Made by a program: the position numbers and the translations under genes
Shown here: piece by piece, positions 1 to 64,000 of the stretch
Numbering within the stretch: the first letter of the stretch is position 1
Layout of the letters: each line of letters starts with the position of its first letter
Source of the DNA: Gelatoporia subvermispora B
Lineage: Eukaryota; Basidiomycota; Agaricomycetes; Polyporales; Gelatoporiaceae
Assembly (NCBI GenBank): GCA_000320605.2
Contig: KB445815.1
Coordinates: 323,790 to 387,789, forward strand
Reading direction: 5' to 3'
DNA: 64,000 bases
Notes under the pieces: generated by a model
What the model was told of the DNA's origin: nothing
Databases searched by the model: none
Seen by the model: only the letters and a program-made list of their open reading frames with translations

Positions 1-309
1 CTGCAGAATCTTGCTGGTCGCGGTGGCAATGGAAGATAGACAAATTGATAATTTGTTCAGATGCTCTCTCACGTCAATACGTGGCATGCTGTGCCAAGGA
101 CATAGTTATGCCAGGTCCCTTGATACATTGTGTTCGAGAACTCGAAATCAGGGAAACGGCACCGGTTGTAGCAACTCGGATGACTCGCGGCTCTCGCGGG
201 CTGCCATATACTGCCATGCTAGCACGGACACGATCCGTCCTCCTCGGGCAGCACGCGCAGCATCTCGTTCATTTGACTTGTATCTGACCGCCGTCGGGTG
301 TCGTTGACC
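1..309. other. no gene recognised; 5' flank of the SH3 gene
   Basis: Short open frames here overlap each other on both strands and show no domain. The end of this interval is presumably the promoter and 5' UTR of the SH3 gene that starts at 310. No clear TATA box was seen. Confidence 0.5.
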
Positions 310-1380
310 ATGGTGTTTGCAAACCTAGCACCACATGAAAAGGATGCATTCTTTGCGTTGCTTGACGAGTTGAGTACCACTGGCCGGTCGACGAGCGTCT
401 GGCGCTTACTCAAAGTACTCATGCTTGATCGTCGCCTCCTCCAGATACTTCGCATCGCGCCCTGACCTATTTGGCAGCGGAAGTAGTGGAGGCAATGGCG
501 TAGCTGCCGCTGTAAATAGGGCGTCGGCCACCTCTGCCATTCAACAAGCTTTCTCAAACACATCCCCTCAAGATGTGGCGACAGTGGCGAGTGGTTGGAG
601 GAAGCCCAGTGCAGTGAGTACATCTACTCTCTCACCGAGTATATTTGTTGACCGGTGATCTTCGACAGAGTAACAGTCCGGATATTGGTAACTCAGTCGG
701 TCGGGTCGCTGCTGCAGCTGCAGCCTTACGAAACCAAAACCAAGGGAACGGCAACAGCCCGCCCCCACCACCCGCCCCTCCTCGCCGTACGCCCTCCATT
801 CTAGGCTCAGATGGCCCAGGGTATGCAGAATCACAGAAGCTCGTCCCACAGAAGAAGTTCGGTGATGTCGACGTATCTTCCGCGAAGAACATGTTCACCT
901 CCCTGCGCAACTCGACCGCAAACAAGACGGCGACGCCTTCGTCCATCGCACCCCCGACACCTACTTCGTTGCCTAGGCGAGGAGGGTTCGCGCCCCCACC
1001 TGTGCGCCGTGTGAGTAACGTCAGCGACTCAAGTACGACGAGCGCGCGCTCGCCGCCTCCGCCACCACCGCCGCCCCCGCGGCCCCAGGAGCCTGAGGTG
1101 GAAGGAGAATGGGCTGAGGCTATGTACGAATACTCCAGCGAGGTGCGTAATTCCCATGCCTGCTGGTGCTGACTGTAGCTGAGGCATCGTACAGGACCCG
1201 GGAGACTTGGAGCTGCAGACCGGGGACCAGGTTCTTGTCGTCGAAAGGACATCCGACGACTGGTAAGCAGTGTCGAACCCGAGACGGAAATATGCTTGCT
1301 CACACAAGACTCACAGGTGGACTGGAGAGATGAACGGACGAAGGGGCCTTATTCCGGTTTCCTACGTCAAGCTTTTGTGA
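310..1380 (+). CDS. SH3-domain protein (Lsb1/Pin3-like), 277 aa
   Basis: Five exons: 310-368, 445-613, 669-1142, 1195-1262 and 1317-1380. All introns are GT-AG and 52-76 bp, and the exons sum to 834 nt. The N-terminus (MVFANLAPHEKDAFFALLDE) is a short helical region. The middle is rich in Pro, Ser and Ala, with a run of nine prolines near residue 220. The C-terminal SH3 domain (about 223-277) shows the usual ALYDY-like start (AMYEYSSE), the acidic RT loop with GDLELQTGD, the WW pair split by the last intron, and the closing GLIPVSYVKLL. Proteins of this layout in yeast (Lsb1, Pin3/Lsb2) bind the WASP homologue and act at cortical actin patches. A similar role here is inferred from the family. 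The start is the ATG that gives an open, spliceable frame, and no better upstream ATG was seen. Confidence 0.88.
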
Positions 1381-2186
1381 GGGTTTCAGTGGAAAAGTGC
1401 CAGATCATGGACATTCGCGGACTCCCTTTTGCAGTATATCTATTGTGTTTCCTTCCCCTCTACTTCCATCTAAGTAATTACGGCCACTTGACTCAAAGGC
1501 ACATGCGAGTGATGATGAAGCACACGATTGCCACTTCTCGTGCGGTTTCTGGTAGGATTGTGGAGTTTGATTGGGTTACCGAGATGATGCGAGGGTTACA
1601 GCGAGTTCCATTTCAATAGAGAATTTTGGAAAAAACGGCTTCATGTCACGTGCTGATTCCGCAGCACGCTCTAACCTACACAGGAAACCATTGGAGGAGA
1701 TGTGATCGTCACAGCTCCACTGAATATTCAGATTCCCGATTCCCAGCCATGTCGCACTGTTGCGACCATATTTATACTCAGGGCTCAGTTTCTGAAATGC
1801 GCTTTTTGAAAGTACTGTTAGAGGTCATGCAGACTACCCGTGGGCCGTATATCGAGAGCATAGATGAGGGACAAGGCCAGTGAGGCGAGCGGTCGCTCTG
1901 GGTGTCTAGGCGTATCAATGTGGGGTTGCGGAGCACATCCTAGCACATCGAGAGATCCTTCGCACAATCTCGTCACCTGATGTTTGGTTTGCTCCGAAAG
2001 TAAACAGGTGTGCCTGAAGGTAAAATTTCTAAAAGTCTCTATTGAAATGGAACTCGCTGTAGGATGACAATCTGTATTAACACTGGATGTATCCATATGA
2101 AATATGCGAGTGCCTCCTCGTCGAAACGCATAGGTCGGGAGAAGGAATCGACTCATTCTTCTCCCCGTGAAGGGACGAATAGGAAG
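1381..2186. other. intergenic, convergent 3' ends; no gene seen
   Basis: About 800 bp lie between the stops of the SH3 gene (+) and the WD40 gene (-). It should contain both 3' UTRs. The short open frames here have no recognisable composition or domain, and no repeat was noticed. Confidence 0.5.
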
Positions 2187-4052
2187 CTATGGTTGGGCCA
2201 GATAAACCGCAGACGACACACATACAGGCACCTCGCTGCGGCCGATTCCAAACGGCCCACTAGCAGAGGGCTGTGACGATAAAAGTCATTACAGATTGTG
2301 AAGCATAGTGCCTACCGATACTGACCTTGTTGTGGCTAACACGTTCAGCCGGATAGGACTCTGCCGCGCACGCATGTTTCTTGCTCGAGATGAGCGGTAG
2401 GGCATCGAAAGAAGTGTTGTTACTATACGGCGGGAGGGAGGGCTCCACGATCGTCGACCCGTCACTGTCCGATTTCGAAGTCATTGTTCCAGGCGATTTC
2501 TCCGAATACGCGGACGCGATTGAATGGTCATCGTCGTCCTTGGGAGACTGAGATGTGAAGTCGGCTTTCTGCCCAAGAACGTCGATCCATTGCGGCTCCT
2601 TGCACTGGTTTCTGGATGAACTGAATGAGTCCTACGGGAGCGATTAGTCCAGAAAGCCTCCCATCTCGAGAAGGACTGGTTCATACTCGTGCAAACCGCA
2701 GTACTTTGTGGATTATGCATGCCTTTCGATGAGGATGAAGCTGGGCGTGGACAGAAATGTCCGGAAGGTCTTCCTCCGGAGAAGCTAGATCTTCCCGGGC
2801 CATATTTAGTTCCGAGTCGCATCCAGCGGCGGGAGATTCCCCTGGATTACATGCATCGTCTTCAAGAACGCAGTCCCGCGTAGCTTGCATCGCGAGATTG
2901 AGCCCCATACCCTCCGGCAGTCGAAGATCAAGGCAGTCAGTATTCGCGGAGGCGCTGGTGATCGTGCGTACATCTGTTGAATGTGTGAAAAGAGGAGCAT
3001 CGAGTTATACTAGAAGTTAGCATACCGTCCAAGTACCGCATTGTGCCATCGAACAACCCGATGATTAGCGAGTCACTGACGGGTGAGAACGCACAGGAGG
3101 TCACGGCGCCAGTCTTCAATGTCGCAACTGGCACGCACTTCCTCACGTTCCACACGAGCACAGTATGGTCAAGCGAACCGCTGGCGACATAGGTCCCGTC
3201 GGAAGAGTATGATACCGATGTGACCAGGGCGGCATGTCCATGCAGTTCCACCTCAAGGGAACACAGGCGCGTGTCCCAGCGTTGCACTCTGTTCTGACAA
3301 GCAGTCACGAACTCCAAACCGTCGGGGCGCCACGCCATAGAGCTGATACAACCATCCGCCCGCTGCCTCTCCGTCAATACCGCGCCCGTATAGGCGCTCA
3401 CAATTTGGATCCTTTTGTCCCGGCAGCACACAAAGAGTTGTCCCCAGCGCGTGAACTGGATGTGGGTGATACCGTTGAGTATCCCGGTGCTGACCTGCCA
3501 GCGGCCGACACACGTGCCCGCCATGTCCCACAGCTGGACATAGCCATTATGCGTTGCGCCCACGACAACCCCGCCGTCGGAGGAGAAAGCGACAGACGAC
3601 ACCCTGTCGCCGTCGCAACTGAGGGTAGCATACAGTGCGCGGCTTGGTGCGAGCCAAAGCCGCACGGTGCAGTCGTCAGAGCCGCTTGCGATGAACAGGC
3701 CGCGTGGCGAGTAGGCTACCGAGACGACCCTGCGCTCGTGCCCCCGCAGGACGGCGGTCATGTCGCCCGAGGCGACATCCCACACGCCAACGGTGCCGTC
3801 CTCGGATGCGCTCGCGAGCTCCTGCCCGTCGGGGGAGAATGCAACCGAGTGCACTGCCCCGATGTGTCCCGCCAGTACCCGGGATGGGCCAGTGTTGCGA
3901 GACGGAAGCTCTGAGCCGATAGCTTCCAGTGGAGTGGGCACGGGCCCTCGAGATGCGAAGGGCGATTTCATTGGGAGGGGCGTGTAGTCCTGCAGGAGAT
4001 GATAAGCCGTGCTTGTCTGTAGCTGAGCGAATTGAGACTGTACCAGAGACAT
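2187..4052 (-). CDS. WD40-repeat protein, 567 aa
   Basis: Four exons on the minus strand: 4052-3026, 2973-2687, 2631-2326 and 2270-2187. Introns are 52, 55 and 55 bp, and the exons total 1704 nt. The first exon encodes a WD40 propeller from about residue 55 onward. Successive blades read GHIGAVHSVAFSPDGQELAS...VGVWD, GHERRVVSVAYSPRG...VRLW, then VSSVAFSSDGG...VQLWD, and later GHAALVTSVSYSSDGTYVASGSLDHTVLVW. The C-terminal 190 residues are acidic and serine-rich, with no recognised domain. The protein is presumably a scaffold. The blade sequences are of the generic GH...WD type and do not point to a named orthologue, so no function is assigned. The last intron (2271-2325) sets the C-terminus; without it the frame would end at 2260. 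Confidence 0.82.
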
Positions 4053-5029
4053 CGTGAAGGCGGGCTAGTTAAGGGTAGTCCCTAATAGCCCAAACTCCGT
4101 AGCGGTCCAGTCCAGAGATCCTATGGACGCTGAGCGCTGAGCGCTGAGGCTGGGAGGATGGAGCGCACAGAAAATAGGAGGAAGACCGCGACTGAGTGGC
4201 GAAGGAGAGTAGGGTCCTAGCTAAGCTAGGTCACAGGAGCGAGGAGAATGTATACAGCCGAGAGGAGATACGAAGACCAGCACCAAACAAGTTGTTGTCC
4301 CCCTGCACCGGCGGTCGTCAGCCTTGGCCTGATAATCGGGAGAAGACCACACAGGATACTTGCGTTTGTGTAGCGCCGCGCAAGTGATCGAAGCTCGGCT
4401 TCACTACGCGAGGCGAGGAGTAATGTGGATCTTTCGAAGAAAGCGGATACCCTAGCTCAACGTGAGTGATACCGAGGCTACACGAGGAGCTTGAGAGAGA
4501 GGGCCACAGGGATAGGAGTCATCCGGCGAGTCTCAGAGGGTGTGCACTGTTGTCCTGGCATCGGGCGATGGAAGGCTGCGCATATCAGTTGATGAGAGGT
4601 CAACACCATCATCGAAAAGGCCTAAGCTCTTGCGGAAAGACGGCTCGATTTGGGCGAAGACGTCGGGTCACGGGCAAGAGCGCCACCTCCGGTGTTGTCA
4701 TCGACACACTGGGCCTTCAGCATTCAAACGAAGAGAAGGTCCCAGACAAAGGCAGTCACGCGGCAGTGCACGTCTCGTACTCGAGTGATTGCTATTGACA
4801 TCAGTTGTTGTGGTTCCGAGCTTCTGAGCTGGTCAACGCGGTAGCACAGCAGGAGAGGGAACGGTACAAGTAAACATCATATATCAAAGTGAAGGGCGCG
4901 AAGATTGCATAATCTGTTGCACGCTCTGGAAGCACTCGATGTGAACTTTGAAGAAGTCGGAAATCAGGGGCCTTCATGTGCGCATGACACGTGTCACATA
5001 CGGTAGAGCGCTCAGGCGCTCAGGTTCAG
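4053..5029. other. intergenic; no gene seen
   Basis: About 1 kb upstream of the WD40 gene. It probably carries that gene's promoter and 5' UTR. A short GCTGAGC direct repeat occurs at about 4127-4148. No coding sequence or transposon remnant was recognised. Confidence 0.45.
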
Positions 5030-5241
5030 CACGGAGTCTGAAGCGTCCTTTCAGAAGTAAGTACCTGAAGTAAGTAAATCATCGATCTGTGCCACACACT
5101 GGCAACACGGAGTCCAGAACGATTCAATCTCAAAGTCAGGCAAGGACAGTTCAGTGGATATCACTCGAAAGGACCGTTAAGCAAGTATAGCTGATTCCTT
5201 CCTCAATCCTCAGTTCTTGACATCTGGAGGGACGTACGCTC

Positions 5242-6440
5242 ATGGCTGAAAGTCACGGCTGCGTAATTCCTTGCCTTCCAGCTGAGAATATGGATATCAT
5301 CATCGATTGTCTGCACGATGATTTGCAAGCACTTCGGGCTTGTGGCTTGACGTGCAGAACCTGGCCGCGGCGCTCTAGATGCCATCTATTTGGCCAAATA
5401 TCGCTCTCCACCTCTCACGTCATAGAACGCATCCACCAACCCGTGCAGACAGTTCCTCACATTGGTCTGTACGTTATGACGGCGAATAAATTCCTCCGTT
5501 CTAGTCTAGACTGCGAATACTTTCATGGTCCTATTGCCAAAAACCTCGGCTCTGACACACCTCGATTTGTACTTGCCGAAAACGGAGGTCTCCCTGGACC
5601 CATTCGCATTTTCCTCCATTGGTTGCCTGCAACACCTTCTAGTCAGATGTCCAGACATCATGCTGCATGCAAATTTCATGATCAAAGCACCCTCCGTCTT
5701 CCCCACTCTCCGGCGTCTAGATCTGTGGGACCATCGCAGACCACATGGTTCTGGCCTTGTACATGACCCCGTCGCGGACAATGTACGCAGGATATTAAGG
5801 CTTGATAACGAATTGAGCCTGCTGCGTCTAAGCGGGACTCAAATTCCGACGCTCTTTGCGGGTGTACCAACAGGCTTTCGCACACAGGAGCTGCATGTCG
5901 CAATGGATGAACGTTTGGACTGGGCTACCATACCAAGATTACTCCACAAGACTGTAATAAATCTAACAAACCTGACTATTGATATGAAAATTGTGTCTGA
6001 GCACAAAACACCCGGTGTGCAAGGTTTGTACGTATGGATTTAGAGCGGCCGCACTAGTTCAACGCTCCTCTGAGTCCCAGAGCTGAACGCATTCAAACAG
6101 GCACACAAGTCTGCGCGGTTCCTTCGGACACTTTCAATTCATACTCGGTCTTGGTAACTCCTACTCCTCTTCGAGCTCGTGTCAGGTATTGCGCCATCCT
6201 CGCTTGAGAAACTCAATCTGCAGAATTGTCTCGACGGTGCACCACAGCTCTCCTACCTCGAACTCTCTCACTTCGAAAGCCTCACTCGTATTCTAAACCA
6301 CACAATGCAGTTCCCCTCATTTTACGGGAGCTTCCTTTTTGTTACGACGGTTACTCATATCAAATTGGCGAGGAACAGATGAAACGAATGATCGACCAGA
6401 TGTTTGCCCTTTACAAGCACGCGTATCCACCAACTACATT
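5242..6440 (+). pseudogene. F-box/LRR-like pseudogene (copy A)
   Basis: The frame starting at 5242 gives an F-box-like N-terminus (ALRACGLTCRTWPRRSRCHLFG), the fungal F-box signature of a helix followed by C-L-T-C-R-x-W. Near 5553 two bases (TG) are missing compared with copy B, which shifts the frame. The protein then continues in another frame (LTHLDLYLPKTEVSLDPFAF...) until a stop at about 6041, and resumes with a further shift near 6330. The body matches copy B (14048-15231) along its whole length, so this is a decayed duplicate rather than several small genes. The end lies next to a fragment of the transporter on the opposite strand. Confidence 0.8.
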
Positions 6441-6444
6441 GACT

Positions 6445-6665
6445 TTACTCCATGTTGTCTATCTTTGGCGCGCGACCTGCTCCCGTACCGATCCAGTAGC
6501 CGATGGTGCCTGTGAAGACCAATGCGGCACCAGCCCACATCCTCACGAGGTCCACGATGTCCATCCCCTGCCCGCTGAGCTGAGCTGAGTCAAGCTGAAA
6601 AATTATCACGCTAATGATGAGCGATACCGCTCTGCTTACCGCAAAAATTAGCGTGACGGTGAGTC
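6445..6665 (-). pseudogene. 3' fragment of UDP-GlcNAc transporter gene
   Basis: Minus-strand translation gives LTVTLIFAVSRAVSLIIS... and MWAGAALVFTGTIGYWIGTGAGRAPK, closely matching the C-terminus of the intact transporter at 12507-13788. Only the last 70 or so codons are present. There is no upstream exon, so it cannot make a working carrier. It is part of the inverted segmental copy A. The gap to the F-box pseudogene is nearly zero here but about 260 bp in copy B, so the spacer has been lost or was never copied. Confidence 0.85.
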
Positions 6666-7319
6666 TGGCACTTATCGTATATGCACCATGAATTCCGATC
6701 AAGATATGCGCCTCTCTGCCCCCAGCTGCCTTTCCCGAGAATCTGTTCCGCACTATACCAATCTACATGTGCACAAGAAAGCTCTACGCTGGTTTACCTA
6801 TGTAAGTCTTTCCACTATTCAAAAGTTCAATAGTTCCATCATGGCGGGGCGACATGCATTCCCTCGTATACGTGCTGACTTACTTGCTGGGCGAACTTAC
6901 CAGGGAAGGCTGCCTTACATTCTAGGAATCGCTGGACACGAAGTTATCCATGGATCAAGGACCATGTCAACCGCATTGATAAGTGCTGTATGTCTGTCGA
7001 ATCTATGGAAAGGCCGGAATATCGCGATGTAATGATGACTCTGTCAGGATACTGTAGTGTGTAGCTTAGGTTGACGGTGTTCTCAGGCTTGCGACTATGG
7101 AAAAACCACACGCACAGCCACAGCATCACTCATAACTGTATTTGGCTGGCATCCAACAACCGCACGTGCATGACTGAAGTAATGCGCTCATGTCGTTGAT
7201 GTCCCAGGCTTGCTCACAAGATTCACATGATGCATACTTTCAATTTTGCTTATGAAAAGGGGATCACTTGAAAAGGACACAGTGCGTATATCAAAGGGTC
7301 CAGAGAAGTTGCTATTGGC
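6666..7319. other. intergenic; no gene seen
   Basis: The stretch between the transporter fragment and the 3' end of the dehydrogenase gene. Short open frames have no domain. It may hold the 3' UTR of the dehydrogenase. Confidence 0.45.
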
Positions 7320-8821
7320 CTAGAGATCCTCGACCTGGTCCTGGAGGTAGCTCCAGAGCCGCTCGCCGATCGCATCATCGTAAGCTTCTGGACGGCACTT
7401 GCCCAGACGTGCCCAGGGGATGAGGAACTGAAGTCACCACAAGAAGGCAATGTTAGCACTCGAATGGAAGCAGGATACGACGGCCCACGTCGCACCTCGC
7501 CATTATACTGGAGGGGCTCGGGCATCAGTCCACCCCAGAGTTGCGTGAGGGCTCCGTAAGGCGCAGGGTAGAGCATTGCATTCTTCAAAAAATAGTGAGG
7601 AGTTAGAGAAGCTCCTACATTGACGATTGACTGTCAGTTACCATGAGTTTGCGCTGGACGCCCATGGCGTGCCGCTGCAGCTCTGTTTTTAGGTTACCTA
7701 TGCGAAGAATGAAGTAAGAGTGATGATATAACTAGACACGCGAGTTCGCTTTACGCACCTGGATTGCAGGACAGAGAAATGATGCCATTGTCACCATAGC
7801 GCTTTGCAAATTGACGCGCCACGACAGCATTCAGCTAACAAGGCCAAGCGGTATTAGAGCGGCTTCAAAATCGAAGTACGCCGTACGTACGAATTTGCTC
7901 TGCGCATACAACATCCTCGTGCCAATCTTCTCGCGAATTGGCCCGTCCCGGAAGGACTTCCAGTCAACCGTGAACAAGTATGCCACGGAAGACGAGGTTG
8001 TGATAATGCGCGCGTGTCCATCCAGTGAGGTCTCCTTGCCTGCAAGGAGTGCCGGGATGAGGAGCTGTGTGAAGTACCAGTGGCCTGTCAAGATTGAAGG
8101 ACATTAGTGAAATGGAATGTCGGTGGAACGTGACCAAGGCCCACCGAGTACGTTCGTCCCGAATTGCATGTCGTAACCGTCGTCGGTGAGCCAGTCAATT
8201 GGAGGTGACATGACCCCGCTGTTAACGATACCGAATTGGAACATGGTGTCTCGGATACCAGAAGTTATCAGCTCACGCGTTATTGAAGAGGACATGCAGT
8301 TCGCTCTCCTTGCTGGTGATGAGCACTCATTAGGAGTGCACGAGCACAGAGGTGAAAAGCGGGCGTACTACTGACCTGAGAAACCCCTCGGCGGCTTTCT
8401 TCACCGAAGCTAGATTGCTGAGATTGAGTTGCAGAAAGATAGCTTCCTTTCCCGTCTGGTCTTTCAACTCCTTGATCGCGGCTTCAGCCTTCTCCTGGCT
8501 TCGGGCGGCCATGTATACTTTGGCATTGTGCTCCAAGAGCGCCTTGAAAATGTCGGATGATAAGCAACATGATGCATCGAAGCGAAAGGCAACATACCTT
8601 GATGGTTTCCTTTCCGACACCAGTGTTTCCTCCTGTGGGTCAACAGCGATGCTCATTGAGATAAATCACGATCCAGACGCAGAATGGCAAAGGTGCTCAC
8701 CGCTTACGATCATAACCTTCCCGGTCAAGTCCGGAATGTGGTTTATGCTAAATGCAGGCTTTGGAGGCCATGACTGCTTCAGCACTTGCCAGTAGTTGGT
8801 CAGTGCCGTTAAGTAGCCCAT
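7320..8821 (-). CDS. short-chain dehydrogenase/reductase, 317 aa
   Basis: Ten exons on the minus strand: 8821-8701, 8632-8598, 8542-8376, 8312-8277, 8218-8145, 8084-7891, 7834-7759, 7697-7642, 7582-7496 and 7427-7320 (954 nt in all). Introns are 52-68 bp. The spliced protein has every classical SDR mark in order: the NAD(P)-binding glycine motif GGNTGVGK (about residue 42), the NNAGV motif after strand 4, a serine-rich TTSSS strand, and the catalytic YAQSK (YxxxK). A CNPG turn follows near the C-terminal half. Length and order fit the retinol-dehydrogenase/WWOX-type SDRs that are common in fungi. The substrate cannot be read from sequence. Several exons are only 35-87 bp, so an uncorrected gene finder would fragment this gene. 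Confidence 0.9.
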
Positions 8822-10260
8822 TTGCGGAGATATGATAGCTCAAGCGCGACTTCAGAATGATCCTGATGGGGGAAGTGTGATGTACTGTTGCTACGAGTCG
8901 GTGTAGCACTTTTATATTCGATTATTCGAGCCTTTCTCATGGCAGGCAAGAGCAGGCGAGCAGGCGACTGATGGCGTGCAGTGGCGTGCGCGTTCACACG
9001 GCACGGCTGGCTCAGATTCCGCCTCCACTGGATCCAGATCGTCCAGATCTAATCGGGTAAGTATCAGATTCACGAGCCAGCGAAGACAGCCTACGGAGAC
9101 CGCGGCTCGACAATTGACAGACCATGGGGGCCATGCGAGGAAGGTTAATGAGGGGTTGAGTGTCTTAGCTATTTTTAAGCCTTTACGCAACTCTCCCAGT
9201 ATTCTGGACTCGTCCTGGGTATCAGTGCACTTGCGTCACCACTATACTTATATCAGCGAAGCGCAGACGGCCCTCACAACGCATGGCGGAGAAGCAGCGC
9301 CCCAGACATCCCCGTTCTTGTGTCTCAATCCATGGACACACGAGTAGATTCACCAATATGGACCGCATGTGCGACTGAAACAACTCGCGGATCTGACGAA
9401 CGCATGATCAAGAATTGGGAAGTGTTTGTTTGGCAAGAGCCTTAGATCCTAACATTGCCACGTGGAGAGACGCGCCGAGCCCATCCTGTGCTTTGACCCG
9501 GCTTCAAGAAATGTACGACATCGATCTAAAGGGCGGGCTACTCGACAGATATGGTCTGGCTGGAGGCAACCTTTTTCATGAAACTAACACGTCCGTGGAC
9601 TCATGTGCTCTGTGCTATCCCTCTGATGGACTTCCGCCCACGGTCTAGACACTTGTACTGGGTTTGACAGAAGGATCTCGGAAGCGGCCGCTCGATCATG
9701 GATTCTCGATTCGCTGAGACACTCTCGCTACATAGCAGTTGACATTGAGCCTTGGTTCGACACGAGCGAATGATTCTTAACGAGCCCATCTTTGCCGCTC
9801 AAGCATGCGTCTGCAGGACATATCGCCGAATGCCGGCTCTTTGCTGGTCTGGCTCGTAACCGTGAGCTATCTTCTCGCTGCCGAATGCAGGTATACTGCT
9901 GTATGTCAGCCTCAGATTTGTCAGCGCGCTGGGTAGAACTCGGATCGCGTCAATATATGCTAGCAAGTGGGCTCAGCCGTTCCTTCTGCATTTCTTGTTT
10001 TCTTCTCCTTGAGCAGCGCTTTCTGAGCTAGTCGCTGTTTTGACCTTGCTCTTGACTCTGCGAGACATTCACAGGCAGTGATCGACGACCACGACGTGTT
10101 GTTTGTTTGTCCGACGTTGACCGTTTAAAACAGCGACGCCGCAAGCCGACTCTCAGGTCTTCACTCCTCCCTTTCCCTTTCTTTTCTTTCAGCCCTCGAG
10201 GGGCACCCCACCTAACATATACCCCACTCTCCCTCATCCCACACCGCATACACACACATC
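8822..10260. other. intergenic; no gene recognised
   Basis: A 1.4 kb gap between the divergently transcribed dehydrogenase (-) and cyclin (+). Short open frames on both strands look random. The 3' 150 bp is pyrimidine-rich (CTCCCTTTCCCTTTC near 10166), like many basidiomycete core promoters, and leads into the cyclin ATG. Confidence 0.5.
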
Positions 10261-11815
10261 ATGTCCGCAGATCGTCGTCACCCCGCCTCCCTCCTCCCGC
10301 GTTCCGCGCACAACCCTGACCTCGTCACTCTCATGCGCCAGCCCGTCTCCTTCGAGATGATCAACTACCTGGCGCTGCAGACGACGCGGGTCATCAAGTT
10401 GGGCGAGGAGCCGAATGCCGCGCTGCCCACACCTCCGTCGACCCCACTCAAGGCGAACTTCAGCGAGCAGCAGACGCAGTCCCCCCGTCTCCCTTCGTTG
10501 CAGGACTTTATCATCATGATCGTGCAGTCGTCCAACGTGCAGGTCCCCACTCTCTTGACCACTCTCATATACTTGGAACGCTTGCGTTCAAAGCTCCCGA
10601 AGATGGCTAAGGGTGCGTTGTAATTCTTCCATACTCTCGTGTGACTAATCGTAATTCATACTAGGAATGCCCTGCACGAGGCACCGCGTGTTCCTTGCGA
10701 CGCTCATCGTTGCGGCCAAGTATCTCAACGATTCATCGCCGAAGAACAAGTGCTGGGGGGCATACGCGAGTCTGTTCGACCTCGCGGAGATCAACCTCAT
10801 GGAGAAGCAGCTCTTATTCCTTCTGGACTACGACCTGCGCTTCGATGAGCAGGAGGCGCTCATCCATTTTGCTCCCTTCATGCCCAAGCCGTCCTCACCT
10901 GCTGCGTCGACGAAGGAGACTCGCTCTGCCGCCCTGAGCCGTGCAAAGGCCCGCGTCCAGGCTCACGTCTCTCTTCCGCCTACGCCTCCCCACGAAGGGG
11001 CACCTACGCCGCTCCCGTCACCAGCCGGGTCGCTGTCTGGTGTGCAGAGTCTTATGAAGCGCATCTCGTCGACATATCTCAGTGTCGCCTGCGGCGTGTC
11101 TGGCTCCCACTCGCGCACAGGCTCCGTCTCCCGTGCATCGTCGAGTACTACCCTTGCAGGCGGGAGTGTCAGCGGCGATTCGGAGGCAGGCTCGCTTACC
11201 TCGGACAGCGGCTCCTCGTCGCCTTCGTCTTCGCCGTCGGAGTTCTCTTCGGACCATGAGGTCGACGTACGTGACGAGAAGATGTTCGACACATCGGATA
11301 AGAAGTTTGCGCTGCAGCCTGTACCGCGCAATGCATACCGCCAAGGCCGTAAAATCTCGACGGCATCGACATGCACTGTTAAATCTGACGCGACTGTCGC
11401 AGGTAGCGTGTCTGAGATGAAGAAGGCTGTCAGCATCGACGTCTCCGAGTCTTCTCCTGCCGGTAATTCTCCAACACAAGACGGTTCGGCTCTCACAAGA
11501 GCAGGACTGGGGCGTGGTATGCGTATTGACCGTGCGGCGTCTTACTGTGGCACGGGGAAGCCTGATGCTGGATCTATCGTCTCAAGTGCCACTATGCCTA
11601 CTCTGCCGCGCCATGCCACGACAATCGGCCACTCCTCGGGCGGGTTCTTGAGCCGCATGTGGGGAGTTGCGACTAAGGGCCATGACAAGGAGAAGGACGC
11701 CTCGCATACCGGGGACGTAAGCGAGTCCAATGGACCGGGAAGTACCCTTCGCCGCCTCGCGCACTCGAAGTCGGCCATGTTCCGGAGCCACCAGCAGCAG
11801 GCCATCGATGTCTGA
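10261..11815 (+). CDS. Pho85-type (PCL1/2-like) cyclin, 500 aa
   Basis: Two exons, 10261-10612 and 10665-11815, with a 52-bp intron (GTGCGT...CTAG). The cyclin box spans about residues 70-200: it includes [23 protein letters not shown], then YLERL, then after the intron [17 protein letters not shown] and the long conserved segment [21 protein letters not shown] with a following LLDYDLRF. This is the fungal PCL (Pho85 cyclin) pattern, which in yeast drives G1 and polarity control through the Pho85 kinase. The C-terminal 300 residues are Ser/Thr/Pro-rich and low-complexity, as expected for a phosphorylated, unstable tail. The start ATG is preceded by a CT-rich leader. Confidence 0.88.
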
Positions 11816-12506
11816 GTGTAGGCGGCGCTCGGAATAGGTTGGCGAAATACCCTCCTACCATACGACGACGATTGGACATGAAAACACATGACGACAACCA
11901 CATATCCCCCGCTCATTTTCTTTACGTCTTTCTGTCTTTCTTCTCAAATGGACACGGACCATGTTGCATCTTTGTTTTGTTTCTGTTGCCGGACAAACTA
12001 CCCTCTTCTTTCATCCTAAACTCCATGCTTACCCTACTGCGTTCTCCCCTTCACGCACACACATACTATCCCCTTCGCTGGCTCGTCCCAGATGAATGGA
12101 CATCATATATTTGTAGCCATATTGGGTCCATGTAGCCATATAGGCATTCGTGCTCGACTGCCAACCGTAGAGAATGATACCAATGGCATTTTACAGTATA
12201 GTAGAATGTACCATGTGTTTTATATCATATCACACATACATTGGTCTTCCTCAACGTCTTCAGCGCCAGCCTCGATGGTCTATCAGAATAACGGACGCGA
12301 CTCGAAGACGACGTGGCATCAGTATCACCTTCCAGCGCACTGAGCGCATGACGAGGCCTCGACGCGTCGCGACGCGTCTTCACAGGCACGTGTCCGTGTC
12401 TCTGGCGGGCGTCCTCGCTGCCTGTAGGCAGACCGCGCGGCTCACGCGCTGCACTCACGTCCTAGATGCTGATGGCGATGGCGATAGCTCACCACTCCCT
12501 CTTGCC
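11816..12506. other. intergenic; 3' UTR of cyclin and promoter of transporter
   Basis: No coding sequence recognised. The first 250 bp is T-rich and likely contains the cyclin 3' end. Open frames upstream of the transporter ATG continue in phase for some distance but have no transporter-like sequence. Confidence 0.5.
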
Positions 12507-13788
12507 ATGACCTCCGCGAGCCATGACCTCTTGCAAACGCTTTCCGTTGGCCTCGCCCTTGACTGGATCCCGACGTTGACTCTTGTTTTCGGCGGGTGCT
12601 GCAGGTGCGCTGCAGTCATGCTCCGATTTTCGTTTCGACCTTTGACTAACAGCAACCGCTAGTAATGCAGTGACATTAGAGCAGCTTACTAGCCATTATC
12701 CCCAGTCCGGCGCGCTGGTTACCTTCTCCCAATATGTGTTCAACTCGCTATATGCGCTCTCGAAGCTTGTCACGTTCTCGCCACTTCCGAGGTTGAAGGC
12801 ACGCCGGACGCCTTTTCTGCCACTCCTGTTACAGGCTGTGTTGCTGTACACCGTGAATTTTCTGAACAATGCTGCTTTCGCATATCACATCCCGATGCCG
12901 GTGCACATAATCTTCCGGAGCGGCGGGCTTGTCGTCAGTATGCTTATGGGGCGGATCCTGATGCATAGACGGTGAGTACGACCATTATTATACCCGATGG
13001 GGCTGGGCAACTGATTTAGCCGAAGGTATTCTACGCTACAAACTATGTCCGTGCTACTTGTTACCGTCGGAATTCTCTTTACGACACTGTCTGCCTCTCA
13101 ATCGAAGGCGCGCACATCGCTCGTTGGATCTACGCCAGGAACCCACATGTCGACTTATGCCACAGGCATAGCCATCCTCACAGTCGCTCTTTTCTTTGCC
13201 GGTTTTCTCGGTATTGTGCAGGACTGGACAAACCAGAGGTATAATAGCGACCGTACGCATCCGAACGGTTCAGGTGCCGCCAAAGACAGTGCCTCGCTTC
13301 CCTGGCAGGAGGCGATGTTCTTCCACCACTTCCTCCCCCTTCCCATGTTTCTGCTCGCCAAAGCCGACTTGTCTATGCAGTTCAATGTTTTGAACTCGAG
13401 TCCGAGGATAGACTTAGTATATCCTGTCACATGGAGTCCTCTATCCATGAAGATTAGCGACACATCCCCTCCGCCCTGGGCTTTGTCAATCCCATCCGCA
13501 TATGTTCCCCTTCTACTGAACACCATCACGCAGGTCGTCTGCATATCCGGCGTGCAACGGCTCGCCTCCCGCGTGACCTCGCTCACTGTCACGCTGGTCC
13601 TTGCGGTGCGCAAAGCGGTATCGCTTATCATCAGCGTGATGCTCTTCAGTTCAGCGGGCAGAGCACGGATGGATAGCATGGACCTCGCTCTGATGTGGAC
13701 CGGTGCTGCGTTGGTGTTCGCTGGTACCATCGGATACTCGATCGGTACGGGAGCAGGTCGTGCGCCAAAGACGGACAAAACCGAGTAG
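12507..13788 (+). CDS. UDP-N-acetylglucosamine transporter homologue (Yea4/SLC35B4 type), 391 aa
   Basis: Three exons: 12507-12604, 12663-12971 and 13020-13788. Introns are 58 and 48 bp. The protein has about ten hydrophobic segments and the signature of the UAA nucleotide-sugar transporter family: FSQYVFNSL early, the strongly conserved HIIFRSGGLVVSMLMG followed by a basic RRYS, and a C-terminal block TVTLVLAVRKAVSLIIS. Members in yeast (Yea4) carry UDP-GlcNAc into the ER for chitin synthesis, and human SLC35B4 carries UDP-GlcNAc/UDP-xylose. Cell-wall supply is the likely role here. Exon 1 is short (33 codons), and the start is the first ATG leading into the hydrophobic helix GLALDWIPTLTLVFGG. 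A C-terminal fragment of a copy of this gene lies inverted at 6445-6665. Confidence 0.88.
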
Positions 13789-15440
13789 TCGCTGGAACTA
13801 GGAAATGTGCTGTGCACATTTTTCTTTCGTCCAAAGAGGTGTCCTGCTGTATGCCTATAGACCTAAAGTTGTAAACGTAGTACAGAGTGCAAGAGAGCAA
13901 CAGATTACAGGAAATCATGGCGACCCTTCATCAGCTTCTGCAAACATGTTTGATCAAAAGAAGTCGAAGGACGCATCAGTAGCCTCCGAATGACAGACTA
14001 AGATATAGGGTCAAACTGCGGGAAATGATGCAATCAATGAGAACACCTCAGTCGAATTGGGCGATGCCGCGTGCGTGCAAAGGGGCAGATATCTCGTCAA
14101 TAATTTGTTTCGTCTTTTCCTTGCCAATCTCGTGCGGATATCCTTCGTAGTACAACTCAAGCTCCCGCAATGAGGGAAACTGAGCCGCGTCGTTCAGAAT
14201 GCGAGCGAGATTTTCGAGATAGGAGAGCTCTGGTGTGCCATTGAGATCGCTCTGCAGGTCGAGTTGCTCAAGTGAGGACGGTGCGATACATGACACGAGC
14301 TCGTATAGGTGCGGAAGGTGCCAAGGCTGAGTATAAATGGAAAGTGCCCGAAGGGACCGCGCAGACTTGAGTGCTTCTTTGAATGCGTTCAAATCTGAAA
14401 CGGGCATGAGATCGCTGACAGCACCTTGGAACCATATGCACAAACCTCGCGCATTAGGCGTTTCGTTCTCAGAAACAGAGCTCATATCAATGGTAAGTTT
14501 TGTCAGACTTCTTGCAGCTTTCTGGAGCAATGTTGGAATGGCAGCCCAGTCCGAAGGTTCATGCGTTATGACATGCAGCCCCTGCGTGCGAAAGCCATTT
14601 GGAGCGCCGGCAAGGAGGGTCAGAACTTGAGTCCCGCTCAGACACAGCAGGCGCAAATTGTTATCAAGCCTTGACATCCTGCGTATCACGTCGCCCATGA
14701 TGAGGTCATGTAAAAGGCCAGAGTCATGTAATCTGCGATCGTCGCACAGATCTAGATCCCGGATAGTGAGAAATATGGAGAGTACTTTGATCATGAAATT
14801 TGAATGCAGCATGATGTCTGGACATCTGACTCGAAGGTGTTGCAGGCAACCAATGGAGGAAAATGCGAATGGGTCCAGGGAGACCTCCGTTTCCGGTAGG
14901 TACAAACCGAGGTGTGTCACAGAGCCGAGGTTTTTTGCAATAGAATCGTAAAAGTATTCGCAGTCTAGACTAGAACGAAGGGATATATTCAATGTTATAA
15001 CGTGCAGACCAATGTGAGGAGCTGTCTGCAAGAGTCGGTGGAAGCGTTCTATGTCGCGAGACCTGTTGAACGATGTTTCGCCAAATAGATAGCGTCTAGA
15101 GCGCGGTAACCATGTTCTGCACGTAAGGCTACAAGCTCGAAGTGCTCGAAGGTTCCCTGAAGGAAATCAACGATGATGTCCACAATCTCAGCTGGAAAGC
15201 GAAAAGCCACGCTGTCGTGGCTTTCGGCCATAACGCACGTGCCTCAGCTCCAGACGGTGAACACTGAGAAAAGGGTCAGTCAGGATTGTTCCACGATTTC
15301 CTTACCAGATGATATCCACTGGACTCGCCTCGTACGACTCTGAGATTGAAATGTTCAGGACGCCGTGTTGCCAGTGTCTAGGTCAGTTGATAGTCTTCTT
15401 CAAGCAGCTCAGGCAGGACGCTTCAGATGATCGACGGTCG
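13575..15440. repeat. segmental duplication, copy B (source-like copy)
   Basis: This block, containing the transporter 3' end (+), the spacer and an F-box gene (-) with its 5' flank, matches copy A (about 5030-6665) in inverted orientation. Here the transporter is complete, so this copy probably keeps the original arrangement and copy A is the derived one. The edges were judged by eye. Confidence 0.7.
14048..15231 (-). pseudogene. F-box/LRR-like gene with a frameshift in the F-box (copy B)
   Basis: Starting at 15231 the frame reads MAESHDSV..FPAEIVDIIVDFLQ and then loses phase. Compared with copy A there is one base fewer around 15150-15165. In the shifted frame the F-box continues as LRALRACSLTCRTWLPRSRR and then runs open for 327 codons to the stop at 14048. 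The body contains LRR-like motifs such as SLTKLTIDM, SLRALSIYT and SLRELELYYEG. Either the base was lost and the gene is a pseudogene, or this is a sequencing error, or translation starts at the internal Met at 15031 and gives a protein without an F-box. The otherwise long open frame argues for recent inactivation or an error. Confidence 0.7.
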
Positions 15441-15932
15441 CCCAAAATGAGAAGTTCAACTTCAGCACCACGTGCACGTGCCAGCCAATTATCATCACCG
15501 TAGTACGGAAGCTTCAAGCCGCAATCAGACGAGTACCGGCTGAACGCGTACGAACGACTTGAGCGTAGCTATCGTAAGCGCATAATTTTACTCGTCACTG
15601 TCTAGCCCGACTAACATGTGGTATGGCATGCAGGATTCGCCGTAGAGGGTGATGGGAGATAGAATTCTACGATTGTTACATATCTCATGAGATATCGGAG
15701 CCATGAGCCATATGCCCTCCGATGAGGGAACCACAAAGCCAGACTACGCTGCGCAGAGCTATTCTCTGGTATATTCGGTGACAATACAGGTCCATGATTT
15801 CCCGATGCCCAGCCGCAAGTGCGGAACCCTGACCGTTAACCTGTAAAAGTTCGACACTGAAGTAAATCAATCCCTCTCTTCTCTTTCGTCTGACACTGTA
15901 TAGTTAACAAGATGAGACGAAAGAGGTCACGA
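15232..15932. other. intergenic; no gene seen
   Basis: The upstream flank of the copy-B F-box gene and the 3' flank of the next F-box gene. The first 200 bp belongs to the duplicated block. Nothing else was recognised. Confidence 0.45.
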
Positions 15933-17120
15933 TCAAGATGGCCACCACACACATTCTACCTGAAGCATACTGCCAATAGCCTGTGACTTGAAAATCTCCA
16001 TAACCGCGCGCCTGAACTCCGTCCGGTCTACACTGTGCCAATGCCCATGCAGCTCAAGGTTGAAGGAACGAAAGACTGGGAACCGTGCAGTGTCGTTTAG
16101 AAGTGCCGAAAGCCTCCTGAAGTGAGCTAAATGCGGGGGACCATCGCCATGTAGATCAACAGTGAGTTCTCTGAGTTGCGAAGTCGGGGTGCGAGATAAG
16201 ATTGCATTGATCAACTGGATGTCTCCGGGTTGCCCGGTGAGCCAGAGGCAATCGAGGACATGTGAAGATTTCAGAACCTTTGCGAAGGCGAGGGGCACTA
16301 ACTTACGATGAGACTTCCGCATACACGTACATGAAGTAGGGTTCACACCTTCGTTCCACGAGGCGCCAGGGTACATAAGCATGTGCGTCATATCGATATC
16401 AAGGCCCCGTAATGAATCCACCACGGTGTCCAAAACCCTAAACACATTCGTCCACTCCGATTCATCGTACATCGTCACTTGGAGCTCTTCCAGTTTCTTC
16501 GGTGGACATAAGGGGAAGCAGCACGAGAGTACATCACCCGCACCGCCGCTGTAGGAAAGAGCTTTGAGGGGCAGCTGAGCGAGAGCAGCCGCAAAGATCC
16601 CTAATTGAGGATCATGCGCAATTTGAGGCCTCATCGTCGTGTCATGAGGGCGTAGTATCTGGATTGTTGGGTAGGCATTGAGGAATACGGCGAGCTTAGA
16701 GATGTTATTCAGTGCGCCTGCGCCATGCAGCCCCAACTTACGCACTGGTCCGAGCCGTGCGAAAGCAGTGAGGGGCGTCGGGTAGAAAGAGGTGCACGTC
16801 AACGACAACTCTTCCACATGGTTGAGATGATATACAACTGGTGGGAATATAGCCAGGTCGATACGGCGTTGTTGAAACGCCGCAACATGCAAGACCTTGA
16901 CGTATTGGCCCAAGTGCGGAGACCGCTGCATGAGACGCGAGAACTTGATCATATTCCGGATGGAGAGGTGTATAGAGCCGAAGAGGTGAGTCCTGGTGGA
17001 CGGGAGCCATGCACGGCAGGTCAGGCTGCAAGTTTTGAGCGCGCTGAGATCGTCGTAAAGAAAGTCAATGATGGTGTCAATGAGTTCGGGTGGTAGTCGT
17101 GGGATGTGGGTGGCAGACAT
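15933..17120 (-). CDS. F-box/LRR-like protein, 395 aa
   Basis: One long open frame. The F-box is at the N-terminus: LPPELIDTIIDFLYDDLSAL followed by KTCSLTCRAWLPSTRTHLFG. The rest is a series of degenerate leucine-rich stretches (VEELSLTC, KLGLHGAG, SLRGLDIDM, QLRELTVDL). F-box proteins recruit substrates to the SCF ubiquitin ligase through Skp1; the target is unknown. A possible 51-bp intron (GTGTGAACCC...AAGTTAG, about 16301-16351) lies in phase, and its removal would give WNE joined to VPLAFAK, closer to the paralogues that have an intron at this point. Both forms stay open. It is divergent from the F-box gene at 17418. Confidence 0.85.
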   Translation of the reverse strand: MSATHIPRLPPELIDTIIDFLYDDLSALKTCSLTCRAWLPSTRTHLFGSIHLSIRNMIKFSRLMQRSPHLGQYVKVLHVAAFQQRRIDLAIFPPVVYHLNHVEELSLTCTSFYPTPLTAFARLGPVRKLGLHGAGALNNISKLAVFLNAYPTIQILRPHDTTMRPQIAHDPQLGIFAAALAQLPLKALSYSGGAGDVLSCCFPLCPPKKLEELQVTMYDESEWTNVFRVLDTVVDSLRGLDIDMTHMLMYPGASWNEGVNPTSCTCMRKSHRKLVPLAFAKVLKSSHVLDCLWLTGQPGDIQLINAILSRTPTSQLRELTVDLHGDGPPHLAHFRRLSALLNDTARFPVFRSFNLELHGHWHSVDRTEFRRAVMEIFKSQAIGSMLQVECVWWPS

Positions 17121-17417
17121 AGTTTGGCCGGTTTCGTGAGTATCTGTAAATCTAGTGTATTAATGTCCCTCGGATGGACTTGTGAATCGTCGTCGCAGTT
17201 GAGAATGAGAATGGTCATTCGCGCGAGTCTCCGAGACCTGTGGCCTGTATACTCGAGCACAAGGCGGGTGATCGGCTCGGCTCGACCCGAAGCGGACCGG
17301 CGCACCTCCGAGCTCATAGCCACTGGAGTCTGGACAACTTCTGTCGTCCGACTACAGCTGCGGACAACTCGAGCTATCCGGTCTGCATTCTGTCCTCCAT
17401 CCCGGTATCACTTGAAT
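17121..17417. promoter_or_regulatory. divergent intergenic promoter region between two F-box genes
   Basis: A 297-bp gap separates the ATGs of two oppositely transcribed F-box genes, so both promoters must lie here. The frame of the plus gene extends upstream into this interval without a recognisable domain, which suggests chance. No TATA or named operator was identified. Confidence 0.45.
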
Positions 17418-18670
17418 ATGACCACTCGTCAATCCAGAGATATCAAATCTCTGCCACCAGAGCTTCTCATGATGATTACGGATTGCCTTTCTGATGACAC
17501 AGAGGCCCTGATCTCTTGTAGCTTACTTTCAAGAATCTGGGTCGCACCCACTCGCAAATATCTCTTTCGAAGCGTCTTCCTCTCGATTCTCAACATGCGC
17601 GCGTTTGTACAACTCCTCTCTGCATCGCCAAGCATTGGCAAATATGTGAAGACGTTGAACATCTCACTCTCTTCTGCTGACGATGACCTTTTCTTGCCGT
17701 TCATCACATCGCGTCTGGATTCGGTACAAGAGCTCTGCTTTGATATAGAGAGCAGAGGGGTTGTAATCCGCCCATCACCATTCGCAGGAATCGGACCCGT
17801 GCGCCGTCTCATTATCAAAGGCCATCATGTCATGCAAAATGCGGCTTCCATCGCGTACTTACTCAACGAGCATCTTACCATGAAGGACCTCGAGCTGCGA
17901 GAAATCACCGACTGGACTGTCGCCGTCAACGACCGCGGAATGAGTGCGCTACGCCGTTCCCTTGCGCGCCCGCGCTTGGTGTCTTTAATTGTGATGGGAA
18001 AGGGAGTTACCCATGCGTTGGCCTCTTGCCTCGGCGAGGGAGACAAACAGAGCGGTCTGGTGGAGTTGATCGCAGATCTCTTGATGGCTACCGACTGCAA
18101 CGCCATCGCTCGGATTGTCGGTAGTGCGGCCAACTCCCTGGACTTCCTGAGCATCAACATGCGTTCTATGCGGTCAGACGATGTGTCCGAGAACGATGGT
18201 AGGCGATTTCCTAGATAGTGATACGCCCATCCTGATTACTGCCGAAAGTGGACGAACTAGCCCAGGTCCTCAACGAGGTGACGTCCCTGGGATCTCTTCG
18301 ACTGGTCATGGACGCCGATAATGCTCCATTCTTGGCGGACCTCCTCTGTCAGGTCTCGTTGCCTGAGCTCAGGAAACTCCATATATCCATCACGTGTTAC
18401 GAACCTACCGTTCTCTCCGTCCTCGAGAAACTATCCCAGAATTTGATCAATTCGAGGAGTTTCCCTGCATTGCGCGTCTGTGAACTCATACTAGAAGGCT
18501 ATCCTGTCGACGCACGTCAAGAAGAGTTCCAAGAGGCAGTGGAGAGGTTGTACTCCTCTATTCAATCCAGACAGGTAGTGGACATCCAATGTAAGAGAAT
18601 AACTTATCTCGAATGCCAGCATCTAATATTCTCAGCCAGTCCAATAACATCGCACCTTCAGCTTTGTTAA
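17418..18670 (+). CDS. F-box/LRR-like protein, 385 aa
   Basis: Exons 17418-18198, 18249-18590 and 18636-18670 (introns 50 and 45 bp; 1158 nt). The N-terminal F-box reads LPPELLMMITDCLSDDTEAL, then ISCSLLSRIWVAPTRKYLFR. Later motifs SPFAGIGPVRRLIIKG and SLRLVMD match the same positions in the neighbouring paralogues. The last exon is tiny and is supported by intron placement: the paralogues at 19586 and 21559 also have an intron just after the residues that precede it. The start is the ATG that begins the conserved F-box block, although the frame is open upstream. Confidence 0.85.
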
Positions 18671-19585
18671 TCAACACCACCATGGGCTGCATCGATGCCC
18701 GGAACGGTACATCGGAAAGTGTGCCAAGCTCCCGCGCATCATTGGACAACGTCTACGTGGCCGCTCTTCGCATTCCACTAGTACCCTCTCATTCAAAACT
18801 TCGCGGTGTACGATTATGACACGCACTGTCCTGCATGAGACGCCACGAAGCCATGGGCCTCTCCGAGAGTAGGCTTGATGAACATGATGGCGCTCTTCAT
18901 CCTGCTAGTGGCGTCATAATATGTTATCCACAGCTGCGCCTCGCCTGATGGCATCCCTTTTCCGTACACCCTGAATGTGTGTGCGTACTCCTGGAGTGCC
19001 TAATCAGGGCCAGGTGAGGATGCTGATCCCCTCCGCATTCCACTACGCTAATCTCCGTCGTAGTCGCTCATGCCGTTCACATATCCATCCAGCCCGTACG
19101 TATTTGCTACGACCGGTATCTAACCAGACATCTCCCAGGCCACTCAGCCCGATGGTAGTCTCTGATGTAGACGATATGGTGGACAAGAGCATCTTTCATC
19201 TCAACCTGACCTGTCCGAGCCCATTGGTCCCCGAGGAGGTGTATTCAATGTGCGTTCACGCAATGCAGCTTTGAGACAATGCTTACAACGGCTACAATTG
19301 ATTGAATTTCGGAGTAGGTAAAGAGCGCAGCGAATGGTCAAACAATCTATTATCGCTCGCCTTGTCTACGGATCTCGGGGGCCCTGTGATAGTCTCTAGA
19401 AAGTATCTACTCTACTCATTTGGAAGTAGGAACGGACGCAATATTCTACCACATACGGCAGGATTTGCCTCGTGCTTGAACCACGAGGTCAACTGTCTAC
19501 GCATAATATCGCCGAAGCCCGTTGCATGACGGCATGCCTTGCTGGCAGACTCGATAGTAGTATGGCGGCAAATGTCAACGCCCAG
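18671..19585. other. intergenic, convergent; no gene seen
   Basis: 900 bp between the 3' ends of two F-box genes. Several short open frames on the plus strand show no domain and no similarity to the F-box family. Confidence 0.45.
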
Positions 19586-20939
19586 TCAACGATACATATA
19601 ATAGGCACTCTCAAAGCCGTCGCGATACCGCACTGCAGAGGTGGAGGTGGAGGTGTCAGAAAGGGCAAAGATAAGATGAAGCGTGCTTACATTCCAGTTG
19701 CAAATTATTATGATCATGCAGTGGGGCGAAAAGGGCGACGACGGCTTGTTTATACTTCTCCCAGGCTTCCTCCGGCCGCACAAAGGCCTGAATTTGGATC
19801 GATATCTCCCGAAGTCGCGATGTGCGGCACCTATCCAGTAGATGGTCGCGCAACGATGCAAGGCCGGATAACTCGCGGATGCCTCCGTTAGCGAACCCGA
19901 ATTCCAAGTGTAGCTCCTGGAGCTGTGGTGCCTCGATGCGTGGCAATAATGTGATGATGAACTTCGAGTTCGATATGTTCGCCTCGAGGATCAAGTGTGT
20001 CAATTTGGGACAATTGAAGATGGATGCCAGGGTGGGTAATGCTGCACACCACCATTAGGGCTCAGTGATTCGAAGAGGTAAGTTGCACATACTTGGTTCG
20101 TCCCAACGCTGCCTAGTCATCGTGATGCTGAGACACTTCAGGGAATGCCTCGTCGTGTTCATCACGCACGATACGGGTCGCCACTCGACATGCGCGTCTG
20201 CCATTTCGATCCTCAACTCCTGAATAGCCTCTGGTGGCCTCGTTGCCAGGCAAGGTGCCAATATCTCGCACGCGTTGCCATTCGTCTTGAGGCGTTTTAG
20301 CCGGAGCTTGGACAGCGCCTGGCTGAATATGTCCAAGTCCTCATGCGAATCGGCGTAACCCTCGGGATAGAGGGATATGGTGAAGACGAGGTCCGCAACG
20401 AATGGGAGTGCGTCGAAATATGCCGCAAGGGTCGGAAGGTGCCACGCAGCCATGATCTCAAACCAGAGCTTCTTCACCGGACCGATGCCGCTGACAGACT
20501 TCGCGAGCGGGAGTTCGCGAAATGGACAGAGGAAGGCGAGCTCTTCTACGTTTCCGAGCTTCCCAGAGATAACGAGGAAGAGTTCACGCTGTGCAGGTGT
20601 CTTCGGGACGCTACGGAAGAGCTTAACGCAGCTGCCGAGGTGAGGCGAATCCTGTAGGAGACGGTCGAATTGACTGAACATATTGTCTGAGATGCTGATG
20701 CATCGGAAGAGATGGCTTCTGGACGATGGATACCATGCGCGAGAGATGAGGCTTGCAGCTCGTAGCGGAGACTGGTCGCAGGAGTCAATCAAGGCGATGT
20801 TGACCTTGTCAATGAGCTCTTGTGGCAATTTCGACGCTGCGCTGGCTGGGCGGCCGATGTCGTTCGCAACGGCCTCGACTGCTGTCACGACGTTGAATAC
20901 TCGACTTCAAGCTAATTGTGCGAGTTGGAACTCACCCAT
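19586..20939 (-). CDS. F-box protein, 396 aa (tandem copy 1)
   Basis: Four exons on the minus strand: 20939-20936 (only ATGG), 20881-20093, 20041-19691 and 19632-19586, i.e. lengths 4/789/351/47. The 4-nt first exon is spliced by GTGAGTTCC...GTGACAG, so that the start codon plus one base join CAGTCGAG. Without it no ATG opens the F-box frame. The N-terminus then reads KLPQELIDKVNIAL and AASLISRAWYPSSRSHLFRC, an F-box. Blocks GIGPVKKLWFEIM and LQELHLEFGF follow. The C-terminus is LRYRDGFESAYYMYR. The tandem neighbour at 21559 has exactly the same exon lengths, which strongly supports the model. Confidence 0.88.
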
Positions 20940-21558
20940 GGCACGCTGACAGTAAGTGTCCTCGCTCTGAAGTGTTGAGCTCGACCGAAGCGGTTGGGTA
21001 TTGTATTTCACCACACCGCGCAATTTTTGAAATCAGATCGTACGTGACTATTGAATGGCGCGACAACGGCGGTTCCCGCAGCGTGTCAGGGACGCCGTGC
21101 ATGATCGCGACTGACGTACAGCGCTCAGCAAAGCGCTCTGACGGCACTCGTGTGCTGGTTACTTCGCCTTCGGCGGTATCGTACTTTCTGAGAGGCTTCA
21201 AGTCTGCTTCAGCTCCTTGGATTCTTCAAGATATCTCTCTCCACTTAGTGAAGGTTGCTTCGATGCCCTCTGATTCATTCATTCGTCATGTTATGACTGC
21301 AGTCTCATCCACCGGGCTTATTACCTAAATCGCAGAGCTACGTACATATACACAAATATCTGCGGCTTGTTGTTGTTCATTTCTCGCACTGTCTCCTGCT
21401 TCTGATCTGGAAGGCCCACTGTTATGTCAATGAAGTTTTTGGTACCTTCCAGAACGAATCATCCGGTTCGGCCTTGGGGTCCTGTCCTCGTGACGTAGGA
21501 CACCGACCAAATACCATGGCCACGGGTACGCGAGTGTAAGCGTACACTTGTCTTCTGG
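20940..21558. other. spacer between tandem F-box genes
   Basis: 620 bp of non-coding sequence containing the promoter of copy 1 and the 3' end of copy 2. No domain-bearing frame was seen. Confidence 0.45.
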
Positions 21559-22910
21559 TCAGCGATCCTCATAGTACTCGTTCTCCCAGGAGGAAAGGTA
21601 TCGCACTGGAACAGTAGATATATAACTGAGACGCGACGAGGATTAGGTCCTAGACACTTACAGTCTAATCGCAAGACATTCATACTTTGCAACGGTACGA
21701 ACAGAGCGAAGATTGATTGCTTATAATATTCCCAAGCTGTTTGAGGGAGAACAAGGGCTTCAATCTTGATCGAGATGTGCTGAAGCCGGAAATTGTAATA
21801 CATATGGGTGAGACGCTCACGCAAGAGCGTTAGATAGGATAACTCGGGCATTCCGTCGTTAAAGAACCGCAACTCCAAACTTAACTCCTGGAGTTGCGGT
21901 GCCTCGATGAATGGCAACAGCGCGATGACAAATTTCGAGTTCGAGACTTTCGCTTTGAGCATCATATGGGTTAGCTTTGGGAACTGAAGATCGGATGTCA
22001 ATGTGGGTAGAACTTCGCCCCACTGTTAGTACGCAGCAAGCGAAAGACGTGAACACTTACCTGGGTCGTCCCAACGCTGCCTGCTTATCGTAATGCTCAG
22101 ACGCTTCAAAGAATGTTTCGTTGTATCAATAACGCAGGACACAGGTAGCCACTCCAGGTGGAGGTCTCGTATCTCAATGTCCAGCTCCTGTACCATCTCT
22201 TGCGGCTTTGCCAACAAGCAAGGTGCTAAGATCTCGCATGCATTGCCGTCGGTGTCGAGATGTTTGAGCCTAAGCTTGGACAATGCATCGCCAAATGTCT
22301 TTAAGTCTTCGGGTGAGTCGGCTTGGTCTTGTGGATAGTGGTAGATGGTGAAGGTGAGATCCTCTATTAACGGGAAGGCGTCGAGATAAGCCGCAAGGGT
22401 CAGAAAATCCCATGTATCCGAGATGACTTCGAACGAGAGTTTCTTCACCGGCCCAATCTTGCACACGGACTCTGCAGGTGGAAGTTCGCGGACTTGACAA
22501 AAGAAGGCGAGGTCCTCTACGTTTCCAAGCTTCCGGCATATAGAAGAGAAGAGCTCGCGCTGTGACTGCGTCTTTGGCGCGGTACGAAGGACTTTGACGC
22601 AGCCGCCGAAATGAGGTGAATCTCGCAGGAGACGATCGAACCGCGAGAATTGACTCTCAAAGACGCCGATGCAGCGAAAAAAGTAAGTCCTCGATGACGG
22701 ATACCACGCATGGGAGATGAGGCTGGCAGCCCGCAGTGGAGACGAGACGGAGGGGCTGCAAAGGGCAGCATTGATCTTGTCTATGAGCTCCTGCGGCAAT
22801 TTCGACGCTATGCTGACCCGGTGATCAGTGTCATTTGCATTTGTTTCGACTTAAATGACAATGTTAGAACGTCAGCTGTGTACTGATTGCACGAGTAAGA
22901 ACTCACCCAT
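21559..22910 (-). CDS. F-box protein, 396 aa (tandem copy 2)
   Basis: Four exons: 22910-22907 (ATGG), 22849-22061, 22012-21662 and 21605-21559, again 4/789/351/47 nt. The first intron is GTGAGTTCTT...ATTTAAG. Protein blocks parallel copy 1: SKLPQELIDKINAAL, AASLISHAWYPSSRTYFFRC, KIGPVKKLSFEVI, LQELSLELRFF and the C-terminal LRYLSSWENEYYEDR. Third-intron splicing uses the AG of GGCGAAG, not the earlier CTAACAG, because only that keeps the phase and restores the conserved PTL after DDP. The two genes are clearly products of a tandem duplication and diverge mostly at substitutions, not indels. The likely role is a substrate adaptor for SCF. Confidence 0.88.
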
Positions 22911-23288
22911 GACTGTATCCAAGTGTCTGCCCTGGCAATGCAGATGAAAGAGTCCCGATTTTGCTCAAGTACGTCGTGGGTTCTGCCTGGTAATCCGTGT
23001 GTGGCTGCTGCTCGGTTCCCATGGCATGACGTCGGCACGTCCCGGCGAGTCACAGATGCTGCACAAAAATGCATGTCTACGACCCTGACGCACTGCGCTC
23101 CACAGAGTGCATTGGATAGGACTCGTCTATAATCACGGCTGTTCCGGTCTGCTGACTTCTGTAAGGAGGGTCTTCGTCTGGCGTTCCTCGACTTGTAGGA
23201 TCTCGTATAATTTCCCGGCTGTCTTAGTGTCGAATAGTGATTTCTGTCCGCCATACTTTTGGGGAGCATAGTGGTACTACGGGAGATC
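22911..23288. other. spacer upstream of F-box copy 2
   Basis: Contains the presumed promoter of the gene at 21559 and the 3' flank of the split F-box gene. Nothing else was seen. Confidence 0.45.
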
Positions 23289-24004
23289 TCAGGCATGTAC
23301 AGGATACAACGGGTGTACATAAGCGGAAAGATCGAGGAGACTCGCAAGAACCGCAACGTCGTGTTTGCCATCAGCATCGTACTGTAAGGTCAGGTGCACG
23401 TGCTCTAGGTGCGTAGGACAGACATGGGATATCAATGCCACCGCGACCGTACTGTGCCATGCTTTGGCCCAGACTGTGAACGAGCGCAGGCTCGTGAGGG
23501 AGGCATAAGAGTCGCCGAAAATTGGCATGGCTTGTAGAACATGGTGTCAGCTTCCGTCTAAGGGGCTTGTGCGAATGCATGCATACCTAGAATGTCGTGC
23601 TGTCTTGCCCAATGCAAGCGGCAATTGAGGACACTCAGAAAGCTGGAAAATAGTCCAAGGAGCTGGGAGAAGTCATCCCAGTTCGTGCATACGCCGTCCT
23701 GGAAGTGTCGTGTTCGCACATTGCTCTGCGGCTGAAGAGATATGCAGTGCGCAAGGAGACCGCAGGTACGATCATCGACGTCAACCTTTTCTACATGAAG
23801 GGTCGCTAGTGCATCAACCAGTGGCGTCACGACCTTGGAATCAACCTCGAAGGCTGTCTGCCTGGAATTCTTCAGTGCAAGCTCTTTCAGCGATGGAAAT
23901 AGAGCCAAGTATCCGGCGAGCGCTGTGATTTCGTCTGGCGTTGACTTAAACGAACCGAGAATGGTCAGACGCGTCACCGGGCCTATTTGGGCGAATGAGA
24001 TCGG
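23289..24004 (-). pseudogene. 3' half of an F-box/LRR gene split by a transposon
   Basis: Two exons: 24004-23587 and 23530-23289, with a 56-bp intron GTATGC...CTACAAG. The frame begins abruptly with PISFAQIGPVTRLTILGSFK, the mid-protein block that the other F-box paralogues have as GIGPVRRLIIKG. It has no F-box and no start codon of its own. Immediately upstream is the 9-bp target duplication and then the transposon. The missing N-terminal half lies 6.4 kb away at 30424-30789 on the same strand. The tail (LDLSAYVHPLYPVHA) looks like a natural C-terminus. Confidence 0.9.
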
Positions 24005-24013
24005 GGGTGAGGC
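24005..24013. repeat. left target-site duplication
   Basis: GGGTGAGGC directly outside the left end of the element, repeated at 30415-30423. Because neighbouring bases also match (11 identical bases in all), the true duplication could be 7 to 11 bp depending on where the ends are drawn. Confidence 0.85.
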
Positions 24014-24042
24014 CAGGCTCTTGAACCATCCGTCGCTGTAGA
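24014..24042 (+). repeat. left terminal inverted repeat
   Basis: Starts CAGGCTCTTGAACCATCC and continues GTCGCTGTAGA. It mirrors 30386-30414 with two mismatches. A shorter, oppositely oriented relative of its core occurs at 24162-24176. Confidence 0.85.
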
Positions 24043-24161
24043 GTTGCCTTCCACAAATACTAGAGCGGAGTGCGAATGTGATTATGTGAGCGTTGGCACG
24101 TGTTAATTACTAGATTTGGACGTGCTTCTTGATATGGGGTGGTGAATGAAGGAAGACAACT

Positions 24162-24176
24162 CTACAGGACGGCTGG
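24162..24176 (+). repeat. left subterminal motif
   Basis: CTACAGGACGGCTGG, about 150 bp inside the left end. It is the reverse complement of the core of the terminal repeat (CCATCCGTCGCTGTAG) with one base missing. The right end has CTATAGGACGGCTGG at a similar distance. It is a candidate transposase-binding site. Confidence 0.7.
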
Positions 24177-24525
24177 CTTATATCCCTTTCCGAATTTCTC
24201 CGCGCAGAGATGGAACCGAACGGCAGTGAGGTAGGACGAATCGGCTGCGAGTAGAAACACCAGAAAAAATGAGAGTAAATCTCTGAAACCCCAGTCCAGG
24301 TTTCAGATTTTTACCTTGCCGAACCAAGTATGTTACGGCGCCAATAGCACCCGAAGTCACGATTCATACAACGTGTGACTGTGTGCAATAGAATCCGTGT
24401 ACAAAGCCGAAAGAAGCTCGTCAGACATAGAACATGCCGGAAGATGCTGCGATAGCAATCCTCGTGTTGATACATGAACTCGACAGCCTTATCTTGACAC
24501 TCCCCGAGGTGAGGCCCTACTAGCC

Positions 24526-27400
24526 ATGCCCCCCACAATAAACTCCTTGCCGCTCATTCTCAGAGCGATCGAGAATGAAGGCCTCACCGCCAGATCTTTC
24601 TTCCTGATGTTGGCGCAAACACGGACTTCTACCCACAATGTAACTGTAGGAGACCTGCAGAACAGTGGAGAGTTAGCGACATGGCTTATGGACGGGATGG
24701 CAAATGATGAATTTACCAAGTTATGTACTATTAAGCTTGTGAATAGAGCTTGTAAAGGGGAGATCCAGTTACTTTCGGAGAAGGACACAGGCCTTCATTT
24801 CAATGCTGCGAAAGTCACGGATGACCAACTCAAAGAATTCGAACTCGACGTTCTCGCACACAAGATGCGCATGTACGCACCTGTTACGTGGGAGTTGCTT
24901 CAGACTCTCCTCGCGGCGAACACATCTCTTGTGACGCAGCGCCGGGCTCGGAGACGCCGGGCTCGTAAGCAGCGAGCTCGCCGACAGCCAAGTCCGGGCA
25001 TCCCTTGGGCTACAGAGAGTATTGAACTCCCAATACCGGAAGACGGAGATGGCGAGCATAGCAATGTGAAGTCCGGGTCTGGACCATCGATGCCGGATGC
25101 CGATGATGCCGATGACACCAGGTACTGGAGGGATATTGGAGACATGCAGGACGGCGATGAAGATAGTGATGTTGAGGATGATGATGATGCTGAGGATGGA
25201 CACAATGTCAGGAATGAGAGCAATGTTGCAGAGGAGAGGAATGACAAGGGCGAAGGTCCTGATGAAGACGAAGACGAAGATGTGAATATGATCGAGAAGC
25301 GGAGACAAGCCGTCTTGACAATGGTGACATGTTCACCAGTATTATTGATGTGGGAGCTAATATAGGTAGAATATCTAGAAAACGGTTATATGTTTGAGCA
25401 TCGTAGCTCAGAGCACGAACCAGAAATGTAACGCACTTCAGGCGATGGTCGGAATTTTCCTGCATGCGTGTTCAACACCTGAAAACGTCGTTGATCTGCT
25501 GTCGCGCTTTGGGCTCTCTGTATCGCGTTCCACGATATACAGCGCTGTAAAAAGCCTGTCAGCAGATGCCACAAAGCAGATAAAACAAGCTGGGAGCACC
25601 CTTCTCACCGGCCCTGTATACGACAACTTTGAATACGAGTCCAAGCATCTCGTACCCACGCTTGAAAAACCGCACGACACCCTTATCCACATGACGTCGG
25701 GTATGCTTCTTCGGCTGGATCACGGGGTGAAGCTGGAAGACCTGCGCTGCTGCGAACAGCTATGGTCAAGTTCTTCTCATAACCTTGTGAATCATCGAGG
25801 CGTCGAGACACCAAGCTGGCGCAAGCTGGCGCAGACTATCGGGGTGCACGATATGGACGACTCAGGCATGAATCGGCGTCAGCGTTTTCAAGCATGGAAA
25901 TTCCTTGCGGATCTAGTTCACCACGGTCCAGAATACTTCCGGCAGTTCAAGGCCGACTTGGGCGAACCCGAACCCGTTGAAAAAATCCCTGTAGTACAAT
26001 CTAAGCAGGTCCCTCTGCGCGCAATGGACATTAATGAATCTACCACGGCAGGAAATGGGGAAGCACTCACGGATATATTCAAGCAAGCCAACATCGGAAG
26101 CCATGCCGAGGATGGGATGCAGGGGCGTCGAGATATCGGCGATCACGTGATTCTGGTCCATGGCGACTTGGCGACTGGCGAACGAATCGACGCTCTGCAG
26201 CGGTCTCGTTCGGAAGAGAAAACGTCCTGGAGGAAATATCAGCATGTAATCTTCGTGATGGGCTTGTTCCATCTGAAGATGGCTTGTGCAGAAGCAGTCT
26301 GGAAGCTGTGCATTGTTCCCAAAGCTGCCCGAGCGGACAAGACCTGCCTCATGGCAGAGGTAGCAGCAATACGCCCTAAAGAAACAAGGAAAGTTATCAG
26401 TAAGCCCGGGTTTCGTAGAATGCATGAGATAATCCAGCACGTCGGGATTGTCTCACGATTGGACTGCTGGAGAGTAGAGGTAAAGCGGAGGTACTCGGTC
26501 AATAGCCTTGAGAACTGGGCGAAGACGAAGCCAACTTGGGAGATATTGAAGGACATCGCGAAGACTCTTGTAAAGGACTATGTCGCGGGTTCTGACTTGA
26601 AGCGCCAGCGATCAGAGCCACGTGAACGCCGTGACGAACAGCGTGAAAATGCCATGGTCCGCCAACAGCTATACATGTACTATGAAGAGATCAGTGGTGC
26701 AATGAATGCGGGGGACATCGGATGCGTTGAGCAGTGTTTCTTACCTTGGATCCTTGTCTTCAAAGGGTGCGGGAAACACAAGTACGCGACGCACATGCTG
26801 CGTATCTTACATAATCTCTATTTCGTGTATCCTGCGGGACTGAGGTGAGTAATTGATAAACAGGCAATATTTTAAGGACTTACAATTCTCAGACGGGCAA
26901 TCCGGATGAACTGGCTATGTAATCCTACTGGCCAGTACAACGCATTCTGTGGGGTGGACTGGTGGCTCGAGCATAACAATTTATATACCAAGGTATGAAA
27001 TACATGCAACTACACTACGACCAAACAAATAACTCAGCCGATACAGCGCATATATGCTGGCCTATACTCCACACGTACACAAGAGCGCATTATTAAGGAG
27101 TCGCCGCTAATACAGTCGTACAAGCGGGTGCGCATTACCTTCGAGGATATGTTCATGTTACAACAGCGCAGCTACGCACATTCTGGACCTGCAATGGAAC
27201 GAACATTCAGAAGACTCGCAAAATTGATGGAGGAATTAGGGACTCACAAACACGAACCTGGCCGCTCTGCTAAGTACACCATGCCGAATCTCATCAACAG
27301 CGGCCTGGCGAAGTTAGGGTCAGTGGGTTCTGAACTGGTGGATGTGGATGACGTCGTGGCAGAAGAAGTCGATGGGGAAGATGGGGATTTGGATGTATAG
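24526..27400 (+). CDS. DUF6589-like protein, candidate transposase
   Basis: First exon from 24526 to about 25320-25350, then exons from about 25399 to 26844, 26893-26992 and 27038-27400. The first junction is not resolved. The N-terminal part ends in an Arg-rich patch (RRARRRRARKQRARRQ) and a long Asp/Glu stretch. The rest resembles the DUF6589 proteins abundant in mushroom genomes: NQKCNALQAMVGIFLHAC, YDNFEYESK, HGDLATGERI, MGLFHLKMACAEAVWK, NPTGQYNAF and DWWLEHNN. In-phase acidic residues in those blocks (D at 25622, D at 26165, E at 26969) could be a DDE-type triad in an RNase-H fold. That is inference, but it fits the terminal repeats and target duplication around this gene. The family itself is officially of unknown function. 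Confidence 0.75.
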
Positions 27401-30028
27401 ACGTACCGTTTGCTCCGTTTACTCGTACTGCGGGGGGATTGTATGGAGCACACCAAACGAGCCCTGAGTTCCGTGGCCTGGGGATAGGTGATGTATAGCG
27501 GGTGACGCTCAGGTTTGCGCTGTTTGCATTAAGCACGAGCTGGGTCGTGGAGACTGCCGGAGGCTGTGGAGCTACAGCATCAGGAGGGCGCATAGGACAA
27601 TCTCTTGAGCGGCCTGCAGTGGTTGGATTAGCAATGCACACGTACAATCCAAAATGAACTTACAGCTATGTCCCTGGCGTCCACACTGGCTGCACGTTGG
27701 AGCCTTGCGCTTCCGAGCGCCGCTCACACTTGCTTCAGGCTGATCTTGCACTTGTGGAACGTCCACTTGCATAGGCACTACAAGGTGAACCGGAGATGGG
27801 GGAGGTAGGGGAGGTGGGAAAACGGAATGCACGATCATCATGAGAGCATCTCCAAGAGTATCCGTCCATTCTCCAGCCCATGCGACCTCCTTCTGAAGGT
27901 GTTCTTGAGTATTCAGCTTGCCGGCCTGAGCACAGTCGACTATGCGCTCGAGGTTTTCATCTGAGAATATCAAGCTCCCTCCGAAGTCAAGAAACATTGC
28001 ACGGCCGTACTTGCTCTCGGCCTCCTGGTCGCGCCAGTTGAGGAGCTTGAGTCGCAGCCGCTGTTCAGCTTCGCTCGCTTTGTATGGTTTGATGGTCGAT
28101 TTCTTCATTGCTCTTGCTGGCTTTGCGGTGCTGATTTCGCCGAAGATGTCGAATGCAGCTGGGTCGCAGAGATCACAGCACGGGGATGGTGACTTAGGAG
28201 CGCAGCGTCGGCAACCGTCAGGTTGTTCATTATCACACTGGAGGTGATCGAATGCTGTTGTGATCAAGCGTGAGAAATGATAGATACAAACGCCCAAGAT
28301 CTGATCACGTACTACACTTGTCGTTTGAATAAAAAAGTGTAATGGGTGTGCGTCGGCACTTGAAGCCTCGCGATTCGGCGTTGACAACGTCAAGGAGTGC
28401 TGGTTGAACGGTTTTGGTTTCTTTCTTCACCGCAGTGATCTTCGTGATCGTGCTCTTCGCATACAAGCACCTCAAGGCCTCAATGTCGACTTCAATATCA
28501 TTAGCGTGATTTTGTGTCTCTGAGTGCCGAATTAGCCCATTGTACCAGTAAGAATAAGCAGAAAGACATACCTATATCAGCATTGAGCGCTGGTTGTGTG
28601 GCCGCTGGAATATCTGAGTTAGCGATATTGTCGTCATCACTTGATTCGCTGCTATCGTTTGAGGCAGGCTCTGAGAGAACGACAGCTCCAGCGTGAGGAG
28701 CCTGCTGATTCTCAAGTCGCCTACGCTTGGACGCTTTCTTGGAGGTGTTCTTACGCTTTCGTTTCTTCGGAGCTGCGGCTTGAGCTTTTCGATGTGCCCG
28801 TTTCTGAATGTCGCTGTCCCAGAGTGCCTTCTCCGCAATTAAGATCGCAAAACCTTGAAATCCGTCGCCTCTCGCTGCACGGCCGAAGCGTTGCCAGAGC
28901 GTGTTGAGGCTCGATGGTACTTTCCACTGGATAACGATCTTGATGTCAGATAGGTCCAGTCCCTGCAAAAGGAATTAGAAATTATGTTGCTCAGATAAAC
29001 GATTGACTCACCATGCCAAAGGAGTCAGTGACACATAGACCGAAGGTGTCACTGTTCTTCAAGGCCTCAAATTCGTCGTTCCGGTACTTGTCGGACATTA
29101 TTGAGTGGAACCACTTGACCTTGTGCCGTAGGTGCTCAGGTAGGCGACTTCGAAGATGCTGAGTGGCCGCTTCAGCTTCCCGAATGTTATTGAAAAAAAC
29201 CAGAAACTTGGGCAGTGGGGGGTCGCCGTCCTTGAAGTTGTCTGGAATGAGGAAGTCAAGGTCGCGATACGATTCGGCAGAATGTCGCATTTTGCGGACC
29301 CCAATGGCAATGTCTGGACGGTCATTCGAGCGCAAGATATAGTCGGTTTGGTCGGGTCGCAAGTGCAGAAGATCGGTCACGTCAGAGAGGACTGGAGTTG
29401 GCAGAGTAGCGGAGGCGACGTAGAACGGAATAGAGTCAGGAATGAGATAGCGAAGAGAGCCGACGTGCTTGTATTGTTCGCGGAAGGCGCTCCATTCGCT
29501 GATGCAGTGTCCTTCGTCGAACACAAAGTAGAGAATCCGGGATGTGAAGCCAGGATTCTTCCAAAGCTTCTCGCAATGACCCTTTGAGCGCATAAGCATC
29601 TCCGGGTTTATTACGACCACCTGGTGCTTCCCGGCTTCTATATCCTGAATTTCGGGTTCTGGATCAATTACTTGTCAAGATAGAAATAAAATAAGGCGCA
29701 CCGCAAACGTCTCCTCCGTGGCACTCTGCGCGTCCACAGCAACGGCACTGATCCCAGCCGCCCCCAAGATCTCGACATTTTGCCGTCCGAGAATATTGAG
29801 CGGAGTGACCACGAAGATCATTTTGTCTTGCTTGTCCTCAAGAGCCATAAGCAGGGGAATCCAGAAGGAAAGCGTCTTGCCAGAGCCGGTCGCCGCGATG
29901 GCGACAACGTCATTTTGTTTTTCATATAGAGAGCGAGCGACGTTAAGCTGGAAGCGACATGCGCGTTTTCCGAATTTCTGTTGCGTGAGATCACGAATTC
30001 GCTGAATAGACCAAGAAGAAGGAGTCAT
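27294..30028 (-). CDS. RecQ-like DNA helicase with C-terminal zinc knuckle, 821 aa
   Basis: Six exons: 30028-29702, 29644-29012, 28962-28572, 28519-28316, 28254-27664 and 27613-27294 (2466 nt; phases agree). Helicase motifs in order: I AATGSGKT, Ia VTPLNIL, II FDEGHCISEW (DEGH where RecQ has DEAH), III ASATL, IV FLVFFNN, V VTDSFGMGLDLSDI, VI QRFGRAARGD. After the helicase core there is a Lys/Arg-rich nuclear-localisation-like run (KKRKRKNTSKKASKRRR), a Cys-rich segment (CRRC...CCDLC), and a knuckle CSQCGRQGHS completed by CRSRDC across the last intron. It lacks an obvious HRDC domain. Such helicases are highly repeated in Agaricomycetes. This copy is carried by the transposon and probably assists transposition or repair. 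Its last 107 nt are antisense to the end of the DUF6589-like gene. Confidence 0.85.
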
Positions 30029-30263
30029 CTGGCTTCTGGAACTGCCGAGTATGGTTGTCCTCAACATAGGAGGTTCGAATGGGTGACTAAGCAGGAGAGA
30101 TCCGTGACAGGGAGCGCCCGCGTGATGATCCCGACGGCACGCGAGGCCAGAAAATTCAGGAAATTCCAGGCAGAAAATAGGGTGTAGCGCCCGAGATCTC
30201 ACTGCTCGCGTACTCAAGATCTCCGGTTCCTCCGAACGGCAAAACCTCGGCACACCTTAAGGA

Positions 30264-30278
30264 CCAGCCGTCCTATAG
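30264..30278 (-). repeat. right subterminal motif
   Basis: On the minus strand CTATAGGACGGCTGG, about 140 bp inside the right end, pairing with the left motif at 24162-24176 (one mismatch). Confidence 0.7.
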
Positions 30279-30385
30279 ACTTGCCCGTCCTTCACACACC
30301 TCCGAATTTGGCTTACTCGTAGAAATCACATGATCCCGGTCACATAATCAGCACGTGTGCACGCCCTCGGATGGAGCAGGGCTTG

Positions 30386-30414
30386 TCTATAGCGACGGCT
30401 GGTTCAAGAGCCTG
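30386..30414 (-). repeat. right terminal inverted repeat
   Basis: Read on the minus strand from 30414 it starts CAGGCTCTTGAACCAGCC and continues GTCGCTATAGA, mirroring 24014-24042. Confidence 0.85.
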
Positions 30415-30423
30415 GGGTGAGGC
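30415..30423. repeat. right target-site duplication
   Basis: GGGTGAGGC, identical to 24005-24013. In the split F-box gene it encodes Ala-Ser-Pro on the minus strand, in phase with both halves. Confidence 0.85.
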
Positions 30424-30789
30424 CGTATTTTCGTCGTTCCGGAGCAACATCAAGTCGCGCACACGCCCAAGTCTATCGGCAGTGGATGCCAGGTACTCGA
30501 TATCCGCAGCATTTGCGTAGAACGCGCAAAGCGTCTTCACGTGGTGTCCAAGATGTGGCGAGCGCTCGAGCAGATTCTTGAAAGCAGTGTACTGCTTCTG
30601 TTGACGGAGCTCTATTCTCCTGAACAGGGGTGCGCGGGATGGCGGGTACCATGCTCTGCAGGTGAGTCCACATGCCTGGAGTGCTGGACGATCGCTGTGA
30701 AGGAAGTTATCTATGATAGCGTTGACGAGTTCTAGAGGTAGTTTGTGAGCAGCACAGGTTTCACTTTTCATTGTATCGTTACGATCCAT
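30424..30789 (-). pseudogene. 5' half of an F-box/LRR gene split by a transposon
   Basis: From the ATG at 30789 the frame gives KLPLELVNAIIDNFLHSD, then ALQACGLTCRAWYPPSRAPLFRR, a clear F-box. It continues through LGHHVKTLCAF and LGRVRDLMLLRNDENT up to the target duplication. Reading then runs into the transposon end and stops about 25 codons later. The C-terminal half is at 23289-24004. The upstream frame is also open to 30903, so the start could be earlier, but the paralogues start close to the F-box. If transcribed, the truncated product would keep only the F-box and could act as a dominant competitor for Skp1; that is speculation. Confidence 0.88.
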
Positions 30790-33241
30790 GCCGCTTTCGT
30801 AGGATCTGAGTGAAGGGCAGTGATGGGTGTAGTGTTCGGCAGTCGTCTTGATACCTAGAGACATCAATCGCCGAATGGCCCAGTAGATGTCTTCCCCTGA
30901 CACAGTGCTCTTTTATGTTTGCTGAATGCCGTGGAGTCACTGCGCGGATCCGAGTGTTTATTTAAAAATCACGTAAGCGTACCTGGTGGCAGTGCTTCAA
31001 TCTCCGCGTGCCACGGCACTGGAAGACGGTTGAGAGGTCAAAGTCGGGATCTCAGGAAAGTGCGGTCTTATAGTCGTTACTTGTGTCGTTCCTGGGACTC
31101 CCTCTGCGCCATCATTGTTCTGCACGGTATGAGGGATGGTGAATCAGTCGATAAAGACGTACCGCGTTACTAGTACTAGTGTATCTGACGTATGCGGGCG
31201 GTTGGTTGTGTCTACATGAACACGAAGCTAATCTGTGCAGCGAAGATAAGTAAATGTACATAAACATCAGGCCCTGTAACATTGTCATTTGGGTAGTGCA
31301 TGCTCACGAAGCAGATCTGTGCAGCGAACCAAGATGACATGAATGATCGAAATGCTTTTCTCGACTTGTTCGATAATATTTGCGCGATAGAGCTCCGAAA
31401 CTCATCGTGTTCGGCGATTAGAATCTAGAAACTCTCATTGCCTACAAAATTGACGATCACAGCCTGCACTGCTCACGTCAGCTGTTGTCTTTGCTGAGAT
31501 GCAACTTTCACGTTCGTGTGTCGAGGACAAAGCACAGGTAAGTGCTTCCACAAAACTGGGCGTATGTGATTCTTTATATGCTGCTACCGTCCTCGACGCC
31601 CGCACATGGATGATGAAGGCAGATTGTACCAGATGCGACAGAAGCATCCCGCACACAGAAAATATCCTGTGCGACAGAAAAATCCTGCCCACATTGTCAA
31701 GCAATCCGACCAGATCCAATGCCCTTGCGACTATTGCTCCACCGACAAACAACCTCATTAGCGGAATTGCAGCCGATCGAGAGTTCCAATTGTTCGCTCT
31801 ATTGCGTTGCGCTCGCGTTGATCGATGGCTACACTTGATGGCCGCTCTAGATGAGTCCCGGATCGACGTCGCAATTGGCCGCGAGCGGCCCTTTGTGCTA
31901 TCCGTCTCATTCTATGTGACGCTGACACGAAGGGGTCAATGCTGCGAGCTCCGGCGGCATGCTTAATTCCGGAGCGAGGCATCGTTGAAGAGTGAAACAT
32001 TCTCTGTGGGGTTGAGCGGCGTTATGCCGCACGATTATCGTATTCATCTTCATTCATCGATAGTCTGCGTACCATGTGGGAGCACAAGGGAACACATCTC
32101 CAAACTCCACTCTTCTCGAAAACTTGACACGCAGTCGCGCTCAACTTGTCTCGGCGGGTGGACGACACGCCTGTGCCTGCGCAGTCAGTAATCAAGGGAC
32201 TGCTTCTGAAGTCTAACATTGTACGAATGTACCTCGATAGCTTGTTTATGCAGATGCGGTGCTAGTATCGGCGCCGAGGTCTAGAGCGGTCTAGCTATCG
32301 CAAATCGCAGACTCCCTGAATGCATGTGGCCTCGCAGGATTTCTCATGTCATTTTGCCTTGGCAAGGACGGAGGATCGCACGCACGACGAGCGGGTGCCG
32401 ACAAGATGCATTGAAGATGGATAGTAGGCACTTGGAGTGCTCCACCGGGCTGCTGCTGTTGGCGGTATCCCGAGGAGAAGCGGCATCGGTCGGATTGACT
32501 CCATTTATCAACAGGGAGGTGACCATAAGCCACGGCGCCCGGGTCGGTAAGGCCCGGCCACGCACATCCTTCAGGCGGAGATCGTCGTTCGCAGGTAATT
32601 TGCAGCTCGTCAGTAATGCTCTCCGGAACAGCTGTAGTCAGTTTCGACGGATGCGATGCGTCCCGGCCGTGTGCCATTGCGAGGGAGGTCACGATGAGGC
32701 TTGCTTATTCAGCGCTTCAGCACCTGGGGGAAGAGGCAGAAATGGAACCGCATGGAGCTCCTTTTCGACAAGCTTTCGAAGTCCACTTGCGCCCACTCGT
32801 CTTCACTTTGATCGTCCACATTTGGTGGGGGTATAAACGAGATATCGATCTGCGGTGTCGATTTCGGAATTGAATCCCTTCTCCTCGGGCTTGAGCTTGC
32901 CGCGAGTCGCTACCGCGCAACGGGGGCGGCATCAAAAGCCAAACAAGTCAAGTCGCAGCACCATCAGCGGGGACGTCGGCGGGGCCATTAGGTACCGCAC
33001 CTTGTGGATCGTCGAGGACGTGGGCAGCAGACTGGAGCGGCTGGACCGAATTACAACGTGGTTTCAGGGCGGAATCGCAAGGAGGACGGCATCCAGCGAG
33101 AGCGCCAGCTCGGCGTCAGCCCTCGCATCGTAGCACCGTAAAGCTAATTCCACCACGCCCTCTCCGCGTTCAGGCGTTTCGCAGCATCCTCTGCACCGCG
33201 CAGGGTTTGATAATCAGCCGTTGCGGAGTCGCCATTGCGGA
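30790..33241. other. 2.4 kb with no recognised gene
   Basis: Contains several open frames of 60-170 codons on both strands (for example 31499-31966 and 32324-32836) with no domain, no clear intron pattern and no similarity to the F-box or transposon proteins. The last few hundred bases are presumably the promoter of the Zn2Cys6 gene. Confidence 0.45.
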
Positions 33242-36200
33242 ATGCCTGTCATACATCCTGGCGACAACTCACCACCACCGCCACCACCTCAGCCATCCCA
33301 CAAGGCCCCTGTGCGCACGAAGCATCCGCGACCGAGGTCGCCCGCATCGACGACGACGACGGGCGCTGAAGACGCGGGGGCGGGGGCTGAGGCTCGCCAG
33401 GGTCCCCCGCCGAAGCGTGCGCGCAAGGCGATCAACTGCGAGCCTTGTCGAAACAGCAAGCTCAAGTGCGATAGGTGCGTCCCCGGCCCCTTCACCCCAC
33501 GGCGCCCCGCTCACCAGCCCGGTCGCTTTTTCATTTCCCTCGGCCGCAACGGCCTTCCATCTGCTTGGCCCTCATCTCCTCGCACTCCTCGGCTTTCCTA
33601 GAAACCGCCCCTGCTCGTCCTGTGTTCTCAGAGGTGTGTCTACGCATGCTCCAGCCTTCCGCGACGCCCACAGCGGCCCCCCCTACGCGTACTAACATCG
33701 TCTACCCTCGACTTTTAGGTACGACGGCGGCCTGCTACCAAGGCCACGATGGCGATCCCGCCGGGCGCGGAGACGATGCTCTGTGGGTCCTTCGATCTAT
33801 CTGTTCATCTGCACAGGCTGACGAAGCCCTCGCACGCCCGTCGTCGCCCGTGATGACCACCTCTCGCACTCACGTCGCCGCGCATGACCACACAGACGTG
33901 CCGCCATAGACCCCGCACTCGAGTTCTCCCGCATCCGTCAATCGCTCTCGCTTCTGGAGTCTCACATCTATCACGGTGTTCAGCCACGCGGACCCCTTCC
34001 TCCGTCCGCATCAGCCCCGTCGCTGAACAGCACCCCCTCACGCACCGCGCTTGCACCACTTCCTTACCCTGAGTATTCCAATGCCGCCCGCCACGCCACC
34101 GATAATGGCAGACCGCTCGAGAACCAGCCAAAAAGCGGCAGTCCCGGAATCACGAGCACTCCCGGGATGCTGGGCCAGCAGAGCTCTGGAGGCTTGTACG
34201 CCGGCCCGACTAGCGCAGTCTCGCACTTGATCACCGCATCCGAGCGTGAAGAGTCAGATGGGACAGACAACGGACACACGCCGACCGACGCGCCGTCGCC
34301 CTCGCTGGGCTTCTCATCAGACGGCGGTCGCTCGTCCAGCGCGGCGTCGATCAATGCAACGTACGACAATGATCTCATCAGTCTCCTCCCGCCCGTGCAC
34401 ACCATCGACGGACTCATTGAATACTACTTCGAGTACTGCAACTGGATCTACCGCCACGTGAACGAGCCTGCGCTCCTCGCAGCGTGGGCACGGTTCAAGG
34501 GCGGCCATTCGGGCGACCGAGTCGTGCTCGCGACGGTCTGCATCCTCATTGCGCTCGCAGTGCGCTACCTTCCTCCAGGACACGCGTTGCTCTCAAGTCT
34601 ACCCGGAACGGCAGATGAACTCGGCGGAAAGTACTACGGGATCATGCGCAGCGCGCTCCGGCGCCATCGCGAGGACACGGACGGTCTGGCGAGCACGTAC
34701 ACGCTCGAACTGGTCGAGTTGCTCCTTGTGCGATGCCATTATCTCACGTTCGCCAAGGAGGACCCAGAAGAGACCTGGAGCGTCCGCGGGGAGCTCGTCA
34801 GCATTGGCACTGCTATGGGATTGCACCGCGACCCGGGCAAGAGTCGGTTCGATCGTGCTGTTGCAGAGCGTCGGCGTTGGGCGTGGTGGCATATCATCCT
34901 GCTCGAGCGCTGGCAGGCGTTCATGTTCGGCCGCCCGCTCTCCATGGCGTCGCACCATTTCAACACGCAGCTCCCTTCGTACTGCGATCCCGCGCTAGAC
35001 AAGTCTGGCCGGTTGTATCTCCCGAACATTGCCCTTTTCCGTCTCGCGTATGTCCTCGGCGACATCATGGATGACGCTGTCTCGTTCCGCGCCGTGCCCT
35101 ACTCTGCCGTGCAGGACAAGGACAAGCAACTGTGCCAGTGGTATGACTCGCTACCCTTGGAGCTGGACCTCGACGAGTATCGCATCGCGCGCTCGTTGGC
35201 CTCACCCATCACTTCTGTCCGTCGACTCGGTGTCCAGAGCGTCATCATTCGTACCGCGTACCACCACATCCGCTTCACTCTCCACAGGCCATACGCTAAG
35301 ATACCGCAGGGCCTTGAAATTGCGGTGAGCGCCGCCGGCCAGCTCATCGCCCTCGTCGGGCAGACTCGCCCGGACTTCTTATCCAACACTGCACTGGCGG
35401 TGCCCGGACACATGAACTGGGGCCCGTTCCACGTCTTCTCCGCGGCGATGTTCTTCTCCTTCCAATTAATCACCCACCCAGATCAACCCGCGGCGAGCCT
35501 GTTCCGCGAGAACATCCGCAAGGCGATGGCGTCTCTCGAGCAGAGCCGCTGGATGCCTGTCGCAGACAAGGCGCTGACGATCCTCCAGGCGCTTGCGCCA
35601 CTCTATTCTGACGAGCTCCTCGAGGACCCGCCCGAGGAGCGCGAGCGCAAGAAGGCGCAGGTGCTCAGCCTCGTGAAGACCCTCGCCTTCCCCTACCAAA
35701 ATTCGCCCTATTCCCGCTCAGCAGACTCCCCAGGGTACAGGCGCATGCAGGAGAGCGCGAGTCTGCCCAACATGCCCACACGCCCGCAATCCGAGGTCTC
35801 ACCTCCGCAGGATCCGCAGATGCAGTCGCAGGTGCCGGTCTCCTCCATGCGCTGGCAGCCCCCTGCTCCCGAGTTACCACCCGTACGATATAACCATCAA
35901 CATCCGCCACCACCCCCGCAGCAACAACAGCCTCCGCCGCCGCCGCCGCCGCCACAGCATCATCCCCACATCCCGCACTCGCAGTCGCAGCCCACGCATC
36001 AGTTATCACAAGTCTCCCCCACCACGGCGAGCCCAACCAGTGCGAACCCGCTGATGACTATGGCCTACTATGCGTCGCAGCAGGCCGCGACGATGCAGCA
36101 GCCGCTTCCGCAACATGCGCACTACTTCAGCGGCGGCCAGACGCCTGTATATATACACCCGGCCGACGAAAGCTCTATGTGGGGCGCCAGCATAGGCTTT

Positions 36201-36281
36201 GGATTGGGCGAGTGGACGCAGTTCCTCGATGTAATCCAACGGCCGGACAGTGCGCGCGGGACAGGTGCGCATGCGCAATGA
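33242..36281 (+). CDS. Zn2Cys6 transcription factor with fungal-specific regulatory domain
   Basis: Exons 33242-33474, 33602-33633 and 33719 to about 33770-33890, then a long last exon ending at 36281. The final junction is not resolved, but the frame clearly resumes by 33928 with SRIRQSLSLLESHIYHG. Across three exons the zinc cluster is C-x2-C-x6-C-x5-C-x2-C-x8-C: CEPCRNSKLKC, DRNRPCSSC, then VLRGTTAAC. A basic KRARKA precedes it. The fungal-trans domain spans the middle: LIEYYFEYCNWIYRHV, LIALAVRYLPPG, MGLHRDPGKSRFD, RRRWAWWHIILLERWQAFMFGRP. The C-terminus is rich in Pro, Gln and His, as in activation regions. The protein is nuclear and binds DNA, presumably at CGG-type sites. Its targets cannot be read from the window. 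Confidence 0.85.
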
Positions 36282-36956
36282 TACAAGGCTGTCACCATGG
36301 GTTCATCTTGCTCCATTTATTGGCTTTCGTTCATGTACATACCACATCAGGAGGACTCGGGACGGTTGATCTGTTGCTTTCCAGTCGTGTTGTGCTTTCT
36401 TGCCAGGTCTTATGTATATGCATTTGTGTTGCCTAATCACCCGATCTTCATTGTACCACGTATCATATAGCAGCACCATATCCCGGTCTTGTACTTCTCT
36501 CCTCTTGTATCTGTTGTATTTTCGCACTGTCATTAGCAGAGTTGATCACGATGGAATCAAGGCGTTCTCGACAATAGCATAGACAATCCGCATGGATTAC
36601 TCATAGAAGAGCCATAATAACAACAACGCAATAGTTATCTTCGCTCAACGGGGATGGGTCGTAATAGTACATGGCACGCACGCAGTCGCGGCGGCTTGAT
36701 GAGCCTCAGGCTCTCATGGTAAGAGGTGTCAACAAGTGAAAAATGAAGATCGATGAAGGGGAGGATGAGCGTTCATAAAGATGACGGGGGGTTTGTAGGC
36801 GAGCGACAAGGGTAGTGGAACAGGGGACATGGTGCACAACGAATACAATAGCAAGGAGAGCAACGAAAGTCCGAGAGTCACGAATGCGACGAGGAGCTAC
36901 GAGTATGGTCAGTCGAACGAGTAAGTTCATCAATGGAGGCTGTCCAGCTCACCTCG
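36282..36956. other. convergent intergenic; no gene seen
   Basis: Between the 3' ends of the Zn2Cys6 gene (+) and the coiled-coil gene (-). It should carry both 3' UTRs. AT-richer than the flanking exons. Confidence 0.5.
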
Positions 36957-39900
36957 TCACAAATGCACGAGGCCATCACGGGGTTCGGGACGTTGTCCAC
37001 ACGCCACGAGCCGCCGCTCCTCCTCCATGCGCAGCTTGAGCCTCTCTAGCTGTCTCTCTTTAGGTACAAATCGCCTTTGCGCGGCAGATGTTTGCACAGG
37101 CTGGCTGTGTCTCGTTGTGCTGTTACTGATGACAGGTATGGACGACGACGGCGAAGAGCCGAAGACATCGTTGTTCCTGCTTGAAGTGCTCGAGTATTCA
37201 GGAACAGGACTCATGATAATGGTGGCGGGTGATTGAGACGGGCGGACGGATCGGGGAGACCACGGAAGAGCGGGAACAGAGATGAAGTTTGTGAGCGTTT
37301 TCAAGGACAGACGTGAAGGAAGAATAGGCGAAATCAGACTTGGAGAGGGAGGTGCTGGTACAGGACAATTATCCAAGCGCTCATTTATGCCAGCGGGACT
37401 ACGTTCCAATCTGCGCGGGCACGTCATCATAGGCGACGCATACGGTTGAGCAGATCGCGTCCCCATGGATCGGTCATCATCTGCAGCCGAGGAGCAGAGA
37501 TCAGACACGGACATGAGTGGAGTTGAGGGGCTGCCTACTGGGGGGACTCATGATCGGGATGGCAGAAGGGCGCGATCGCTTCGGTGTGCTGACCGCGTGC
37601 GCCGGTGCAGGCTTTGTGGGCAACGGCGGCGGTTGAGGGATGAACGAAGGCGCGGCGAACTTAGGCGGTGGCGTCTGTAGCGTCGAAGTCGTTGGGCTTG
37701 TGCGAGCGACAAGTGTCGAGCTTGGGCACGCTCGGCTAGGGGTCGACCCGCTGAGTACCGGAATGCTGGACGCAAAAGACTTTCTCGAAGTGAGGCGCGG
37801 TAAACTGGAGGGTGATGGCGGAGAAGTTGCGCTTGACGGTCGCCGCACCGGGGTCTGCGGGACAGGTGTTGATTCCGGAGTAGTATCGTCCACAGGCTCA
37901 ATGAACGGTGCGGAGGACGGACGTTGCGGAGTGTCGGGAGTAGGTGCAGCACCCACAGGTTCGTCGTGCACACTGTACTCGGGAGGGGGCGGGTCGAAAA
38001 CAAACTTGATGCCGCCCTCATCCTCTTCACCAACAAATTCTTCCACGTTGGCAAGTGGCCCAACATCGGCATCCTCATCTTCGTCTTCATCTTCCTCGAC
38101 GACAACCTCTAAGACGTGCCGTTTCTCCACAGCCTCATCTTGGTCATGTTCGGTTTCGATCGTCTGGTGCTGGACTGTAACGTCCAATTCGAAGCCTACA
38201 TCCGTCGGCAGAACGAACGGCGGAAGGTCGTCCGAGTCATCGTGAGACTCTGCGAGTGCACGGGCAAACAAAGTGCGTCCGCTCTCGGTAGGAGGTAGCG
38301 GAGGAGAAGAGTCGACGTCTTCTAGGCATCCGAAAAACCGGTCAATCTCGGCAGGGGCGGATTGGGGTGCAGCGGGAAGCGTAAGCGGGAACGTCCACGC
38401 TTTGGAAAGTGAAGCGTGTCGCGCATGTACTTGTTGTGGTGCGGAAGGCGGGACTGGGGACGACGGCTTCGGCGGAAGTGTCAGGACGGGCACTGAAACT
38501 GCGGGCCCTGCACGGGGGTACGAAAAGGACGAGCTTGACGAGCTGGCTGACACATATGCGTCGCAGTCGTCTTCGCGTGAGTACTCCGCAAGTTCATCTT
38601 CATCCTCCATGTCGCTGTACTCGTCTTCCTCCTCGACCGCCCGCAATTCACGAACGAATCCGTAGCGGCTAGAGTCAGCCAGGCCGAACTCGAGCTTGTC
38701 CCGGGGGCTGTCCATTACACTCTCGACATCCGTACAAGAACCTTCGGAGTCGAGAGATCGGAATCCGAGCCCACGAGCCTTCGCGTACATCATCGTCCGC
38801 GAAACCTTCGGGCCGCGAATCTGGCCGACCGCTGCCACTTGCTCAAAAGCCCGAGGGGTGTCCAGCAAGCCTGCGGATTCAAGCTCATGCTCAAGCTCCG
38901 CGCGGTGAGTACGTTCCTCGTCAGCGAGCTTGCGTAGACGCGCACACTCCTGTTCCCACATTATCCGCTCTTCATTGCTCCTCATGATCTCGTCGTCCTT
39001 CTGCTTTGCTTGCGCCATTAGGCGTTCAACCACAGCTTCGAGGCGACTAGCCTCGCCTCTCAGCGCCTCGCACTCCCGCTCCTTCTCTCCGGCCTCCATC
39101 TTGACTGCTGCGAGCTCCACTCTAGTCCTCTCTGCATTCCGTGCTTCTGCTTCGAGGATACCGACACGCTCGCGCGCGACCCAAGCTTCGCGGCGGGCGC
39201 CTTCAACGCGGGCAGCGAGGACGCCGCGCGCCGTCTCGAGGCCAGCTACACGAGTGCGCCATCCATCCACGTCGCGACGAAGCTCATCCCTCTCCGCTTT
39301 TAGATCCGCGATGACCAGCAGGAGCTCGTCGAGAGCAGCCGAATTTGACTGACCACTGTCAGCGCTTCCGAAAGGATCAAAAGCATCCGAGCTGGTGGCG
39401 GAGACGTCTGCCTCAGCATCTACATCAGATGCGGATGCCGTCGATGAGGCTGACGTTATTGAGTAGCGTGATGCTGACATCGAACGACGTCCAGGAAATC
39501 GAGTGGAGGCGGCCGAGCCGGATCTGGAGGGAGGCCTTGATGCGAGCGCTTTCTCGAGCTCGGCGATGCGCTGGACAAGTGCGGTATGTGCATGGACTAG
39601 AAAGTGCTGTTCGCTTGCGGAAAGTGGACGACCGGCGGAGGGAGGCAAGTCGGTCGCAGCGCTTGGGTGTGCAGAAGCAGACGTTGGCGTTAAATCGGGC
39701 GTGGGGAGCTGTGCGAGCGTAGGCGGCGGCGTGGCACTAGAGTGCTCGGGTAGCGGGGGCTGAGAATGGCTGCCAGTTACGTAGACAACGCTACGACGAC
39801 GGGGAGGGGCGTTCATCACACCTTCGTCAGATGACACGGATTGACGGCGCACAGGTACGATGACGGAGGCTTGCCGCTTATCCGACACGGAAGTGATGCT

Positions 39901-40660
39901 TGGTAACGTGAGGGAACGCAGACCAGGACGTGGGCTCGGCGTCGGGCTAGGAGTCGGGAGCTCGGAGCTTATGGTCGGGCTTAATGCGAGCGGGCGGAGA
40001 TTCAGACTAGCTGGGCGATGACGCACTGGCGCCGTCTTTCGTTCCACACGTTGAGGGAGAACAGGTTCATGTTCTTCCGGCTCTTCGTCTTCGTCTTCGT
40101 CCTCTTCGACCAGAGTGCCGAGTGGGTCTTTGCATGGTGCCGCGACTGTGTACTTGCCGAGCGAGTCGCGCTTGCTACCAAGCAATGAACTTATGCCAGC
40201 TGAGGGACCAGCCCCAATGCCGGGTGGGAACGAGGGCTTCGTGGCTGGCGAACTTATCAAGCGATTTGATTGGGAGGAAACGCCGGATGTACTTACGAAG
40301 CTCGAAGCTCCCGCGAGGAGGCTCATCGGATTCATCTGCGTCCAGCTGAGGAATAGCCACAGGCGCAAACACACCCATCCTGGACTTCCCTTCGAGCGCG
40401 AGCAGCGCACGCCGACGTAGAGAATCGCGGTCGCCCAGGCTCGCATTCATGTCCTCAGCCGGGGTCGGGACGTGCTCTGAGGGGACGGGGAGACCCATCA
40501 TATCGGCAGATTCACGGCGCGTAGAGACAGATGAGCGTCGGCGGTGGTGTGAAGTGCGCTTCGCGGGCGGCGGGGATGGTGGCACATCCGAGTCCTGGTC
40601 AGTAGGCGGAGTTGGGGGCGAGGAGCCAAGGGTAGTAGGGAGAGAGATCGACATGGGCAT
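36957..40660 (-). CDS. large Ser/Pro-rich coiled-coil protein, at least 1197 aa
   Basis: Exons 40660-40297, 40244-37539 and 37480-36957 (3594 nt). The last intron (58 bp, GTAGGC...CTGCAG) was chosen because phases agree and it adds a basic, conserved-looking tail ending RFVPKERQLERLKLRMEEERR. The frame is open upstream of 40660 to an acceptor at about 40758, so a short first exon is probably missing (it would add LDAFRLGKSSSSASHSS...). The N-terminal third is low-complexity Ser/Pro/Thr. A coiled coil runs for some 200 residues in the middle (ELLLVIADLKAERDELRRDV to THRAELEHELESAG). Acidic stretches follow. No enzyme domain was seen. It may be a cytoskeletal or polarity scaffold, but there is no direct evidence. 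Confidence 0.8.
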
Positions 40661-42994
40661 CGAAAGAGACTTGTTACGCGAATGAGCACGTCCGTGCGAA
40701 GGTTTGGACGAGTGAGAAGCAGAGGAAGAGCTTTTGCCGAGGCGGAAGGCGTCGAGCTATGAAGGCATGGCGGCGGAGTCAGCGATCAATGGACAGACGG
40801 ACGACGATGACTGCACAAGCAGAAGACGAAAGCTGCAGCTGTCTGTCTGGTTTGCCAGATGAGCAAAGACAACAAACGTAGAACATCAGAGCTGATCGTG
40901 ATGTTCCAGTTCGGTGCTTTGTCCGACTAACCCGGCGCTTGCTATGCAATACCTCCTCGACCATCCCTTCCCAGAAGCAGAAGCTGTCACAACAGAGGCA
41001 AGAGGAAAGGTGCACATATCATCAACGCACAACAGTGATACCCCAGATAAATTCTGTTCCGTCCTCTGATCTCTGAAGGTTGGCAGAGGCCGCTCCGCCG
41101 GCAGCCATATTCACCACGAAAGTGCGCTGGGGTGCCGACATTACCACAGCAGGCTATGCGACCCAATCCAGTCGAGATTTCGCAGTATGCTGGTCAACAG
41201 ACATCACAGTAGATAGCGATGTCCATTGACCCTTCGCTCAATCCGGCTGGCGCCCGCCACGCGTGCACGGCTGCCTATTCCCGCACGGAGGTATATGGGA
41301 ACAAGAAGAAAGACATACCCTGATCCTGTCCTCTCTCTCCGTGGTCATACCGTGGCTATCCATCTTCAAGATACAGTCGTTCCGGTCGATTTGAAAGGTA
41401 TGTTCGAGTGAGGCGTTAGAGGTATATCCGTCGGGTAATCCTAGTCGAGAGCCTGCGCCGCGGTCCAAAAAGAGTGACAAGCTTCAAGCGAGCGATAGTA
41501 AAACGAGAGACGAGCCTGAGGAGGCGATGGAGGACCGCGAGTGCGACGGCGGGAACGACGAGGACGGGGACGGCGATGAGCCTGAGCAAAACGAACCACC
41601 GAACGAGTGCCTATATCACTGCAACCGGCACTTGCCGATTATCGTTCACACCCTCACCCTGCACAATTATCAGTGCTGCGCCCGCCACACGAACGATATG
41701 AATAGCACTCGGACAGCGTCGAATTGCCGTTCGTTCAGTCTGAACTATTGATTTGACCTGGTACATGATGTTTCGGTATATTTCGACGTCTTACAGGTGA
41801 TAGAATGGTCCCGCCTTCGTCGGTGGCTACCGTGACACTGCTGGAGATATTATGCCCAGGGTCCTTAATCAGCATTAACTAGTTCCACAGGTACAAGAAG
41901 ACAAAGCTCAACTAAGCATATACTGATATATGAGCTACCGCCAGATTAGTACGCATCGTCCGCAGCCCAAAGGCACTGACAACCTCCGCACGAAAATATG
42001 CACAGGGCCTGCAGATTTGCAATAAGTCACGCAAGACATGACACACGTCGAAAGTGCCTGACGAACAACACGGAACCTTACGCACGCCCGGCAGACAGCA
42101 GATGATTACTGTAGCTGTAGTGGTTTTGCGGCTCCCGGCTCCGCCTCATCTTACCATTGTGCCGTGGAACGGTCAAGCGGCGTATCCCTCAAGTATTTAC
42201 CCTATTGACAGACCTGCGAGCTTTTGTAGCGACTGTTGTATGGGGCAATTCAGACGGAATCACTTCTCCACGATTGAGGTTATTCGATAGGGGTAACGAG
42301 TGCTTAGAGCTGAGCGCTGTGCTTATTCGCTGCTTTCGATCAAATCCAGAGTCTCAACAGGCACGGAGATCTAGTGACAGAGCACATACAAATCGATTGT
42401 TGCATTAAGCCTGCCTAGCAGCTCCTGACCTTGGAGACTGCGCTGCACTGAACATTCCAGCAGCGCGACAATCTCCCTAATCTACTCTGTGATGGTCCTA
42501 TGCAACGTCGTGAGATGCCAACATATGTGCTCACTGGAAGGGCGCTGCTAGGATGCGACGAAATGAATATCAGTCTATTGAGTGTGAATCGTACCTTTTT
42601 ACAATTGAGAAATGCGACAGCATGATGGACAAGGTGGGCATACGAACGGTGTTGCTTGTCCACCTTGCGGTTGCGTTAATTCAGATCTATCCCGCATCTA
42701 ACTCTGACGCACAAGTCACTGCCATCTGCCGACGTTCTGTGGACGAGAAGCATCGGATTCACTGCTCAAGTATGGGTCGGGTTGAGAATATGTTCCGAGG
42801 CCGGATTTGTGAATTTGTTTCATGCACAACAATGAAGGATGTCTGGAGATCTATGATTCGAAAGCTCGACATTGCAACAAGCACAGCTAACAGTACAGAA
42901 GATAATCATCGTAATCAGACACAATTAGAGATAGCTACAGGACGCAGAATCCGATGGCAAATCATGAACGAAGACCAGTATCACTCAGATAATC
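40661..42994. other. 2.3 kb with no firmly supported gene
   Basis: Holds the promoter and probable first exon of the coiled-coil gene near 40758-41000. A frame at about 41401-41751 is rich in Asp/Glu (EDRECDGGNDEDGDGDEPEQ), and one at 41226-41411 begins with a basic, presequence-like stretch. No splice that joins them was convincing. The remainder shows nothing. Confidence 0.4.
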
Positions 42995-45797
42995 TTACTC
43001 CTCCTTCTTGAGCCACTCCTCGTCCGTCGCGTTGGCCGCTTCGGCTGCATCTACAGCCTCGAGCAGCTCGGCCTCGGCGTCCGCCTCAGCATCCATATCC
43101 GCGTCGGCGTCGACATCCGGATCCGCATCGGCGTCGGCGTCGGCATCGGCGTCTGCATCCGAGCGCGACTTGGTGCCACTCCCGCGCGACGAAACCGACC
43201 CGCGGGGCGAGTTTGCGGCACCATTGACGCGCATCGGCGGCGACACGCTTGACACGTGGCCATTCGACCGCTGGTCCCTGCTGTGGCTACGACTCCGTGG
43301 ACGCGAGCGTGGCTTATGGCGTGCGCGGTCGGCGTCATAGCTGTCCTCGTCGACGCTGGAGCCGGGGAGCGTGGCAATATACGGAGGGGTAGGAGCACGC
43401 ATGGCGCCGGAACGGCTGTAGGAAGGATGCGGCGAGGTCGGCCGTGTGCGCGAGTCCTGCTCACGCTCATGTTCGTGGCGGAAGGAGCTGGTGGGGATGA
43501 TGTGCGTGCCGGCAGGCCCGAGTGTGGCGCGCGACTGCGAGCTAGGGTGCGTGAGAGGGAGGGTGTCTTGCCGGTGGAGGGAGCGCTCGGAAGACGAGGG
43601 GAGGCGGCCGTTCAGGAGCGAACTGGAGTGGTGGGAGGATGGGTGGACAGCCGCAGGCTGGGAATGTGACATGTGGCTCGCGAGCCCGGGGTGGGTCAAG
43701 TGCTGGCTGTCGAGCGTCCCTCGCCGCTCAACGCGCTTCATCTTCTTCCGGCAACTGGTGCGAGTACCAATGAGATTTTATTTCGAATGACACCAAGACA
43801 GGGTTAACGTACCGATCGCAAACCGTGCCAGGACCTTCGGGGCCAGGGCCCCATTTTTCGACACATTTGCCTTCCTTGTACCTGCCCGGCTGCCCGCAGT
43901 GACGGCAGATACGCTGACCGACCGCGTTAGTAGGCGGGAAGCTACCTCCGCCCATAGCCGATGGACCAGAAATGACACTCCCGGTCGGGCCTGTGAATCA
44001 TGATCAACTTCATGCAATACGGGCTACCATATGATGGGGCTTACCAAGCGTGATAACGCTACCGTTCGCGCCGAGGCTGCCTATGCTCCCCTGGCTACCG
44101 CCAGGTTTTGGCCGCTTGACAGGCGCGCCAGTCACCGGCGGGGCGAAAATATGTGTCTGAATTTGGGTAGGCATGGGCTGGCCGGGAATTGGGTGCGTCC
44201 CGCCAGGCACGCCGGGACCAGAAGGCGAGAGTGTGCCAGCGCCGGGAGGAGAGACACCAGGGCCAGAAGCTGCGGCGGAGGGATGGAGTTGGTGGGTGTG
44301 AGAGATGGACGGCGAGCCGCGCGAGTGAGAGTGGGCGCGGTGGTGATGGGGAACGGAGAGGTACTCGCGGCGATCGGGTGATTGAGACCGGTGGCGGACA
44401 CGGAAACCAGATGCGAGGGGGTGGCGGGCTGGGGCGTGCATATCGGCGGGGCGACCGTTGTCAGCGGTTGTGGCCTCGAGAAGCATTTCGTCGAGGCTCA
44501 TGGAGCTGCCGCGGCTACGCGAGCGCGAGTGTGAGTGTGACCGAGAGATGCTGTGGCCACGTTGGCGGGAGCGCGAGTGACGCTCGGAGGCGGCGTAGGG
44601 CGTGTCCGGGTACCGAACGTCGTCGCAGCGGACATCGTCGCGAGAGCGATAGGAGGGCAGAGCCGACGACTGTTGCTGCTGAGAGGTGTAGTACGGGTGC
44701 AGGGTCGGGATTCGGGCGGCCGCACCGGCATGGTCCGAGGTGCCGTTGAGGAGGTAGGCGGGATGCGGGGAGTGTGACGGCTGCGGGGGGGTCAGGCGAC
44801 GGCGGGTGGAACACAAAAAATGGTAACGTACCGACACGGAATACCTGGATGGCCTGTCAATGACGTCGCGATCACGATCACGATCGCTCCTGAGCCTCTT
44901 GGACGGCGGCGGGCCTCCGGGCCCAGAGAGCGCGCCGGGGTATCCCGTCCCGTCGATGCTGTCCGCCCGCGGCCGCACCCGGCTCGGCGCGGGCACCGGC
45001 GGCGGGGGTAGCGACGGGAAGACGTGTGTAGAGCCGCCTGCGCGGTGCGATGACGACGGCGTCGTCGAGGGCAGCGTCGAGGGCGCGCGGGGAAGGGGGT
45101 TGAGGTGGCGAACGCTGTCGGGTCCATTCTGCATGGCCTGCTGCAGCATGGCGGGGAGCTGGCCTGGTGGCAGGTGCACCATCTGGCCGCCACCCTCGGC
45201 GACAAGGCGGGAGAAGCTTGTTCGCGCATCCGTGGCACGGACAGCGAGCAGGCCGAGGTAGCGTTCGAGCTCGCTCCACGCGTCTTGCAACACGCGCAGG
45301 CGCGCGTCTGCCTCGTCGCGTGCGACCTCTGCGCGCTCAATCCGCGTTTCGCACTCTGTTACTACCTTGAGCGCATACTCCGGCAGGTCGTGCAACGCCT
45401 TGGTCCCGTTGTGAGTGGCACCAGCAGCTGAGCCAGGAGGGGAGCCGGAGGTGGCTGACGGGCGTTGCGCACCCTCGACAAGGTCGGTGAGGGCGGCGAC
45501 GGTGCGCTCGAGCTTGGCGTTGACGCGCTTCTGCTTGTGGAGCTCGGCGCGGAGCGACTCGTTGTCGCGGTAGCTCTTGGAGAGCATCGAAGCGAGGGCG
45601 GCGGGAGACTCTGTGGGCGGGCTGACAACACCGTTCGGCGCGAGGGTTGGGGAGGCGTGTGGGGGTGCGGTACTGTTGGAGGACGGTGCAGCGACGGAGG
45701 CGGAAGTGTCGGGTGTCCTGCGCGCGGAAGGGGGCGAACGGAGAGGAGCCGAGGGGGGGACGGAGGCGGGTGCGGGTGGTTGTGGCGAGGCGGACAT
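42995..45797 (-). CDS. GATA-like zinc-finger protein with coiled coil, 879 aa
   Basis: Four exons: 45797-44832, 44780-44045, 43990-43813 and 43754-42995 (2640 nt). The intron at 44781-44831 is 51 bp and in phase, so a gene finder may read through it. The N-terminus is Pro/Ser-rich, then a coiled coil (SKSYRDNESLRAELHKQKRV and RIERAEVARDEADARLRVLQ). A long Ser/Arg/His-rich region follows. The finger is split by an intron: ICRHCGQPGRYKEGKC, a Gly/Pro loop, then TVCDR joined to CRKKMKRVERR, i.e. C-x2-C-x25-C-x2-C with basic residues behind, as in GATA-type fingers but with a longer loop. The C-terminus has an Asp-Ala repeat (SDADADADADADAD...). Likely a nuclear regulator; no orthologue is named. 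The start is the ATG at 45797; the frame is open further upstream. Confidence 0.82.
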
Positions 45798-46533
45798 GGC
45801 AAGTTCGGAGACGGTGGCGGGGACGGGATGGACGATGGGGAGGAGGACGAGGAGGACGTCGAGCGCGACGAGCGCGCCGGGAATGGAGGGGACGGTGTGG
45901 GGGAGGAAAAGGGGGGGCGGGGGGATATTTGAGGAGGGAGGATTATTATGGGCACGGGAGTCGCGGCCCAGGGTGCGGCGCGGGCCAGGGTGCGGCCCAG
46001 GGTGCGTCGCGCGGCACGCTCGCGCGGCGACATCACAGCCCTCCGCCCAGACGCTTGCCAATCTCGGCGCCCTCCACTTTCATTTCCCCCTTGCCTTTTC
46101 TGGCCCCCTCCTTACCATTCCAGGCAACTCGGCTCCGTCTCCGGGCGACCCCGACCACCGCTCCCGCCCCTCGCGCCGCGATCGCCCGCCGCCGCCCGCC
46201 GCCGCCGCCCGCTGATGTCGTCGGCTACGCGCTGCTCATCGCCGTCTCCTGCGATACCATCGCGATGTTGTGTTCGCCGTCGCGCAGGATGAGCGCGCCC
46301 CTCGTCGGAGAGCGGTGCAGGCGCGCAGGCGAGGCGTTCGTTCGCTGACTGCGCCACTCGCAGGCTGCTTCTCCGGCCCTGCGTGCGCCTTTGGTGGAAT
46401 TCCAGGTATCGGTCTGATACACGCGGCCGCGGCTACAGTTTGCTCTCCTGCTTCCTTGGATCCTCCCGGGTGCCGACGTCGAGCCTCGAGCCGCCCACGC
46501 ACGCGGACGCGCCGCCACGCGCGCTGCGACACA

Positions 46534-46582
46534 CGCTCTGCCGGGCTCTGCCAGGCTCTGCCAGGCTTTGCCAGGCTCTGCC
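46534..46582. repeat. 10-bp minisatellite
   Basis: About four to five copies of GGCTCTGCCA with small changes, inside the GC-rich gene-free region. Confidence 0.75.
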
Positions 46583-47126
46583 TCGCGAAGCCCTCCCCGC
46601 CACCTCCCGCTTTTCATCAACTTGACGGACCGCAGCGACCCACAGCAAGCGATCTGTTGCGTCAGCGGTGTGCGTGATGATGATGATGATGTTCCTGGGA
46701 GGTGATCCAGCCCGGCGCAGCACACCCCGCGACAGGCCGGCGGGAGCGTGGAGGGGCCCTGCGAGGCCCTGGGTGCGGCATCTGTCCGCGCCTCGAGTCT
46801 CGCTTCCGTTCCCTCGCCCGTCTGTTGCGCGCGTCTTCTCGCCGTCGGTCCTCCGCAGGGCAGGTCCGAGTGTGTGCGTGCGCGCGTGCCCATCCCACGC
46901 CCCGATCGACACCCGCTCGGCGCGTGTGGCGCGTGTGGCTCGCACGTCTCGTCTCGCCACTCTGCGAGTACTCTGCGTGCCGTGCGCAGCCGCGCAAATC
47001 CGCGCGCTGCGTTCTCGGTCGCACGGACGGACTTTGGAGTCGAGCCCGTGCGCGAGCCCGACCCCTGCCGCCGAATCGGGCAGCGCCTTCTCGCTCGCCA
47101 GGCACGTCTGCGCCCGGCCTCCCGCT

Positions 47127-47225
47127 TCTCATTGGGTCCTTGCGGGTCTCGCACGCCGCGTCTCATTGGGTCCTTGCGGGTCTCGCACGCCGCGTCTCAT
47201 TGGGCCCTCGCGGGTCTCGCACGCA
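47127..47225. repeat. 34-bp tandem repeat, three copies
   Basis: The unit starts TCTCATTGGGTCCTTGCGGG and ends with TCTCGCACGCCGCG. Units one (47127) and two (47161) are identical, and the third (47195) has a few substitutions. Confidence 0.85.
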
Positions 47226-47226
47226 G

Positions 47227-47335
47227 GGCTGGCTCTGCGCGGCTGGCTCTGCGCGGCTGCGCGGCTGGCTCTGCGCGGCTGCGCGGCTGGCTCTGCGCGG
47301 CTGCGCGGCTGGCTCTGCACGGCTGCGCGGCTGGG
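47227..47335. repeat. 22-bp GC-rich tandem repeat
   Basis: Repeated GGCTGGCTCTGCGCGG followed by CTGCGC, about four to five copies, starting right after the 34-bp repeat. Likely to form stable hairpins. Confidence 0.85.
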
Positions 47336-50300
47336 AACGGCGGACAGATGTCGGGCTTTCTTGCATCGGGACGGCTCCGACCAGGCGCATGCGGGGGTGC
47401 AGGCTTGGCGCAGCTGGCGTGGTGTGGCAGCGGAACTGTGCGCGGCGGCGCTCCAGAAGTCAGGCGTCCATCCATCACAACGCGTCGCGCGCTGTTGTGT
47501 TGCGGGCGGTGGTAGTCCTGTGCGGTGCGGGCGCGCGCCGGAGGGGAGATCTCCGCCGCGGGCGCACCGCACACTGCGAGCGCACCGCACGCCGCTCTCC
47601 CGATCACGCGCATCGGCGTGCGGACTGTGGCGCGGTGCGGCGCGACGCCGGCCCAGGGTGCGCCACGGGGTGCTCGGGGTCCACCCCCGGGTGCGGCGGC
47701 GCGCTGCCAGGTGCTGCCCGGTGCAGCCTGGTGCCGCCCGGTGCGCGTGCTGACCGCGTGCGCTAGGGTGCGCTGGGTCGGGGCGGATGACGCGCGTGCG
47801 CAGGCTCAGGCGCCGGCAGAGGGCCCGCGCTGCGAGGCGCTGCCTGGCCTTGCCTGGCGCTGCGCCCTGCTGCGCCGCGCGCCTCATGTGTTCACCCGCG
47901 ATGCTCCCACGCTCCCGCCCACGTGCCTTCTAATGGAAGTTCTGCGCGGCGCGCGCCGCACGGGCAGCCGCCACTCTGCGAACCGCCGCGAACGCCCCCG
48001 AACGCGCGTGGGCCGCCCACGCGGGCGCGACACGCCGCCTGCGCGGCCGCCTGCACGACCGCCTGCTCCCTCCTGCGGGCGGCAACGGGCCGGGCGTCCC
48101 TGCCGTCACGGAGAGCGCGGCGACGTACGCGCGATGACGCGACGTGCCCCGCCGTGACGTCGGCACGGCGCTGCAACGTCGGCGAAACCGCCGGCGGACA
48201 GCGCCCGGAGGCGTCCGGGTGCTTCGCGTGCCGGCACTCGGGCTCACGCACGGCGGCCGCACGTGCGAGGCGGTCGTGGCGCGGTGGGCGCTCACGGCGG
48301 GAGCAGTGAATGTTCCCGCGAACGCGCTTCTGACGGGGCCGGGCCTGGCAGGCTGTCGCCGCAGTGAAGCCGCGCGCCACGGTCCCCATCTGCGTCCACC
48401 GCCTTCGCCCATGCTCCCGCCGGCCGCCCAGCCTTGGCCTAGTCCACTTGCCAGTTCGGGGGCGCCAGCTCTCATCCGACCCGCGCGGCCATATGGCCCT
48501 GCCCCGCCCATCACAACGCGGTTGCAATGAGGCCCTCCATCTCCGGTCATGTGCCTCACCCATCTTGTCCTCTCTCGGTCATGGCATTCGTCGACACGCT
48601 CCTCATCCTCGCTCGACCCTATGCGTTCAAGGCCTAGTATGTTTGGTCTCTCCGCGATGCTTCCCAAACCGCCCAGTTGCTGCTACGCTGCGTCTGTGCT
48701 GCACGCTGCGTTGTGCTGCTGCGCCTGTGCTGCATGCTGCGTCTAGTGTCTGCTCGAATCCCGGCTCCGCTGTCAGTCGAGTCTCCTGCGACACCAGTGT
48801 CTGATCTCGGGGACAGCCAGCGGAGCCGCTCGCGCTGGAGCATGTGCTGCCCTCCCAGGCGTCCGCGAACCACGCATCCATTCATTCGCACATCCGCCCA
48901 TCGTCCCATCCGTCCTCGCCTTCTGCCATCCCGCGCCGCCCCACCCCGGCCGCGCGCCCTCGGACATCCCGGCCCTGTCGTTGCTAGCCGCTCGCAGGCC
49001 CTGGCTCTTCGCGCAGGCTGTGCTCCGGACGCTTCCCGCGTGGCGCCCTCCGCTTCTCATTGGCCCCGTCTCCGTGCGCGCCGTGGCGACACTGCGGCCT
49101 CCCAGACTGCCCCTGCGGCCCGCGCCCATCTTTGAGTTTGCAGCACAACACGCGCAGCCCGTCCCCCTTCCCCGCTGCCTCGCGGCCCCCCCTTGACGCA
49201 TGTTCGCTGCCCGCAGCGACGCTCACCCACTCCGTCGGTCCACACATACGCCTTCCTTCTCCCCCCCTGGCCGCCGCGCCCCCCAGGTGCATACCTTGCC
49301 GTTCGTCGCGCCCAAAGATAGGCTAGCCTGCCTGCACGCCTCCGCGCGGACATGCCGTCACTCATCCTCTGCGTCCGCGCTAAGCCTCGCTCGTCCCCCG
49401 CCTATTTCTCGCAATGGCCCCCTTCTGGCCAGGGCATCTCCGGATGGCCCCTCGTCCCCTGCACGCACCACCCAGGCATTCTCCAGTTGGCATGCACTGG
49501 CCCACTCTTGACACTCGACATCCACCCTGCGCCGCGGCGCCAGAACGCCTCGCAGCCCACCGAACCACCCCGCGGCCGCTTCATCGATCTGCCGCGCACA
49601 TCATCTTCTGCATTCACTCGCTGCTCGGGACGCCGCCGCCTCACACGACCCGGGCGGGCCGCACGCTGCTGCGCCCACCTCGCGCCCGCGGCTCGTGAGC
49701 GGTGCACCCGTGCCGCTCGGCTGTCGTTCGTTCTCTTGTTCCCTGCGTTCCCCGCCGTGTCTGGGCGGTGCAGCGCGCGCCGCAGTCCCTGCGCACACAG
49801 CCAACGTCTGCCTGCTACGCCCAGCATCTGTCGCGAAGTCCTGCATCGGACGACCCGCGACCATGTCTCCGATCGGGGGATCTGCTCGTCGTCCGGCGGG
49901 CTGATCGTATCTTCTATCTGATATCCGCTGGCGCTTGGCCGCCGGTCTTGCGCGTTCGAGCGCTGTCTGGGTTCGGGGGTGCGTCCGCTTGCTCGCAAGA
50001 CTTCCATCTTCGCCCCCGCACGATGTTCATGCGCTACCGCGTGCCAGCGGTTGGTCAAGCACCCTGACAGGGCTCGGGTGCTGTGTTCTGGCGCCAAAGA
50101 CCAATGGACGGCGGTAGATTACTGCGCCCGGCGAGCTAGTACCGACCGTCGACGGCTAGAGGTCGATGTGGCGAGGGCACTTTGCGTGCCCCCCGGGTTC
50201 CCTCTCTACCTGTACCTCAACGTCCTCACAGTGACTGAAACGCTGTATTGGCTTTGCTCCCAGTCGTTCTCTTCCCGTCGTTGTCAGCCAGTCTGACGGC

Positions 50301-51312
50301 CAGTTGGTGGTCTGCAGCTACTACTTCGTCTTTGGCAACGGCACTGGGACGTCTCGATCGGGCCGCAATCGGAGACCAAGCACGACCGCTACCTGCACTG
50401 GGCGACCTAGCGCTCTGCCTAGTTTTCTGCATGTTAGGAGAGCTCTTGTGTCTTATGGACTGGCCCTTGTCTGGTGCGCTCCGGCCTAGTTTATAGGCCG
50501 CGGATCAGAACGCATCAATGCAGCATGCCTGCGTCTAGGCGACGGCCTCCTTATTCGTCCGCCTATAAAGTAGACCAGTTGTTGTCCATATGTTTTAACC
50601 TGTACTGTGTTGTGCTATAATACAGAGAGTTGATGAGCAATATATTACGGCGTCCGACTGGAGTCACTGCCAGGAATCCAATTTAAGCCTGAGATCAGAG
50701 AATACCGTGCATTATTGCACCATAAAATATAGCAACTCCCTTGTAGGGACTCGTCTTCGGCGATCCTATGAATTAGCTGCCTTATGGTCCCTCTTATCCG
50801 CACTGAACACCGCTATCGACTTGGCGATATCCTTGCTCTCGAAACTGTTTTCCCGAGTCGAGTCGTCGAGTGGAGCGCGTCGCAGTGGCGGAAATATAAC
50901 GGTCAAAAAATCCTAGACAGCCGCCCATACCTTGCACAAGTCGAAGGGATCACTGCAGTCTTGTTTTTTGTTCTTCTTGTCTCGTAGCCCCTTGGAGTGC
51001 GACAACAAGTGTTGTGCGGGGCAGGTACAGTGCTCTCGAAAGGGCAGTTGCCTGATATGGGGTGCCGAGCAGACATGACGGTGGCTGAGTGACTCGCGCA
51101 GGCGCGTTGCGGGAGACCTGCTCGCTGTTGCTCCTGTTCACCACCACATCGACACTGACGACAGCCGCAACCACCACATCCACTTCATTCATCTCTCTTG
51201 CTTTATTTTGGGCTTCCGGACACTAGGTCTTGCATTCATTTACACGACCTGGTCTCCCGTGTCTTATTCCGAGTGTACAACACCAGCTACCGATACGACT
51301 CTCTAACGTTTA

Positions 51313-54300
51313 ATGCCGGCCAAGAGCAAGCGCAATGCCATCCCTCGATCGCGCGTTATCAGCAACGCTCCTGTTTACCCAGAGTCCTCCACGCCGCTCT
51401 CTGATGATGTACCCTCTGTACCCTCTTCCTTCGATGACCGGCCAGCGATCACGATTAGGCCCGGCCCTTGGTTCCAGCAGGACACCGCACCTGATCTAGA
51501 CGTTGTACGCGATGGAGCAGCGAACATTCAACTCCAGGGAGAGTCTCCCCAACTCCGCGAGACGGTATTTGATGGTGTAGTTGATGGGCGGGAGCAGGAC
51601 GAGGACAGTTGCGCTCGGACAATCCCTGCCATTCCCGCCCGGCCGTCCGACACGCCTGACCCTCAGTTAAACGACGCGGATGCGACACCAGCAGTGACTA
51701 CGCATGCTTTGCAGAGGGACATGACGGCGGGGCATGTGAGGTCTCCTGTCCTGTCACGGTACGTCGCGTTTCTTCATCGCCGTCCAGGCACCACCCCTTC
51801 ATGTAACTCCTTGTACGTCGGGATGCCGGCGCGTCCCTCCATCGTGGTCCGCCGGCAGGCCATAGGGACCCGTGGGTCGGTTGCTCCAAGCAACACGTCG
51901 TTGCGCGCACTTAGCTACCCTTGCCTGGGTTCCGAACGACAAGCTCATGCGCAGGAGTCCCCCGGATCCGTGTGCGCAGCCCGATGTGTTCACCATCCTA
52001 CGGTGCGCAGACGGAAATGAACGGGCTAGCTTGCACGTGTGCTGCTCAAGGCAGCGTGCAGTCCATTCCTTTCCGCTCGCTGCACCCTCTGTCTCCATCT
52101 CCATCCGCGACCATGCTCGATTACTTATCACACCACAGTGAACTCACAACATTGGAGACATTTTCGCGCACGTTGCGCAACTACGTGCCGTCCGCGATCC
52201 CGATCCCGTCCGTGGCACCAACTCCACCGCGGGTGTCTAGGCCCCTGTCGTTTGGGAGCTTCCTAAACCCAGTATCTACGCCCATGAACACGCATCGCGA
52301 TGCTGACGCAGGAGACCAACATCGGAGACGTGCGAGCGAAGATACCTCTAGCAGACGCATGAGCTGGACGACGCAGGGTGCTCATGATCTTGGCAATAAT
52401 GCAATCTTCAGCTTGGATGAGGAAGTAATCGAAGACGACCTCCGTCACGACGCACACCTTACTTCTCGTTATCCTGCTGAGAAGCCGCCTGAGCAGGTGG
52501 TGTGGGCTAGATGGGATACTCTTGAGTTGTCTGGTTGCTCCAAGTAAGTTTGTGACATCAGTTGTGCGATTCCGTAGTTATCTGACGCTGATGTTGTTAG
52601 ACGTCTTCTTTTCCTCGGATTTCGTACAGGCCTGCAGCTATGGGACTGTACAAACTTGGGCTCGGTGACTGAGCTGCTGAACCTCTCGGGCGACTGGGCA
52701 GGGGCGACCATGGCTAGTGTGCTGCCACGACCCCGTTCACCCGAGAACGATGCTTTTGGCGAGATGCGCCCGCTCATTGGTGTTTTGTATGCGCCCACTT
52801 GCTGCAACACCCGATCAGCAACTGACGTCTATTCTAGGGTCGCTATCGGAGACCGGCCCGAATTCCGCGCGTATTCTCTGCGGACGCACCAGGTCGTCAA
52901 GACCATATACTCTCCGGCCCTTCGGTCGTTTTCAAGCTCGCCCGATTTCATCGTTCTCGTACGTACCTGTGTCTCAAGCGTGATTCATCAATTTAACCCG
53001 TCATATCGTAGAGCGAGTCTCATCCACCTGCTCTGCGCATCGTTTCGTCCTCGGCATTTGTAAATTTGTATACTATACATTCATCGTCGCTCGTTCCATT
53101 CGCATACCCTTTGCCAACCCCTGTCAACAATAACCTCAATGTATCAGCACTAGATCTAGAACGGGACAGCAGCGCAGCTAACATTCACCAACACAAATCC
53201 ATACCTCAACCTATTTACGCTATTTCTAATCGTCTTCTCGCATTTGCTTCTCGCGTTCCCTCCGATCTCTCCTTCCCTTCTACACCTATTCCAGGACGCT
53301 CTGGTCCATTTCATATGGAGTCCGACGGCGGTGTCAAGGCGGGACTGGGCATGTCGCAAGCTGATATCGGGAACGCCGCTGTCAAGCTCGGCGGAACCGT
53401 GCTTAGTGGGATGAAGTCCCTCGGTGGATTGGCCATATCAGCGGCACGCGCAGGCGTCTCGGCCGCTGTTTCTGGCGAGCTTACCACAAGTCCCAAGGCG
53501 ACCGTTGACTCATCGAAGGGGCTATCTCGCATGTTCTCTCGTAGCGCACCGACAGATGGAACACCTTTGGGAGGCCAGCATCTCGATGTGCTTACGGGAT
53601 TGAGACGTCCCTCGGATGCGATACCGCCAGAGAAGGAGAAGCAACAACTTCCTATCTTCACTGACGGTCAGACAGTTCCTCCTGGGTGCAACATCACCGT
53701 CATAGATCTTGGGCCTTTCTTGTCTGATTCCACGCAGGCGGTACCCGTTAAGGTTGCCGATTTCACCGTCTCGAAGAGTGAGCCGATCAGCCACATTCGT
53801 TTCTCTGGCAATGGCACATCGGTTGCGGCCTCGATGAAGGACGGACGAGTTGTCCGCGTCTTCAATATTCGACCATTGAGCCGAGCTGCTCGTTCATCGG
53901 TCAACGATTCGTCCTCACTACTCGGCGAGAGAACCCAGGCGGGATACTCTGCGCCCAGCCAGCCTCCACCGTCTATTTCCGCTGCTCCCAATCGGTCCGA
54001 TCATCCATGGCATGTCTACAACCTACGGCGCGGGCGTACATCTGCTGTTGTTGAAGAGATCGATTGGGCGAATGACGGAAGGTGGCTTGCGCTTTCGACG
54101 CGTAAGCGTACTGTGCACGTCTTTGCCATCAACCCATACGGAGGTCCTCCGGATCAGGCTAGTCATCTCCTGGGTAACGTGGTAAACGTGAATGCGCTGG
54201 TGAGTGAGATTACGCACCAATATCGATGCGGCACGAACTAAGTTTTGCACAGCAACCGCTGCGCATTGACATCTCTCCGCTCGTCCGTGTTCGATCAAAT

Positions 54301-55711
54301 GCGACGGCAGAGCAAGTGTCCGCACCGCTTGCTGCAACGTTCGTGCGGTCATCTGAAGCCACTATGGCGTCCACTCTTTTGCCCGCGGCGACGGTACATT
54401 ATTCTACTTCACCATCGTCACATTCTCCAACGCATTCAAAGCCAGTGTCCCCAGCTCAGCGCGTGCAAAGGCCGGCCAATTATCAAGATATGTTGATTTT
54501 TGATCCGGTAGATTCAACGCTATCGCTCCGTCGCATTTTTGTCGAGAAACATACCGCTGAAGTCAGCGTGCCTCTATCAAGTTCCATGCCCAGTAGCTTT
54601 GGTACTTCCAAGCAGACCAACTCGTCTCCTCGAAGACCCTCTGGCCTTACTCAAATGATGGAGAAGTCGACTGAAATAACCGGACGCGAGACAATTGTCG
54701 CAACGTGGCAGCTCGGGCGCAGTCAAGGCTGGCCAGAGGTACACCGCGTCCTATCGGACGATCGTTCGATACCGCTCATTACGCAGCCTTCCTCGAGGCC
54801 CGAGTACGTCTGTCTCATACGCGTCTTGTCTCCCTTGGTGTAGCTGACCATTCACTTGCAGTTGGTTGTCGCGTGCGGAACTGTCAACTTGCTCTGCGTC
54901 CGCTCGCATCTTACCACGCTCGATATACTTATCACACCAATTTTCTTTCCACGCGTTTGGCGAGGATTACCATGCATTATTACGTGGTCATAATCTCGAT
55001 ATTCCCTCCACGAAGGTCGAGGTTAGGAGGGAGGTCGAAGCGAGTGCCTACCCCGCTGGCACTGGTGAGCCTTTCATGCAGGGCTTAACATCTCCCCGGG
55101 AGATGGGGCACGTGTCGTCCTCATTCGACGAGCCTCTCGCCTCTGCTCTGACAGCTGAGCTCCAACCTCTCAACCCGTCTCCGCCGGTTTTGCCAATGCT
55201 GCCTAACGGCACCCCGGGATCATCCTCGAGATCGTTCAAGAATCCCGTACCGATTCGTTCAGTGGCCGTAGGCATTACAGATGGCATGTCAGAATCTCTG
55301 ATTCGGCTACGGCGCGAGATTGGCAAGGTTCGTTCCCCGCGGCTTGCTGCACGACCTGACAACGACCTATCTGCATCCGTACCTCTCGAGTTCGACGAAG
55401 AGGATGAGGAATTTGCTATCCATCACATGCACCCGGAAACTCTGGAGGAGCGCGTGATCTCGCGATCCACGTCCCGTGGCGAGGGTGATTCCGCCGCATC
55501 TGTATCAACGCCATCGACGAACCTCGACCCCCTGCCGGTGGAGGAAGACGGTGGTGATGTGTGGCAAGGATGGGATCCCGAGGACCAACGGGCTGTGGAG
55601 GATGCTGAACGGTTTGATGACATCACAGTGGGCTTTATGGACGAGGAACAGGATACAGTACGAGAAGTGGGCAAGAAGGTTCAACAGCGCATGGCTCTCC
55701 GCCGTAGGTAA
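51313..55711 (+). CDS. BCAS3-domain WD40-like protein, 1300 aa
   Basis: Six exons: 51313-51735, 52011-52543, 52601-52958, 53012-54199, 54253-54803 and 54862-55711 (3903 nt; phases agree). The core looks like the beta-propeller of BCAS3/Atg18-related proteins: VVWARWDTLE, RLLFLGFRTGLQLWDC, FRAYSLRTHQVVKTI, ALRIVSSSAFVNLYTIHS, ISHIRFSGNGTSVAASMKDGRVVRVFNI, VEEIDWANDGRWLALSTRKRTVHVFAI. The conserved BCAS3 C-terminal domain begins near LQPLRIDISPLVRVR. The tail is acidic (EEDEEFAIHHMHPETLEERV). Animal BCAS3 works with PHAF1 at autophagosome membranes and in cytoskeleton-dependent migration. The fungal role is not established. Intron 1 (275 bp) is long for this genome and might hide a small exon. 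Confidence 0.85.
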
Positions 55712-55799
55712 GCTGAGGTGCATATGTGCGCGTCTTTACGGTTTGCAAACTGTATGACAAGTCATGTTTTGTGCTTGGCAGAAGAAATTGTAATTTTAC

Positions 55800-56234
55800 A
55801 TGACACATGAACAATATCACCGTAAACTGTCAATGGGTGGCAACATCTCATGTTTTGAGAAGGTGGAATGCGGTGTGTATCCACGAAATGTTACGGGGCT
55901 CCGTACGGCGATGAACGAGGCATTCAAGATGGGTTTCCACTCCTCGTTCCCTGAGCGCGAAGCCGTATTGTACGAGACTCTGCTTTCCGATCTCGATGGT
56001 GCACATTTCGACGCCCCCGAGACATGGTCCGACGCGGAATCTGACGTCGATTTGGATATCGACCCGGAGCTAGTTGCTTTCGTGCAAGGATCGGGCGACC
56101 CGTGGGGCGAACCCGTGGACCTGTACGACTCTGTAGCTACATGTAACATGCCCCCGTATCGCGACAAGTTTGTCTCATTCACCGAAATCCCCCCCAAACC
56201 CGTCACGGTAACGCCGCGGCAGGGCCCACTATGA
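55800..56234 (+). CDS. small acidic hypothetical protein, up to 144 aa
   Basis: A single open frame 89 bp downstream of the BCAS3-like gene. Its second half is acidic and protein-like (SFPEREAVLYETLLSDLDG, DVDLDIDPELVAFVQG). There is no known domain. The first ATG (55800) gives MTHEQYHRK; a second Met twelve codons on may be the start. Overlapping minus-strand frames are open as well but have a random-looking composition. It could also be the last exon of an unrecognised gene. Confidence 0.4.
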   Translation: MTHEQYHRKLSMGGNISCFEKVECGVYPRNVTGLRTAMNEAFKMGFHSSFPEREAVLYETLLSDLDGAHFDAPETWSDAESDVDLDIDPELVAFVQGSGDPWGEPVDLYDSVATCNMPPYRDKFVSFTEIPPKPVTVTPRQGPL

Positions 56235-56895
56235 CAACTTCTCCTGAAATCGTATATATTCTGCACTCGAAGCACAGAGAGATATAAATTGGGTCGCGCT
56301 ACAGTCATCACGGGCACTAAACCAGTTGCGCTGCACGGCTACTACTTACGCTGCCTTTTTCCCCACGAACTACCATCGGGTCTAGGCACCATTCCCAGAG
56401 ACTGAGGCACAGGCCAATCCAGACACTGTTAAAACATTCCTCCACATTCATCTTCTCATCCTTGGCTGTGTCTACCAGTGATTAGATTCACATTAAGTTT
56501 CGGTCTGAACCTATGAGACCGATCAATCGATAACCAAGGCAGAGTATCAGTACGAGACGATGTCGCCAGTAGAGGGGAGCGAACCAAACAGTTTGCGGAG
56601 TACACGACGAACTAATGAGATGGTCCGAGCCTCATCGGAGGGTAAGGCGGCAGGCGGGCCGGCGTATTGTAACGGAATTGTAAGTGTGGGAAGGTCACGT
56701 GCTTCTTTCGGACTACGAAAAGCAAGATTTGTTACACTCGGGAAGCGTCGGCTTATGCCAACAGCAACCTTGCTTGTCTACACCACCAACCCCTGCCTAC
56801 ATGGTGGCCAGCTGGCTCCCCCACGTGGCCCATGTGGCACATCCACGCATCAGCCACATGCCTAGTGTTGACGAGTCCTGTCCTCTGGACCGTGC
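56235..56895. other. intergenic; no gene seen
   Basis: 660 bp between the hypothetical gene and the MITE. No repeat or domain was noticed. Confidence 0.45.
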
Positions 56896-56903
56896 AGGAC
56901 CGC

Positions 56904-57245
56904 TAGTGCTTTGCACGGGTCTATCCCCGGTTGCCAGCGCTATGACCTGTACCCATACCCGCGAAGGGTATAGACCCGTGAGCACGGGTACGGGTAACTG
57001 AAGTGCTGGTCTGGGGATGGCCAAGCGTTCTCTAGGGCACTGCTGCGGTGTCAAAAATGGTACAGAGAGTATGCGGGAGCCCTGGTATGGCTCCCGCATG
57101 CTCAAATTCGTTCCCAAAGCACTTTTTTGGGCGCGTTGGCCGTACCCGCAGGGTTCATGGGTACTAGCACAATGACCCGTACCTGTACCCTCACGGGTAA
57201 GGGTACCCAACCCGTGCGGGTTACCCTTACCCGTGCAAAGCACTA
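56904..57245. mobile_element. 342-bp MITE with 17-bp TIRs and 8-bp TSD (hAT-like)
   Basis: The ends are perfect inverted repeats: TAGTGCTTTGCACGGGT at 56904-56920 and its complement at 57229-57245. It is flanked by AGGACCGC (56896-56903) and AGGACTGC (57246-57253), an 8-bp duplication with one change. The interior has further GGGTA-rich inverted segments and no coding capacity. An 8-bp duplication is typical of hAT elements, and a decayed hAT transposase lies nearby, but TIR identity with that element was not shown. Confidence 0.85.
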
Positions 57246-60239
57246 AGGACTGCTGGTCGGACGGGATGGGGTCGGTAGGGACAGGACCTGTTGTCGGTCC
57301 CTGTCGGTCCTGTCTGTGGTCTCGGTCCTAGTCCCTGGCTATAGGGGAAACCACAGGGACTGGGGGGACCGATCACAACCGGTCGAGGACTGGCCTTCTC
57401 TTCATGTCAGCCACAGCTAATTGGGATGTGGTGGCACGTCGGCACATCTTAAATAAGTAATACCGGCGGGTTGTACTATAGTAGTATAATCAAAATATAT
57501 TCACATTTTCTTCTTGGCTGATACAACCCGGCTCCTAGCCCAAAGAGCGTGATGGTCTACCATGTCGAACATAGACTGCCCAGTGCGTACTTGCATTCCC
57601 ACATTAAAGGTGGCCCAGGCTGCTGAAGAGTCTATGCCAGCAAAAAAAAAACAAATGATCCGTCGTCAGCTTTGCATGGACGCACAGGTGGAGGTGAGAG
57701 CATGTACTAGTCAAAAACAAAATCTACTAAGTCAGCCAACAGGCTAGCTGCCCCACAGACGGATGCCGGCTCAGAACAATTGCGTACCTCAGAACATGGA
57801 TGCCCAGCTATCAAACCGCCAAAGCGTCGCAGTCCCTTCAATCCAAATCAGGGCTCGGATGATGAGGCTCCTCTCCGCAAGTGTCCCGCTTCTCTCGCAA
57901 TTCAACGCACTGAAAGCGTGATAATCGACCTTGACGTGGATGATGGAGGTTCGGAGATAGAGAATCTAGATGACATTGTCGAGAGGAATGAGACAGAAGA
58001 TGCAGCGGCTGACAAGTGCGAGCCGGATAATACTCCTCAGAGTGGTTCTGAGGTATGGTATATCAGTATTTTCTTTGTTCAATTAATTAAAGGTTCTTAC
58101 TGGTGTAATACTGGATACATGCTGGGCTGGGGAACCGCAGTAGGATTGACCACCGTGGGCCTTCCAGCACACCAGAGAAGGAACGGGGAGAGGACGGAAG
58201 TCAAGCCAGAGGCAATGCCCCCACACCACAAGCATTGGAGGCAGAGTATGCCTCAGGATGCCTCTGTAGTGCAAAAACATCGGAGGCACTCCACAACACA
58301 GGGGGCTTCCCAAGGGCCCTGGCGCCGGAACGCGTCTCACAAGGACCTCACACGGGGCGCAATGAGTTCGCATCAGAGGGATTCAGAGAAGGGGTGCATG
58401 CGGGGCGGCATTGACATTGGAAAACCCTAACGCGACTGGCTTACATCTCGGACTACCTAATCGCACAGTACGTCTACTCGGTGGCGCCCCTCGTAGGCCG
58501 GAGCGGGCTCGACAACACCCTCTACATCCTTGGTGGGCCAGTCTCCAAAAAGCAACCCTGCGAGGTACATAAGGCACTCTTCAACCTTTCCAAAGACCAG
58601 CGTGTGGTGGGGCTGCGCACCTGAGTGCACGCGAAGTAAACAAAGGTAGTGGCGGGCTCTCTGGAATAGTTCCCGATCTACGTTGGCTGTGCAGATGTGT
58701 TAAGCAAAACCGCATCCGAGCCTATTGAACCACTTACTACCCAACATCTCTATGGTTTCATCAAGCAACAGCGAGCATTCATGCATGCGTTCCAGAAGGG
58801 GTTCGTATGCCAGACGCCAGGGACGGAGGCATTCCGAGAGGAACAATATCCCGGGAGTGTCATGGATGCAGGTCAACCCAAAGTCAAGGTGTGCGGTGAT
58901 GCTAGAAACCTCTCGGAGCGAGAAGGACAATGGCACTGAAATACTGGTGCTCTGAAGAAGCTGCGCGTAGCTGTTGAGCAGCACCTGACCCCAGAGCAGC
59001 ATCAACTAGGGTGGGGAGGGGCCTGGCGGAGCGCGTGATGACTCACCACAAGGGTCCGGGTCCAACCAGCCCACCCGAGCCACAGATGGATCTCATCGGG
59101 GTTGAACACTGGCTCGCACTGAACTTTGGAACGGAGCAATACACCGGCGGTGTTGTATCCTTCAAGTGCCTGCGCAATGGCAGACGGAGAAAGATGCGAG
59201 CGGAGGGAAGGGGCAACAGAGGCCATTGAAAGCGTGGCAGTGGGGGCGGTGACAGCGGGGGCTCTGGGAGGAGGCTGAAGGGGAAGGGGGCCCCGGGGAA
59301 GGGCCTGAAATATGTCCTCGACAGCCCCTTGGAGGGCACGTATCACGGAATTAGCTGGGAGCACATCAAGCCGATCCACAATGCTGCGGGAACTCATTAC
59401 CAATTGCAGAACAGGGTGACGGGAAAGAGTGCGGTGGGGGCGAGTGAGTACCATGTCAGACCGGAGGGGACAATATTGTCTCTGTACCAAGAGTGTGGCC
59501 GGCCGATATACCGCGTGAAGCCCAGCGGGCATGCGGCGGGTATCCAGAACTCGACGGAAGATGTGGTCCTGGCGGGACACAGAACAATGTGAAGGGAACA
59601 TGGAACGGCGGTTCCGTTAACAAAAGGGATGTGATTCACCATGCAGGGGCATGGAAGCGACGGGGAACAGCGGTTCCAGCAAGAAGCGATACGAGTCACC
59701 GTGCAGCGGCATGGAGGCAACATGGAACAGCGGTTACAGCGACAAGCAATGCAATATACTGTGCAGCGGCATGGGCGGGACATAAAACAGCGGTTCTGGC
59801 GACAGGCGACGAGACTTCTTACGTAGCGGCGTGGAGGCAAGCAGGAAACGAGGGTTCCATCCTGGGGGTATCACCAGATCCGCGGCCTTGGGGGGGAGCA
59901 TGCAGTTGCGAGGTTTGGAACAGAAGGGGGAATATAGTGGTGGAGGAGCGGAGGAGGAGGGGGCCCTTCCTGACCCCCTTGGTAGGGACACCATATTCCG
60001 GTCTTACGACTTTGCGCCTGGAGTAGACTCGGAGACGCACACGCACAATCTGATTTTTGTTGACATTCTGGAGCTCGACTTGTGAGTAGCTGGGGAAGCC
60101 CATGCCCTGAGAAGAAAAATCCAAAAGCACCTGCGCTGTCTCTAAGTACGGGAAGGATGACCTCCGGACCCTCCAACAAGTCCTTATTCCCTAGCACCTT
60201 GCATCTGCTGTCCACTTCCTGACTCCCACAGACCTGGGA
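57246..60239. other. transposon debris with unidentified coding remnants
   Basis: Begins with a GGACTGG/GTCGGTCCTG-rich block (57250-57400) resembling one at 63290-63500. A frame at 57780-58052 is acidic (DLDVDDGGSEIENLDDIVE). Another stretch (about 58433-58624) reads YISDYLIAQYVYSV and LDNTLYILGGPV before a stop. A minus frame at 59002-59601 is also open. None matches a domain I can name. They may be parts of decayed elements. Confidence 0.5.
59600..59840. repeat. 60-bp tandem repeat, about four copies
   Basis: Diverged copies share GGAACAGCGGTTCC and GTGCAGCGGCATGG at about 60-bp spacing. Because the unit is a multiple of three, both strands are open across it and give 20-residue protein repeats (minus strand CR.NRC....PCRCTV). 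The individual copies differ considerably. Confidence 0.75.
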
Positions 60240-63222
60240 GGTTGTACTCGATCTTGACTGCGGCCTACCCCAAGCATTACACCAGGACGAGGAGATTTCC
60301 CTGCCTACTCAGCTGCCATCCAAGGCCGAGAGTGTCCGTGACCTGGAGACAATCTTCACCGTGCTCAAGAAGGTGTCGTTCATACGCTCAGGCCAGAAGA
60401 CTGAGGTGCAAAAGGGTCGCTTCTGCACTATCTGTCAGTAAGTAATTTCGCATTAATACTGTGCTACACACCTTTTTCATCTTGATATCCAGAGACAACC
60501 CAAAGATAAAGGCCTCTAAGGGCGCTCGGGCTGGATAGGTCACTGGCAGTAATACATCGTGTCGCTGGCACATTGCCTCTGTGCATTACAAGGAGTATGT
60601 TATTAGATGTAAGCGAGATGGGCTTAAAGAGCAAAATGCGGCCATGCCAAGGGAAATCCAGGAAGAACGTGCTACAGCTGCCGCAGGAGTGAGCAAGGGT
60701 AAAGCCAGCCAAATGACCCTTGATGCTGTGGCTGAAAAGGTGCAGACGCCTACCACATTCTCACGTGAAGCTATTCTAGATAGCATGGCAAAGCATGTCG
60801 TCTGCAGTGACCAGGTACCTCTTCTCGCTTGATTTATTGCTCTTGTCTTATTTCATACACTCTATGTAGGCTCTTCTTGGGGCAGATACCCCAACGTTCA
60901 TGAATTGCCTGGTCATTATGCGACTGAAGACATCTCGTGAAGACCTCCCCAAGTGAGGCGTCGTTCGAAACTACATAAGCAATCAGTTTGTCAAGCATAT
61001 GGAACACATCAAAATCAATATCTCTAACGCACCCGGCGACATTTCCACAAACTGGGACATGTACCAGTGAGCCATTCCTCAGAATGCTTGGATTTTGGAT
61101 CGAGGTTCTTGATACCGGCAAGTGGAAGCTGCACGCTGAAGTGCTTGCACTCCACCGCGTTTTTGGAGACCATGGTGGCGACAATCTTGGGAAGTACTTC
61201 GTTTGGTTGACAGACCGTGCCGGCTTGATGTCTCGTACACACAGTAAGGTGCGCAACCATTTTGTATTATATAAACCCATACTGATGCTGTTCGTTATGT
61301 AGCTTGGCTACATCACCATGGACAATGCCTCAAATAATGACTCCGCAGCCATGACAATCAAGTCTATTCTCACATGTCGCAACACCTTCGACTGGTATGC
61401 CTCGGAACGCAAGCTTAATTGTCTAGCGCACATCATCAACCTCGCAATTGAGGACTTCATGGGTGTTGTTACGCAAACTGGCATCACCGAGTCAAAGCAA
61501 GCAATTTGGGAGTATAATCCGCAGCTCCCAGAGAACCGCGTCATCATAGGTGGCCTCGATGTTATAGCTTGTGTGCGAACACTTGCGGTAAAGGTATGTC
61601 TACTTATTCGTTATCAGTTCCTTATATGATGTCTCACTTGTATCAGATCCAGGCGTCTGGGCAATGAAAGGATCATTTCCATGTGCGACAATAGGAATCT
61701 GGTCAGAAGACACCACTCAACATCCCCCTTCACTCAAATGTCCGGTGGGGGAGCGCCTATAAGATGTGTCACACCGCGTGGCTTCTGCGTGACTCTATTA
61801 ATGTCTTTATCACAACAGCTGATGCGAAATTTGGACCCATCACTGTAATCCGGAAGAATGGTCGCCTCATCAAGAAGATCCCTTGGAGTGCTGTTCGGTT
61901 TGACGAGAGAGACTGGCAGTGAGTGTGCTTATGTGCTGATATTCTCGAGGTAAGACGTGCTCTCACGCCAGGGTCCCTTACTAATATTCTGTACAAACCC
62001 AGGATGCTAACCATTATCAGCAGGCAGCATCCTCCGACTCAGTGCCGACACTGCATTGTGTTATTCCCACACTAGAAAACCTTCTCACACGGTGGGACAA
62101 GAAGGTCAAGTCACCCAAATATGTACTCTTTCACGATGTGGTTCATCGTGGGTTAGACAAGCTTACCAAGTACTACGCAAAACTCGATAATTCTAGTGTC
62201 TATGTCATCGCACTCTGTAAGTGATTTGATATATGAGATATCATTGAAGCTAATCCAACACTAGTTATTCACCCCTACTACAAGCTCAGATATATCAAGC
62301 AAAAGTGGGGTGGGAAAAAGGAGCAAGATGATGAAATTGCTAATGGAAACCCTGATGCACATCAGGAAAATATCTATTTTACTTGCCTGTCTTTTTGGTC
62401 CTTGGGCGTGGCTTTGGCGCATTTTTGGCGCGCAACAGGGCAGCGAAGATGCCAGTAAGCCTCGAAAGGCAGGTAGAAGGCGTAAAAGTCAACGCGATGT
62501 TTTCCTGATGCAGTGAACTGGCATGACTTCGCACATACGGTTGTTGAGCAAGCAGTAAGTTCTAGCTGATTTCGACCGCTCTCTTAGCTAGAATTAATGT
62601 CATAGATAACGAAGTACTGGCCTAAGCAGCTCATGGTATCACCTGAGAATCCACCCTCTGGCTCAGCCCTAATGCAAGAGACTTCTGACTCAGACGAGGA
62701 TGATTACGACCATGCACGCAAACGGCAGGTCGCAGCAAGTGAATTGGGCAGCTGGCATGCAGAACTCAAGCATTATCTTGACAATCCTGCCAATGATGTC
62801 ACGAAGGACAAGGATACTGTGACTTGGTGGGCTATAAGTTCTTTTTTGTCAGGGTTTCTCTACCTCATCTAACTCTGTATTAGTGACACTGCATAACATT
62901 TCCCACAATTGCTTGCATCGCGCTGGATATTCTGCCTATCCCCACCACCTCAGTTCTGGTTGAATCTTTCTTCTCACGTACTGGCCGGATTTCGACGGAT
63001 TGCCGGAGCCGTCTTGGGTCTGGTATTACTGAGTGGATTGAGATATTACATTACAGCTAGAAGAAGGAAATTGTCGACTATGCCTGCATCAACTTAGCAG
63101 AGATTGAAGAGCTTGAGGAGAAGCTTGATGAGTTCAAACTAATTCTCGAGGATGAGGTGGCCTTTGCTGAGGCTGGTCTTGATGATGACGAGGAGTGTGA
63201 GGAGCTCAAGTGGATGAAATAG
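60240..63222 (+). pseudogene. decayed hAT-family transposase
   Basis: Fragments in order and on one strand, in different frames and with several stops: a BED-like finger (FCTIC ... SNTSCRWHIASVH, CX2C and HX4H) near 60420-60590; a region around LDAVAEKVQTPTTFSREAI; the hAT core MDNASNNDSAAMTIKSIL with LNCLAHIINLAIEDF at 61318-61460; a VRWGSAYKM motif near 61760; and the C-terminal dimerisation block DILPIPTTSVLVESFFSRTG near 62925-62985, followed by an acidic tail to 63222. An in-frame TAG at 63058 and other stops mean it cannot encode one protein, although a few stops could be removed by introns. Confidence 0.75.
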
Positions 63223-64000
63223 ATTACATTTTTGTTTGCTTGGTATCTGTCATAGCAACATCTCTATTGACTGTAGTCTGCCACTAAGAACTAACAAGAA
63301 CTGACTAAGGACTGACGAGAACCAACCATGACCGGCCCGGACTGACTCAGGACTGGTACAAGTCTGGGACCGACTACAACTGGTCTAGGATTGCAGTCTT
63401 TTGCAGTCTTTGGAAGACTGCAGTCCCAGTCCCAGTCCTTAGGACTGAAGGCAGTCCAGTCCCAGTCCAGTGACCAGTCCCACCTGAGAGTGTCCAAAGA
63501 TTGGACTGAACCGAGTCATAGATGCGCCTGTCTATCAGGATGTACTGACTTGGGTATGGAATCGCTGGGTGAGATTGGGCTCGACTATTCGGGCCTAATG
63601 CTCAAAGCAAATCGGGTACTGTCCTTTTGTGACTTGTGCCTGTGATGCTGAAGGATGTGGATTACTTGCCGATGGTCAAACCTGTTTGCAATTAACCACT
63701 CGGGGATCCGCCGCGACTGCGTGCACCTTTGAGGTGCTGCCGGTTGCTGGTAGTCTTCATTGAAGGCCACGATCCCTGTCCGCTGGACAGGGAGAGCTGT
63801 GCCTGAAACTTGTGAGATCGGGAAACAAGGTGTCTCGCTCGTTGGCTCGCGGTATACAAGTACACTCAGGTGGAACGTGTCTGCTTGCTGCGGGGTGACA
63901 TACAAATGGAGGCTTTTAAAGCCTTGTAACGAACGCCCGCCGCCGAAAGCACCGTGTGTGCTAGTACGCGGCGTATTGTGAGGTGGGCCTTGTGCCCTTG
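63223..64000. other. GACTGG-rich block and unannotated end
   Basis: 63290-63500 contains many copies of GACTGG/CCAGTC (for example CAGTCCCAGTCCCAGTCC near 63420-63438), like the subterminal repeats of hAT elements. A similar block at 57250-57400 lies on the other side of the decayed transposase. The last 450 bp shows no gene. Confidence 0.55.

Follow-up and report, generated by a model that had tools for sequence, protein, structure and literature searches.

The locus described here raises two related questions, namely whether a 6.4-kb transposon has split an F-box gene, as the original prediction held, and to which kind of transposon the insert belongs. The window, by which the whole stretch of DNA analysed is meant, comprises the final 64 kb of contig C25 (387,789 bases) in a genome of 37.7 Mb and 52 contigs. 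The terminal inverted repeats (TIRs), the 9-bp direct repeat and the removal of 6,410 bp were all found as predicted. The inserted element itself is 6,401 bp long, and the element plus one repeat makes up the 6,410 bp (Table 1). Its TIRs are 30 nt long with 93% complementarity. Taken alone, the repeat at the window site fits 7, 9 or 11 bp; because other copies of the element settle this ambiguity, the length of the target site duplication (TSD) was set at 9 bp. The preferred reading, to which a probability of roughly 0.85 is attached, is that a cut-and-paste, helicase-carrying DNA transposon of the AcademH type was inserted into the F-box-like gene, where a staggered cut at the target would have produced the 9-bp duplication.

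Table 1. Positions of the element, its ends and genes, and the interrupted gene in the window.
Feature	Position	Strand	Details
Target site duplication, left copy GGGTGAGGC	24005-24013		
Target site duplication, right copy GGGTGAGGC	30415-30423		
Transposable element, 6,401 bp, probable AcademH-type	24014-30414		TIRs, 9 bp TSD, like ends on four further elements of 6.2-6.4 kb elsewhere
Left TIR (outer site)	24014-24042	+	
Right TIR (outer site)	30386-30414	-	
Left inner site, inverted TIR core, 1 nt shorter	24151-24176	-	ssDNA fold of 24014-24185, z = -3.52
Right inner site, inverted TIR core, 1 nt shorter	30263-30286	+	ssDNA fold of 30255-30414, z = -2.54
DUF6589 gene (probable DDE transposase)	24526-27400	+	905 aa, Pfam PF20231 E = 1e-84 on exon 2 ORF
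DUF6589 exons	24526-25323, 25379-26844, 26893-26992, 27047-27400	+	homologue-guided introns
RecQ-like SF2 helicase gene	27572-30028	-	Pfam DEAD 8.4e-24, Helicase_C 7.4e-15
Helicase exons	30028-29702, 29644-29012, 28962-28572, 28519-28313, 28254-?	-	provisional 3' end
5' half of F-box-like gene	30424-30789	-	122 codons, TSD excluded
3' half of F-box-like gene	23289-24013	-	includes 56 nt intron 23531-23586

When the flanks are joined with one repeat kept, the gene runs from an ATG at 30789 to a TGA ending at 23289 and contains 344 codons plus a stop (345) after splicing. The 344-codon open frame that had been claimed is therefore correct for the spliced gene and not for the raw frame, which stops just below 23561 unless the 56-nt GT-AG intron (23586-23531, minus strand) is removed. 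With the element in place, the frame of the 5' half continues into it for 24 codons before a stop is reached. The junction of the rejoined protein is ASP/PISFAQIGPV. Paralogues were said to carry GIGPV at this point, and two of them do; others have KIGPV or RLGPV, and the paralogue at 14207-15145 has SIGCL. The F-box identity also needs qualification, since a Pfam F-box-like match is present yet weak by profile (E = 0.016, under the Pfam cut-off). F-box-like paralogues are found on both strands of the window, at 5233-5634 (+), 14207-15145 (-), 16503-17099 (-), 17445-17822 (+), 19845-20840 (-) and 21822-22808 (-), and overall are 25-38% identical to the interrupted gene; three of them show 24.6-28.1% identity over 323-342 columns and three further ones 31.9-38.3% over 128-204 columns. 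Elsewhere in the window, GC content reaches 68-72% at 44001-50000, unlike the rest, and several short tandem repeats lie at 45962-48744. That the insertion is recent was supported, in undated form, by the absence of in-frame stops from either half of the spliced gene, and both element genes are open in the window copy too (the helicase as far as modelled).

A search among 3,453 candidates with the rejoined protein as query gave one relative at E <= 0.001, P0122, a protein of 193 aa on a 2,262-base contig. P0122 shares 162 of 166 residues with the rejoined protein, and its sequence crosses the junction through ENTASPPISFAQIGPV, where the duplicated codons occur a single time; this supplies the uninterrupted site proposed as a check of the prediction. 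The start Met of P0122 is also in frame upstream in the window. The C-terminus of P0122 departs from the window frame after FPSLKE and then ends, which may be due to an independent frame shift or a sequence error. Judged from its sequence, P0122 is a form without the insert; if its contig were RNA-derived, a spliced-out insert would be the alternative. Within the same genome, a DNA search for an empty site with each flank matched only that flank itself. In itself the insertion is nothing unusual for a transposon, and the sequence without the insert documents it well.

The element carries a DUF6589 gene and a gene for a RecQ-like helicase, and these internal genes recur in the genome with the same ends and different flanking repeats, as the suggested search for other copies required. 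Fifteen elements with both ends read were counted in this genome, five of 6.2-6.4 kb (C25, which is the window element, C6, C13, C10 and C23) and ten of 305-564 bp; among 38 TIR-like matches, those with only one end read or known were kept out of the count. Exact 9-bp TSDs flank 12 of the 15 elements, whereas C23, a 6.3-kb element, has an 8-bp TSD and two short elements, C12 and C15, have none. On the window gene models, neither gene of C25 or C13 contains an internal stop (the helicase being covered down to 27660). At 97.6% identity to the window element, the C6 copy has two stops in each gene, and in C23 no internal stop was seen, with some splice sites failing to project. The dN/dS values were 0.24 (DUF6589) and 0.28 (helicase) for C25 against C6, and 0.12 (DUF6589) and 0.08 (helicase) for C25 against C13. 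A further protein, P0001, is identical to part of the window DUF6589; its contig has 428,375 bases, compared with 387,789 for that of the window, and its record may represent another assembly or strain holding the same element.

DUF6589 is listed in Pfam (PF20231) as a family of unknown function. The introns of the window gene are 55, 48 and 54 nt long, all GT-AG, and its protein ends in GDLDV, a C-terminus that several relatives in other fungi share. The predicted model of a DUF6589 relative resembles the Hermes, P-element, RAG1 and Transib transposases, with Hermes (hAT) as the top match, and an RNase-H-like catalytic core is present in this predicted fold. An Asp-Asp-Glu set is kept in every row with a residue among 17 aligned (P0023 numbering: D212 in 10/10, D393 in 17/17 and E648 in 14/14), and D348, D529 and E781 are proposed as the catalytic set of the window protein. 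Because the model resembles Hermes, P element and RAG1 and the Asp-Asp-Glu set is conserved, DUF6589 is probably a transposase. Pfam DUF6589 was matched by all 53 aligned relatives, and a weak match to the Tc3 helix-turn-helix was found in one of the 53 (E 0.026). In the PDB, a sequence profile of the DUF6589 alignment matched only GabR (E 0.11-0.16). Viral structures gave no match to DUF6589 at E <= 0.001, the best being a Pandoravirus hAT-like protein (1.2e-2); 27 pattern matches in viral contigs included no DUF6589 relatives, and a plasmid collection gave no match. Two protein searches returned 605 and 326 DUF6589 relatives (120 of each listed, which may overlap), and the organism names among the matches listed were those of mushroom-forming or related fungi. 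Animal relatives, since AcademH is described from animals too, were sought with a second DUF6589 lineage, and the organism names were fungal among the matches listed (120 of 326). A literature search on DUF6589 or PF20231 found no paper about the family.

The solved chains nearest to the element helicase are WRN and RecQ, and a Cys-rich part follows the helicase domains in this minus-strand gene. Across the genome, the 22 DUF6589 matches represent 13 loci, and the 30 matches to the helicase represent 16. A helicase relative at C1:215989-216993 is 64% identical and has a TIR-like end nearby, with no DUF6589 match within 30 kb. Of the 13 DUF6589 loci, 12 have a helicase no more than 10.4 kb away, and 10 have one within 2.3 kb, against a chance expectation of about 1% of loci, several loci being copies of one family and not independent. 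At the remaining locus, C1:1022652, a 2,965-base N stretch begins at the place expected for the helicase. The two genes are always on opposite strands, convergent at nine loci and divergent at three (C1:2904470, C6:636148 and C11:739807), where the nearest helicase is upstream. The helicase could instead be cargo or a captured host gene, outside the transposition machinery, as two helicase loci without a nearby DUF6589 (C1:216529 and C3:834077) would allow; this is doubtful, since DUF6589 is so regularly accompanied (12/13 loci), even in elements about 60% identical overall, and most differences between the copies are silent (dN/dS 0.28 and 0.08). As a working part of an AcademH-type element, the RecQ-like helicase would aid strand opening or repair in transposition.

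Every end of the 12 elements examined (24 ends) has an inner site at which the TIR core recurs in inverted orientation. These are 12 of the 15 two-ended elements, C10 (partly read) and C12 and C15 (no TSD) having been excluded. The inner copy corresponds to the TIR beginning near base 12 or 13, lacks the outermost 12 bp and extends to 142-173 bp from the element tip. The core is 1 nt shorter inside, reading CCGTCGCTATAG in the outer and CCGTCCTATAG in the inner site with a few substitutions, and CCGTCGTTATAG and CCGTCTTATAG (outer/inner) in C23, C17 and C28; at the left end of C8 and the right end of C26, the aligner placed the 1-nt gap two bases away. The inner-site match exceeded the best of 200 shuffles at 23 of the 24 ends, the failing one being the right end of the short element C25:39595 (score 21 versus 22 for the shuffles). 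Agreement between outer and inner sites was 574/637 (90.1%) within an end and 537/634 (84.7%) across ends, a small excess that is absent in C17 and C28.

These paired sites may serve in strand pairing or may be two kinds of protein-binding site, and on a conservative reading the constant differences between outer and inner sites fit two kinds of protein-binding site. In an AcademH-type element, the inverted inner sites would be further binding or regulatory sites near each end, and DUF6589, as an RNase-H-fold DDE transposase (D348, D529, E781), would cut at CAGG...CCTG. A more elaborate scheme, at present an unlikely one, would make each end a two-site device, consisting of an outer site with a 12-bp tip and an inner inverted site with a core exactly 1 nt shorter, the inner site having been kept through divergence to 60% identity. 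The RecQ-like helicase would open the end, which could then double back on itself or be kept in a loop; the additional G of the outer site would mark the cutting position for the transposase. If true, this would provide a concrete role for AcademH-type helicases, and DUF6589 would be a transposase that depends on a helicase. With outer and inner sites in pairs, the role of the helicase can also be put to the test.

Other assignments of the element were weighed against the same data. Mutator-like elements (MULEs) also make target duplications of about 9 bp, and in TSD length the window element would pass for one; such an origin is nonetheless improbable, as DUF6589 was matched by 53 of 53 aligned relatives, no MULE model occurs among 25 of 35 Pfam families listed, and a helicase partner is not a known feature of MULEs. 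A hAT or KDZ (Zisupton-like) origin, with a duplication of unusual length, is hardly to be expected either: although Hermes (hAT) is the top fold match and one 6.3-kb element has an 8-bp duplication, the 9-bp duplications in 12 of the 15 elements lie outside the hAT range of 5-8 bp given in excerpts of PMC12730594, which describe hAT variants with 5-, 6- and 7-bp duplications. No hAT model was found among 25 of 35 Pfam families listed, and the helicase partner would be left unexplained. That the split gene is an assembly join is scarcely credible, for while the locus is known from one assembly only, the window element has an exact 9-bp duplication and complete termini, similar termini occur elsewhere in the genome with different flanks, and an uninterrupted sequence exists (P0122).

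The present analysis adds to the split-gene observation an intron, the probable AcademH-type identity of the element, the link of DUF6589 to a probable transposase role and the paired end sites. These results connect DUF6589 with a mobile element whose ends are defined, with a set of conserved acidic residues and with a helicase gene nearby, and thus proteins of this family could receive a new annotation as probable transposases. With interrupted and uninterrupted sequences and short elements available, an activity assay would be straightforward.

Among known systems, Helitrons are not known to have TIRs or a TSD, and Kolobok elements have a TTAA target duplication. KolobokH and Helitron both encode a helicase, according to excerpts of PMC10799480, and have this gene in common with the window element. 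Helitron was rejected since the window element has TIRs and a 9-bp TSD, and KolobokH since the TSDs are 9 bp of varied sequence, not TTAA. The hAT (Hermes), P element, RAG1 and Transib transposases resemble the predicted fold of a DUF6589 relative; at the sequence level, profile searches gave no match to them in the PDB or in 25 of 35 Pfam families listed. AcademH transposons were reportedly defined by Kojima in 2020 (Mobile DNA 11:15). Excerpts of PMC10045372 give TSDs of 9 or 10 bp for AcademH and 3 or 4 bp for AcademX, and relate these to the helicase and nuclease of the two groups. AcademX, of the same superfamily, therefore differs in its short TSD and nuclease from the 9 bp and helicase found here, whereas the exact 9-bp TSDs of 12 of the 15 elements and the DEAD and Helicase_C domains agree with AcademH. 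Excerpts of PMC10799480 place AcademH, with low copy numbers, in Basidiomycota, Ascomycota and Mucoromycota. The likeness is one of description and extends, as far as these excerpts go, to the helicase gene, the 9-bp TSD, the few copies and the host range in Basidiomycota.
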